A stretch of 64,000 nt of DNA from Hydnum rufescens UP504 (taxonomy: Eukaryota; Basidiomycota; Agaricomycetes; Cantharellales; Hydnaceae). Positions 1-64,000 of this stretch are shown here, piece after piece; the stretch's first letter is position 1; each line of letters opens with the position of its first letter. The notes beneath the pieces are model-generated. The model worked only from the letters and a program-made list of their open reading frames with translations, was not told the origin of the DNA and did no database searches. Location of the stretch: contig MU129175.1 in assembly GCA_014904985.1 (NCBI GenBank), forward strand, positions 1-64,000. The letters run 5' to 3'. The position numbers were made by a program, and so were the translations under genes.

Positions 1-1841
1 GGAGGAATACTCCGGGTTGATCTGCAGCTAATGAGGCGATAAGAATGCCCCAAGGCCTCCTCATTTGCCTTGAGGGCCTCTTCATTGCGGCCAATTTTGA
101 AAGATCAATTGGAGAGGTTGCTAAGAGAGCGAGCAAGATCTGGGAGGAATACTCCGGCTTGATCTACAGCTAATGAGCGCAAATGCTCAAGGCCTTCCTC
201 ATTTGCCTTGAGTGGCCTCTTCATCGCGGCCGAATTTCGAAAGACGATTGGAGAGGTTGTGAAGAGAATGGGCGAGATATGGGCGGAATACCTCGGGTTG
301 ATCTGTGCGCTAGTGGATGACGAATGCTCAAGGCCTCACTTGCCCTGAGGGTCGCTTCATGACGGCCCAATTTCGAAAGACGAATCGAGGGGCCAACAAG
401 AGCGACAGAAAGATATGATTTGTCCCCTCTGGCGCGGTATAGTACCACTAGCGTAGCCTGCACCTCAAAGGCCTCGTCCAAAGACCCAGATCGTCCAAAT
501 TCCTGGACAAATCATCCATTTTTCCTGCCAGCATAGCCAAATTGAATTCGATCTCCCCGACATCATGCAGCTCATTCAGGAGCTGCAATGTCGTCATAAC
601 TGTTTCACGAAGTTGATGTGTCGGGTCCCCAGTTCGCTGCCGGTGAGTTTCCCATCCCACAACCCGCGCTTCGATATCCGTGCGGACCGAAATATGTGGC
701 AAGACACGGCGACTTCCACCATAAGCTCCCAGATCTGGCTTGTGAGATATGAAACATGGCGGTCGTAGCTAGCTCGCAGTCCAGTCATCCCCGCATATCT
801 GTTTCGTCCTCATCAATCTCTGATTGGTATATTCAACCAAGGATGGCAATTACCTTGAGCTCACTGGTGTCGACGTTGGTCGTAATCCCGTCTCTTCCAG
901 TCGTCCTTGCACAGCCGCACCGATCTGCTCAAGCACTGCATGACCCTCGAAGAAATCGTGCAGTCCCGCTGCAACTATCGATCCCTAAAGATGGGTTCTG
1001 TTACCATCCAATACAACAGCTGTCGCCCGCCACAAATCACTCACGACAATATTTTCAGACGCAGCCAGAGGTCTTGGAGAAACAGGTGGGCCCGGAAACC
1101 CAATCCTCTCTATTCTATCCGGAGGGCTGGATGCTGTCATCAATGTCACGATCTTTACGATAACGTCAGCTCACTGGCATGAAGTGAGAATCCGTGTATT
1201 GAAACCACACTCACTTGGAATGTGTGCAGACAATCGGTCAGATTCTCTCCATGTATCGATATCGCATTCATGATTTTATCCCGCTGGAGATACCGCTCCA
1301 CAACATTCAAATCGGACCATCGTGTTGCGTCAACGTGGATTGCCATCAAGTTACTATACCCGCAAGAGATATATTTCACTGTAGAGATTGTGCATGCCAA
1401 TTGGAATGCTTACCGTGTTAAAATATGCAAACTTGAGGCAATTCTCATATCATCGATGTTCTTCCCCTTCAATGCATCCACCAAGGTCTCGAGAAACCTT
1501 GTGACCCGAACCATGAGCTGTGTGCATCTATCTTTTCCGTCCCGCATGGTTTTAACCGCCTCGATCACCTCCGATACGATATCGAAAACTTGGGCGAGTG
1601 GACCAGACAGCGCGGGCGGGAGAAGTCGGATATCACGGATCATGGAAGATATAAGGAGAGTGGCATCCCACCCTCGGCCAGTGGTGTCGTTGAGGTAATC
1701 TGGGTATACTGGTTGAGGCGCAGTTGCGATAGTACGTCGAACGGTGGAGGTGGATGCTCTGTTAGGAGAGGAATCGCTGGATGGGGGTAACGATAACTGG
1801 ACGCTACGTCTTCTGGGTGAAAAGAATCTTCTGGAGGGCAT
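1..1841 (-). pseudogene. TPR-repeat protein gene, decayed copy 1
   Basis: This is a degraded copy of the TPR gene seen better at 46,501-50,011 (+) and 10,238-11,979 (-). The N-terminal exon reads from the ATG at 1841 and contains PVYPDYLNDTTGRGWD followed by helical sequence (VFDIVSEVIEAVKTMRDGKD) typical of the alpha-helical head of fungal STAND/TPR proteins. A linker segment (NELHDVGEIE, 450-700) and TPR-like pieces (LSKLGRHEA, 220-480) follow. The rest of 1-450 has recognisable repeat DNA but is broken by stops and frameshifts. Unlike copy 2 it keeps the segment between the head and the TPRs. The reading truncates at the window edge. Confidence 0.75.
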
Positions 1842-2236
1842 GGGATGTGGTGCGCTCGAGAGAGGGAGGGGGGGTTGCGAGACGATGCAAGGCGGTGCGA
1901 GGCGGTGCGAGGCGATGCGAGGCTGTGTGAGGGAAGTCGACCTACCCCATTCAGCACATAGTGTATTCAAATTCTTTGAGCGCCCGTTCAGCTCCAAATA
2001 ATTAGCGCACGCCCAAGATAAGTCTCAGCAACCGAATGAAACGCATATTAGCCAATAAAGCCGATAGTCTTGACACTGGCGACCGGGTAGGAAAGGTCGT
2101 TCAAGCCCGTGTGCTCCAAATCCATAATGGGGAATAGGACACGGAAACTTTTAAGTGCGAGTGAAAGATTTGGGAGTTTTCGTCTCGAACATCACTAACT
2201 GTTCTCTTCGAGGTCCTGGACCTTATTCTGGCACAT
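1842..2236. other. Noncoding flank shared by duplicated units
   Basis: I see no gene here. The sequence aligns by eye with 11,980-12,350 of the second unit (upstream region of the other TPR copy), so it belongs to the segmental duplication. It is cut at about 2,236 by the LINE fragment. Confidence 0.5.
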
Positions 2237-3062
2237 GAGTGATGAATGATGATGAATATCTCGATATTTAGCCAGCAACTACCGGCTGCACCCGAGGGGC
2301 GCTACTGTATGTACTGAAGAGAAAATGAAAATAGACAAGACGTCCGTGACCGCAGGCCTCCACACCCTTCGACCTGGGATACCGCACCCAATACCAAATG
2401 GAGTCCTCATTTACATGGTGTCCGCTTCACACTTTCGTCAACGGAATCGTAACCGAGATTGGAAGCAGCCTTCGTCGGCGGATAGTCTTGCGTCTCAGGG
2501 AATCGTTATTCGGTCGACTTTTTCTCATACGCTCCACTGAGGTCAATGAACTTAAAAGTGCGTTCAGATCCCGCGTCGGTTCCGAAGAGGTCAGATTACG
2601 CCTTCCGAGTCCAGGAGTAGGGGTCTCCAGTCGTCGTACGGGAGACAGTCTTGGAGGATGTGAGTTCGTGTTTCGAGGCGTTCCCCGCAGCGGCACGTCG
2701 CGCTTTCGTCTGGTACGAATCGTTTATAGTATTAGCCTATGAAGGCATGTCCCGTATGCCATTGGACTAGTCGACTGAACGATTTTCGTGAGAGTGATTT
2801 GAATAGTTTGCTAAGACGCAGAAGCGGGGAGTTGACGTTGCAGATAGAGTGCTCTGTGGGCTGGTTTTGTGGGGGATCGTTTGCCCATCGTAGTTGCGAG
2901 TCTTTGAGCAGGCGTTGGTTGTTCAAGTTGCTGACATAAGCGTTAGCTGCTGAGAATGGGTATACGGAAGGGAGGAGTGAACCGCTTTTCGCCAGGGTGT
3001 CAGCTTTCTCGTTGCCCCTGATGGCACATAAGTGAGTTGGGTCTTTGATGCCCTCACCCCCA
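2237..3062 (-). mobile_element. Non-LTR (LINE) retrotransposon 3' fragment with RNase H remnant
   Basis: On the minus strand, 3,030-2,650 reads, with frame breaks, as the end of a RNase H domain (RGNEKADTLAKSG) and then the C-terminal tail typical of fungal Tad1/I-like LINEs (WHTGHAFIG, then a CRCG zinc-like motif and ETRTHILQDC). Stops and shifts show it is dead. Only the 3' part is present, as expected for a 5'-truncated insertion. The paralogous place in the second unit (near 12,350-12,390) lacks this sequence, so it inserted after the duplication. The call rests on these motifs; the exact ends are approximate. Confidence 0.75.
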
Positions 3063-4251
3063 CGTGAAGGGATCTAATGTTTGCACTGCCACACATTCCT
3101 TCGGTGACCAGGAAGGACAGAGTTCCGAAGAACTCAGCTGGAGCAGTGGCTCCTACCAGTAGTGGCCCATTTGTACAGTACGTGTCCTGCGGCAGGCATC
3201 TCCATTGCAGTACGTCACGTGCTGAAAACCATATGCTTTCTGGCCTAGGCGCTCTGGAGTCTTTGACTCGAACATTATCACCCCACCCAACGAAGGTTTC
3301 CTTCCTCCAAGTCCCTCGTGAGTCTCGAGCGTCTCTCATTCATTTCTGCCGTCACCTTTCTCTCGCCGATTTAGCACCATTACTGCGTCCCTCACTGAAA
3401 ACGAGTCTTCCTTAACGTTCAGTCACGCTGTCATGTACTGTGCCTGTCCCGCAATCAGTCCATGGTGACGCCCACTTCCACTTTTAATACAGGACATTGT
3501 CTATGAAAAATAATGCGTTGGTCTCCAGAAAGATAATCTATTCGCAATGTTCTGGTCAAGCCTCGGAGTCACCATCCACACATGTTCATAGCTATAAAGA
3601 GCGTTCTCTCCCGCTCTTAATGCCCTCGTAAGGACAGCAATAGAGGTTAAAGCAGACAAAACATGCTTTCATCAACTGTGAACTATGCGAGAAGGAAACG
3701 TACTGTCATCCATGCGATAATTGATACTTTACATTTCAAGCAACGGCAGCGACAAGGCCGGTTTGAACGCTTCCTCCCTCCGCTACAACATTCGCCAGCC
3801 TTCACCCGCCACAATTATCGCACCATACCGCACGTTAGTGGATGACGCGAAGGACTTCCATAAGGTGTCGACCAGTTAGTTATATGGGGACCATATGGCC
3901 CTGTCGCCTGAGATCCTGCGGGCGGTGTATCGTCACGATATTCCATGGCCGAATGGCAATGCCGGAGCTCGAAAAGAAATGATACCAGTGTTCCAGAAAG
4001 GGGGGCTAGATACTCTACTGGGAGAGGTCTAACCAAGTTACTACTTGTCGAATCGCCAGACGCCCTCAGGGATAGGAACAAGAACAAACAAAACCTCGAA
4101 GACACAGTTGAGCGGACGAAAAAGATCTGAGCACGAGATCGGGCGATTATTCGGGTGCCAACAACCAAGTCGTGACAGACGGAAAGCGATCCGTCGGAGC
4201 GAAATGCATCGGGTCGTTCCGCCGTGAACACGTGGCAGCCCACTTTGGTCC
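3063..4251. other. Duplicated noncoding stretch with retroelement empty site
   Basis: No convincing gene. 3,063-3,633 aligns with 12,390-13,001 and 3,634-4,251 aligns with 18,747-19,218. The 5.7-kb PAT element in the second unit sits exactly between the bases matching 3,633 and 3,634, so this is its unoccupied site. Short open frames here are not shared in frame between the copies and look incidental. Confidence 0.6.
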
Positions 4252-4530
4252 ATGTCCTACAGGGCAAAGGCGACACTTGCAACAGCCATCGTCTTCTCGT
4301 CGTTCACTGTATGGGCCGTGCATTCCAACCAATCTGCAGAGAGAGATGTGAGGCTTCTCCCGACTTCCTGACTTCCATGCCGCAAGTTCACTGAACATGT
4401 ACAAGCCAATAGGAGGGCGTTACTCGAAATGAGGCTAGGCAGACTGCGAAGAGGCGTCTGCGTGAGGAAGACACTCGCTGTTGAAACGGGAGCGATACGA
4501 AGCGGTGCAAAGGGTTGGGCCAGCTGCGAC
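4252..4530 (+). pseudogene. PET117: PET117 cytochrome oxidase assembly factor, decayed copy 1
   Basis: The first exon is still readable from ATG 4252 (MSYRAKATLATAIVFSSFTV, then WAVHSNQSAERD), matching the intact gene at 26,182. After the intron the second exon is broken: the MYKGVIRDEAR region carries substitutions and frame changes, though the end (RERYEAVQRVG) can still be recognised near 4,480. It is therefore a pseudogene created by segmental duplication. The intron sequence is present, so this is a DNA-level copy and not a retrocopy. Confidence 0.8.
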
Positions 4531-4539
4531 GTGTAATGA

Positions 4540-5040
4540 TGGAACTTGGCCTGAATCTCCAGCAGCATGATCAATGCATTGAAATCGTCGCTCCTCCATA
4601 CTCCCGGGTCCATTTTACAACTATTTCCTGACATGTACATCAGGCGTCTGGGTTGGCGAGTTTCCTTTTTCGCAAACTCTGAGGGCACACTCCGATCCTT
4701 CGAATCCATTCGTGTCTCCTCGTCGACTGAAGGGCTGAATTCTATATATATCCGTTTTCTCACCCCGGGGTGCAGTGTCCATTTCTCAAGTTCATCGATT
4801 ATTCCCCCTGTTATTGCCTCCATTCTTCAAGTGTCGAATACTGTAGTCGCCGATGCCCTTCTGACCCCATCTGGTCGAACCACATAGTCAATATCGGTCT
4901 CTTCGTTAGCTTCGGATCCATCCGATCTGGGATGCGACGGAGTTCCCGGTTCCCCCCTATTGGCTTGGCGAGAGCGACTCTCCTGGCCGTCGTGACTTCG
5001 GCTGATATCTCGGTGGTGCTGGCAGGTGTTGGGCCCCATA
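4540..5040 (-). pseudogene. Unknown conserved minus-strand segment, copy 1
   Basis: This is one of three related segments (also 19,540-19,950 and 26,520-27,110) lying just downstream of each PET117 copy and convergent with it. The open frame shows VRPDGVRRASATTVFDT and LSPSVREETR-like stretches. I do not recognise the product. Frames are discontinuous, so this copy is probably not functional. Confidence 0.35.
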
Positions 5041-5890
5041 TTTGCCTGCGATCATTATACTCCTCCCTCTTCTAGCTGTCTCTCACAGCCAGCACAACAG
5101 TCTCAGGAGCAGGGGCTCACAGAATCCCCGCAGACTCCTGACAGTGTGCTCGGTGGAAAGCTGTCTTCAACTAGGCCATCTTGGCAGCCTTCCAATGGTC
5201 GAAACGCACATACTGAGGCATCAGCACTGCAGTCAGCACCCCAGCCCCATACAGGCACTTTTGTCCCAATAAGATCCAAAGTAGAGATGTTAGCACTGAG
5301 TGATGTGACCACGTGGATTGCGGCTTCGTCGATGGTATGTGGAAAGAATCAAGGAGCCTAATGGAATGGTCAGATGATTTGTGATCCCCTCGAACTACTC
5401 GCTCAGCTTCAGAGAGCCAGAAGTTTACCCTCCTCATCGTCCATGCCCACCCTGCTTGAAGACCCCTAACTTCCAACGGATCTCTCTCTCAACTCATTCG
5501 TCATCTGAACGTCATCAATCTGAATTATCGAATCCTCCCTACACCTCCTTCCTTGATCCCACGCGCGCGCGGGCTCAGGCGAGTAATGTCCCTCCGTCGC
5601 TCAAGGCAAACGGATCGCCGTGCCCTGCACCCCCCCGGCGCCGCGGATCTGCGGCGCCGCCCCAGTCTCCCCACCTAATCATCATGATCACCTCCCTCAT
5701 CTACACTCCGCCAGTGACCGCCTAATCCCCGAAGAGCTTGAGCGTCGTGCGATCTCCCAATGCCGTATCTTGGAGCGTAGGATATTGGGAGGTGGCGGCA
5801 CGACGCTGTCTGGTGGGTCACCCCGGGACGCTGGACATGGCGCCCCACGATCCGAAAATGGGAACTTGCTCAGAGATCGGCCATGACGGC
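5041..5890 (+). pseudogene. Ser/Pro-rich protein gene, 3' part, decayed copy
   Basis: It matches the second half of the gene at 29,201-30,801. Shared pieces include GLTESPQTPDSVLGG, QPHTGTFVPIRSK and ELSNPPYTSFLDPT, and the C-terminal end beginning PEELERRAIS. Several 1-bp frame changes separate these pieces. At one position this copy keeps a Trp codon (about 5,315) where the 30-kb copy has a stop. Confidence 0.6.
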
Positions 5891-5974
5891 CGTGATGATT
5901 GCAAGCTTCTTTTTGATGTACGATGCTATGCTGTATCGCTGTATGTCGCGAATGGTTGCTTTGCTTTGCTTGGG

Positions 5975-6812
5975 CTCGAGAAATTCATCAAAAGGTATTC
6001 ACCCGTCACAATATTTATCGGACGTTCTCGTTCTTATGTCAACGATTGATTGGCTGATTATTTTATTCTCGCTTCCTATGTTAACATTGGATATCTCTCT
6101 TGGCGACAACTCTTCTTCGGCCCTGGTGCCTTTGAAAGTCCATACCGAGAAATTTAATTGTTCGTTGTCGTCTTCTTCGTGGCCGCAAAACAGAAAATCG
6201 ACACCTCAAGAGGGTTTTTTAGGTCAAGTGAATTATAGCAAATTATGGTGCGATAGGAGGGAAGCTATATCTCTTACCAAGACAGGCGACAAGGCCAGCC
6301 CTGGGCTAGGCTGTTTTGGGCATATCGTTGGAAGGCAGTGGTTTGAAATCGTCATTCTTCGGTTATAAGTCACCCTCCGTTTCCGAGGAATCGTGCTTCT
6401 GCAGCCCCGGTATACTACCCCGGGGTACGATGCTGGATATTGTGGATGTGTTTACTCTCAGGTTTGTGTCGTCGTCTTTGTTGTAAAGTCTCGTTACCGA
6501 AATACCTCTGTTCCATCTTAGGTCTTCTCCGCAGGCATATACACATACCACACGGTGTTCTCCAACGATCCAATGAGCCTTCTATCAGGTGAGAGGATCT
6601 AGACTTTGTGGGGTACTCGGGTCTCATTGTCGTTATTTTGGGGCCAGTGCTATGCAACGGAGAACTGCTTCCAGGGGATATCGCGACGAGATGGAGTCTA
6701 TCAAGATGATGATCTCCTAAAATCGACAGCCAAGTATTCACACCAGCTCATGTGACCGTTTAGTCATTCCTTGGAAGGGCACGTAGTTCGGATGCGTTCT
6801 TGAAGAGCATTG
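5975..6812 (+). pseudogene. M3 metallopeptidase gene, C-terminal fragment (inverted copy)
   Basis: This is homologous to the last exons and introns of the intact M3 gene (36,870-40,302, minus strand) but in opposite orientation. Readable pieces include TEKFNCSLS, VNYSKLWCDRREAISL and GCFGHIVGRQWF. Intron sequences are retained, and the zinc-site exon is absent. It ends inside the terminal exon, where it is joined directly to ARH1 sequence at about 6,812. Confidence 0.75.
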
Positions 6813-7240
6813 GGACACCGGCCACCCACCTAGTCGCCACTATCTACCACTACATACATCACTTTAATTGGTGATGCCAACACCTCTCTTCACGTTGCAC
6901 GACTCTTGCTGTCTGACGCTGACAAGCTATCGTCTCTTGATATACCTGTGGAAGTTATAGACTGGCTCAAGTCTTCGTCTATTCGGCATATTGATATCGT
7001 CTCAAGCCGTGGGCCGTCCCAAGTTTCTTTTAAAGCCAAGGGGCTTTACAAACTGCTGCGGCCTCGATCGACGGATCTTCCTCCCCAGGACCATTACGCC
7101 AAGAATCCCGAATTCTCGCCCTCCTTTCCGAAGGTTCTGAACCTCCACCTCGAAGTACACCGAAGATGTTTTCTATTCGATTTCTCCGATTACCACAATC
7201 TTCCTCGTCTTCCTGTTGTACCATTATGTATGATCTCAAT
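6813..7240 (+). pseudogene. ARH1 (adrenodoxin reductase) internal fragment 1
   Basis: It resembles the middle of the ARH1-like gene at 30,935-32,476. The DVARLLL region is present as TSLHVARLLLSD, followed by DKLSSLDIPVEVIDWLKSS, RHIDIVSSRGPSQVSFKAK and later coding and intron sequence. It is a fragment without the FAD-binding N-terminus. It is fused at its left end to M3 peptidase sequence, the same joint as in the copy at 22,300. Confidence 0.7.
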
Positions 7241-7352
7241 GCGACAGACAATATGTATGGGGAACCATTACAAGTGCAATTTGGATCGGAGAAATAACAA
7301 GAAATAACAAGAAAATAGCAATAAGTCACAAAAACATCTATAAGGCATTTCT

Positions 7353-8412
7353 TCACGGCTTCACTTTCCGTGGTCGTCCCCGTTTCTTGCCCTCCATCAC
7401 GACTTGCTTGCCGTTATTCTGCCTAACTTGATGCCCCCCAACTGGATCTTTGACCTCGAGGTCAGTCCCGTTTTCTTCCACAATTCCAAAGCCCAGTTTT
7501 CGCGCATGATCAACAACGCCCGTCTCTGTCGACCAATACTTCCCGGCAACGTAGACGGTTGCCATTTGAGTGCTCTTCCCGAGAAACTTGAGGCTCCCTC
7601 AAGCTTCCGATCAACTTGAACAATTTTGTTCTATATATATTTATATCTGTATGAGTCCAAACCATGCATGGAAGAGATATTGAGGACTCACACCATCAAC
7701 AAAATCCTTCGTCTCTAGGAAATAAATGTGCTCGTCAGGGCCTTCCCAAACGCCGTCCCACTCCGCAATATCAGTCTCCCCAGTGAGAAATCGCCAGCCA
7801 TCTTGTCTAGCGGGGTCTTTTGCCACAAATCGCCGAATACCAGGAAGAAAGAGGTGACGTTCAATAGCTTTGATTGCCTTCTCCTCAAAGGCCTTGTCAG
7901 AGATTTGATGGTGGAGGGCACCTTGTTCCTGAGCAGAATATAAGGGGTGCTTCGCCAGGTAGACGATTGTGGAGTCGATGGTCGAATGGGTCATCTCTGC
8001 CGGGGAAATCGCGACATTGGTGACAGGATTCGTAAAGATCCACCCGCGGAAGTAAGACTGAAATGTTTGTAGGGTGTGGAATGTGGTCGTCACAGGGGTA
8101 TCCTTTGGGGTCTTATAAGTGACAGTGAAGGTTGGATGCGGAAGAGAGGTCGCCTGTCTAAGCTGAGTGAGCCTCGAATGAGATTGAAAGTACCGAGGGA
8201 CTTGGGATATGGGAAACATAGGACTATAGATTTCAGGTGCAGCGAGCTGGTTCGGTATCGGTGTCAGGACGTTGGTGCGTGTGGCAATTTCCGTCCAGAC
8301 GCGTCTCAATGCTCTTGAATCTTCTACTTGGTTCACGCACGAAACTCTGTAGCTGTCCCTCTAGCAATGGATTGAATGGCGTTTTCACCACGGCTTCCCC
8401 TCGCTCACTCAT
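7353..8412 (-). pseudogene. PD-(D/E)XK-like nuclease with AT-hook, decayed copy
   Basis: This is a diverged copy of the intact gene at 22,875-23,948. From ATG 8412 it has the same exon layout, the motif EWDGVWEGPDEHIYFLETK and a C-terminal AT-hook (KKRGRPRKVKP). The first intron donor is GTGCGT instead of GTGAGT. Exon 3 carries a 1-bp deletion relative to the intact copy (in the KLEG/KLEK region, about 7,595), which breaks the frame. The protein-level similarity over the central 190 residues is high, so decay is recent. Confidence 0.65.
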
Positions 8413-8429
8413 CAACCTCTCGAGTCGTT

Positions 8430-8900
8430 TTTCAGCATGTGGCCGGCGCGACGCCCTGAAACATGCCACAGCCTTCATGGATAGTTCAGGTCAGAAACTC
8501 ACTTCTGAAGCACTCCGTCTTGTCGAAAAGATACTCCTAGAGGGAAAGAGGAGTGGTCTTGATCTCCCAAAGAGACCCGTGAGCAATTGAAAATCCTAAG
8601 CTCCATCCAATCCCAACTATACACCTCTAACCGTGTAAATTATCCAAAGCTCAAGACAGATCTTTCTAAAACTTGCTCTGTTCTCTATCAGCGTCATTTC
8701 TGGCCCAATGTTCTCACATCTTGACTCGCATTCGCGCAGAAAAATTTTAACAATGACAAGAACTCTCATTCACTCAACAGTGAGATTCCAAGAGCAGCTC
8801 GTCTTATCGGTGTTCTTGACGACATTAATGGCCACAGCAGGTGGACTACGGAAGATGGCACCGAGCTCTTCGTCGTCACTTTTGGAACACCCGACATTAC
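8430..8900 (+). pseudogene. M3 metallopeptidase gene, N-terminal-half fragment 1
   Basis: It contains DSSGQKLTSEALRLVEKILL and GKRSGLDLPK, matching the exon of the intact M3 gene near 39,700-39,830, followed by intron and the next exon in decayed form. It lies head-to-head with the nuclease-like copy to its left and runs into ARH1 sequence at about 8,900. Confidence 0.7.
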
Positions 8901-9650
8901 TACACATATTACTTTAATTGCTCGTGGCGTGTCTTTCTCGACGTTGCACGACTCTTACTAGCCGACTGATTGCCTCTTGATGTACGCATAGAAGTTATAG
9001 ACTAGTTCGAGTCTTCGTCCATTCAGCATGTAGATGTCGTCACAAGACGTGGGTCGTCCCAACTTTCCTTTACAGCCACAGAGCTTCGCGAACTGCTTAA
9101 TTTACCTGTGGCCCCGATGGACCTCATCCTATCCTCCCTCCTCCCCAATTCTACCAACAATCCCGAATTCTCTCCCTCTCCAAAGGCTATGAAGATCCAT
9201 CTTAAAGTACACCAAGACGATTTCTCCGATCAACCCGATCTTCCTTGTTGCCGGATCGTATGATCTCAATACGCTGGAAGAGTGTGACCGAGCGCGGAGG
9301 ACAGGCAAGAGCGAGACGGAAAAGACGGACTCGATCGTCACGTCATTGGGGTACGGGTGTCGATCGGACCATTTTGTGTCTCCCGATTCTATCTCCACTT
9401 CGTTCTCCGCTCAAGAAAGGGGGTGAGATTGTAGACGGATGGTGTGACCCATCCCTCGGCCGCGTGCGAAATTGAGAATGGATGACGTATCTGGTGCGCT
9501 TGGTGTGAAATATGTACACGTCGGCTTGGGCCGCGAATGGCGCATGTGGCGGGCTGCCGGCGCTATGTACGACACACATTCCATGGCGGAGACGCGTCAA
9601 TCTTCTCTTGTCTATAGCTCGCTAGCCTCAGACATATTACACTCGCAAAA
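8901..9650 (+). pseudogene. ARH1 fragment 2 (C-terminal half)
   Basis: It begins near the ITLIGHGN-equivalent region and continues with heavily mutated sequence matching the C-terminal half of ARH1, including the GWCDPSLGRVRN-like and DTHSMAETRQ-like ends. It holds many stops. It is joined on its left to an M3 fragment. Confidence 0.6.
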
Positions 9651-9766
9651 AGAATATTACGCATGACCTATCCTATGTATCCTGAACATCCAAGTTGCTG
9701 AATACAATACACAAATAGTGCACATTACCACAGATCCGACCAAGTTGTCATACATGACCTACGCCA

Positions 9767-10093
9767 ATGAATCATTGCCATGAAGCCCGTCCGCCGATCG
9801 AAAATATCCAAAGACTTCTACCACTGATTGATTTTACAGACTTCGTTGACTTTAAAGAGTGGAGCGTAAAACGTTTACAATTCCCGCTTCGCTTAGGTTA
9901 CACATCCACATTCGATAGCGCACAAGGGAAAACACTTGGACAAGTTGAAATTGATCTCACTCAACCAATTTTTACCCATGAGCAACTGTGTACCATAACA
10001 TCCAGAGTCCAAAACCGTCAGGGCCACTTAGTACGAAGACGTATAAACAGTACCACTGTTCCGAACGTTGTATTTCCCGAATTCCTGTCCTGA
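9767..10093 (+). mobile_element. Helitron-type PIF1 helicase C-terminal fragment
   Basis: A 108-residue open frame contains LRLGYTSTFDSAQGKTLGQV and LCTITSRVQNRQG, followed by VVFPEFLS. The TFxxAQGxT motif and the following TSR stretch are characteristic of the last helicase motifs of PIF1/Helitron proteins. No Rep domain, other helicase motifs or Helitron end could be found, so this is an isolated remnant between the two duplicated units. Confidence 0.7.
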
Positions 10094-10237
10094 ACAATAA
10101 ACAATCTATAGCTTCTCAATTTCTGGTAAGGCAAGGAAAAGGTAATGAAAAGGTGGCATCAAATATTCAGTCGTGGTGCCAGTTCCCCGCTGCAATCCCC
10201 AGTCCATTTTGCTGGACATGTACATCACACATCTGCA
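10094..10237. other. Short spacer without a recognisable feature
   Basis: I see nothing beyond possible Helitron tail sequence. It separates the helicase remnant from the 3' end of the TPR gene. Confidence 0.4.
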
Positions 10238-11979
10238 TTAGCAATTTGCCCCTTCTGCAAACTTTGCTAGTGAGGGACAAATGTTCAAGGCCTCTCCATT
10301 CACCTTGAGGGCCTCTTCATGGCACCCCAATTCAGAAAGACACAGGGAGAGGTTGTTCAGAGACTGAGCAAGATCTGGGTGGAATACTTCGGGTTGATCT
10401 GTGGCTAGGGAGTGACGAATGCCCAAGGCCTCCTCATTTGCCTTGACAGCCTCTTCATGACGGCCAAATTTCAAAAGATGATCAGAGAGGTTGTCAAGAG
10501 ACCAAGCGAGATATGGGCGGAATACTTCGGGTTGATCTGCGGCCAGTGAGCGATAAATGCCCACAGCCTCCTCATTTGCCTTGATGGCCTCTTCATGGTG
10601 GCTGAATTCCGAAAGATGAATGGAGAGGTTGTTAAGAGAATGGGCGAGACCTGGGCCGTATACTTTGGGTTGATCTGCGGCTAGTGAGCGACGAATGCCC
10701 AAGACCTCCTCATTTGCCTTGACAGCCTCTTCATGACGGCCAAATTTCGAAAGATGATCGGAGAGGTTGTCAAGAGACCAAGCGAGGTATGGGCGGAATA
10801 CTTCGGGTTGATCTGTGGCCAGTGAGCGATGAATGCCCACAGCCTCCTCATTTGCCTTGAGGGCCTCTTCATGGCCGCTTAATTCCGAAAGACGAATGGA
10901 GAGGTTGTTAAGAGAATGGGCGAGACCTGGGCGGAATACTCCGGGTCGAACTGCGACTAGTGAGCGACAAATGACCAAGGCCTCCTCATTTGCTTTGATC
11001 GAGGTTGCCGGTAACCCCATCTCCTCCAGCCGTCCTTGCAAAGACGCGCCGATATGCTCAAACATTGCATGACCCGCTGGACGTTCGAAGAAATCGTGCA
11101 GTCCCGCCGCAACAATCGATCCCTAAAAATGGGTTCTGTTATTACCCAAGAAAACAGCTGTTGGCCGCCACAAATCACTCACGACAGACTTTTCAGAGCC
11201 TGCCAGTGGTCTTGCCGAGACAGGTGGGCCCGGAAACGCGATCCCCTCTACTCTGTCCGGAGGGTTGGATACTGTCATCAACGTCACGATCTTTACGATG
11301 ACGTCAGCTCATTGGCATGAAGTGTGAATGCGCGTATTGAGTACATACTCACTTGGAATGTGTGCAAGCAATCTGTTAGATTCTCTCCGTGTATCGCTAT
11401 CGCATTCGTAATTTGGTCCCGCTGGAGATAGCGCTTCACAAGATTTAAACGGGACCATTGTGTTGCGTCAGCGTGGATTGCCATCAAGTTGCTATAGTCG
11501 AAAGAGATATATTTCACTGCAGAGATTGTACGAGGACATTGGAAAGCATACCGTGTTAAAATACGTAAACTTGAAGCGATTTTCGTATCATTCATGTTCT
11601 TCCCCTTCAACCCGTCCACCAAGGTCTCGAGAAACCTTGTGACCCGAACCAAGAGCTGTGTACATCTATCTCGTCCGTCCTGCATGGTTTTAACCGCCTC
11701 AATGACCTCCGCCAAGACATCGAAAACCCGAGTAAGTGGACCAGAAAGTGCGAGTGGAAGAGCTGGGATATCACGGATCATCGAAGATATAACGAGAGGG
11801 GCATCCCATCCTCTGCCGGTGGTGTCGTTGAGGTAATCTGGGTATACAGGCTGAGGCGCAGTTGCGATAGTAGGTCGAACGGTGGAGGTGGATCCTCCGT
11901 TAGGAGAGGAATCGTTGGATGGGGGTAATGATGATTGGACGCTAGGTCTTCTCGGTGAAAAGAGTCTTCTGGAGGACAT
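10238..11979 (-). CDS. TPR-repeat protein, shortened paralogue (copy 2)
   Basis: The first exon starts at ATG 11979 (MSSRRLFSPRRPSVQ) and includes PVYPDYLNDTTGRGWD. It is followed, after an intron with GTATGC donor, by SNLMAIHADATQWSRL and DCLHTFQ. Further exons lead to FEHIGASLQGRLEEMGL and directly into 46-residue TPR units (LSxxGRHEEALKANEEA type). About six units are present before the stop at 10,238. Compared with the 46.5-kb gene, the linker between the head and the TPRs is deleted and about nine TPRs are missing, ending in a foreign-looking tail (KFAEGANC). It may be a functional short form or a truncated relic. Such proteins are usually protein-protein interaction scaffolds; the function here is unknown. 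Confidence 0.55.
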
Positions 11980-13001
11980 CGGATGTTGTGTACTGGAGAG
12001 AGAAGGGGGGGTGATGCAAGGCGGTGCGAGGAAAGTGGACCTACCCATTCAGCACGTATTCAAATTCTTTGAGCGCCCGTTCTGCTTCAAATAATTAGGG
12101 CACGCCCAAGACAATCCACAGGAATAGAATGAGGTGCATATTATCCAATGAAGTTCGCGATCTTGACACTAGTGACTAGGTAGGAAACGACCGAAAGGTC
12201 GCTCAAGCCTGTTTGCTTCAACCCCATACTCGGGAATAAAATCGCACCTCGATGGAAAATTTAAAGTGCCGGCGAAACATTTGGAAGTTTTTGTCTTGAA
12301 TACTTCACTTACTGTCCTCTTCGAGATCCTGGACCTTATTCTGGCACTTGAGCGAGTTGAGTCTCCGACGCGAGGACTGCCCGTCATGAGCACGTGAAGG
12401 GATGTAATTTCCGCACTGCCACGCTATCGTCCTGGGCTCTCGGTGACCACGAAGGGGAGAGTTCCCAGGCACTCACCTGGGACCGCTCCCCCCAGTATTA
12501 GCTCTATTTGTACAGTGTTCCGCGGCAGGCATTTCCATCACAGCACGTCGCGTACTGAACACGAAATGTGCTTCTGGCCTAGGCGCCCTGGAGTCTTTGA
12601 CTCCAACATTATCGCCTCACCCAAAGAAGGCTTGCTGGACTCCCTCTCTCGTGACTCTCGAGGGTCCATGGCGTCTCCCATTCATTTCTGCCCTCCCCCT
12701 TCTCTCGCCGATTTACCACAAATACTGCATCTGGAAAGGAGTCACCCACTCCTGATATCTAGCTCGCGCTCTCATGTACTGTACTGTGCCTATCTCGTGG
12801 AAAGTCCATGGTGACCCCACTCTTAACACGGATCACTGTCTATTCCAAAACGATGTATTCGTCTTTAGAAAGGAGATGATTTATTCGCGAGAGCATCGAG
12901 TGACTCGCAATGTTGTACTCACACCTCGGGGTCATCATTCATACATTACACGTTCATAATTATAAAGAGGATTCTCTCGCGCTCTCAATAGTCTCCTCAG
13001 G
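11980..13001. other. Duplicated noncoding stretch left of the retroelement
   Basis: It aligns with 1,842-2,236 and 3,063-3,633 of the first unit. No gene is supported; the open frame at 12,443-12,814 is not kept in frame in the other copy. It ends at the left boundary of the PAT-like element. Confidence 0.5.
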
Positions 13002-13161
13002 TAGATCCCTCTTAGTCCAAAGGAACGACGACGCAGAGGGGGGGCTAGCGAATGAAGGAGTGAGCAGATCGGCAGAGCCCGGATTTGTTTCCGGAGGCCG
13101 AGCGAAACGACGAAACGACGTTCGCATCGTCCAGAACGAGACACACGAGAGTCTCCTTTCG
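13002..13161 (+). repeat. PAT element repeat A1
   Basis: 160 bp starting TAGATCCCTCTTAG and ending CTCCTTTCG. It is repeated at 18,395-18,554 with one visible mismatch in the first third. It marks the left end of the element. Confidence 0.9.
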
Positions 13162-13256
13162 TTCATTCGTTACTTGCTACAGACAGTTACCTGAGCCTAC
13201 ACTAGACTACACCACATTCATTTCCATAACAAAACTCTCGAGGCAACATACAACCT

Positions 13257-14645
13257 ATGGCTATTGGTATTACAAAGGGAGACACCCGTACAGAAATCCC
13301 ACCAGTACCAGCAGCGACTACCGGGAGTCAGACTTCAAATGCAACAGAATCCCAACCCAATCCAAGCAACCGACAAGATGGCCGGACAGGGGAGACCTAC
13401 TTGGAAATTCTTCAGAAGCTGCGACAGCTAGAAGCGGATATAGAGAAGGAACGAGACCACCGTGAAATTATGGAGCTCGAATTCCAAGCTGAGCGAGAGA
13501 CTCTGAATGACACTATCGCAGTCCTGGAAACTAAACTGAGCAACAGTGACGCTGGCAACCCCACACTGGAGACAGAATCACTGATAGCAAGGATCACCGC
13601 AGAATCAGTTGCTGCTGCAACAAGTGCTGCAATGGCAGCCTTTTCGAGCAACCCAGTGCTAAGCAAGCCAGTGAAGAAACACGCATTATCGGCAGCCAAC
13701 TATGTCTCAGCCGAAACCGTTGAACGCTCAGGAGTCATACCTGAGATCGTCTTGAGGACTGCCCGAAAGGGCTTCTTCATTCCTTTTTCAGATCTCACAG
13801 CCTCCCAGTACCGAGACTACACCTTAAACGACAGGACGATAAAGAAGGTGACCCGAGCTGTTGAGAACAGCACAGGACTCATCGAAGCAGAGTATGTAGA
13901 CGACTCCAACAGCGACATACGAGACCGAAACCTTCCAAAGCATGAATGGCTAGAGGCGCAAACTCGTTTCATACAACTGCTACAAATGGAAGGTGTGGCA
14001 GACGATGTCACAGTCGAGAATTTCCGCCACCTCCACAAATTCATCGTGAGCCATACTCTCTGGGACTTCAACTTCCCAGTCCTAGCCCGAGCAGAACACA
14101 CTCTGCGACGGAAATTCTTCACAAGTCCCTTCTCGTTCGCCGATGCCAACCTAGAGAGGGAGGTCCAAAATGCACAGACGGCGTATAATCAAGAGACCTT
14201 CCAGATGCTGGCCAAACGCATCACAAACGGATCTGACCTTGCACAGCCATCGCAATCACGGATTCAACGGGAGCGAAACCCGATTTGTTATGATCCCATC
14301 TCCCGACCCACTGAGCGCAACCCATCTCACAGCAAGTGGCCCAATCAAGGGGAATCTACGAAGCCCTTTCGAGGGAGCAACGAGCGCCCTGGCCCCGAGG
14401 CTCGTTGCTGGTGCTGCGGGAGGGCTGGCCACAGGGCCACAGACTGTACACTGTCGACAACAGCAACAGGGAACCCAATTCGTTCACGATCAACCAATGG
14501 AAGAGTCACGCGTATATCAGACTCCAAAGAGTACTGCTACTATGGCCACATCGGATGTACCTGTATCAAACAAGACTGCCAATCTCTCCACGAGTGTTCG
14601 ATCTGTGGTAGCCAAAGCCACGGAGCTCGATCAACGTCGTGCTGA
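13257..14645 (+). CDS. Gag-like protein of the PAT element
   Basis: 462 residues. There is a coiled-coil-rich N-terminal third (QLEADIEKERDHREIMELEF), a central helical domain, and one zinc knuckle CWCCGRAGHRATDC at about residues 382-396. A second Cys/His cluster (CTCIKQDCQSLHECSICG) near the C-terminus may be another metal site. The zinc knuckle identifies it as the nucleic-acid-binding structural protein of the element. The stop lies about 70 bp before the next open frame, so the polyprotein boundary is unclear. Confidence 0.8.
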   Translation: MAIGITKGDTRTEIPPVPAATTGSQTSNATESQPNPSNRQDGRTGETYLEILQKLRQLEADIEKERDHREIMELEFQAERETLNDTIAVLETKLSNSDAGNPTLETESLIARITAESVAAATSAAMAAFSSNPVLSKPVKKHALSAANYVSAETVERSGVIPEIVLRTARKGFFIPFSDLTASQYRDYTLNDRTIKKVTRAVENSTGLIEAEYVDDSNSDIRDRNLPKHEWLEAQTRFIQLLQMEGVADDVTVENFRHLHKFIVSHTLWDFNFPVLARAEHTLRRKFFTSPFSFADANLEREVQNAQTAYNQETFQMLAKRITNGSDLAQPSQSRIQRERNPICYDPISRPTERNPSHSKWPNQGESTKPFRGSNERPGPEARCWCCGRAGHRATDCTLSTTATGNPIRSRSTNGRVTRISDSKEYCYYGHIGCTCIKQDCQSLHECSICGSQSHGARSTSC

Positions 14646-14712
14646 AGACAAAGCTCGAGTGGTGACCAAGTATTGAGCAGACCGTTTCGAAGCCGCCCTT
14701 ATTCACCATAAT

Positions 14713-16793
14713 TTGTTATCGCAGCACCCACAGATCACACAATGGTTGAGGGAAGGTTTCCCACTCTCCCTATCCCGTCCAATCCCTTTGCTATCAAATT
14801 CCCTTCCCCCAAATAATAGAACAGGCGCCAAACTACAGGTGGCCTTTGTACATGAATACATAATGGACGAGCTTGCCAAGGGAAGACTTGTCGGACCTTA
14901 CACATTCGAAGAAGTAATCAAGACATATGGACACTTCATCTGTTCACCCCTGAATGTCGTGGAGAAACCGTGTGTTCCAGGACAACCAGCCTCAGTAACG
15001 AAGTATCGACTAATCATAGACTGCTCAGCACCCGATACCCAAGGAACAGCAGTAAACGACCTCTTGGACCCAGATGACTACCCAACTATTTGGGATGGAG
15101 CAGAACCTCTAGCAGTATATGTGAGTCTCACTCAATTATGCATCATTATCCCATCTTTCGTGAATGAGGTCTGGGTCAGTCGACCGGACCGCTCCCAAAG
15201 GGGACTCATTCAGGTGGGGTTACAGCGTTGTGAACGTGAACCATTCCCTGTTTAGGGAACCACCCTACAGTGTATGCAGTCCAATAGCTCTAAGAGTGAG
15301 GATGTGGCAGCTGTTTAGGATGTGGAGCAGACGACTCGATGAGTGCTGCCCACAAAGCCAATATGGACTCAAGGGCGATGCCCTTGAGAAAGCCAGGCAT
15401 ACAATCAGACAAGTAGCTGAAGCCATGTACATAGATTGCGACATGCAGAGAAGGGACAATGGCAGCCGTCGGAGATATCGATGCCACTTACCGACAGTGT
15501 CCTGTGGCACCGCAACACAAACGACTAGTTGTGCAATGCGGGAATGACGGCAAGTTCTATGTGAACCAAGCTGTCCCATTCGGTGTTCGCCCTGGTGCTG
15601 GGATCTGCGGAGCAGTACTAGAACCTGTACGAGACATATTGGCTGCAAACGGAATAGGACCAATCAGGAGATGGGTGGACGACATGATGTTCATAAACTG
15701 CCCTTTATCCGACCCACCAGCTCCACTTCCCATCACAGTAAAAAGGGAACCGTCGAGACATACACGTTATTTCCGGCTCCCAGCAGTACCAATCCTCTTC
15801 GATACTCCCCACGAGATAGCCCGGACAGCCCACCCAATCGAGATCTCAGAAATCGAAGCCCAGAGACTACGAAATCTGGACCAGGATGCGTCTGTTAGAG
15901 AGTGGACCTACCAATACAACCTGAGTGACATAACGGCGATCACAGATGAACTAGGAGTGTCATGGGCACCACAGAAGTGGCTAGATTTTGCCTTCGAAAG
16001 AACCTACATCGGTTTCCTCTGGGATTATTTCCTAAAGCGGGTCTCATTGCCAGATATGAAACGACAGAAATATCTGGCACGCGCGGAGGCACTATTGGCG
16101 GTTAGCGACCACAAAACAAAACTCCAGCCAGTCCTTCAATTACATGGGTGCCTCATGCACATTACCTTCGTGCACCGCCAGGGCCAATCAAGATTACCGT
16201 CAATTCAGCGTTTCATGAATGGTTTCCAGTCACCTCACGTGATGCACACAATGATGAGCACCGTGCTGGAGGATATTCAGTGGTGGGTGAACCAGCTATC
16301 ACAACCAGGGGTATACCGCAACCTGGCAAACCAGAAGCCGCTAGTGGATTACAGGATCTCAGTTGATGCCTCATCAGGGTGGGGAATCGGGTTGCGAGTG
16401 GGGGACCAGTATAAAGCATGGCACTGGAAACCACGTGCTCTAGGACACAGTGGTAGAGACATTGGAGGTGCAGAGAGCATTGCAATCGAATTTGCCATCA
16501 GATGGCTAGTGGTGCGAGGAACCCGCAGCCAGAGGGTCAAGATCTCGGCAGATAATCAGGGAGCAAACGGGGCCTTTGGTCGAGGCCGTGGCCGTAACCG
16601 ATGGACCAACGAAGCAATCCAGTGTGGCTGGGAGGTTTCAGAGACAGCAGACCTCGAGATTCAGGTGCAGTACATTGCAAGCGGGGCAAACCCAGCAGAC
16701 CCAGTATCACGGGGAATTTTCGGTGGGTTGAGTAAACTACCAGAGTCATTTGAGATCCCGAGAGACCTCGTACCATTCCTTTATGAAGTATAA
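14713..16793 (+). CDS. Reverse transcriptase-RNase H of the PAT element (interrupted)
   Basis: The N-terminal part (14,713-15,120) has the early RT motif KYRLIIDCSAPDTQG. The rest (15,459-16,793) has motif A (GDIDATYRQCPVAP), motif B (VPFGVRPGAGICG), the catalytic motif C as RWVDDMMF, and a RNase H domain (ISVDASSGWGIGL, then ISADNQGANGAFG). These match DIRS/PAT reverse transcriptases. Between the parts, 15,121-15,450 has stops in the RT frame. It begins with a good intron donor (GTGAGT at 15,121), but I could not find a phase-consistent acceptor, so it may be an intron or a disabling insertion. Confidence 0.8.
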
Positions 16794-16886
16794 TACACCT
16801 AGCCTAATATAAACCCCCCCCTTTTTCCTGCAGATGGGACAGCAGTCTACCATCAGACAGAATCCTTCACGATATATCCCAGACCC

Positions 16887-18167
16887 ATGTCAGTGGGACG
16901 GAAACCGAGGGGTGGACGAGGAACCCCCAAACCATCAGCCTTTAGACCATGGGTCCAAGCAGAACATTGTATGTTTTGCTGGGTCTCACCGGAAGTGGTA
17001 GCCAAGCGAGCACACCTAATCCACAGCCACCCCGAGCAAGCCATGACCTTAGGGAAAACACAGTGGGTCATGCAACAAGCTCTAGAGAAATCCATGCGGC
17101 AAGCCTATGCCTCAGGCCTCCTGAGGTGGATCGAGTGGGCTGATGCTAACAACATACAAGAGCATGACCGGTTACCCGCCAATGAGATACTCCTTGGCTG
17201 CTTCATTGCAGATGCAGCCGGAGTGATTGGGGAGGCAGGGATCAAGAACTGGTTTGCAGGATTGGCAGCCTGGCACCGATACCACAACATTCCTTGGCAT
17301 GGATCGAGCGCACGCACGGCCCTGATACTGGCAGGTTGCCGGAAACTGGCACCGGAGTCCTCAATGAGAGAACCTCGTCCACCAGTCACGATCCCTCACC
17401 TCTATGCAATTCACCGCCAGATGGATTTCTGCAACACATATGACATTGCATGTTGGGCCATCGTCTGCTGTGCATTCCATGGTTTGGCTAGATTAGGGGA
17501 AGTTACTGTGCCCACCAAATCGAGCTTCAGGAAAGATCGGCATGTCCACCGAGGGACAAGACTCCAGAGAGAAGAGAACAATGGTATAAAATCGATGTCT
17601 CTACACATTCCCTGGACCAAAACAGCACAGATGCGAGGGGCAGAGCTAATCCTGACATACGAAGAAGGCCCCACATGCCCATATCGGGCTATCGAAAGAC
17701 ATCTGGAGATCAACTGCGACGTCCCTCCACATGGACATTTCTTCGGTTATGAAACCACAACAGGCTGGGAACCCCCAATAAAAAGGAAGGTGATGGACCG
17801 TCTATCGAATATTTGGCGAGACGCTGGCCTGGAAGTCCCGACAGGACACAGTTTCCGCATCGGCAGAACCACCTTTCTCCTAGAGCGGGGCACGGACATT
17901 CAGATAGTCCAGAAATTAGGACGGTGGAGCTCGGACTCCTTCTACCTATACTGGAGAAACCTCCAATCAATCATTCCACAGCACATCCACGATGCAGCAT
18001 TACTCAAGAAGGTTAATAACTCGATGAGTGCATACTTTGAGGAAACCGACCCCATCCTAGTAAGTAGGTGGAAGGAAATACAAGAGGCTCGGGCCCGCAC
18101 AGCAGGAAGCAATGGTAACACAGGGATTGTAGCTCGGAGGTCAAAGAAACAGAAGAAGAGTACATAG
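16887..18167 (+). CDS. Tyrosine recombinase of the PAT element
   Basis: 426 residues. An N-terminal SAM-like core-binding region (QALEKSMRQAYASGLLRWIE) precedes the catalytic domain. The catalytic signature can be followed: Arg in HGLARLGEV, the His-x-x-Arg box in GHSFRIGRTTF, the Trp in LGRWSSDSF and the Tyr nucleophile in the following YLYWRN. All residues are present, so the enzyme could be active. It would integrate the circular DNA intermediate without duplicating the target, which agrees with the flanks. The basic C-terminal tail (RRSKKQKKS) may be a nuclear localisation signal. Confidence 0.88.
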   Translation: MSVGRKPRGGRGTPKPSAFRPWVQAEHCMFCWVSPEVVAKRAHLIHSHPEQAMTLGKTQWVMQQALEKSMRQAYASGLLRWIEWADANNIQEHDRLPANEILLGCFIADAAGVIGEAGIKNWFAGLAAWHRYHNIPWHGSSARTALILAGCRKLAPESSMREPRPPVTIPHLYAIHRQMDFCNTYDIACWAIVCCAFHGLARLGEVTVPTKSSFRKDRHVHRGTRLQREENNGIKSMSLHIPWTKTAQMRGAELILTYEEGPTCPYRAIERHLEINCDVPPHGHFFGYETTTGWEPPIKRKVMDRLSNIWRDAGLEVPTGHSFRIGRTTFLLERGTDIQIVQKLGRWSSDSFYLYWRNLQSIIPQHIHDAALLKKVNNSMSAYFEETDPILVSRWKEIQEARARTAGSNGNTGIVARRSKKQKKST

Positions 18168-18270
18168 AGATTGGAGGACAGCAGTTTGTTTTTTTCACCG
18201 GCGCTGGTTGGGGTGATAGTACATGATTCCGCCAGATATGACTATGGTCTTCGCACCGGCTGGTTGGGGT

Positions 18271-18394
18271 GCACAGTCAATCTGCCGCTCTCATGCACCG
18301 AGATCGCAAGCTATTGCTTCGCAATCTCTCACACACTCACACCAGAAGACACCCGTTTAGATTAGACGAGAGCAAACAAGACAGACTCGCTAGC
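18271..18394 (+). repeat. PAT element repeat B1
   Basis: 124 bp, starting GCACAGTCAATCTGCC and ending GACTCGCTAGC. The same sequence forms B2 at 18,623-18,746 with two or three visible mismatches. It directly abuts A2. Confidence 0.88.
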
Positions 18395-18554
18395 TAGATC
18401 CCTCTTAGTCCAAAGGAACGACGACGCAGAGGGGGGGCTAGCAAATGAAGGAGTGAGCAGATCGGCAGAGCCCGGATTTGTTTCCGGAGGCCGAGCGAAA
18501 CGACGAAACGACGTTCGCATCGTCCAGAACGAGACACACGAGAGTCTCCTTTCG
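18395..18554 (+). repeat. PAT element repeat A2
   Basis: Copy of A1 (13,002-13,161). It lies between B1 and a short spacer leading to B2, giving the B1-A2-B2 arrangement. Confidence 0.9.
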
Positions 18555-18622
18555 CCCCCCCACCCACCCTACAAGTTTTCTTCTGGTTTAGTCGTGAGAG
18601 CGGTGAGCTATCCCACCCACCC

Positions 18623-18746
18623 GCACAGTCAATCTGCCGCTCTCATGCACCGAGATCGCAAGCTATTGCTTCGCAATCTCTCACACACTCACGCCAGAAG
18701 ACACCCGTTTAGATTAGACGAGAGCGAACAAGACAGACTCGCTAGC
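18623..18746 (+). repeat. PAT element repeat B2
   Basis: Copy of B1 that forms the right end of the element. The host sequence resumes at 18,747 and matches 3,634 onwards in the first unit. Confidence 0.88.
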
Positions 18747-19218
18747 ACAGGAATAGAGGTTACAGCAGACGAAACATGTTTCCGTCAAGCGAACATTCAC
18801 CAGCCTTCACCCGCCGCGATGATTGAGCGGTCCCATACCGTCACGCACGTGAGTGGATAATGGGAAGGACTCCCATAATGTATGTTCTGCTGGTCAAGCC
18901 CTCATATAGGGACCATACCCAGCCTCGCCCTATCGCCCGAGATCCTGCTCTGAGGAGTTCGAAGGGGAACGATGCTAGTGTTCCAGACAAGAGAGTTAGG
19001 TGCTCTACTGGAGGGGTGGGACCAAGTCACAACAGCCCCTCTGGAATCGCCAGAACACCCTCAGGGATAGGGATAACAACAAAAGGAATTTCGAAGACGC
19101 AGTCGAGCGGACGAAAAAGACCTGAGCGGAGGTCGGGCCATTGTTCTACCAGAGTCACCAACTCGGAAGTTGTGTTCCGCCGTGAGCACGTGGCAAATAA
19201 CTCGCGCCACTTTTGCCC
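18747..19218. other. Duplicated noncoding stretch right of the retroelement
   Basis: It aligns with 3,634-4,251. It is upstream sequence of a PET117 copy and no gene is supported. Confidence 0.5.
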
Positions 19219-19520
19219 ATGTCCTACAGGGCAAAGGCGACACTTGTGGCACCCATCGCCTCCTCGTCCCTCACTGTATGGGCCGTCCATGCGAACCAAG
19301 CTGCAGAGAGAGATGCGAGGCGTCCCCCGACTTCCCGACTTCCATGCTGCAAGATCACTGAACATGTACAAGGCAGTGTACAAGGGTGTTGCTCGAGACG
19401 AGGCTAGGCAGGCTGCGAAGTAGGAGTCAGCGTGAGGAAGACCTTCGATAATCTCTATTGAAACCGGAGCGATACGAAGCGGCGCAAAGGGTTGGGCCAG
19501 CTGTAATGATGGGACTTCGT
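19219..19520 (+). pseudogene. PET117: PET117, decayed copy 2
   Basis: Exon 1 from ATG 19219 (MSYRAKATLVAPIASSSLTV, then WAVHANQAAERD) is open, but the intron donor has changed from GTGAGG to GCGAGG. Exon 2 keeps VYKGVARDEARQAAK and then meets a TAG about 30 residues early, inside the helix that the intact gene continues as RRQREEELRQS. The later KRERYEA region is still visible beyond the stop. It is probably non-functional. Confidence 0.8.
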
Positions 19521-19539
19521 CTGAATCCCCAGTATAATC

Positions 19540-19950
19540 AGCACATTGAAATTGCCGTCAGTGGCAGCCTCTCCTCCGTTATGCCTGGTCCATTCTTCTG
19601 ATGCACATCAGGCGCCTGTATTAGCGACTTCCCTGTTTCGCAAACTTTAAGCGCATTCTCTTTCGAATCCATTAGTTTGGGAAGCATCCGATCTGGAATG
19701 TGATAGAGTTCGGGGTTCTGTCCTACTCGGCTGGGCCAAAGTGATTCCCCTCGTCGTCGTGGTTTCCGCTGATATCTGTGGATGTACCACGTGTTGTGCC
19801 CCATGTTTGTTTGCGATCGCTGTCTTGCACGTCGTGTTCATCGTGTCTGTCGCCATGGTCAAGGACCTCCAAGAAACGATAAATGTGAACCTCACCTCCG
19901 CAAATGACGTCCTCTGAGTCTCCGATGACTGGAAGAAGTCATGCACAGTC
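19540..19950 (-). pseudogene. Unknown conserved minus-strand segment, copy 2
   Basis: An open frame of 99 residues with ISAETTTTRGITLAQPSR is kept in frame relative to 26,900-26,990. The continuation in another frame carries ALKVCETGKSLIQAPDVH and EERLPLTAISMC. It is convergent with the PET117 copy. The product is not recognised. Conservation of the AETTTTRG stretch in two copies suggests that it once coded. Confidence 0.4.
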
Positions 19951-20259
19951 GATTACACCTCACGCACAGGGCCGGACGAAGACGAAATAAGGGACTCGAT
20001 CTCATACAATGCGTCTCGGACTGCCATCTCAGTGAACTGTATTTTCCATTGCTAAGACAATCTATACGTGGGCTACATACAGATATGCACAAGTCATTGC
20101 TTAGGATAACACGTCTATCGCTCGAGTATTGCGTGCCCGCCACGTCAGAAGTTGATCCTGGTCAGCAATCCTCTCGTATTTTTCCCGCTCCTGGAGAGTT
20201 AGGGGAGACTCAGACTCACAGATGAAGGTGCGTGCCCCGCATGAAATCTGTGACTGACA

Positions 20260-20640
20260 TGCAAAATTGCGATTAGGTGAAAGTGCATTCTCTTCCGATC
20301 TCACACAGCTCTGCACTAGTATAGTCGAACGTGTCCCATTTCCATTGTCATCAAAGGCGGACTCACCACAATCAGGTGATCCGCCGGTTGCGGACGTGAC
20401 GTGGAGCAAAGACCCGATTCACTGGTGTCATGCAGTTCTTATTGGCGCCAGAGGCAAGGATGCGCGAGAAGGCAAAGCCGTGGACTCGAGTCACTAGATG
20501 TTCACCCACTATCATCACGTCACCCTCTGCCTCAAACTTATCGAGTTCCATTATTTCAATCGGTTTCATCCAGTGGCAAAAAACCAATATGTTGTGATTA
20601 GCGAGAAAAGAAAAGGACTGAAGACATATCAAGCATCTCA
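20260..20640 (-). pseudogene. Fragment of unknown gene shared with 27,600-28,080
   Basis: The minus-strand frame has IEIMELDKFEAEGDVMIVG, related to MVEVDKFEAEDDVTM on the plus strand at 28,020-28,070; this part is therefore inverted between the copies. Flanking 20,350-20,480 aligns directly with 27,665-27,770. The function is unknown. Confidence 0.35.
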
Positions 20641-20900
20641 GCAGAATCAGCGATCACCGCGATCTTCCTCGTCTCCCGATCGTACCATTACCTATGATCT
20701 CAATATGCTGGAAGAGCGTGGCCGAACGCGAGACGCAAAGGACGGACTTGACGTCGCCTCGTTGGGATACCTGCTGGATCATTTTTATGCTTCCTCATTC
20801 TTTCACCACCTCGTTCTCCACTCAAGACACGGGGGGTGAGATTATGGACGGATGGTATGATTCATCCCTTGGTCTCATGCCAAATTGTCTCTTGGCGGGG
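20641..20900 (+). pseudogene. ARH1 fragment 3 (C-terminal part)
   Basis: It resembles the ARH1 stretch that includes ERGRTRDAKDGLDVASLGY and GWYDSSLGLMPN. It lacks the beginning and end of the gene. Confidence 0.55.
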
Positions 20901-21060
20901 TGAATAGTATAGATTTCAGGTGAAACGAGACGCTAGTGCGTGTCGCAATCTCCATCCGGACACGTCTCCCGCACCCCTACTGGCCTACACTGTTTCTGAA
21001 TTTTCTGTCTCTCTAGCGGAGCATTGACTGAATGGGTTTTTCAGCATCTATTTCTCCCAT
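20901..21060 (-). pseudogene. Nuclease-like gene, heavily deleted remnant
   Basis: Only DNA-level similarity to the 5' end region of the nuclease-like gene (compare 8,230-8,430 and 23,770-23,950) remains, with the middle deleted. It occupies the expected place between an ARH1 fragment and an M3 fragment. Confidence 0.4.
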
Positions 21061-22299
21061 CATTTTTCAGAATGTGGTCGGCACGACGCCCCGAAAGATG
21101 GCAAGGCCCTCATGGCTAGTTCAGGTCAGAAACTCACTTTTGAAGCGCTCCATCATGCCAAAAAAAATACTGAAGGGGGAGTGATCTTGATCTCCCCGCA
21201 GAGGTCCGTGAGCAATTGAAGATCGTAAGCTCCCATCCAATCCCAACTATACTCCCCTAACCAGGTAAATTATCCACAGCTCAAGAAGGATCTTTTTACC
21301 ACTTGCTCTAGGTTCTCTGTGAGTGTCATTTCTGGTCGACTGTCGTCACATCTTGATTTCTATTCGCGCAGAAAAACCTTAACGAGGACAAAGAACTATC
21401 TCATTCACTCGATGGTGAGATTTCAAGAGCAGCTCGTCGCGCCGGTGTTTTGGATGACATTAATAGGTACAGCAAGCGGACTAGAGAATATGGCATCGAG
21501 CTCTTCGCCGTCACTTTCAAAACACCCAGCATTATACTCGTGGCATGTGTTTTTCATCGATGTATTGGGTGTCGATCATAAAAAACCATTCGATTTATTT
21601 CAAACACGCTCATGATCCTGAAACTCGCAAAAGGGCGCTGCGAGGATCTGATAGTACCCTGGAGATCAATGTCCCCTCTCTTAACCGAAGCTCTTGATCT
21701 CCGCCGGAAACCGGCCGCTCTGATGAAGTACAAGACATGGGCAGGCTACGTGGAAGAGAACAAGATGACGAAGACTGCGGACGCAGTCAAGTATGAACGT
21801 TCTCAGGGCTATCTCAGGTTCTTTCCTACACGGTCGCCCCTGGACGAGGCTCTTTGGGGCATTTCGTGGGAGGTCAGTGTTTTGAAATCATCGTTCTTCG
21901 GCCTTAAGTCTCCTTCCGTTTCTGAATCGTGCTTCTGTGGCTTCGAGAAAGTACACCCCAAGTGCCTTTACTCTCGGGTTTGTCACGTCGTCTTCGTTCT
22001 GAAGTGCTGTCGCCGAAATATCTCTGTTCGATCTTAGGTGTTCTGCAATGATCCAATGAGCCCTCAGGCGAGAGGGTCTCATTCATCTAGGCTTTGTGAG
22101 GCACTCGGGTCTCCCTTATCTTCGTTATTTCGGGTCAGTATTATGGAAAGGAGAACTGCTTCCAGGGAATGCCGCGACCAGATGGAGTCCATCAAGGTCA
22201 TCATCTCCTAAAATTCACAGCGGTGTGTTCACTCCAGCCCATGTGACCGTCTAGTTATTCCTTGGAAGGGCACGTAGTTCGGATGTGTTCTTAAAGCAT
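21061..22299 (+). pseudogene. M3 metallopeptidase fragment 2, internal deletion
   Basis: It contains the SSGQKLTFEAL exon, then LLTEALDLRRKPAALMKYKT, GYVEENKMTKTADAVK and further pieces of the N-terminal half, and jumps to the C-terminal GISWEVSVLKSSFFGLK region. The zinc-binding exon is missing. Introns are retained. It ends by joining ARH1 sequence, as at 6,812. Confidence 0.7.
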
Positions 22300-22800
22300 T
22301 GGGTTACCGGCCACCCACCTAACCCACCGCCACCGCCACTATCTACCACTACATAAATCACTTTGAATGGTCATGCCAACACCTCTCTTGACGTTGCACG
22401 ACTCTTACTGTCCGGCCCTGTCAAGCTATCGCCTCCTGATATGCCTGTGGAAGTTACAGACCAGCTCAAATCTTCGTTTATTCGGTATGTCAATATCGTC
22501 TTGAGACGCGGGCCGTCCCAAGTTTCCTTTACCAGTCAAGGAGCTTTGCGAACTCCTTAATTTACCTGCGGCCTCGATCGACCCCATCTGCCCTCTTCCC
22601 AGATCTCACCTCGCCAGGACTATCATGCCAAGACTCCCGAATTCTCGCCCTCCTTTCCGAAGGTCCTAATGATCCACCTCGAAGTACACCGAAGACGTTT
22701 CCTATTCGATTTCTCCGATCACCACAATCTTGTCTTCGTGTTGTACCATCATGTATGATCTCAATACGACGGACAACATGTATGGGGAATCATTACAAAT
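22300..22800 (+). pseudogene. ARH1 internal fragment 4
   Basis: This is the copy in which TSLDVARLLLSGPVKLS reads in frame with the preceding GHAN, showing the ancestral NAD(P)-site reading (GHGN-SLDVARLLL) that the 31-kb copy has lost by a 1-bp deletion. A stop (TAA, about 22,352) just upstream and the short length show it is a relic. Confidence 0.7.
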
Positions 22801-22874
22801 GCAATTCGGATTAGAGAAATAACAAGAAATAACAAGAAAATAGCGATTAGTCACAAAAACATCTATAAGTCACT

Positions 22875-23948
22875 TCATGGCTTCACTTTCCGTGGTCGCC
22901 CCCGTTTCTTGCCTTCCACCACCACAACTTGCTTGCCGCTATTGCGCCCAACTTGAAGCCCCCTGACTGGATGTTTGACCTCGAGGTCAGTCCCATTTTC
23001 CTCCACAATTCCAAAGCCCAGTGTTTGCGCAAGATTAACAACACTCGACTTTGTCGACCAGTACTTCCCAGCAACGTAGACGGTTGCCAGTTCAGCGCTC
23101 TTCCCGAGAAACTTGAGGCTCTTCTCAAGCTTCCGATTGGCTTCGGCAATTTTGTCCTATATATATTTATATCTGTATAAGCCCAAGCCATGCATGGAAG
23201 AGATATTGAGGACTCACTGCATCAACAAAATGCTTTATCTCTAGGAAATAGACGCGCCCATCAGGTCCTTCCCACGAGCCATCCCATTCCGCAATATCAG
23301 TCTCCCCAGTGAGATATCGCCAGCCATCTGGTCTAGCAGGGTCTTTTGCCACAAATCGTCGAATACCACCACGAAGAAAGAGGTGACGTTCAATAGCTTT
23401 GATTGCCTTCTCCTCGAAGGCCTTGTCGGAGATTTGGTGATGACGTGTTCCTTGTTCATGAGCGGTATATAGCGGGTGGTCTGCCAGGTATATGACTGTA
23501 GAGTCGGCGTGCGAATAGTTCATGCGTGCAGGGACAATCGAGCAATCGGTGACAGGGTTGGTAAAGAGCCACCCGCGGAAGTAGGAGCGAAAGTCATCTA
23601 GAGTATCGAACGAGGTTGTCACAGTGGATGCATCTTTGGGTTTCTTGTAAGTGACAATGAAGGGTGGATCTGAAGGACGCGACATGGAGCTCGCGTGGCG
23701 AAACTGGGGGAGCCTTGAATGAGATTGGAAGCAGAACCGAGGGACTTTGGATGCGGAAAACATAGGGCTATGGGTTTCTCGTACACCGGGCTGGAATCGG
23801 TAGGACGTTGGGGCGTGTGGCAATCTCCGTCCGGACGCGTCCCGATAGTCCTAAATCTTCTACTTGGTTCACTCACGAGACTCTGTAGCTGTCCCTCTAG
23901 CAGTGGATTGAATGGCGTTTGTCCCACAGCTTCCCCTCGCTCACTCAT
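22875..23948 (-). CDS. PD-(D/E)XK-like nuclease with C-terminal AT-hook, intact
   Basis: Three exons (23,948-23,877; 23,790-23,218; 23,156-22,875), all in phase 0 with GTGAGT donors and CAG/TAG acceptors, give 308 residues. The motif AEWDGSWEGPDGRVYFLEIK (D194, E208, K210) has the spacing of the PD-(D/E)XK nuclease core. Residues 297-308 (GKKRGRPRKVKP) form an AT-hook, suggesting a DNA-binding nuclear protein. I recognise no named family. The gene lies head-to-head with an M3 fragment and is duplicated with it at 7,353-8,412. The nuclease call is an inference from motif and context. A selfish or effector-like role is possible but unproven. Confidence 0.65.
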
Positions 23949-24400
23949 CAGAATGTGGCCGGCGCGACGCCCTGAAAGATACCAAGGCCCTCATGGATAG
24001 TTCAGGTCAGAAACCCACTTCCGAAGGGCTCCGTCTTGTGGAAAAGATGCTCCTAGAGGGAATGAGGAGCCATCTTGATCTCCCCGAAGAGACCTGTGAG
24101 CAATTGAAAATCGTAAGCTCTCATCCAATCCCAACTATATTCTAACCGTCTAAATTATCCAAAGCTCAAGAGATATCTTTCTAACATTTGTTTTGGGCTT
24201 TCTGTCAGCGTCAGTTCCGGTCAACTGTCATCACATATTGACTTCCATTCGCGCAGGAAAATCCCAACGAGGACAAAAGAACTATTCATTCACTCGATGG
24301 TGAGATTTCAAGAGCAGCTCGTCTCGTCAGTGTTTTTGGTGACATTAATGGCTACAGCAATGGACTATGGAAGACCGCACTGAGCTCTTCATCGTCACTT
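23949..24400 (+). pseudogene. M3 metallopeptidase fragment 3
   Basis: DTKALMDSSGQKPTSEGLRL, VEKMLLEGMRSHLDLPEET and then intron and the FHSRRKIPTRTKELFIHS region. It is the same partial exon set as at 8,430 and again ends at a joint with ARH1 (about 24,400), within the exon coding the FKTP-like stretch. Confidence 0.7.
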
Positions 24401-25370
24401 TCAAACCACCCAAGGTTACTCACATCACTTTAATTGGTCATGGCAATGTCTCTCGACGTTGCACAACTATTGCTAGCCGATCGATCATCTCTTGACATAG
24501 GGTGGAAGTTATAGACTAGCTCAAGTCTTTGTCCACTCGGCCATATCGATGCCGTCTCAAGATGTGGGTCGTCCCAAGTTTCCTTTACAGCGACAGAGCT
24601 TCGCAAACTGCATTTACCTGTGGCCTCGATGGACCTCATCCTACACTCTCTCATCGCCAAAACTACCAACAATCCCGAATTCTCACCCTCCTTTCCAATG
24701 ACACTGAAGATCCACCTCGAAGTACGCCAAGATGACTTCTATTCGATTTCTCCGATCACCACGATCTTCCTCATCCCCCAATCGTATCATCATGCATGAT
24801 CTCAATCCGCTGGACGAGCGCGACCGAGGGTGCAGGTGAGAGCGAGACGCAAAGAACGGACTCGATCGTCCCGTCGTTGGGATACCGACCGCCCTACTTT
24901 ATGTCTCTTCGTCCTTTCATCCCCTCGTTCTTCACTCAAGGGACGGGGGGCGAGGTTATAGATAGATGATGGTATGATCCATCGCCCGGCCGCGTGCGAA
25001 ATTGTCTCTGGGAGAGTGTATGGCATATCTGGTGCGGTTTTCCGAAGCGTCTACACCTCAGGTTGGGCGGCGAATCGGGAACATGGTGTGCTGGGCAGTG
25101 TAGTATACGACGCGCATTCCATTGCGGAAACGCTTGTGGCATATCGCTTTTCGAGTGAGACGGGACCAGGGCCATTGGCAATCCTACGAAAATTGTGATG
25201 GCAGCCGATGCACAGGTGCAAACTCTTTGAGCCTCGGACGATACAGAGATGCCTAGTAGACGTCTATCCAACAAGGGACGAGGATTGGACGCTCCGAAGG
25301 GGAGAAGATCATCGATGAGGAGGAAACTTGAAGAGGTCAAAGGACGGCAAGGAAAGGGAACGCATGTATT
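24401..25370 (+). pseudogene. ARH1 fragment 5 (C-terminal two thirds)
   Basis: It starts at the ITLIGHGN-like motif, includes the GGEVIDRWWYDPSPGRVRN-equivalent, YTSGWAANREHGVLGS and AHSIAETLVAYRF region, and ends with the basic tail related to SSMRRKLEEVKGRQG. It has many frame breaks and is the longest of the plus-strand ARH1 fragments. Confidence 0.65.
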
Positions 25371-26181
25371 GGGACGATGTACATGAATTCCGTTGGGTGT
25401 GCACTGACGATCTCCAGCTCGACACTAGGTCCAAGTCCCCCGTGACGTAAAATGATCCTGAGTCGGCGCCCACCTGCATAGATAAGACTTGCGTTGGGTC
25501 TGGGGCCGGTGGATGGCGTGAGGTGGACCCGAGGATTGGTTTGGGTTGATGGGGAATTTGCGTCACATAAGGCCAAGTTGAGAACTACGCAGCATTTAGT
25601 GTTTTCTCATTGGGTGCGCCCTTGGCCATCTAGCCATGTACCTTCACCTTGGTGGTAAGTCATTGCAGTTGGCTATCTCCAAGGATGCGGCTGACTGTGA
25701 CCAGGATTTGTCCATCTGACTTGTTGGCTAGGACTGAATAGTAATGCAATGCGTCTTGACTGGTGCATGAGATTCTCCCGAAGGACTCCCTATTATATCA
25801 TTCTGACGACAAGCAAGGGATGCATTGATCAATCGGTAGTTCAGTTTTAGAGCGGTGGGCATCTATATATACAGTAAATGGCACTGGCTCGGAGGGTTGG
25901 TCACATTCCCCCGCCCCCCGGGAGGCCATACACAACGTTCCACACAACGCCCAAAAAGAAGAAAGTTGGAATCATGTTTCCTCCGTCACGACCTTGCGCT
26001 GCTCCGCCTTGGGCTTAGTTTCTCTCGCTTTCGAATGCTCGAAGACACAGTTGAGCACAAAAACGATCTGAGCGGTTCTGCTACCAACGACCAAACACCA
26101 AGAGACGGAAATTGTACCAAAAGGGAGGAATGCACCGGGTCGTTCCGCCGCGAGCACGTGGCAAATAGCCCGCTCCAGCCC
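25371..26181. other. Intergenic stretch upstream of PET117
   Basis: No gene is supported. The 3' half (from about 25,980) aligns with the upstream regions of the other two PET117 copies. A C-rich patch lies at 25,908-25,922. Confidence 0.4.
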
Positions 26182-26506
26182 ATGTCCTACAAGGCAAAGG
26201 CGACACTCACGGCAGCCATTGCCTTCTCGTCGTTCACTGTATGGGCCGTCCACGCCAATCAATCTGCAGAGAGAGATGTGAGGCTTCTCCCGACTTCCCG
26301 ACTTCCACGCCGCAGGTTCACTGAACATGTACAAGGCAATGTACAAGGGTGTGATTCGAGACGAGGCTAGGCAGGCTGCGAAGAGACGTCAGCGTGAGGA
26401 AGAGCTTCGACAATCTCTGTTGAAACGGGAGCGATACGAAGCGGTGCAAAGGGTTGGGCCACCTGGGACATGTAATGAAGGAACTTCGCCTGAATCTCCA
26501 GCATAA
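26182..26506 (+). CDS. PET117: PET117, cytochrome c oxidase assembly factor, intact
   Basis: Exon 1 is 26,182-26,277 (MSYKAKATLTAAIAFSSFTV, then WAVHANQSAERD). A 58-nt intron (GTGAGG...ACAAG) is followed by exon 2, 26,336-26,506 (AMYKGVIRDEARQAAKRRQR and on to the stop). The 88-residue product has the PET117 pattern: a short N-terminal hydrophobic segment starting at the Met, the conserved TVWxVH and ERD positions, then MYxGVIRDEAR and a basic amphipathic helix. In yeast PET117 is a mitochondrial matrix protein that supports heme a synthase (Cox15) oligomers and complex IV assembly. Two dead copies lie at 4,252 and 19,219. Regulation is not evident. Confidence 0.88.
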
Positions 26507-26519
26507 TTAACACATTGAA

Positions 26520-27110
26520 ATTGTTGTCAGCGGTAGCCTCCCCTCTGTAATCTCCAGTCCATTTTACTAATATTCTCTGACATGTACATCAGGCGCCTGT
26601 ATTAGCGTATTAGCGATTTTCCTTTTTCGCACATTCGAGGAGGCGCTCTCCTTCCAATCCATTCGCGTCTCCTCACGGACAGAAGGGCTCAATTCTATGT
26701 GTATCCGTTTTTTACCCTTTGGGTGCCGCGTCCATTTCTACAAGTTGATCAACTCTGCTCCCTATTGCCTCCACTTAGTCTTTTCAAGCACCAAATACGA
26801 TGCCGCTCTGACTCCATCTGGTCGAATGAAATAGCCAATATAGGTCTCTTCGTAAGCTTGGGAACCATCCAATCTGGGATGCGATGGTGTTCCGGGTCCT
26901 GCCTACTTGGCTGGGCTAGAGCGATTCCCCTGGTCGTCGTGGTTTCCGCTGATATCTCGGTGGTGGTGCCAGGTGTTGCGCACCATATTGGCTTGCAGTC
27001 ACTGTCTTGCTTATCGAGGTCATCGTGTCTGTCGCTATGGTCAGGAACTACCCAAGAACTATAAAGTGAGCCTCACCTCCGCGAATGACGTCCTGTGAGT
27101 CTCCGATGAT
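26520..27110 (-). other. Unknown conserved minus-strand segment, copy 3
   Basis: This is the member of the three-copy set next to intact PET117. Minus-strand frames include AETTTTRGIALAQPSRQDPE, HHRIPDWMVPKL and a stretch related to SPSVREETRMDW. Exon boundaries could not be settled. It is convergent with PET117 and may be a small gene of unknown function. Confidence 0.4.
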
Positions 27111-28127
27111 AAGAACAAGTCATGCACTGTCGATCACATCTCACGTGGGGCCGGCCGAAGACGAAAGAAGGGACTCGATTTCATACAATGGGTCTCAGAC
27201 TGTCGTCCCAGTGAACTGTCTCATTTATTAAAATAATCTACACGTCCAATACTTATATCGTAGGCTATGCAAGTCATTTCCAGGATAACACGTCCATTGC
27301 TCGAGTATTTCGCGCCCGCTACGTTAGAGACTATTATCGCCAATAGTCCACACGTTTCCTCCACTACTGGAGTGTCAGAGGTGCCTCGGATTCGCGGTGA
27401 AACTGCGATGCACTGCATGAAATTTGTGCGATGCGCACGCAAAATTGCGATTAGGTGAAAGTATATTCTCCTCTGATCTCACATAGGTCTGCGCTGCACC
27501 ACTATAGCCCAACATGTGTACAGGTACGAGCCCCAATTCGAGAAGGGCAGGGGAAATAACATCGGGGTGCTCTAGTTTATCTTTATTTGGGCTTTGTGCC
27601 ACAGGGTAGAGATTGGTGACCCCTGTGTGATCGTAGCCGTAACGATATTTTCATTGTCATCGAAAACGGACTTATCACAATCGGGTGATCTGCTCCGCCG
27701 GCTGGGGACGTGAATCACAGACCTGATCCACTGGTCATGCGGTTCTTATTGGCGCCCAGAGGCAAGGGCACACCTGATTCTGAGATGAGTGATCGTGAGA
27801 TGCTTGATATTTTGACTGGTGAACAACACAAGGCCACCTAGATCTCAGTATCGGGGTACCAGAGATACTCAGATGGCGTGGGCGCGACTGGCTCTACTGA
27901 GTTGAGTTGAGTATTTCTGATCTCCAAGAACTTTTGAACGTTAAGTGTATATACAATCACCCAACTCACTAACCACAACACATATTGGAGCATTGGTTTT
28001 GCCGCAGGATGGAAAAAATTCATATGGTGGAAGTCGATAAATTTGAGGCAGAGGATGATGTGACGATGGCATGGTGAGTGTCTAGTCCACAGCAACAACA
28101 CAGATAATCGCGTATCGGGTAAGCCAC
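27111..28127. other. Poorly resolved stretch shared in part with 19,950-20,640
   Basis: 27,110-27,480 aligns with 19,930-20,290, and 27,660-27,770 aligns with 20,340-20,450. A frame with MVEVDKFEAEDDVTMAW runs at 28,020-28,070. No product is recognised. Confidence 0.35.
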
Positions 28128-28745
28128 GTGAGATCTCCGTACATTCCAGATCCCGCACGTGCTCAGGGCCACACATCAATTGAGGAGTCAACGACCGCGG
28201 ACAAACTTGAAGAAGGCTTCACCGTGGACATCCTACCTATCACCCGGAGGATTAGTGAACACACCATATATGTGATCACAAAGACTGGGTCGACTGGCAC
28301 GAAATTTGCTCCACATCGGTGTACAGCAGTATATCTATCTGTTTTGTATAGATATACAGCGCAAAAGTGTGTAGCCGAAGGGTCCCTAAGGCACCGGGTC
28401 AAAAACCAAGACTTTGAGCATGAGATGAATCAATGGGATCATAAAGTTGGAAGTTGGCTGGCGTTCACAGCGAATGAGGATGTTTATGGATGGCGGCGCG
28501 ACAATCAAAGACGAGAAGAGAGTACACGACCACGGCAGTTAGACACCGGAGATGGCAGGGGAATAATTAATCAATCTCCATCTTGGGAATTGGCTGCAGG
28601 GGATCAAGGGGTGGGAAGAACTGAGAAGATCTCCAGACTCCGATTCCCTCCTGGGCTGAACAAAGGATCTGGATGGAGATTGACTGCACAGCAGCTTCTC
28701 ATTTCGCTACTATGGCAATTAGCAGAAAGCCCAGGTGAGCGCTAG
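28128..28745 (+). CDS. Hypothetical protein
   Basis: An uninterrupted 205-residue frame with mixed composition (EEGFTVDILPITRRISEH, NQDFEHEMNQWDHKVGSW). I recognise no domain and no duplicate in the window. The frame may be incidental or one exon of a larger gene starting upstream (about 28,000). Confidence 0.3.
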   Translation: MRSPYIPDPARAQGHTSIEESTTADKLEEGFTVDILPITRRISEHTIYVITKTGSTGTKFAPHRCTAVYLSVLYRYTAQKCVAEGSLRHRVKNQDFEHEMNQWDHKVGSWLAFTANEDVYGWRRDNQRREESTRPRQLDTGDGRGIINQSPSWELAAGDQGVGRTEKISRLRFPPGLNKGSGWRLTAQQLLISLLWQLAESPGER

Positions 28746-29200
28746 TTGCAACGGCTGCCGTGTACTGTATATAATGTCGGGCCGCGTGACCAAGAATAAC
28801 GCACTGCAGTCACACTTAAATTGCCAGCTTTGGGCTCAAACCACATTTCTTTGGCTTCGGTAGAATGAGACGGCTCTTTTAGTTGCATTGGGAGGCCGCA
28901 GCGTTGCGTGGATACTGTGCAGTCTTCGGTTGTCAAAAGCATTCCGTTGACCGTTTCCATGAGCAAATATGTGATCTCTTTTGGGAACTAAGCCAATAAC
29001 TGATGATATCTCGCGAAATCTCCGAGGCTACAGCGGATTCTGGCGGACTTGGGAAAGCTTGCTTACGGTCATATTTCCTTCTTTCTCTTGAGCTGGGACC
29101 AAGTCTTTATCTCGTGTAGTTGAACAGCCTGGCGACGGTATGAACCGTTGTCCTCTAATCCGGCTTACTCATTAACCTCATTTCCTCCGTAGCTGGAAAT
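28746..29200. other. Intergenic, nothing recognised
   Basis: No open frame of interest and no repeat was noted. It is the presumed promoter region of the Ser/Pro-rich gene. Confidence 0.4.
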
Positions 29201-30801
29201 ATGTCGCGTTCCCAGTCTAACCATGACTTTCACGCTCAGCTCATGTGGGCGGCTCAAAGATCTGACACTTTCTTTCCTATCGAATCGCCCGGATCATCAA
29301 CTCCCTCGTTGACGAGCTCTAGCAAATTGTCTTCCCTGCGAAGAAAACTCGTAAAAAGGCGCCCCAGTAATGATTCAAGCTCTCTCGCATCCTTTCATCC
29401 TATTCCCGAAAGCGAGGTCGTTGAAGTCAGAAGCCGCAAACAGAGCAATCAGCCATTGCCTCAGGAGGCATTGGACACTGTGATTAGAAATGTTGATGCT
29501 ATCTTATCGCCTACTTACTCGCTCGAACAGAGGGCGTCTCCCGCAGTTACTCGATCTCTCCCAAACCCAGAACCTGTTGTAGTTCACAAGCGACCTTCTC
29601 GCCCGTCTACGTCCCCTGCACTGAACAACGTCGACAGATCGGCAGGTTTCGTTCTTGGTGATGCCTCGATTCCGCACAGGGCCATACAGCGTGTCCCCGG
29701 TGCGAGGCATATCACCGAAGACAACATACTGCCGCCAGATCCTTTTGCTCGCCCGCTCCCTTCACGTTCTAAATCATATTCCGATATGCGGCAGGCATCA
29801 CAGGAGACTAGACCCCCCATGCCTAAACTGCCACTCACACCTCCTGGCTCCGAAATCTCATCCGAAGTCTCTCCGACTGAGGTCACCCCAGCCATCGTTT
29901 ACGACAGACGCGGACGAGATCATCCACCGTTATCGCGTACTATACTCCACCCTCTTCCAGCCCCGTCTCGCAGCCAACGCAACAGTCTCGTGAGAAGGGG
30001 CTCACAGAATCTCCGCAGACTCCTGATAGTGTGCTAGGCGGAAAGTCGTCTTCGACTAGGCCGCCTTGGCAGGCTCCCAATGGTCGGAATCCACATACTG
30101 AGGCACCAGCGATGCGGTCAGTGCCCCAGCCTCATACAGGTACTTTTGTCACAATAAGATCCAAAGGCGAGATATTGGAACTGAGTGATGTGACCACCTA
30201 GATTACGGCTTCGTCGATGGTATGTGGAAAGAATCAAGGAGCCCAACCGAATCGTCAGACGATTTGTCGTCCCCTCGAATTGCTCGCTCGGCTTCAGAGC
30301 CGGAAGTTCACCCTCCTCATCGTCCACGTCCACCCCGCTCGAAAAGACCTGCAACTGCCAACGGTTCTCCCTCAGCACCGTCATCATCTGCTGCGCACGA
30401 ACGTACGCAATCGGAATTATCCAATTTTCCCTACACGTCCTTCCTTGATCCCACGGGCGCGCCGCCTCAGGCGAATAAGATTCCTCCATCGCTCAAGCAA
30501 ACGGTCCGCCGCGCCCCACAGCCCTGCCGCAAAACGTATCCACCGCGGCACCCCCAATCTCACCACCCAATCGCCGTGATCACTTCCCTCACCTACGCAC
30601 CCCTAGTGATCGCCTAACCCCCGAAGAGATCGAGCGTCGCGCAATCTCCAAATACCGCGCCTTGGAGCGTGGTATATTGGGGAACGACACCACGACGCTT
30701 CCCGCTCGACCGCCCCAAGACGCTCGACATGACCCCCGATCCGAAAATCGAAAACCATCTGCGTCTGGTCAGAGATCGGCCATGACGGCCGTGATGATTT
30801 G
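29201..30801 (+). pseudogene. Ser/Pro-rich low-complexity protein gene, frameshifted
   Basis: A 278-residue frame from ATG 29201 (MSRSQSNHDFHAQLMWAAQR) is rich in Ser, Pro and Arg and probably disordered. Coding character continues in other frames: GLTESPQTPDSVLGGKSSST, QPHTGTFVTIRSKGEILELS, then a TAG at about 30,198, PEVHPPHRPRPPRSKRP, and a C-terminal TPEEIERRAISKYRALERG. Introns could explain part of the switching (a GTATGT donor lies at about 30,220), but the stop and 1-bp shifts suggest damage. The 3' part recurs at 5,041-5,890. The function is unknown. Confidence 0.5.
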
Positions 30802-30934
30802 AAAGTATCTTTTTTTGATGTATGTTTCTATGCTGTATTTCGGGCATCGTTGCTCTACTTTTGTTTGGGTTCGACCCTCTCTCAAGTTCGGTAGTCCAAT
30901 TATTGTGAAATTTATTGTCGGACTTGAGAGATCG

Positions 30935-32476
30935 TCACTGTACCGACTTCTGTGCTAAAAATTCCTGTACTTCTTCCCAGCGCATGCGTTCCCTTTCCTT
31001 CCCTATCCTTTGGCCTCTTCGAGTCTCCTCCTCGTCGATCATCTTCCACTGTTCATACTGTACAATCCTCTTCCCTTGTTGAATAGATACCTCCCGCAAG
31101 AAACTCGGCACCCCTGTTCGTCTGAGTCTAACAGAGATTGTACCTGCAGGCCGCCAGATGCCATCACGGTTTTTCAGGCACACCAGGATTGCCAGCGGCC
31201 GTGGCCCCACCAGCGCCTGCCTCACCGGAAACGTAATCTGCGACGAGCGTGTCCGCAACGGAATATGCGTCATACATCGTGCTGGCCAGCACACCCCGCG
31301 CGCCATTCGCCGCCCAACCTGAGGTGTAGACATTTTTTACCAGCGCGCCGATACGTCGTACACTCTCCCAGAGTTACTTCGCACGCGGCCGAGGGATGGA
31401 TCATACCATCCGTCTACAACTTCGCCCCCCGCTCTCCCGACGGAATGAGGAGATACAAAACGGTCCGATCGGTATCCCAACGAGGTGACGATCAAGTCCG
31501 TTCTTTGCATCTCGCTCTCGCCTGTCGTCTGCGCTCGGTCATGCGCGTCTAGCGTATTGAGGTCATATGTAATAGTACGATCGAGAGATGAGGAAGATCG
31601 CGGTGATCGGAGAAATCGGATAGAAAACGTCTTTGGTGTACTTCGCGGCGGGTTTTTAGAACCCTTGGCAAGGAGGGCGAGAATTCGGGATTGTTGGCGT
31701 GATAGTCCTGGGGAGGAGAGATCTGGGAAGAGAGTAGGTGGGATAGAGTCCATCGAGGCCCCAGGCAAATTAAGCAGTTCGCGCAGCTCTTGGCTGTGAA
31801 GGAAACCTGGAGCGGCCCGCGCCTTGAGACGATATCGATGTGCCAAATTGACGAGGACTTGAGCTGGTCTATGACGTGCAGAGGTATATCAAGAGGCGAT
31901 AGCTTGTCAGGGTCGGATAGTAATAGTCGTGCAACATCAGAGAGACATTTCCATGACCAATTAAAGTCATATGCGTAGTGGTGGATAGTGGGGGTGGGGT
32001 GGACTAGACGGGTGGCCGGTGTACCAATGTACAATGGAAAGAGCAGATCTACTATGCAAGGGATCAAGGTTGGTTAATTGGACAGACTGTCCCGCACCAT
32101 GTGCTAGAATGAGGTGCGTGTAATGGGGAAATAAAGACGACAATGGGATTGAGAGACTGTTGGCCAGCGGCACCCGTTCTGAGAGCGAAACGTTGCCGAA
32201 GAACTTGAATTGGGGATTTTGAGCAGTTTCGTCAAATTTATGAGTACAATTCTAGGAACAACGGGGCCTCAGAGACATTGATGGAGGCTGTGGGTGCCAT
32301 CTAGGACGCGCCTTGACTTCGGGATGATCTGGGGCTACGCCATAGCGCACAAGACCATGCGGCGCCCAAAGACGGTCATACAGATGCACGACAGCAGCGG
32401 GTACCCGTGAAAGCACTCGGTGCGCACAGTAAAAAGCTGAAGGGCCGGCGCCAACGATCGCTAATCTCAGTGACAT
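30935..32476 (-). pseudogene. ARH1: NADPH:adrenodoxin/ferredoxin reductase (ARH1-like), frameshifted
   Basis: Exon 1 from ATG 32476 has the FAD-binding start LRLAIVGAGPSAFYCAHRVL and the family signature DRLWAPHGLVRYGVAPDHPE. After a 60-nt intron it continues NCTHKFDETAQNPQFKFFGN, HYTHLILAHGAG and WYTGHPS. The NADPH site (TLIGHGN-DVARLLL) then follows, with SRRGPLQVSFTAK, ELRELLNLPG and the C-terminal GVLAST/DAYSVADT-type end. Three 1-bp shifts are visible: in the Pro-rich loop (about 32,000), before DVARLLL (about 31,945) and at AK-ELRE (about 31,790). ARH1 feeds electrons to mitochondrial ferredoxin. The shifts may be real lesions or assembly indels. At least five partial copies occur at 6.8-25.4 kb. 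Confidence 0.82.
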
Positions 32477-32876
32477 TATTTTCGCATTTTGACTCCGGAA
32501 GCACCCAAGTCCGAAACACTAAGAACCATCTCAAATCACAAAGCGCTCTGGGACGGCGTCATTCACTTCAAGGAATGTAGAATTTCGAGCCATTAAAAAA
32601 GACACCAGCTACAATATTAACATCCAGATACGATAGCCGTGGGAAATTGATGACCGGACTTAGCCGAACAAACTCTCCATTTTTGGTCCTCAATTGAAGC
32701 ACGCAAATTATGGGCAGAAGCAGTGAGCAACGATAGGCTACTTCATGGGTGGTTTTGCGAAATGATATGCCGCACAGAACAGGGAAAGAAAACTCTGGAT
32801 GCACGCCTCAGCGCTTCATACAACAGTACGTGACGTGCTCTCAGGTCAACTTCATTTCATTAACCTATCGTAGAAC

Positions 32877-35040
32877 TAAAGAAGGACCCGGGAGTGCCTA
32901 AATTAATCGCACTTAAGAAAAAGGAGAGAAATGTGAGGATTGTGCATTGGTAGCTATTTTTCACCGCTCATTTCATCGCAGCATGAGCCAGGCCACACCA
33001 AAGGCGACGTGACGATGGGTCCGCCCCCACCTCGAGCAGCGACCATTTCTTCCCTCGCAATATCCTCCAATTCGATGGCGGAGAGCATCCTAGAGTCTGG
33101 GGAGCCAGAGTCTTCACGTGGTCAACGAGACTCCACTGTTACAGCCCATGCCCACCAGTTTAGAAAAGTCCTGGAATTGTCCGACGTCATCATTCAGGTA
33201 GAGGCCTGAATCATCTGCTGGGAATTCCCTCCAATTCACCGCTGTCGATGATCTTAGGTATTAGATGCACGAGATCCTCTAGGATGTCGCAGTCGTATAG
33301 TTGAAGATGAGGTTCGAAAAGCAGGGAGGTGACAAAATGATGATATTGGCCCTGAATAAAACAGGCGAGCCTCAACTCTCTCTTATCGGTTTTTGGTGTT
33401 TGAACTCACTGTACAACGTACAATCAATGAAGACCTCGTCCCGAAGGAGAATGTACTGGCTTGGTTGCGATACCTTCGTCACGACTGTCCTACTGTGCCT
33501 CTCAAATCCTCGTCTTCCCAAGTTGCACCATTCGAAGCTCAGCACACAATCTTCATCCAAAAACAAGGGTGGCGCCCCGCATCTTCTCACCCTTCTTAAA
33601 TCCTACAGGCGTGCCCACACGTCGTTAACTGTAGGGATTGTTGGACCCCCTAATGTAGGCAAGTCGTCACTCATCAACTCCCTCTCCCGCCTGCGAGGGG
33701 GAGGGGGGGATGTCGTGAGGGTTGGGGCAAAACCCGGTGAGACGCGTGACATCAAGCAGGTCGGTATAGAGAAGGGGTTAAAGGTACTAGACATGCCTGG
33801 TATCGTATGGGGCGATTTCTTGGGTGATGGCTCCTCTGTCGGAAGCGGGGCTCCACGAATTGGGAGTTTGAATATGATGGGCGTCGAGTTTCTCGAAGAC
33901 CCCGTTGGCGCTGGTAAGCAATCGTGTTGTAACCTTTTTCACCCGGCTAATGTTCCTGATGTAGTGGAAGGGATCATTTCCCGTGTACCTCCTGAGACGT
34001 TGCAACGAATATATTCTGTCCCGCCATTCGCAACTGCAGCCGAATTTCTTGTAATGGTTGCTCTTTCTCGTGGGCGACTTGGAAAGGTACACTCTTATCC
34101 CCTACATGGGACAAAATTTACAAGTCCATCGCTTACAAATTGTCCAGGGCGGGGCACCGGATCAAGTAACCGCCGCCCGCTCAGTCCTGAACGACTGGAA
34201 TGCAGGCTCAATACCGTATCACACCGTTCCTCCCACAATCCATCCTTCATCCATACCCTCAGTGCCCCGTGCTGAAGCCGATCTCGGGCTCGAGAACCCC
34301 GCCGCTAACATGGATATCAATGATGGTTCCAAGCTGACAACTGCCGCAGATGTCGGCGCTGCCCAAATCGTGTCCAAGTTCAGCGAGCCGTTCGATCTCG
34401 CTGGATTGTTCTCTCTCACCGACAAGCTGTCCTCGATAATGATGAAGGGGAAGATGAAACAGGAGATGTCTCCACTATGGAAGGAATTGACGCCGACGTG
34501 GGTGTGGATGCAGCCCTAGAAGCAGACCCTATGCAACGAAGCTACATCAGAAGAAATGTATGGCAGAGCACTCCTTTACTTCGTATCATCTCCCTGACAT
34601 GTCTGTTCATCTAGCAGCGCAGCGACTTCCCAGTTCACTCGCCAAACAAACGGGCACATTCTCCAACAGCTTCCATCATTTCTCTCTCTACCAGTTGCTG
34701 CACCCGCAATACCGGAATCCGAGTTTGAGCAACGAAGCACCCGACCTGTCAAACTTCCCAAGCCAAAACGGGCGCGATACAACCCGAACGCACCTCTCGT
34801 CCTCGACTCCCATGAAGCCGAGGCAATGGCTGAGTCAAACCCCTCAATCGGAAGCGGCTGAGGGAGGAAGCCAAGCGCCGTAAGAAGGCACCGGAGGACA
34901 TGGTTGTCGATGACCAGGATGCACCCATCATCGACAAGATCCATGATGGATTTACACTCAAACCCAGTATCTCGGCTTTCGCTGTCCTCGCTGCGGAGGA
35001 TGTCCCCCTTCCTGCTGAAGACGAGGACGAGGAATTGTAG
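32877..35040 (+). pseudogene. Nucleostemin/GNL3-like circularly permuted GTPase, frameshifted
   Basis: It begins within the basic N-terminal region (ELKKDPGVPKLIALKKKERN) and continues through AHAHQFRKVLELSDVIIQ and VLDARDPLGCRSRIVEDEVR. G4 follows (LNKT/DLVP, across a GC-AG intron at 33,365-33,432), then GIVGPPNVGKSSLINSLSRL (G1), DMPGIVWG (G3), PPFATAAEFLVMVALSRGRL, AARSVLNDWNAGSIPYHT and a basic C-terminal tail (KRLREEAKRRKKAPED). The G4-G1-G3 order is diagnostic of the permuted YlqF/GNL3 family, nucleolar GTPases in 60S ribosome assembly. One extra base at about 33,327 and another shift near 33,540 break the frame, so it is damaged or mis-assembled. The N-terminal exon is not resolved. 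Confidence 0.78.
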
Positions 35041-35158
35041 AATTTTACATATACCCCTTTGGTACTGCCGTGCTCATTTTGTGTCTGGATCCTCTCAATG
35101 TTGACGTGCGCTCGAGTCAAGAATCAATATACTTCAGCATTATACATACGCATCTCCT

Positions 35159-36648
35159 TCATTGTAACATCTCGCTGACGCATTCCCACGTACCCCGAAG
35201 ATTCTCCTTCCAGAGTGTCACTTTTCCGTCCCCACAGCTCACAGCAAGAATGTTACCAGCGAGACTCCACGACACGCGCCACACAACGTCAGAGAATCTT
35301 CCCGGAGTGGGAATAGTAGTGCCCGCCGCACCAGGTGTTGCAGTTGATGCCGGACTCGGGTCCAGGGCAGTTTTGGTCCATGAACCCTGTGGCGAATCTT
35401 TTGTCCATATCAAAACTGTTTTATCCTACATGAGGGAAAGAGCCATTCCAGACTCGGGTCAGCCACTCCGAGTGTCATAGATATTGCAAGGTGCGAAGCA
35501 GACCTGAGACGCTGTTGCAATGTATGATCGCGGAAGCCCGATATTTGGTGCCCAGGCGACGTCTCGGACCCAGTCCGTGTGGCCCTCCAGTGTCTCCTCT
35601 TCGATCCACGCCTGGGTATCTTCTCGAAAGCCCCATATTTTTACGAGATTATCACAACCAGCGCTGGCAAAACGTTTGACGCCCTGCGGAGTCGCTGGTG
35701 GCGGCGGCTGTTGGGGATTGCTGGTGTTGGTGTTGTTGGCGCTGGTGTTCGAAGGTGCGGGAGTTATGAGTGAACCGGGAAGGACGGCGGGAGCCCAGGA
35801 GACAGCATTGCAGCCAATTGCATGGCCGTTAAAGATATCAGCGCTCCATGTGCTATCAGCTAAAATCATCACGAAAGATGGGGGCATCAATCGAGGCGAG
35901 AGAGTAAGATAAATGGAGAAGGAAAAAAATAAATCAAACCTTTGAACGTAAGCACGGAGAGTTTCCCATCCGAAGATGCGCACGCAACGATAGCCCCAAG
36001 TTCGTGAGGTGCCCATGAAACTGAATTTACTGTGGACGTTGCAAACAGTATGCAAGCGATGAGGCGGAGGGTTTACTGCTGCTGATCACGACTGTCAATC
36101 AGAAGAGGTTACCCACCAGACGCAGTATGCAGTGTGTGTTCCTTGATGCGAGACCACGATGCAGATTGGGAAGCTTGAGTGGAGGGCTGTTCCTTCCATA
36201 TCAGGACGCGCCCGTCATACGAACATGACGCGAGTATATGCCCGAATTTGGGATGCGCCCACGCAACCTGCCATACAGGCCCATTATGCCTACAAACCAG
36301 TCATTAATTCCAAAATGAGAACACCACAGCCTCCAGCGAATGCTACGATATACTGGAGTCCAGCGGAGACTAAAAAACAATACACACCCTTTAAGTGTCT
36401 GTCCCCCGCTCTGTCGTTGAGCTTCCCCATCGACAACGTCGAAAACTTTGATAGTACGGTCAGAAGAGCACGTCGCGAGACGTTTCCCGTAATAGTCAAG
36501 CTGAGCGTCGTGCTGCGAACGGAAGGAAGAGGAGGACGATTGGCGGGATTGTTCCGCCGCGAATGCATGAACGAAAACTCACTATCATGTCTTCGTGTCC
36601 AGTCTCCACTGGCGTTGATTCTGGAGGTTGAATGGCAGCCTTTGACAT
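35159..36648 (-). CDS. SEC13: SEC13, WD40 protein of COPII coat and nuclear pore
   Basis: It starts at ATG 36648 ([22 protein letters not shown], then a GTGAGT donor). Exons give [40 protein letters not shown] and [10 protein letters not shown], then [65 protein letters not shown] and the end [40 protein letters not shown]. This order of WD blades is that of SEC13, which pairs with SEC31 in COPII vesicle coats and with NUP145C at nuclear pores. Introns are short with good GT-AG borders and no frameshift was found. It is convergent with the GNL3-like gene. Confidence 0.9.
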
Positions 36649-36869
36649 AACGGATAGATCGCGCCCATTTCGTCAGTGTAGAGGGCACGGTCCTCGGGAA
36701 GAAAGCATACCATTCTCTATTATGACACGTCCCGGAAACGAGTGATATTTGCTTCCGGTGGAGGCTGGGGCCGCACTCTGTAGCGCCCCCCATCGAGGAA
36801 AATTTTTATGACACCGGACAAGATCCAGAATAGCCAGAAAATACAGCAACAACATTCTTGTAACAAATA

Positions 36870-39800
36870 TTACAAATTGGCAGACGAAGGGACCACTCCA
36901 TGCGAAGAGCCCAAGATACTCTTCAAGAACGCATCAGAACTAGGCGCCCTTCCAAGGAACGACTAAACGGTTACACATGAGCTGGAGTGAAACAATTGGC
37001 TGTGAATTTTAGAAGGTCATTACCTTGAGAGACTCCATCTCGTCGCGACTTCCCCCTGGAAGCAGGATCTCCTTCCGATAGCGCTGGCCTAGATAAGGGA
37101 GATCTGAGTACCCTACAAAGTCCAGATGGCCGAGATCCCCTCACCTGATGCATGGTTCATTGGATCTTTAGAGAACACGGCATGGTACATATCTGCGGAG
37201 AACACCTAAGATGGAAGGGTGGTATTTCGGCGACCCAAATTCAGAACCAAGAGACGGGACGAACCTGAGAGTAAAGGTACCCATAGTATCCAGCATCGTA
37301 CCCTGGAGTGTATCGAGGTCACAGAGGTGCAATTCCTCAGAAACGGAAGCAGGCCTATAGCCGAAGAACGATGATTTCAAACCACTGACCTCCCACGATA
37401 TGCCCAAAAGAGCCTTGCCCAGGGGTGATCTGGTCACCTGTCTTGACGAGAGATATATCTTCCCTCATATCGCACCACAATTTGCTATAATCCACTTGAC
37501 CTAAAGAAACCGCCTTGATATTAATGTTCTGTTTTGCGGTCACGAAGACGGCGACAACAAACCATCAAACTTCTCGGTATGGACTTTCAAGTCAAATAGG
37601 CCAAAGAAGAGTTGTCGCAAGGAGAAAAGACCAATGTTAACATAGCGACTGACAATGAAGTAATCAACCAATCAATCTTGCAATAGAACGCGAACGCCCA
37701 ATGCATACCTCGCGACAAGACATACCTTTTGATTAGCTTCTCGATAAGTTGATTACTAAGCGGCTCCCCAGTCTTGTAGTGACTCGAGATCCGCTTCAGA
37801 ACTTGAGGTTCCCAGCACCTGATACCGAACAGCATACCAAATGATCACATCCGATTATCACCCATGACCACGAGTGAAGACACGAAGGAAAACGAACCAA
37901 TTCTCCAGCATTTGCGAAGGTGCCTCTACGAAATCGCGTGCAACCCTACGCTCCGATAGGGATGAAAGCAAGAAAGAAGTCCGTCAGTGATCAGATAATC
38001 CAGAATGCGATGTCGGCCAGGAAAAAGGACACACTGTGTTCCATGGAATCGCCCAAATGTGGTTCTAGAAAGCAAACCGTGGAACACGTGGCCCATCTCG
38101 TGCATGAACGTCACTGCGTCGTCGTGCCTGGGGTGTATTCAACAGGTCAGGGGATATCAAATTGATTGGCTCACAATGACGGAGTGAAAACCATACCGCA
38201 TCAGAGCAGGCCGATCAGGTGTTGGTTTCGCTAAATTAGCCACCATCGCAGCAACAGGGTAATTCCGAGTGCCATCGTCTTTCAAGTAGCCTTGTATGAG
38301 GCCCCAGACTGCAGCATGACTATATTTATTTTCTGCAGAAACACTCGTCTGTAAACATAAAAATGTGGATGACAACGATGAAGGAAATACCTCGTGGGTA
38401 GAGATCTAGATACACATCGCCTAGGAAATCTCTTCATTCTTGGCGCCAGCCTCCCATACTTCAAAGTGCTGAACATCTGATGGGTTGCGTTTCTGAGCTT
38501 TGGAAAGAGAGCCAAAAAAGAAATTGACGAACCAGGGTGCCAGAGGCTGGCGTTCGCTGTCGAATCACGGAAGCGGACGCCCAGAAGCTCCTGATAAATC
38601 TGAAGGATCGCTGGAACAACGACGCCCACTGGGAAATACTCCTTGACAAGGTTGTCGTCGAGATCCAAGGACTCCTCAACAAATGCATTGTCGTAGTATC
38701 TTGAGGTAAGGGGTCATCAGGATATCTCAGGGTCGCGCAGGCCGTGAAAAAACACATACCTATAATCCCTTCGTGATTGGAAACGAATGTCAGCTGCGCT
38801 AGGACGATAAAAAACAAACGCTCCTCTCACCAGATGTAGAAGGTATTATCAATCGGATACCCGAACTTGGTATGTCGAACGTTCTTGATCTTTAGCAGGG
38901 CATCGCGCTCTGTAATCAAATATTAGAATTGGCACCTGCGAATTCCGCCAAAAAGTTTCGCATTGGCTGACCTTTGAGCCCGACAGGAGTAAGCTTTACG
39001 CGAAGGTCCCCCAGGAACTAAAATCACGAAGTTAAATAGAGGAAAGAACATGAGAGAGAGCCCTGACCACGTACATCCTTGACTGCGTCCCCAGTCTTGA
39101 TCATCTTGTCCTCTTCGACGTAGTCTGCCCATGTCTTGTAATTCATCAGAGCAGCCAGTCTCCGGCGGAGATCAAGAGCCTTGGTTAAGAGGGGGACATT
39201 AATCTCCAGTTTACTCTCGGATGCTTGCAGCGCCCTTTTGCGCGTTTCAGGGTCGTGAGCGTGTTTGAACTGAGTCGAACGGTTAGTATCATCGGCATCC
39301 AATGCATCGTTGGACAGGACATACGACGGGCATAATATCGGGTGTTTTGAAAGTGACGACGAAGAGTTCTGTGCCATCTTCTGCAGTCCGCTTATTGTAC
39401 CCTTTAATGACATCCTCGGGGACACCATTTAATTCTCTATAAATGTAACATTAAGAGAACCGACTAAACGAGCCACTGTAGAAATCTCACTGTCGAGTAA
39501 ATAAGATCGTTCCCTTTTCCTCGTTAAAGTTTTTCTGCGCGAATGGAAGTCAGGATGTGATCGCAGTCGAGCAGAAATCACACTGACAGAGAACTCAGTG
39601 CAAGTGTTAGAAAGATCTTTCTTGAGCTGTGGATAATTTACATGGTTAGGGGAGTATAGCTAGGATTGGATGACAGCTTACGATCTTCAATTGCTCTCGG
39701 GTCTCTTCGGGGAGATCAAGGCCATTCCTCTTTCCCTCTAGGAGCATCTTTTCGACAAGACGAAGCTCTTCAGAAGTGAGTTTCTGACCCGAACTATCAA

Positions 39801-40302
39801 TGTGGGCCTTGGCATCTTTCAGGGCCTGGAACACGTCGAGCCGCATTGAACTCTCGATTCCATATTCATTCAGGCGCTGCTCAGCGGCATTCGCGGCATT
39901 TCGTAGTTGCTCGTTTGTGGAGACGTACTGATAGAACGTGAGTGGACCAGTGGCGTTTTCAATAAGCGCCTCTTCTTTGGCGAGCTCGAGAAAGACAGAT
40001 GAAAAGGTGCGTTGGGATGGGGGCAAGGTCGCGATGTGATCGCGCATGGTGCGAGAATCATTGATGCTGGACGCTGTGATTGATTCGATGTCGCCGGCAC
40101 TGTGGTTCCATTGTATAGGTGCTCTTGGGGCCTTGAGCTTGGGGTCGAGCGCGGCGTCTGACATATTGAAAGAGAAGAAACGTTGGGTGCCGCGGAGAGA
40201 AAGTGAAATTCCAACGAAAGCGGTGAATGCAGAGAGTGAGAGACTCAGTCGCTTTGATCTGAGGAAACCAGCTGTAGCAGCCCTGGGAAGACCAGGTCTC
40301 AT
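36870..40302 (-). CDS. M3 metallopeptidase (thimet oligopeptidase/saccharolysin-like)
   Basis: It starts at ATG 40302 with an Arg/Ser-rich presequence (MRPGLPRAATAGFLRSKRLS). A second Met at about 40,164 (MSDAALDPKLKAPRAPIQWN) would give a form without it. Exons follow with MRLDVFQALKDAKAHIDSSG, DLRRRLAALMNYKTWADYVE and EYFPVGVVVPAILQIYQELL. The zinc site is FMHEMGHVFHGL (about 38,083-38,110, HExxH), followed by TTFGRFHGTQVARDFVEAPS, CWEPQVLKRISSHYKTGEPL and the end QRYRKEILLPGGSRDEMESL. These peptidases degrade short peptides in cytosol and mitochondria. All joints I checked keep phase, so it looks intact. Pieces of this gene occur inverted at 5,975, 8,430, 21,061 and 23,949. Confidence 0.9.
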
Positions 40303-40481
40303 CCAGGTGTTTACGTAAAAATCGGTCGCACCTGTGACACCTCAGTGTGACCATCCCCCTGCGCCCAATGGTCGGCATCGACAATTGTTGTTAATGACCT
40401 TTCCGTACCATGCTTTGACCCGCAGATTCAAAGTGACCCTATTCCCATAGTCAGGCCCTGTCCATGTGGTACTCTCTTCAG

Positions 40482-40922
40482 TTACGCGTCTTTCAGGGTG
40501 GAGCGGAGGAAACTTTTCGCTGTGTCTTCTGCTTTCCTTTTGGTCTCTTTTGGCACGTCGTCACAGAGAGAGGCCAGGGTTGACAACTCTGTGACGGACT
40601 GCCAATCTTGGGTCTGATCGATTTTCGATAACCAATGGACTTTCGTATATGTGACAATCAGGTAAAATCTAGCATCACAAGTTGGTCTCGTCTCCACCAC
40701 CGGTCCGACCCAACATCCATGTGGGCCATGCACTGGGGACCACATGAAAAGCTCTAAGACTCTAGGTGCTAATATAACAACACCAACCTGCCCCCCTCTC
40801 TGCTGGCCGCCACTGCGTTTGACTTGAACACCGGGTAGGATGCCGGTATGGGTCTGTGGTAAAGAATCCGTCGTCTGCATATAATGCATTGGGCACTCCA
40901 TTTTTAGTCTACGAGCCATCAT
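40482..40922 (-). CDS. Hypothetical protein
   Basis: An open frame of 146 residues. The C-terminal part (TYTKVHWLSKIDQTQDWQSV, then CDDVPKETKRKAEDTAKSFL) looks like real helical protein. The centre may contain an intron (GTTGGT...CCCCAG, about 40,737-40,789). It lies upstream of, and in the same direction as, the M3 gene. No family is recognised. Confidence 0.4.
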   Translation of the reverse strand: MMARRLKMECPMHYMQTTDSLPQTHTGILPGVQVKRSGGQQRGGQVGVVILAPRVLELFMWSPVHGPHGCWVGPVVETRPTCDARFYLIVTYTKVHWLSKIDQTQDWQSVTELSTLASLCDDVPKETKRKAEDTAKSFLRSTLKDA

Positions 40923-41892
40923 GACCGTTATTATTTAGATTCGCTTCATAGTTTCTTATAGGAATCAATGGTACAGTATGTCAGGTCCGGAAAATCCGAA
41001 ATTCCGTGTGAATTCTATTCCGAAGCCTCAATTCTTTCCCGGTCCACGATGGCAACCACGCAGCTCGTTGAAGGCTACGAAGGAAGTTGGAGGCACCTCC
41101 AACTCTGCAGCCCTGTCATCATTTTCTTCGCACTTCCTTTTGAGTATCGGCCCTCGAAATAACACGTGTACTCCGGCGCGTGAATGTGACCTTCCACAAG
41201 GCTGCTCCCGTCTTCTCGACCATGGGCGCGACCGTAATCTTCCCCTTGTCTAACCAAACATCGCCGAATTCTCCACATTCACTTCCTATACTCCTCAGAG
41301 GCTGAACCGTATTTCGGAGATACTAATAATCAATCTTAGAAAGCTGTCTGTTAAGCTACCTTTACCCATATATATCAACACCCTACATCATTCATTGCCT
41401 TCCTGTGTATGGAGGCGGCCGATAATTCACCAATGCATTTTTCTAGTGTCAATGTTTCCTGTTGCAGTTAGTCAATAGCCCCTCCTCAAGGTCACCACAG
41501 TGAACATTCTTGATAACATATCTTTCTTCAAATGTCCGACAGTCATATATGTGGCATAGTAGCCTAACAGTGGTAACCAACATATTGCGCAGATGAAATC
41601 CAGCAAAGGTATACATCAAAACATGGAAGGGGTGGGATGAATGAGACAGGCTGCCTGCGTGATTTACAACTCCGAGGAGAGAAACGATGGAAGAACAATG
41701 AATGGTACGGTATGGTACACATGACATTGTACGTTAAGGGAATACTTTTGTCTTGACGAAGATAGGTCGTCGAGGGAGCCATGAGAACACTAACCCCTCA
41801 TTCATGGGCGCCTTACGATTCCGTGACCTGTTTTGTACCATCCCCACCTGTTTCCGACGGGGCACGCGGTATGAACTCGAGGTGCGAGATGA
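40923..41892. other. Intergenic, no gene supported
   Basis: Short open frames on both strands (for example 41,075-41,278 minus, with CLVRQGEDYGRAHGREDGSS) lack any recognisable domain. No repeat was noted. Confidence 0.35.
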
Positions 41893-44737
41893 TCAGGGGC
41901 CATACTACATAGAAGTAAAGTAGACCAGTTCGTCAATCACACATTCATCCCGACACATTTTATCTGACATATGAAATAAGGCTTACCTTCCTCTATTCAC
42001 CAAACGAATAATGACCAGCAGTGTTATTCACAAATAAAGAACGAAATAAAAAGAACGTCAGCCACGCACCAAACCCAGGATGACGACCGAGTCGGATCTG
42101 CTGGAAGACATTACGCATGGCATCGCTCGATCTGATCTCCGACCAGTTGGCGAGGAAGAAATCGACTTGCACCTTCAGAATGTCCACATTAACACTCTGT
42201 AGAACAATCGAGGCAACAAACATGAAGGGCCATGCATCATCTCACCTTGCGCACATCCTCGAACGCTGCCGAAAAGGACGAAAACGCCTCGTACGGGACA
42301 TTCGCCACTGTGAGACTCTTGAGGATATGCTAGCGATACGTACGCAGCTATGTAAGTGCATCAGGATACCGACCCCAGTCGAGAATGGCTCACATCAAAC
42401 GCCCGCTTTCGAAGCTCTGTCAGGCCCAGTTCTACGAGAAGAACGAACCATCAAAGAGTGCTCTTCGGAGAAAGACTCCAAATCCAATCGCAAATGGAAG
42501 AAAAAATTTCCAATCACTCACTATCAGCTAATCGATAACACGCTTTCGCAGAGCACGGCGCCGGCTTCCCAGGATTCGCTCCCATCCACGCCTTGATCCA
42601 CTCCTTCCGCGACCGATGCAGCGCCTCGCCGTTCTCGCCCAGCAGGGGATGGTTCGCTGTATGGCCATGGCCGTGCCCACCACCGTGGGTGTGGTTATTG
42701 TAGGGCGGCTGTTGACCCTGCAACGAGCTCGAGGATGCCGTGCGTTGCTGCTGTTGTTGGGAGAGCGGCGGTTGAGACGCGCTCGTACTGAAGGGAGGCG
42801 GAGACGGGGGCCCAAAGCTTGCATTATTCCAAGAGAGGAATTGAGTGTAGGGCGCGCCAGGGTGATTGGCGGTGGTTGCTTCCCGAGGAATTCAGACGTC
42901 AGGGGGAGAAGACGATCCCGTCGGTGTATAACTGATCATAATGAAGTTGGAAGAATTCTTTTTCATGAACAGAATCGAAAAACTCACGTAATAGAGGACT
43001 GCAAAATATGTAACATATTCACATTCCTTGACGATTACCTTGGTCTTCTTAGGACCAGGAATGCTTGCTTCATCACCAGACACTCCCTCACCCCTGGGGC
43101 CTACGAAGTTGAAACGGTCAGATCTGAACGAGGATGAGGGGCGGGCGATAATTCGCACCTCTTGCCCTATGGGCACCGCGCTCTCTGTCTTTAGGAGAGG
43201 CATCGACATTCCGCACAGTACTGGCGCCATCGTCTGTCGTTTGATTTTGCCCTGCGCTGGCATCCTCCTCAGAATCACCGCCGCTCTCGCCATCAGCATT
43301 ATGGCCATTCTCCTCGTCTTGGGCTTCTTCCGCGCCATGAGGCGCCTCATCATCAAGTGGAGTCTGCGCGCGCGTGACCGTAGCTGTCGAGGCACCGCTA
43401 TCCCTATCCACATCATCCGGAAGCGTCGTATTAATGATAGAGTTTACCGCAGTACTACTAGAAGGGGGATCGAAGGACGTGGTGGAATTTCGTGGATTGA
43501 AATAGAGACCAGGTTGTTGTTGGTTGTGCTGCGAGGCGATGGGTGTAGATGGCGTATTGGCGTCGTCTTCGTCGTCGGCTGATTCATCCGAGTCATCGAA
43601 TGCTTCCCTATCATCGTCCGAGTCGATGGTGTCTTCATATTCTCCGCCATCGGCAATAGAGAGGGAGATCGAATCGGATCTCCGTCGACCGGTCGAAGAC
43701 TTACCGACGCTGGTGGTATCCGACGCAGCCTCGGCGAATCCTGCTGAAAACACTAACAGATAACAAAGAAAGGGGTCGTCAGGAGAGTCGTCCAGTTTTG
43801 TGTGAAACTGGAACACTGGAACACGAACTAGTGTTGAAATAATCGACGCGTTGGAGAATACGCTTTGCGGCATATATGATTCGCGCTGGTTTCGCGCGTC
43901 TGCCCTTTTTGATGCGCCGCGCTGGCAGGATGAACGCAACATCGGAATACACAGGGTCATCGAACAGGCCACCTACTGCGTCCATAAGCTCCCGCGGGAC
44001 AGCCTTTATGGGAACCGCAGGTACAGGAGAAGGGGGCGAGGGCGACGAGGTGATATTGCATATAATGAGGAAGGCATCGACGTGACGGACAGTATTGGGG
44101 TTATAGAAGACTGCATCACGCTTCGCGAATTGTGCCCAGCCCCAGTTCGCAGTCTTGTATGAGAATGCATGATCGCACGCTTCTTTGGTGGATGAGAGAG
44201 GGCCACGATTTACGCTGAAAATTGATGGATAATTAATAGAGAAGAGAGGAGGAAGAGAATGGATTTGTACTTTCGAACTTCAAAGCTGAATTTGAACAGT
44301 CCCTCCCGAACCCACCTAGTTAATATCAGTCATCGCGCATGGTCCGTTATGCGAGCAGCAGAATCGACGCACTTTCCGTTAATGGCTCGCTCCTTCTCTT
44401 CTTCAGTCGGTTCGCACGATAGGTAGAGAGAAACAAAGTTACCTCCTTCGTGTCCGCTGCCACGTCACTTCAGGACGAAATCAGGCCCTGGGGAGGAAAT
44501 GATTTACCTATTGGCGTAGAAGAGAACTTGCCAACGGCTGGAACATTGACAAATTTCATTCCTATTGAACTCTTGCACTGCATGAATATTGACGCACCCT
44601 CCGCCAAATTTGATGCTTTTCGTAACTTTGCTCTTGAGCTCGCCCTTTGAAGAGTCGAAGAGTTGCTTGAGGCCTCTTACCGTCCATTCGAGGGTTGTTG
44701 TTGTGCTTTCTGAATACTCAGCAGCGCTGTGGTCCAT
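41893..44737 (-). CDS. MATH-like and BTB/POZ domain protein
   Basis: The N-terminal part (from ATG 44737; the true start may be further upstream) has TTTTLEWTVRGLKQLFDSSK, a WQVLFYA strand, and NFVSLYLSCEPTEEEKERAI, which fits a MATH/TRAF-like fold. BTB then begins with FDDPVYSDVAFILPARRI and IIYAAKRILQRVDYFNT. It is interrupted by a long acidic, Ser/Thr/Gln-rich insert (about 43,120-43,740) and resumes with VIVKECEYVTYFAVLYY and IYTDGIVFSP. A Gln/His/Gly-rich linker, a CYRLAD stretch, LTVRNVPYEAFSSFSAAFED and RMDFFLANWSEIRSSDAMRN follow. The end appears to use a 6-nt exon (41,987-41,992) to give WRKYGP. Such proteins usually serve as CUL3 substrate adaptors. Product and exon ends are partly inferred. 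Confidence 0.75.
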
Positions 44738-46500
44738 TGGAACGAGGCGGATATGGTTCCGGAGCAGGAAATCAAAGGAGTTGCAGGTACGAGAGAAGCC
44801 ACGGAAGGGAAAGAGCAGGTGGCATGCAGGCAGCTAACCTCATCCACACGTGTTCTCAGTACTCATGTCATGGTCAATTCTCAAGTCAGGTGAAAGTGGT
44901 CAACTCTCTCGGAATGATTTCCTCTGGTACCCTTCCCTCCCTCTCATCTCATCACAATAAGCTTTATATGGCACCGATAGTACGCCGAGCTCCTGATGTA
45001 GTCTCTCCTTCCTTCCCACCGTTCTGGCGAGATTGGAAAAAGGAAGACCATGGAGTCATGGACTTGATTTATCGGAAGGGATAACTCAAGATGATATTTG
45101 TTTCGGGCTCCTGGGCATTGTTTGTGGTCCTCGCAGTAATGAAATCAGAACCCAGCGAGCCGACCTACCGCCGACTGCTATAGTATCCTCCATTGATAGA
45201 TTTCGACTGTCTGCACAGACGGCCATTGGGTACGTGAGCCCCTGAATCAGTGTGTGCTCAATGCTAGTAGCTCATGATCTGACTTGCCTTGCATCGTCTC
45301 CAAGGCTCCTCCCTCGAGTGTATACATCCCATGTCATCGGACGATTCTGGATGCTTAGGAGATCTAGCGATCCGTCGCCATTATCCCGTCCAATGATTTC
45401 CCTCCGACCGGAGGATCCACGTCCCTTGCTCACCGCCCCCTGATCCTCCAACCGCACTCAGCTAGGATATCCACATTGCACCAATGACAGCGCTGGCCCC
45501 GGATGGGATGTTGCTCTCGCTGCGGCTCCATCTGGATGCTACTACAGTCCTAACCCTTTGCTGGATACGCAGGATACTGCAGTGCTGACAGAACTGCGAC
45601 CATTGGTGCCTCGTGAGTCCCACGCGTAGGTTTGTGATAGACTATATCCATGTTAAGAATGTGCATTACAATGCAGTATTAATGACACCAGGGACAGAGT
45701 GCCCAGAAAACGTGAACCAAGGATCAAGACCCGCGAAAGCCCAAGAAGTGTCCATTTCAGACGAAGTGATTGTAGGAAATAGTTGGGAGAAGAGGGGGGT
45801 CAGAGATGAATGTGAGGCATCCTGCGCGTTCGTTACTGGAAAGAGCCACGAGGGACGGAACCAGGAAAGCTTCGAGGGGATAAAATTCGACCGAAAGGTT
45901 CCAGATCACTTGGGCCAGACAGGCATGTCAGAGGTATCGAAAGGGATAGGAAGGTGTTTAGTATGTGAGATGTGGCAATAGGAATCAGGGAATACAGGAT
46001 CAACCCAGCTTAGGTTCCTATTCCTCCCCATGATTACCGAAGGAGTTGAGAGCGAGAAAAAACAACTCATTCCATGAGGGCCGTTAAATCACGTGCTAGC
46101 GACACCTCGATCCTGACTCAAGTGTTAGAATAAGGTCTAGAAGATCGAGGAGACGACGACTAACAGTGTCCAAAATAACAAACAAATTCGGAAATATTTT
46201 CGAGGCGCTTACAGTCGGGTTCTCGTCGAGGTGCAATATATAATATTACGTGATTATTGATGTGGGGCGGTATCAGCAAACGACCTTGGATGACCCTTCG
46301 TATACGTAGGCTCTTTCCAGGGTCGAGGTCCCTAACGCTATTGATATGCGTTTCATTCGGTACCTGCGAATTCTCTTGGGCGTACATTGATGATTTGGAG
46401 CTGAACGGATTTGAATACCTGCTGAATGGGGTAGGTGACTTGTCTCGCACCGCCTCGCACCGCCTTCAAGTTCCACCCTTCTCTCGAGCACACAACGTCC
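44738..46500. other. Unresolved region, possible unrecognised exons
   Basis: On the plus strand, 44,960-45,090 reads MAPIVRRAPDVVSPSFPPFW and more. The stretch 45,480-45,610 reads PGWDVALAAAPSGCYYSPNP. Another frame of 122 residues runs 45,613-45,981. Good donor and acceptor sites lie between them (GTACGT at 45,230 and CCAAG at 45,302), so a small multi-exon gene is possible, but I recognise no family. 46,000-46,440 shows nothing. Confidence 0.25.
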
Positions 46501-49500
46501 ATGCCCTCCAGAAGACTATTGTCGTTTGGGAGACCTCGGTCAAATCGCCATCACCCACATCCGATAATTCCTCTCCGGAGGGAGCATCCACCTCCAGCGT
46601 TCGATACACTCTTCCTAATGCTCCAACCGTGCCTCAGCCAGTATATCCGGATTACCTCAATGAGACTGCCAGTCCAGGATGGGATGCTGCTCTCGCAGTG
46701 GCCTCCATCTGCGAGGTTATTCCTGCTGTCCCCCTCGCGCTTATAACCCCACTCACCCAAGTTTTGGATATCGTGTCGGAGATAAGGAGAGCAGTTGAAA
46801 CCATGCGCGATGGGAAGGATGCATGCGCCCACCTCATATTTCGAGTCCTAAAGTTCCTCCACTCCTTGGTGGACGGCTTGAAGGGGAGGAACATCCCAGA
46901 TAGTACGCCAACAGCTTCAAGTCTATTTTCTTTAAAAAGGTATGTATTCGTTACACATTCTCTGTAACGAGATATATCTCTTCGCCAATGACTATAGTAA
47001 CTTGATGGCGATCCATGCTGACGCAACACGATGGTCCCGTCTGCATCCTGTGAAGCGCTATACCCAGCGGGATAAAATTATGAGTGCGATTTCGATGCAC
47101 AGTGTGAATCTGACAGATTGTTTGCACACATTCCAAGTGAGTGTACTATATTTAATATGCACATTCTCACTTCATGCCAACGAGCCGACGTGATCACGAA
47201 GATCGTGACCTCAATAACAGCATCTTGCCCTGCGGAAAGAGGAGAGACGATCGCACTTCCAGGCTCAGCAGTGTCAGAAAGACCGCCGGCAGCCTCTGAA
47301 AACCCTCTCGTGAGTGATTTGTGCCGGTCGACAGCTGTTTTGTTTGATCATAACAGACTCCATTTTTAGGATCGGTTGTTGCAGCGGGACTACGCGATTT
47401 CTTCGAACGTCCGGCAGTGTTCGAGCAGATTGGCGCAGCTTTGCAGGGACGCTTGGAAGGGATGGGGTTGCGAGCAACTACGGCACCACCTGGCTCGAGG
47501 TACGTACCATTCTTAGTTCACGAGGCCAGCTAGACACTGATGTAGACGAAATAGGTCCTCGGGCATGACCATCCTACTAACTGGGCATCGCCGTCACGTC
47601 TCATACCTGACGAGGCAGATATCCGAGCTCACAGCGGAAGTTAGCCTTATCTTGCCGGATATTTCAGTCGCCACGGATGTCAAGGCACAGTTCGTGGGAT
47701 GGGAAACTCACTGGCAACAGATTGGGAACCCGACGCGGCAACTCCACGAAACAGTTTCGGCGACATTGCAGCTGCTGAATGAGCTGCATGGTGTCCCACA
47801 GATTGAAATTGATTCAGCCATGCTATCAAAAAACATGAACGAGTTGGGGTTGAACTTGAGGGATTTGGGCCTTTGGGACGAAGCCCTTGAGGTGCAGACT
47901 ACAGTAGTGGTACTGCGCCGGGTTGGAGGAGACCACTCAGATCTTGCTCCCTCACTCTCCAATCTCTCCGCCTGTCTTTGGGACCTTGGGCGCAATAAGG
48001 AAGCACTCCAGGCATGCCAGGAAGCCGTAAGCATTTATCGTCTTCTAGCAATGGATACATTCCGCCCCCGTCTCGCTCGCTCGCTCCACAACCTCTCCGT
48101 TTATCTGGCGGGATTTGGCCGCCATGAAGAAGCTCTCGAGACAAATCAGGAGGCCTTGAGGATTTGTCGCCTGCTAGCTGCAGATCGACCCGACGTATTT
48201 CTCCCGAGTCTTGCCGTCTCTCTGAACAACCTCTCCCTTTGTTTTTTGGAATTTGGCCGCCATGAAGAGGCACTCAAGTCAAACGAGGAGGCCTTAAGAA
48301 TTTATCGCTTCCTAGTCACAGATCGACCCGAATTATTCAGCCCAGATCTTGCTCGCTCTCTTCGCATTCTCTCCCTTCATCTTCGGGGCTTCGGCCGCTA
48401 TCAAGAAGCACTCAAGGCAAATGGGGAGGCCTTGAGCCTTTATCGCTTGTTAGCTGCAGATCGCCCGGAAGTATTCCGCCCAGATGTTGCCCGTTCTCTT
48501 CGCATCTTCTCCATTCATCTTTCGGAATCTGGTCACCATCGAGAAGCGCTTGAGGCCATTGAGGAAGCCGTGAGCATTGATCGCCTGCTAGTTGCAGATC
48601 GACCGAAGTATTCCGCCCAAATATTGCTCGTTCTCTGCGCATCGTCTCCGTTCACCTTGCGGGATTTGGCCGCCATCAAGAAGCACTTGAGGCAAGTGAG
48701 GAGGCTGTGCGCATTTATCGCCCGCTAGTTACAGACCGACCGGAAGCACTCCGTCCTGATCTCGCTCATTCTCTTCTCATCCTCTCCCTTTGTCTTTCGG
48801 GAATTGGCCGCCATCAAGAAGCCCTCTTGGTGAGTGAGGAGGCCTTGCGCATCTATCGCCTGCTAGGTGTAGATCGCCCGGACGCATTCCACCTAGATCT
48901 TGCTCACTCTCTTAACAACCTCTCCCTTTGTCTTTCTGAATCTAATCACCATCAAGAGGCCCTCAAGACAAATCAGGAGGCCTTGAGCATTTGCCGCCTG
49001 CGGGTCGGAGATCGACCCGAATTATTCCGCCCAGAACTCGCTCACTCTCTTTGCAACCTTTCTGCTCATCTGTTGGAATTTGGCCGGAATCAAGAAGCAC
49101 TTGAGGCAATCAAGGAGGCATTGAGCATTTATCGCTCCCTAGTTTCAGATCGACCGGAAGCGTTCCGCTCAGATCTCGCTCGTTCTCTTCTCATCCTCTC
49201 CATCTGTCTTTTGGAAGTTGGCTGCCATCAAGAAACACTTGAGGCCAGTGAGGAGGCTGTGTGCATTTACCGCCCTCTAGCCACAGATCGACCAGAAGTA
49301 TTCCGCCCATGTCTCGCTCTCTCGCTTCAGAACATCTCCCGGTGTTTTTCGGAATATGGCCATCATGAGGAAGGACTCGAAGCAAACGAGGGGGCCTTGA
49401 GCATTTGTCGTCAGCTAATCGCAGATCGACCGGAAGTATTCAGGCCACATCTCGCTTGCTCTCTTGACACCCTCTCCTGTCATCTTTCGAGATTTGGACG

Positions 49501-50011
49501 CCATAAAGAAGCCCTTGAGGCGAGTGAGGAGGCCCTGTACATTTTCCGCCTACTAGTGGCGGATCGACCGGAAAAATTCCGCCCCGATCTTGCTCGCTCT
49601 CTTATCAACCTCTCCCTTCCTCTTTCAGTATTTTGCCGCCATCAAGAAGCGCTTGAGGCGAGTGAGGAGGCTGTGAGCGTTTACCGCCTGCTCGCCATGG
49701 ATCGACCTGCTGTCTTCCGTTCCAAGCTCTCACACTCACTGTCCAATCACTTCGATATTCTTTCCAATCTTCGTCGTTTCCCCGATGCGCTCGTGGCGAT
49801 TCAAGAGGCAGTAAACTTATTCAGACCCCTCGCAATAGAGCACCCTGATGTCTGGGCTGAACAATTTGCATCATTACTCTCCAAGCTTTCACGCTCTTAT
49901 TCAGATGTGGCTGAATACGTCAATACGAGGATGGGTTGCAAACAAGCAGGCAATCAGCCTGTCTTGACCTATAGATCCTCACCAGGGCGCGGGTATCCAT
50001 TTGATGCATGA
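46501..50011 (+). CDS. TPR-repeat protein, longest copy (one or two 1-bp lesions)
   Basis: A helical head begins at ATG 46501 (MPSRRLLS), with PVYPDYLNETASPGWDAALA and VLDIVSEIRRAVETMRDGKD. Further exons follow (SNLMAIHADATRWSRLHPVK; FFERPAVFEQIGAALQGRLE; GHRRHVSYLTRQISELTAEV). From about 47,830 there are 15 TPR units of 46 residues (138 nt), each of the type SLNNLSLCFLEFGRHEEALK and then a DRPE-F-PDLAR tail. A missing G at about 48,604 (in the GACCGGAAG context of other units) shifts the frame between units 6 and 7. The head appears one base short near 46,540. The role is probably protein-protein scaffolding. Similar multi-copy TPR genes are common in agaricomycetes. Confidence 0.75.
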
Positions 50012-51048
50012 CTCCACCATCCAGCATTCGGGAGTCCGTGGGTCGGGTGCTCTATGGAATCAGTTGAGATAGCGAGCAAGACCGGTGGGGAGAACCGGAG
50101 GGCAACATAGACAGGCGTGGTTTGCGACAACAGAGGTGATTATGCTCGCTTTCGCCCTGCCATTGCCGTTATTTAGACTTGGAATTATTAATGTTCGCTT
50201 GAGTGACGTACGCAATCACCCCCACTGCTTCGGTCGTATCTATGCTTTAGCCACTGTGATTTGCGAAGCATTACCTATCCCCCAAACGCACTGAATCTTA
50301 TGAGTTTCACGGAAACGTAACCGCGTGCACAAAAAAGACGAGTGCGATTAAGGTGCCTAGTAGGAGAAAGCAAAATCTCAGTCTGGAGGCGAAAATAGTA
50401 CAGTCACTACCTTGCAGCCCGGAGCAAATTGTGCGAGAACAGACAAAGAACGGTCAGACCCCCTTACCATATCCCACGACGGGAACCATCGTCTTCCCGA
50501 CCACAAATAAAATTATACCGTTCATGCTCCCCACCGTCTGATCGTAGCACAACACCCCGCAGAGTAGTAGAGGCCTCTCCAGGCACAGATCCACAGGGTG
50601 GTATATCGTCATTATGTCCACTGTGACTCTCGGAGTCTGAAGCCTCCCTGAGGTCATGATGATGAAGATCGAAGATATGCTCGGGGCGAGAAAATCGCCT
50701 GAAGTACTTCAATCGTGTCGTTGCCAGTTCTAGCACGTCCATTTATAATGTTTTCAGGGAGTGCTCACTGCGCAGTGGGCGACGTCAAATTAGCGACTTA
50801 ACACGTACTAGATTTGCGTGCATAACGATGATCAAGACGAGCCGCTGTATACCTATCTCAGGCGAGACGGGGTCCATTTTGAACAGACCAGTGTGGTACA
50901 AAGACCGAAGACATGGACCCCGCTATTCGCCCATCGCGCTGCTCCATCTAAGATACTTGCCGCAGCAAAATTTGGCACCACGTGATGCTTATGTAATTCA
51001 TTTCGGAAGCTAATCTATAGTGGATGAGTATGAATGTCCACTATCTTA
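50012..51048. other. Intergenic, nothing clear
   Basis: A minus-strand frame of 92 residues (50,464-50,742; starts MDVLELATTRLKYFRRFSRP) could be an exon, but no domain is recognised. The remainder shows no gene. Confidence 0.35.
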
Positions 51049-52140
51049 TCAGAAAAACAATGATAATCGCAGTCTCAGCGCTATCGGTTGGGCGGAACTC
51101 AATTGATCGGAACCAAAAGTATGCTCGCCATAACCCTTCTCTTTCAGAGTCGGGGATAATATTGTTGTCCAAGGTGTGTCTATTATGACCAAATAACCGT
51201 GGAGAACGGCGATGCTGATTCTTTCCTCATGAAGGGAGATATGATGTATGCCATCCTTTGGATCCTTAACCCAGTCTTTCCATACGCACGCACTCATACT
51301 CTTCATCCTTGTGCTGTTTCTGCCTGTCCAGGTTGTCTGTCCTGTGAGCCCCAACCCCCTCCACGAGAAACACCTTTCTCAGCGTCTCATCCTCTTCACC
51401 CTCCATCCCTAGCCCCTCATTCTCGTATTCTATACTGACGTCGAATGTATTGGTTTTTAACAGGCTGCAGATCAGTTCAAGCATCTTTGAGCGTCCTAGC
51501 ACATGAAACCCGCCAGGCGATCTTTGCACCTCTTGTTATTCTCTAGCATCGCGTTGAACGACTTTCCATTGATAGTCATGCATCCAGTCTCCGTTCTCTC
51601 CTCCCCTGTTGTACTCCAAGAAAATGATTTCAACAGTTTGGATTCAAACGCCTGCTACAAGAGTGTAACGAACGAAGGGTACACAACAGGAAGCCGAGAT
51701 ATCAGCCAGAAAATGGAAAGGGACCAGTCCCAATTACCAACCATGACGTTTATAATGTAAGGCTCCCGAGACAACAGATGAACTCGCATTTTGGTCTTGA
51801 TGAAGTCTCGTACCGTTTGAAGATTCTCGATATCTCCGTCAACCTGGTGAATCGCGTAGGAAGAGTCCCCGGCTATCATCAGAGGCGAGTTCTTGCTCCA
51901 TATCGTGTTGAGTAGCATGGTCAGAGGTTCTCTATCACACGCATTGGAATCAAATAATGAGATTTGGGGAACTGCAGGACACCCAGTGAGGTTGACGCCG
52001 AATACTACGTTAATCAAAGAAGACTTTCCCACTCCTGACCGCGAATGCTCTCTAGATCTGGATCGTTGAGGTTCATTGACGTAAAGCGTTTTGAAAGGAT
52101 GCATGCCTAATTTGCCCACGAGCACCGCACCTAACAACGC
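51049..52140 (-). pseudogene. Fungal P-loop GTPase, decayed copy
   Basis: The minus strand shows SGVGKSSLINVVFGVNL (Walker A/G1), a damaged G3 region, then GDIENLQTVRDFIKTKM, the helix that follows the HDSxGFE motif in the fungal AIG1/Era-like GTPase family. Frame changes before and after show decay. It is divergent from the related gene at 52,597. Confidence 0.55.
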
Positions 52141-52596
52141 CAGTTGAGCATCGACAGAAGTATGGATGGCGTACCTAGAACCCCCTAGCTGAGGGTTGGT
52201 GATGGGGGTGAGTGGGGAGGAGTCCCGGGATGCATGGGTGATTGATGGTTAAACTATTGCAGTCTCGCTCGAAATTTTACCACCTGGATAAGTGGAATCC
52301 ACAGTATAAGAGCTAGTTTCGCGAGAACGGGTTGTCGCCAACCGAGGAACGTGAAAAGCGGCCTTATTGGCTCCCAAATGGAGTACATCCTCAAGAGAAG
52401 CTGAGGTCACGTTCTCATTCATCTGAATGGAAGCTAGTAGCTACGTCCGCCCGAATGAGTGGGACGCACCATCTTCACGTGACTTATTCGCATAACCGGG
52501 AAGCTCCTGTCGCCTGGCTTTTGACAATTTGAAGCATTCACATTTCACACACACCTGCATACGCCCACGCCCTCTCTCTCCTCTGATTCTTCAGCG

Positions 52597-53894
52597 ATGT
52601 GGAAATCTATTCGCAAGCTTTTTAAACGCGACAGCGATAAGCGCTTTAGGGTCCTCATACTTGGACCAGCGAACGCAGGAAAGACCACTCTACTCGAGCG
52701 ACTAACGGACAGCCCTGCCGGCGCAGCCACAGTGACCCGCAACGGAAAACGTGTAATTACTGTAGATGTTCGAACCCAGTAGAGATGCTGGTCTAATTTA
52801 TCCCTTTATCCAAGGTCAACGAGGTCCCCCGAGGATACGATCAAGTAAGAGTCATCCTAACAAAGGTGCACTGCGGTCGCTCGATATTTTCACACCATCT
52901 AGCGAGGGATTCATAACATCGACGACGAAATCACTTATGCATCAAACCCGGCATTCATTTTCCACGACTCTGGTGGTTTCGAGGCGGGAGGGGTCGAGGA
53001 GCTTGAGGCTGTCTGGAAATTTATTCGAAAGCGCTCGTTGGCTTCGCCTTTGAACCAGCTGCATGCGATTTGGTGCGTTCACCCATACAGTTCCCTCTTC
53101 TTCATATGTCGACTCATCAATTATTACAGGCTCTGTATTCCGACAGATAATGACAGGCCCTTGGGATTCTTGCAATCAGGCTTTTTCTCCGAATCCACAG
53201 CATCAGGTATGTCCCATCAGTCGCGGTATTCGACACTATCGGTTACGCACTGGTCCATGTATCCGTTCAGTGCCTGTTATCGGAATTTTCACCAAGTTGG
53301 ATGGAAGAAGGACGAAAGTGGAGATTGAGGTTCTAGGCCCTGCTCCCAGCCCATCTGATTTCCGCGATCGTGCCCAGGAGGTGGATCAGAAAGTAGCTGA
53401 ATTTGTCAATGGACTCGAGACACAATTTCGCAATGAGCGGTACCCACCGGCTGGTTTCATCGGGGTTGGAAGTATGTATACTCTATGCAAGCAGCAATTT
53501 TGGCACTTAAATCTATGGCCTAAAGACATGGATGAAGTTAGCATGCGGAGCATAGCATTGTGTGACCAACTTCTTCTAGTCACTATGGATGCTCTTCCCC
53601 ATGAGACCCAGAGATCATTACTTAGGCTCACGGTTTGGAAAAGAAACCGCCGAATTCATACCATGTTTGTTTTAAAGCGGTGAGTTTGGATGTCCAACAG
53701 ATTGATGGTGGCTCATGCTTGTGTTTATCTCATAGTGTCCTTCATGCTGGGACTCAAGGTCCTGTGTCAAGCTGTATTGATGAGATGATGGTACAATTTG
53801 ACTATGTTCAGGGAGCATTGTGGCTAGAACCCAACAACCTGTGCAAGATGAAGAATCAGAGTTACATGCAGACAAGGGTTTCAGGATTCTTATG
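52597..53894 (+). CDS. Fungal P-loop GTPase leading into the micro-exon array
   Basis: Exons 52,597-52,761, 52,815-52,844, 52,903-53,072, 53,130-53,206 and 53,271-53,471 (with a further intron near 53,472-53,525) join in phase. Motifs are LGPANAGKTT (G1, residues 22-31), FIFHDSGGFEAGG (G3), LNQLHAIWLCIPTDNDRPLG and VIGIFTKLD (G4). The C-terminal region reads ALPHETQRSLLRLTVWKRNR. After an intron at 53,680-53,735 an exon of 159 nt (VLHAGTQGPVSSCIDEMMVQ, through to RVSGFL) stays open and ends at 53,894 on the first donor of the array, two bases into a codon. This GTPase family is abundant in basidiomycetes; its role is unknown. The link to the array is inferred from phase only, and the last exon lies in the CpG-poor domain. 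Confidence 0.7.
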
Positions 53895-56290
53895 GTAAGT
53901 GAATATATCCCTTGCACAACATTTAAGGTACTGATTGTATCATGGGGGGTATAACTGTGGCAACTGGTTCTGACAATATGACACATAATTTACTCATTGG
54001 ATGGTGTTGACAACATAGGAGGTATGACTGCAGGTGTTCACATTTGGTGCACAATCATTGGCTTACATGTCTCTTTGTGACACTGTCAATGTAGTTGGTC
54101 AGTCTGGATCTTGAATACATGGTCACTGACTGATATAATTTTTGCTGCCATTGGGAACACAGTATGTGAGTCCAAATCTCCCCCAATTCCATGCATCATT
54201 CCCTGATACAGCTGGTGGAATCCACAACACAGGGGGTGAGTTTATGTCTCTTAGTTGATATGAGGTGGCTGTATATCTTTTGGTGGCATGGATAACATAG
54301 CATGTGAGCATGGATCTCCCACCATTAGATCCACACTGTCACCAGCTGATATCTCCCTTGGTGACATCAATCATGTAGGAGGTAAGACTGCACCTGTCAT
54401 AGTTTCATATGTGGTCACTAGCTGATAGAACATTTGGTGGCATGAACATAGGATGTGGGTTGGATTTCCCCACCATTCAATGTGTTATGGCTGACTTATA
54501 CATCTTTTCCATGGCATAAACAACATAGCTTGTATGTCCAGATGTCTTGGAATTTGATGCATGGTCACTGACTGATAAATATTTTATTGACATTCACACT
54601 GTAGTATGTATGTGTAGATTCAACATGAGATTCATGGTTGATACATCATTATGTGCAATGGATAAAATAGGAGGTCAGTCCATATCTCCCAGCCTTCATT
54701 GGTGATTGTTGGGCAATGCATCATTTGGTGATGTGGATAATGTAGTATGTGAGTAGGAATTTCCTATAAGTTAGCACCTGGTCACTGGTTGATCCATCAT
54801 CCAATGTAGAAAGTAAGCCTGGATCTCTTACAATTAGATGTGCTTGGGCAGGCTGATATCTCTTTGTCTGTCATGGACAATGTAGGGAGTAAGTTAAGAT
54901 CTCTCACAATCTGATCCATGGTCCCTCATTGGTACATCATTTGGCATTGACACCACAGCCTGTAAGTTTCAATATCTCCCAATTTTTTGAGTGTGGTCAC
55001 TGGCTAATACATTGTTGGATAACACTGATAATATAGGATGTAAGTCTGGATCTCCTCTGCCTTGATGCACTATCACTGGCTGACACATCACTGGATAACA
55101 TAAATAACCAAGAATGTGGGCTGTCTTTCAATTTTGTGCTTGATCATTGGCTGATCCATCTTCTGGTGGCACTGACAACATAGAATGTAAATCTGAATTT
55201 CCAACTATTCAATCTGTTGTTGGCTAATATATCTTTGGGTGATGTTGACAATGGAGGCTGTATGTTTGGTTCTCTTCCAATGAAATGTTCATGTACAGAT
55301 TGATATTTCTTGGTCTGAATGGACAATGCAGGAAGTAGGGCTGATCTCACAATTTAATGCATGGTCACTGTCTGATACATTGTTTGTTGCCATTGACAAT
55401 GTAGCATGTAAGTTCAGATCTCTGCTAATTAAACATGGGATCACTGGCCAATATATTCTTTGGTGACATTGATAATGTAGCATGTAGGTTCTGCTGCCAC
55501 TTTGATGGACAATCACAGGCTGATACATTCTGGATGAACTTGACAATATAGGGGGTGAGCTGGACTCACTTTTGACTCTGTGTGGTGACTTGCTGATCTC
55601 ACCAATGGCATCAACAATGTAGCTGGTGGGCCCAGGAGTTCTCACAATTTGATGCAGGATTGCTGGCTGATTCATCATCTGGCTGCATTGACAATGTAGG
55701 AAGTGAGTGACCTCCCCCACCACTTGATATATAGGTGTTGGCTGATACATTGCCTGGTGGTATCACAAATGTAGGCTGTATGTTGAGATTTCTTGCAATT
55801 GAATGTGAGGTCATTGGCTGATACACTGTTTGGTGGCATGGACAATGTAAGATGGTGAGATTCTATATACCACCATTCATTGAGTGGCCCTCAGTTGTTA
55901 TAGTTGTATGGCCTTAACACCATAGTATGTAAGTCCACATCTCAGTCTGATTGATGCATGGTGTCTGCCTGATGCAGTGTTTGGTGGCTTTTGCAAACAA
56001 GAGGGTAGGTCTGGATACTTGAATTCCATATGTCACTGCTAGCTGATGTATCATTTCATGGTTTTGATAACACAGATGGTGAGATGGGATCCTTGAGAAT
56101 TTGATGCAAGGTGCTGATTGGTTGGTCAACCTGAACACTGTAGGATGTAAGTGCATATCACTCTTCTGGTTATGGGTTGATACATCTTTGGGTGGCATTG
56201 AAAATGTAGGAAGTAAGTGTCTGAATGTCTGAGAATTTGACACATCATCCCTTGCTGATTCATCATTTGGTGGCATTAACAACATAGATT
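53895..56290 (+). repeat. Micro-exon/intron array, diverged 5' part (micro-exons 1-32)
   Basis: Successive intron-like units of 61-75 nt, each starting GT (GTAAGN, GTGAGN, GTATGT, GTCAGT, GTGGGT) and ending AG (mostly TAG or CAG). Most have CTGAT, CTAAT, CTGAC or TTGAT about 25-40 nt before the end. Exactly three bases separate each AG from the next GT. Unit sequences are otherwise strongly diverged. Triplets start at 54019, 54095, 54163, 54233, 54301, 54379, 54452, 54529, 54605, 54671, 54746, 54810, 54886, 54959, 55037, 55113, 55184, 55257, 55332, 55405, 55481, 55552, 55623, 55700, 55775, 55852, 55926, 56002, 56076, 56144, 56210 and 56288. The first intron (53,895-54,018) is double length and seems to hide a decayed unit near 53,945. 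Confidence 0.9.
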
Positions 56291-59200
56291 GTAAGCATGG
56301 ATGTCATAGAATTCAATGGATTGTCCCTTGCTGATCCATCATTTGGTGCCATTGACTGCATAGCTTGTAAGTGTGGATGTCATAGAATCCAATAGATTGT
56401 CCCTTGCTTATTCATCATTTGGTGCCATTGGCCTCCTAGCTTGTAAGTGTGGATGTCATAGAATTCAATGGATTGTCCCTTGCTGATTCATCATTTGGTG
56501 CCATTGACCTCCTAGCTTGTAAGTGTGGAGGTCATAGAAATCAATGGATTGTCCCTTGCTGATTCATCATTTGGTGCCATTCACCACATAGGCTGTAAGT
56601 GTGGATGTCATAGAATTCAATAGATTGTCCCTTGCTGATTCATCATTGGATGCCATTCACCACATAGGATGTAAGTGTGGATGTCATAGAATCCAATGGA
56701 TTGTACCTTGCTGACTCATCATTTGGTGCCATTCACCACATAGCTTGTAGGTGTGGATGTCACAGAATTCAATGGATTCTCCCTTGCTGATTCATTGTTT
56801 GGTGCCATTGACCACATAGCTTGTAAGTGTGGATGTCATAGAATTCAATGGATTGTCCCTTTTTGATTCATCATTGGGTGCCATTCACCACATAGCATGT
56901 AAGTGTGGATGTCATAGAATTCAATGGATTATCCCTTGCTGATTCATCATTTGGTGCCATTCACCACATAGGAAGTAAGGGTGGATGTCATAGAATTCAA
57001 TGGGTTGTCCATTGCTGACTCATCATTTGGTGCCATTCACCACATAGCTGGTAAGTGTGGAGGTCATAGAATTCAATGGATTATCCCTTCCTGATTCATC
57101 ATTTGGTGCCGTTGACCTCATAGGATGTAAGTGTGGATGTCGTAGAATTCAATGGATTGTCCCTTGCTGATTCATCATTTGGTTTCATTCACCACATAGC
57201 ATGTAAGTGCAGGTGTCATAGAATTCAATGGATTGTCCCTTGCTGATTCATCATTTGGTCCCATTGACCACATAGCATGTAAGTGTGGATGTCACAGAAT
57301 TCAATGGATTGTTGGTTCCTGATTCATCATTTGGTGCCATTCACCACATAGTATGTAAGTGTGGATGTCATAGAATTCAATGGATTGTCCCTTCCTGATT
57401 CATTGTTTGGTGCCATTCACCACATAGGCTGTAAGTGTGGATGTCACGGAATGTGATGGATTGTCCCTTGCTGATTCATCACCTGGTGCCATTGACCTCA
57501 TAGGCTGTAAGTGTGGATGTCATAGAATTCAATGGATTATCCCTTCCTGATTCATCATTTGGTGCCATTGACCTCATAGGCTGTAAGTGTGGATGTCATA
57601 GAATTCAATGGATTGTCCCCTCCTGATTCATCATTTGGTGCCATTCACCACATAGGCTGTAAGTGTGGATGTCATAGAATTCAATGGATTGTCCCTTGCT
57701 GATTCATCATTGGGTGCCATTGACCACATAGCAGGTAAGTGTGGATGTCATAGAATTCAATGGATTATCCCTTGCTGATTCATCATTTGGTGCCATTGAC
57801 CTCATAGGATGTAAGTATGGATGTCATAGAATTCAATGGATTGTCCCTTGCTGATTCATCATTGGGTGCCACATAGCAAGTAAGTGTGGATGTCATAGAA
57901 TTCAATGGATTGTCCTTTGCTGATTCATCATCTGGTGTCATTGACCTCATAGGCTGTAAGTGTGCATGTCATAGGATTCAATGGATTGTCCCTTGCTGAT
58001 TCATCATTTGGTGCCATTCACTACATAGTATGTAAGTGTGGATGTCATAGGGTTCAATGGATTGTCCCTTGCTGATTCATCATTGGGTGCCATTGACCAC
58101 ATAGTATGTAAGTGTGGATGTCATAGAATTCAATGGATTGTCCCTTGTTGATTCATCATTGGGTGCCATTGACCACATAGCATGTGAGTGTGGATGTCAT
58201 AGAAAATGGATTGTCCCTTGCTGATTCATCATTTGGTGCCATTGACCACATAGTATGTAAGTGAGGATGTCATAGAATTCAATGGATTGTCCCTTGCTGA
58301 TTCATCATTTGGTGCCATTGATGACATAGGGTGTAAGTGTGGATGTCATAGAATTCAATGGATTGTCCCTTGCTAATTCATCATTTGGTGCCATTTACCT
58401 CATAGCTTGTAAGTATAGATGTCATAGAATTCAATGGATGGTCCCTTGCTGATTCATGATTTGGTGCCATTGATGACATAGGGTGTAAGTGTGGATGTTG
58501 TAGAATTCAATGGATTGTCCCTTGCTGATTCATGATTTGGTGCCATTCACCACATAGGCTGTAAGTGTGGATGTTGTAGAATTCAATGGATTGTCCCTTG
58601 CTGATTCATGATTTGGTGCCATTCACCACATAGGCTGTAAGTGTGGATGTCATAGAATCCAATGGATTGTCCCTTCCTGATTCATCATTTGGTGCCATTG
58701 ACCTCATAGCTTGTAAGTGTGGATGTCATAGAATTCAGTGGATTGTCCCTTGTTGATTCATCATTTGGTGCCATTGACCTCATAGCTTGTAAGTGTGGAT
58801 GTCATAGAATTCGATGGACTGTCCCTCCCTGATTCATCATTTCATGCCATTGACCACATAGGATGTAAGTGTGGATGTCATAGAATTCAATGGATTGTCC
58901 CTTGCTGATTCATCATTTGGTTCCATTGACCACATAGGAAGTAAGTGTGGATGTCATAGAATTCAATGGATTGTCCCTTGCTGATTCATCATTTGGTTCC
59001 ATTCACCACACAGCTTGTAAGTGTGGATGTCATAGAATTCAATGGATTGTCCCTTGCTAATTCATCATTTGGTGCCATTGACTTCATAGCATGTAAGTGT
59101 GGATGTCATAGAATTCAACAGATTGTCCCTTCCTGATTCATCATTTGGTGCCATTCACCACATAGGCTGCAAGTGTGGATGTCAAAGAATTCAATGGATT

Positions 59201-60374
59201 GTCCCTTGCTGATTCATCATTTGGTCCCATTGACCACATAGCAAGTAAGTGTGGATGTCATAGAATTCAATGGATTGTGTGTTCCTGATTCATCATTTGG
59301 TGCCATTGACCACATAGCTTGTAAGTGTGGATGTCATAGAATTCAATGGATTGTCCCTTGCTGATTCATCATTTGGTGCCATTCACCACATAGGCTGTAA
59401 GTGTGGATGTCATAGAATTCAATGGATTGTCCTTTGCTGATTCATCATTTGGTGTCATTGACCACATAGCTTGTAAGTGTGCATGTCATGGAATTCAATG
59501 GATTGTCCCTTGCTGATTCATCATTTGGTGCCATTCACCACATAGGGTGTAAGTGTGGATGTCATAGAATTCAATGGATTGTCCTTTGCTGATTCATCAT
59601 TTGGTGTCATTGACCACATAGCTTGTAAGTGTGCATGTCATGGAATTCAATGGATTGTCCCTTGCTGATTCATCATTTGGTGCCATTCACCACATAGCAT
59701 GTAAGTGTGGATGTCATAGAATTCAATGGATTGTCCCTTGCTGATTCATCATTTGGTGCCATTCACCACATAGCGTGTAAGTGTGGATGTCATAGAATTC
59801 ACTGGATTGTCCCTTGCTTATTCATCATTTGGTGCCATTGACCACATAGCATGTAAGTGTGGATGTCATAGAATTCAATGAATTGTCCCTCATCATTTGG
59901 TGCCATTGATCACACAGCAAGTAAGTGTGGATGTCATACAATTCAATGGATTGTCCCTTGCTGATTCATCATTTGGTGCCATTGACCACATAGGCTGTAA
60001 GTGTGGATGTCACAGAATTCAATGGATTGTCCCTTGCTGATTCATTATTTGGTGCCATTAACCAAATAGCATGTAAGTGTGGATGTCATAGAATTCAATG
60101 GATTGTCCCTTGCTGATTCATCATATGGTGCCATTGACCACATAGGCTGTAAGTGTGGATGCAATAGAACTCAATGGATTGTCTCTTGCTGATTCATCAT
60201 TTGGTGCCACTGACCAACATAGGCTGTAAGTGTGGATGTCATAGAATTCAATGGATTGTCCCTTGCTGATTCATCATTTGGTGCCATTGACCACACAGCA
60301 TGTAAGTGTGGATGTCATACAATTCAATGGATTGTTCCTTGCTGATTCATCTTTTGGTGATATTGACAACATAG
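56291..60374 (+). repeat. Micro-exon/intron array, homogenised core (micro-exons 33-85)
   Basis: 53 units of 76 bp (a few 68-77) with nearly identical introns: GTAAGTGTGGATGTCATAG, GAATTCAATGGATTGTCCC, a branch-like TTGCTGATTCATCATTTGG, and the acceptor GACCACATAG. Only the triplet between acceptor and donor is hypervariable (GCT, CTT, CAT, GAT, TAT, GAA, CAA, GGT, CTG, CAG, CGT). Triplets start at 56364 and every 76 bp to 57808, then 57877 and every 76 bp to 58181, 58254 and every 76 bp to 59850, then 59918, 59994, 60070, 60146, 60223 and 60299. One donor is GC (59,169). The unit ending at 59,917 lacks the CTGAT segment. Confidence 0.95.
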
Positions 60375-60821
60375 GTTGTAAGTCCAGATCTCTTAGAATT
60401 TGATGCATCTTCTTCACCAATTCATCTTTTCATTTCATTGACAATGTAGCAAGTGAGTTGGAATGTCTTGGAATCCAATACATTGTCCTTTGCTGATTTC
60501 CCCTTTCAATGATAATGCAGCCTGTAAGTCCACATATCTCAGAATTCTATTCACCCTTACTTGATCATGTCCTACTTGGTGGTTTGTCCCATAGGAGGTC
60601 AGTCCACACCTCCCACTCTTGTATTTGTGATCTCTGGACAATCTCTTACATCTACAACATAGGATGTATGTCCTCTCTCTTACTATTCTGTGTATGGTCC
60701 TGCCTCATACACATCTCACTGACATTCACAATGTTAGCTTGTGAGTTCATAAATTTATACAATGGAATAATATCCTATTTTTTGGCTGCACTCCTCATCC
60801 TTGTATTTATTACAGGATAAT
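60375..60821 (+). repeat. Micro-exon/intron array, diverged 3' part (micro-exons 86-92)
   Basis: Triplets at 60375, 60450, 60521, 60595, 60663 and 60738 are again separated by diverged introns with good GT and AG borders. The last micro-exon is six bases, GATAAT (60,816-60,821), followed by donor GTGAGT. The divergence mirrors the 5' side, so the array has old edges and a young core. Confidence 0.88.
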
Positions 60822-61376
60822 GTGAGTTACATCTAATGTGCCAAAGCCAAATGATTCTGTGTAATTGTGGTCTCATCATTGCTCCCCTGTTATCTGGTAA
60901 ATATTGAATATTGTCAAGCCTCACCTCCATCCTTGTCCTTATCTCTCCCAAATTTTATTAGGTGCTCAAATATTCAGGCAGTCAAGGCCTGTGTGCCCTT
61001 CCTCAAACTGTTGGTCAGTTTAGGTTCTTGTTCATTCCCCCCCTCCAGGATGTCTAAGCAACCATTCCAGCATCACCTGCCTATTATATCCCACCCAAAT
61101 CTTCAATATCTGGTGTTTATTTGTTGTCAGGGTTGCAACTAATTCTAACTGTGGAAGAGATTGCTGATCTTGGTTTGTTAACCAGTGGTCATCCTTTGGA
61201 TTCGGAGGGGGAGGAATGCTGATTTGCCTGATGCACCTGAAATAGAGCACACCACTAACTTGGTCCAGGCTCAAATCAGGAGTGACTTGGTGGATTATGG
61301 AGATTTTCAAGCACTAGACTCATATGCTACTGCAGACAGACTGGCAAGGATCATTGATGACTACACACCAATGTAA
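60822..61376 (+). other. Putative 3' exons after the array
   Basis: A long intron (60,822-60,961, ending TTTTATTAG) may be followed by an exon 60,962-61,013. If the array is read with codon = micro-exon, this continues VLKYSGSQGLCALPQTV. In the alternative phase it reads CSNIQAVKACVPFLKLL. Further on are HHLPIISHPNLQYLVFICCQ, reminiscent of the OrsD/DUF3505 zinc-binding type, EEIADLGLLTSGHPLDSEGE, and an end with LVDYGDFQALDSYATADRLA before a stop at 61,376. Frames change between these pieces, so they could be exons or a decayed transposon gene. Confidence 0.35.
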
Positions 61377-64000
61377 TCTGTGCAGAATACATGTATTGAG
61401 TCAACAGATATCCTCCAATGTCATTAGTTGTCAATCCTTATCTCTGCTGGGCTGATCCACTCAGAGGTGGAGGTCAGTCTCAATGGATCAGGTGTGATAC
61501 CCATGCACCACAGTGTAGGTCACACAATTTCTGTACCTTAGTAGGGCCTATATCTACATGGAAACCAAAGGACTTTTTCTAGTCCCACTATAGGAGGTAA
61601 TCAAGATACAGTACATTGTTTTAAACTTTTTCAATTCTCAGGGGGTGTCTGTTGAGGGATGTTCATAGATTGAGGAGTCAATTAGGTAATTGGGTCAGTA
61701 TGGAGGATAGCCCCTTAATATGATTGATGAGGGAATTCATGGTGTGAGGATTATGTAAGTCATGGAAGATGAGTACATGAGAGACATGGAGCAGGAAGAC
61801 TAATTCTCAATGGGACTTGATATGAGAGAATATGAGGAGAAGATCATGAGTGATAAGAGACTTTCTGAGAGTGAGAGTTCAATAAAAGACAACATATTCT
61901 TGATCTTCTGGGGAGTGGGAGTGCAAGAGGTAACTACTTATATACCAAAGGATCAAGGAGGAATTGGTAAGATAATTATTAAGAAGGGAAGGGTGACAAA
62001 GGAAGAATGTGAGAGGTAAGCAGGAAGGTGAACATTAATAAGGAAAGTGACTAGAAGTGGTAAGCAATGGGCAGTGATGAGGTGAGATCATGTGCTTATG
62101 GAATAGTCCCACCTGGTCAGCCAGAAAGGTACATCTAGTTAGCCTTGCATTTAAATAGTCTAACTAGACATTTTTAGGTGGGGGCCCCTGGGGCCTCTGG
62201 GGTGGATTTCAGATCTTCAGACAAGGGGCCCCAGGGGCCCCTGGCTCTGAACTTGGTGCATCATGCTTAAGTTCTCAGAAGGGTGGTGCTCACTGTGCTT
62301 GGTGAAGCAACCATAATTATGCACTATATTATGTTATTATACAAGCATAAAAATGACTATATGATTCTTAAGTCAAATAGAGCATAAAATTGGAAGTGGG
62401 GTTAAGTGTTGGAAATCACTGAAAGTCTGTAGATAGATTGAGGGTACCATCAGCATTGAACACAACATGTGAAAAATCAAACCCATCCAAAGTGGCAGGA
62501 GGTAGCAAGGTGTTGAAGGCTTCTGCATACCTGTAAGGGGTGCACCCTTAGTAGATTACATAATGCTTATGTAATAGAGTAGATACATAGATGGAAGAGG
62601 AGCCAGGAAAACCTGCCTTCACTTTCACCTATTAATGTATCTTTGGATTGTTGGTAGTTGTGGCTGTGAAGCTCCTTAAGAATATGCTAAGTATGCCTTA
62701 CACTTTTTTACCAACTCATTTCTCCAAAGCAGAAAGAAAAAACTACTCAATTACATAAAGAATTTTTTCACATTGCCTGACAACAGATCTGATGACAAAG
62801 GGAGAAGTAACACAGGCAACCATTGTTGGAGGGATAAATCCCTACACCATAGAATCCTCATCCAAGGCCAAATTTCCTTATGAACAAATTAATTAATTGT
62901 CACCCCACTCATTGAATTCTTTGTCATTCATCTACTCAAGAATCAATTGGATTCCTACCCCCTATCAATCCACAATTCTACCACACTCCTTTACCATGAA
63001 CACCAGTCAATTTGTTGACTGTCCATTGGACTTCAACAGTCCTCATCAAAAGGGGGCAGTTTATGCTCTATCTCAAGTCCAATTTCTTTGGACAAGGCAA
63101 TTCAACTTGCCATCCTTCCCCAAGACTGTATGACTCATCTATTCTTCCAAGCCATCCTACTGCCTTAAGGGAAAAGTATTGTGACTATGTAATGATGAGG
63201 ACCAGGCCTAGTTCTGATTCTGGACTCATGAATCCATCACATGATCCAGAAAGGGGCTGCACTACTCTCAAGGAGTATTTTTTGAATTTCTCCCTCAGTT
63301 ATGATTGGGTGGACTCAAAATGACTGCTCCCAGAGATATATGAATTGTACCTATTGAACAGTACCAAGCATGCAATAATTGGATCAAAAGTGTGGTCCCT
63401 GTACCATGATCTTTCCATGATTCATACTCTGAAGGAGTATTATTTGATTTTTAAAACCAATTCTTATCTGATTCACTTGTGACTACTACTCCCTGAAAGC
63501 TGTTGAAAATGCGCATCAACTGGTACCAATGGAAAAATGATCAGATGTGAACTCCATTTTTCACAAGACACCCCCCTCCCCATGACTCCCCCTTTGCTCC
63601 ACCATTGCAAATAGTGAATTACTTCTGGCCCTTTTATGTCTGATGGAGAAAATCTTCAGGGCGACCTATTCCACTTTTCCTTAAGGGAACTTGTCCAGAA
63701 TTGAAGGAGGAATAGCATGTAATGTGTCAATCTCCCCTTTTATCTTCAAATTGGAATATCTCCATCAGTTTTGAAGATTTTAACCTCATTTATTTTTCTC
63801 TGTGTCCCTTATGGCCGGCTTTTTCACATTTTATTGAGCTGAAGTCTTGATTGTATATTAGGTGCAGCTAGCACACAATTCAGGAGTTCTCCCCCTCCCT
63901 CCAGTCTGAAGCACAGTGACTTGCTGCTGGTTTGTGGGTGATTTCTTACTTAAAAAGACTACTCTAAATATGCTTTGAATAAGGTCTCAAGAGGAGATTC
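61377..64000. other. CpG-poor, gene-poor stretch, possibly transposon-derived
   Basis: No convincing coding region. A purine-rich tract just before GTGTCTGTTGAGGGATGTTC (about 61,640) resembles the polypurine tract/LTR start of fungal Ty3-type elements, but no second LTR is in the window. 62,178-62,250 has a GC-rich inverted repeat. The small frame 61,810-62,019 and those at 62,897-63,323 show no domain. Confidence 0.4.
62178..62250. repeat. GC-rich inverted repeat (hairpin)
   Basis: GGGGGCCCCTGGGGCC on the left pairs with GGGGCCCCAGGGGCCCC on the right, with a loop of about 35 bases. It is striking within an otherwise AT-rich, CpG-free stretch, and it contains no CpG itself. Confidence 0.65.

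Follow-up and report, generated by a model that had tools for sequence, protein, structure and literature searches.

A locus of the ectomycorrhizal hedgehog mushroom Hydnum rufescens UP504 raises the question of whether a protein can be read from dozens of consecutive exons that hold a single codon each. It lies in the window, the whole stretch of 64,000 nt analysed here (assembly GCA_014904985.1, contig MU129175.1, positions 1 to 64,000 of the forward strand), and the features of the window discussed below are all on the plus strand. Very probably the array encodes a segment close to the C-terminus of the proteins of a Hydnum GTPase-like multigene family, in which the one-codon exons are joined.

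Host gene and array structure

The 5' exons of the host gene (52597..53470) were placed by mapping P0001, the NCBI model BS47DRAFT_1354342, onto the window in pieces at 52597-52755, 52815-52844, 52903-53073, 53131-53205 and 53267-53470. The protein begins MWKSIRKLFKR.. and its N-terminal domain carries, by reading, the motifs GPANAGKTT, DSGGFE and TKLD, of which we take GPANAGKTT and TKLD to be G1 and G4. P0001 scores 23.0 bits against Pfam Arf (cut-off 22.3), and P0002 scores 21.9 against MMR_HSR1 (cut-off 21.9) and 21.7, below 22.3, against Arf, so that the domain appears to belong to the P-loop GTPases (Arf / MMR_HSR1), at cut-off level only. A search of solved structures with the GTPase part returned weak matches to GTPase P-loop stretches only (best E 2.6e-4), and a structure prediction of this part from six sequences gave no usable fold (pLDDT 31.8).

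Alignment of paralogue flanks adds an exon at 53528..53682 (..FVLK(R), ending ..AAGCG before the donor GTGAGT). Next comes a 23-nt exon, (R)VLHAGTQ(G), at 53736..53758; P0004, P0006-P0011 and P0013 read across the matching junctions. A long exon at 53812..53894 (..DEESELHADKGFRILM) stands directly before the array. The NCBI model ends where the array starts; an array of this kind escapes gene finders. Its first intron takes up 124 nt (53895..54018). Then come 31 conserved one-codon exons, ELYGHEDLYEYKGPDNN-A-EHHGLEAMYRMDE, at 54019..56212, kept in paralogues, P0004 and P0006; a variable region of 54 one-codon exons with introns, mostly of 76-nt period (56213..60301); the conserved end VQPEDL, six one-codon exons with introns (60302..60740); and a 6-nt exon, GATAAT (D N), at 60816..60821, read through in P0025. 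The exon VLKYSGSQGLCALPQTV(G) at 60962..61013 stands 3' of the array, and one or more terminal exons are predicted by reading at 61049..61167, with the end ..CLSNHSSITCLLYPTQIFNIWCLFVVRVATNSNCGRDC and a stop. Other models and cDNA-like reads (by reading of P0024 and P0025) imply another acceptor, at 61070/61071, as well as an intron following ..WCLFV, which makes the C-terminus of our gene model provisional.

The initial annotation described about 91 consecutive 3-nt exons followed by one of 6 nt. A splice-site dynamic-programming parse of 53301-61500, with a prior that favours 3-nt exons, bears this out as a single chain of 92 exons from donor 53895 to 60821, in which 91 exons, between 54019 and 60740, measure precisely 3 nt and the final one is GATAAT. 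Under a looser parse with a flat prior over exon lengths of 1-40 nt, 67 of 71 exons in the window and 1073 of 1228 in 29 copies of the gene are still 3 nt long. The window contains 66 sites that fit the strict pattern YAG-NNN-GTRAGT, 65 of them inside the array; shuffled sequences hold 1.49 on average and 5 at most, none of 100 reaching 66. Each unit had also been taken for a full intron, and the signals are indeed present, although one donor is GC (GCAAGT after the GCT exon near 59164) and some acceptors are AAG or GAG (TAG 1087, CAG 160, AAG 56 and GAG 10 in 20 copies). A branch-like YTRAY lies 8-45 nt from the acceptor in 87 of the 92 introns. With GT(GC)-AG ends, this branch-like motif and absence from cDNA-like reads, the introns are of U2 type. 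Because the exon before the array ends in phase 0, each micro-exon is one codon.

Such arrays occur well beyond the window. The genome holds at least 49 copies of the gene, and all 30 for which downstream DNA was read carry one. The gene family, and the codons as its variable part, could not be recognised in the initial annotation. Joined in phase 0, the triplets give a conserved peptide, ELYGHEDLYEYKGPDNN..EHHxLEAMYRMDE ... VQPEDL-DN, of which about the first 31 and the last 6 codons are conserved among copies, whereas the part between them varies and comprises 11 to 66 codons; array length differs widely among copies with alike flanks. Flanking exons with stops or shifts in L009, L010, L011, L017 and L023 imply that not all loci yield a full-length protein. 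Could a satellite-like repeat or an assembly artefact mimic such exons? The window does carry a strong 76-bp tandem repeat, but we give this reading almost no credence: many loci share conserved flanks, a conserved codon string persists amid diverged introns, and spliced sequences come from independent sources, which refutes it if the cDNA-like reads are RNA.

Evidence for joining of the triplets

Ten of the 25 database proteins found are cDNA-like (P0004, P0006-P0013 and P0025). Each covers a series of 4 to 43 consecutive one-codon exons; in five the sequence then passes, exactly and with the frame kept, into the intron that comes next in a known copy. In P0004, from a 936-bp contig, RILM is followed by 30 array exons, ELYGLEDLYEYK-TPQA-HNLENENEEQHQLETVY, and these by VSPDPY. 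This tail matches copy L032, where an in-frame reading of the intron behind exon 30 gives VSPDPY-stop, and the extra TPQ fits an upstream AG within the intron after exon 12. P0009 equals L026 over nine exons, P0010 equals L027/L033 over eight, and P0011 and P0012 equal L030 and L028 over four each; all four continue in frame into the next intron of that copy (ratio 1.0). P0006 and P0007 hold 29 array codons, 27 of them found in L037, and a tail, SRYHID, whose source is absent from the copies read; P0008 has no matching genomic copy among these. The longest run is that of P0025, which in its +1 frame follows 43 one-codon exons and the 6-nt exon of an L024-like copy without gaps (37 of 44 residues identical). 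Another five of the 25, P0014-P0018, read on directly into the array's first intron and are DNA or unspliced RNA.

The contigs behind the cDNA-like jgi proteins are taken to be RNA because the introns are missing from them. Of the 44 loci that match the pre-array exon, 43 end at RILM (residues 28-29); the other, 60% identical, extends to residue 43 and contains a stop. Hence none of them is a contiguous genomic copy of the conserved array peptide, and a DNA pattern search for other copies returned none. Provided that the contigs are RNA, the one-codon exons are joined, as seen over parts of arrays, since no single sequence covers all of the array in one gene. Together with the conservation of the peptide between copies, these proteins back the earlier proposal of genuine introns whose removal joins the triplets into a run of codons.

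Symmetric 3-nt exons also let the frame survive skipping, and it had been suggested that the locus makes combinatorial variants in this way. Many isoforms per gene, as in schistosome MEGs, would then arise from micro-exons skipped in many combinations. Splicing is certainly not uniform: the variation seen comprises unspliced introns, the alternative acceptor behind TPQ in P0004 and the one unexplained tail of P0006/P0007. However, no unit is missing up to the array exit in nine of the ten cDNA-like proteins, namely all except P0008, for which a genomic copy was available for comparison, and clean skips would remain in frame and hence be detectable. The sample is small; widespread skipping seems improbable and the suggestion is so far unsupported.

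The frame leaves the ordinary 5' exons in phase 0 and passes through the 3-nt exons between complete short U2-type introns. An AG and the following GT are separated by only 3 nt, which is probably too little room for 3' splice-site factors and the U1 of the following intron to bind simultaneously. The introns are then most likely removed sequentially, 5' to 3', by intron definition. Reads that are spliced up to one point and intronic thereafter are compatible with sequential removal in this probable order.

Constrained codons and near-identical introns

Are the codons themselves informative? Ratchet splicing might use real splice signals merely to remove an intron of about 7 kb, leaving uninformative codons and a protein set by the flanking exons. 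Such a scheme would accommodate middle codons that cannot be aligned among copies and the stops in the 3' flanks of some of them. Exon, acceptor, stop and codon-intron statistics were taken from 20 of the 29 copies, those that look whole, excluding L014, L015, L016, L017, L021, L023, L026 and L028 (non-3-nt units) and L033, whose parse breaks off at 14 units; L037, a later addition, is uncounted, and in 7 of the 20 the 5-kb stretch stops before the array end. These copies hold 1318 one-codon exons, and 13 of their 14 6-nt exons are the terminal GATAAT type. The 1318 triplets contain no stop, against 31.4 expected from base composition. Leu CTT and Ala GCT reach about 1.8 times, and Ser TCT and AGT about 0.3 times, the same expectation, a bias at the level of amino acids. 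With codons conserved at both array ends as well, it is very improbable that the array is nothing more than a long intron.

Codon positions were compared in 25 of the 29 copies, those whose parse starts ELY. In units 1-12 the copies agree fully at 19 of 36 codon sites, compared with 139 of 700 sites in introns (p=2e-5). The conserved codons differ among copies by 0.16 at position 1 and 0.13 at position 2, almost as much as the intron mean of 0.19; the constraint is visible in which codons change and absent from the mean rate. The third position, where C makes up only 0.2%, changes less than positions 1-2. It is held by the splice site, so dN/dS-type reasoning was dropped in favour of invariance relative to introns and stop avoidance. 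Later units are 3 nt long in 919 of 920 cases in intact copies versus 352 of 427 in broken ones, a split that is partly circular, being made in part on the array parse itself (only L017 and L023 are broken by a flanking frameshift alone).

In the variable part the introns are nearly identical and the codons between them effectively random. Among 80 same-array pairs with identical 73-nt introns, 9 have the same upstream codon and 14 the same downstream codon, no more than chance (13.1%). Equal neighbouring codons show no excess (82 of 622, against 73.3 +/- 7.5 expected), and intron similarity within arrays hardly depends on distance. Block copying within or between arrays was considered as the source of the codons and rejected: only five runs of at least five codons are shared, three of them the conserved edge (RQDGP), and five shuffles gave 0-2 shared runs between arrays. 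This combination of identical introns with randomised codons raises a new question about mutation and selection.

If introner-like mobile elements had entered a coding sequence that already existed, each between one codon and the next, identical introns between unrelated codons would be accounted for. This agrees with intron identity that is decoupled from codon identity, with neighbouring codons equal no more often than by chance and with similarity nearly independent of distance. Independent insertions are, however, not expected to fall always 3 nt apart in phase 0, and array lengths differ widely between alike flanks; we regard this origin as unlikely, if less so than skipping. In the reading that we prefer, the DNA repeat probably resides in the introns and is homogenised array-wide, while the codon is renewed or selected to differ. 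Gain or loss of a 76-bp unit of intron plus codon would change length in one-codon steps with the frame intact. A bolder view, which we hold as possible but doubtful, is that the family is a device for codon-by-codon diversification, its introns serving as a recombining, homogenised repeat with renewal of the single-codon exons focused on the triplet. Such renewal may come from error-prone junction formation as units are copied or from later selection for change. If so, the genome writes new recognition-GTPase tails one residue at a time.

Relation to known systems

In schistosome MEGs, exons of 6-36 bp account for about 80% of the coding region, and the products are mostly secreted or membrane-anchored (PMC5825161). 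Like them, the Hydnum genes have many very short symmetric exons in a fast-changing family. They depart from the MEGs in exon size and coding share: all array exons of the window but the last are symmetric and 3 nt long, and in our model of this GTPase-like gene the array supplies 93 codons out of about 448, roughly one fifth. In addition, the Hydnum introns form a tandem repeat, and no skipping was seen in the nine compared proteins, a small sample. Single minute exons are described in reports on Drosophila homothorax (3 nt; PMC7392893), Arabidopsis APC11 (1 nt; PMC4674806) and Fusarium CYP621A (1 nt; PMC12940212). There too the spliceosome joins exons of 1-3 nt, but these reports each describe one such exon in a gene, against 91 in a row here and 1318 in 20 copies. 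Fungal introner-like elements (PMC4457414) are near-identical spliceosomal introns present in many copies per genome and gained in different genes. The Hydnum introns share this near-identity and copy number; unlike those elements, they are tandem, one codon apart and seen within one gene family, with a constant 3-nt, phase-0 spacing in place of independent insertion positions.

The literature searched yielded no description of a gene architecture with one-codon-exon arrays. Such an architecture goes against common expectations of minimal exon size and of exon density. Introns interrupt a conserved stretch of protein at each codon, dozens of times in succession and across dozens of genes, yet according to RNA-like sequences the stretch is read correctly.

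Fungal NLR/HET proteins form a multigene family in which an NTPase domain precedes a hypervariable repeated region, with concerted repeats and variable residues. The Hydnum family appears to share this layout. In NLR/HET the protein itself is repetitive, whereas in Hydnum the repeat is intronic DNA and the protein is non-repetitive. The function that we favour, weakly and from the sequences at hand, is that of a GTPase switch with a variable tail, which might constitute a repertoire of recognition proteins. As the repeat structure (introns) is separate from the protein sequence (codons), single residues could be gained or lost without frame errors. The limits of intron definition and of sequential splicing are testable at this one natural locus.

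A chain of one-codon exons in a GTPase-like gene family

Splice-site parsing of the window, which is contig C267 of a 63.2 Mb, 539-contig assembly of the hedgehog mushroom Hydnum rufescens (Basidiomycota, Cantharellales), recovers at 54019-60821 the single unbroken chain that the initial annotation had described, 91 exons of 3 nt followed by one of 6 nt, a count far above chance expectation. The accompanying claim that every unit (one intron plus its codon) carries a GT donor holds at all array introns except one, which has GC. When exon length is left free between 1 and 40 nt, 3 nt still dominates (1073 of the 1228 exons parsed across 29 copies).

On the 5′ side of the array, ordinary exons encode a P-loop GTPase-like protein. 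The NCBI model of this gene (P0001, 305 residues) agrees with these exons as far as ..GFRILM, then takes a tail of 7 different residues and misses the array. On the 3′ side lie the 6-nt exon (DN), an exon encoding VLKYSGSQGLCALPQTV, and one or two further exons. Our own gene model predicts a whole protein of about 448 residues, 93 of them array-derived, with the exact C-terminus unsettled. A TGA at 61165-61167 is also present in copies of the window's clade such as L012, L018 and L019, whereas L015 and L024 carry a sense codon at this place and the frame continues; the C-termini differ among copies.

The exon upstream of the array, used as a query, detects at least 49 family loci in the genome, a lower bound because L022 (on C476) and L025 (on C281) are missing among them; the last exon before the array has matches at 44 loci. 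Arrays were examined at 30 of about 50 loci: the window and 29 further stretches, 20 of them picked by a DNA-search match to an array and nine by GTPase exons alone, with none of the nine among the array DNA-search matches listed. An array of AG-NNN-GT units is present in all 30, with a poor parse in L021 and one that stops after 14 units in L033. Joined in phase 0, the triplets give the common start ELYGHEDLYEYKGPDNN or a variant in 26 of 29 copies (the exceptions, where it was not recovered, are L021, L022 and L025), and the conserved end is VQPEDL or a variant, then DN. Between these ends the middle spans 11-66 codons and is different in each of the 13 whole-looking copies whose sequence reaches the array end. 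In L010, a tandem duplication (381-5083 and 6683-7660) covers the final 14 array codons together with the 3′ flank. The related copies L023 and L026 contain many 2-nt units (CT, GT, TT, AT) as well as some 1-nt and 4-nt units; unit spacing decays in both.

Coding constraint and splicing of the triplets

The array triplets are coding. Not one stop codon occurs among the 1318 one-codon exons of 20 whole-looking copies, where base composition predicts 31.4. In units 1-12 of 25 copies, 19/36 codon sites are invariant versus 139/700 intron sites (p=2e-5); the mean difference at codon positions 1 and 2 lies only slightly below the intron mean. Where the upstream exon is frameshifted, later units measure 3 nt in 31/41 cases (L017) and 43/61 cases (L023), as against 71/71 in the window. 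A broader comparison gives 919/920 versus 352/427, and is partly circular because the copies were sorted partly by the same criterion. Codon position 3 is T in 69% and almost never C, which is a splice-site constraint. CTT and GCT reach about 1.8 times expectation, and the serine codons TCT and AGT are depleted, as are TGT and GTT. In joined NNT-rich arrays, for example the database protein P0025, the +1 frame can be open and nearly all hydrophobic because most triplets end in T.

Splicing, which the initial annotation had inferred, is supported by ten cDNA-like proteins with joined one-codon exons, provided that their contigs are RNA; on the same proviso, the array is transcribed and its exons are joined in order and in phase 0, with conserved codons at both ends and a variable middle. 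These ten, from jgi contigs 0.9-1.6 kb long, belong to 25 protein matches, the others being seven NCBI Hydnum models, five proteins (P0014-P0018) that read directly into the first array intron, and three that hold the C-terminus alone. P0004 runs through 30 array exons (29 are single codons) and goes on into VSPDPY, the in-frame reading of the L032 intron that follows exon 30, as far as the stop. In one exon it has TPQA in place of A, explained by an AG lying 9 nt further upstream in the intron after exon 12. P0009, P0010, P0011 and P0012 (9, 8, 4 and 4 exons) each end in the next intron of the matched copy, and P0013 ends in nearly the same way. P0008 has 11 joined codons, with no matching copy among those examined. 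P0006 and P0007 have an identical 29 codons, 27 of them common to L037; the tail SRYHID that follows is without match in the genomic copies examined and perhaps comes from an alternative acceptor. The seemingly unrelated P0025 proves to be a spliced variable region read in the +1 frame. Its 43 one-codon exons and DN-type exon align without gaps to L024, with 37/44 residues identical. Six of the 7 differences cluster within a stretch of seven residues, which means that individuals, species or close copies differ in the variable part. The genome search turned up no contiguous DNA copy of the joined peptide; 43 of 44 preceding-exon matches stop at the exon end.

How could such closely spaced sites be processed? 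Array introns would most likely be removed 5′ to 3′ by intron definition, because the footprints of U1 and 3′ splice-site factors hardly allow both to occupy sites 3 nt apart, and also because N-terminal reads are spliced up to one point and unspliced beyond, a pattern biased by a search that detects only reads open from the 5′ side. Isolated exons measuring 3 nt, or even just 1 nt, have been described (PMC7392893; PMC4674806; PMC12940212), as have schistosome MEGs with many exons of 6-36 bp (PMC5825161). No array of one-codon exons is described among the titles and abstract openings listed by the literature searches, in which subscription papers are thinly covered, so this absence is not proof.

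Uniform introns and variable codons

Array introns are 73 nt long in 679 of 1313 counted. Across the 73 sites of variable-region introns, neighbours (lag 1) show 5.88 mismatches and introns at lag 15 show 6.13; likeness hardly depends on distance within this region. Of 80 same-array unit pairs whose 73-nt introns are identical, 9 agree in the upstream codon and 14 in the downstream one (random expectation 13.1%), and equal neighbouring codons, 82/622, do not exceed chance (73.3 +/- 7.5 in shuffles). In the three arrays tested, codons were not linked to variants of the introns beside them (mean z -0.02 to 0.30). Shared codon blocks were no more frequent than chance would give. Uniform introns and unlinked codons together indicate that introns are homogenised throughout the array, whereas each codon retains or gains a sequence of its own. 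One possible route is conversion across the whole array with selection holding the codons; a process renewing the triplet and the insertion of introns between old codons are others. The product might tentatively be viewed as a GTPase with a variable tail that would distinguish self from non-self, or a partner from a stranger.

Other features of the window

Tetratricopeptide repeats (TPR_12, E down to 5e-36) are encoded by two ORFs, 10241-11122 (-) and 47541-50008 (+), both of which overlie 138-bp tandem repeats; a 139-bp repeat at 1-383 resembles these. A second GTPase ORF lies at 33301-34272 (+; MMR_HSR1, E 1.7e-13). The ORF at 16803-18164 (+) weakly matches the tyrosine recombinase PF00589 (23.1 bits, below the cut-off of 27.1) and belongs to a series of long ORFs starting at 13230, perhaps a mobile element.
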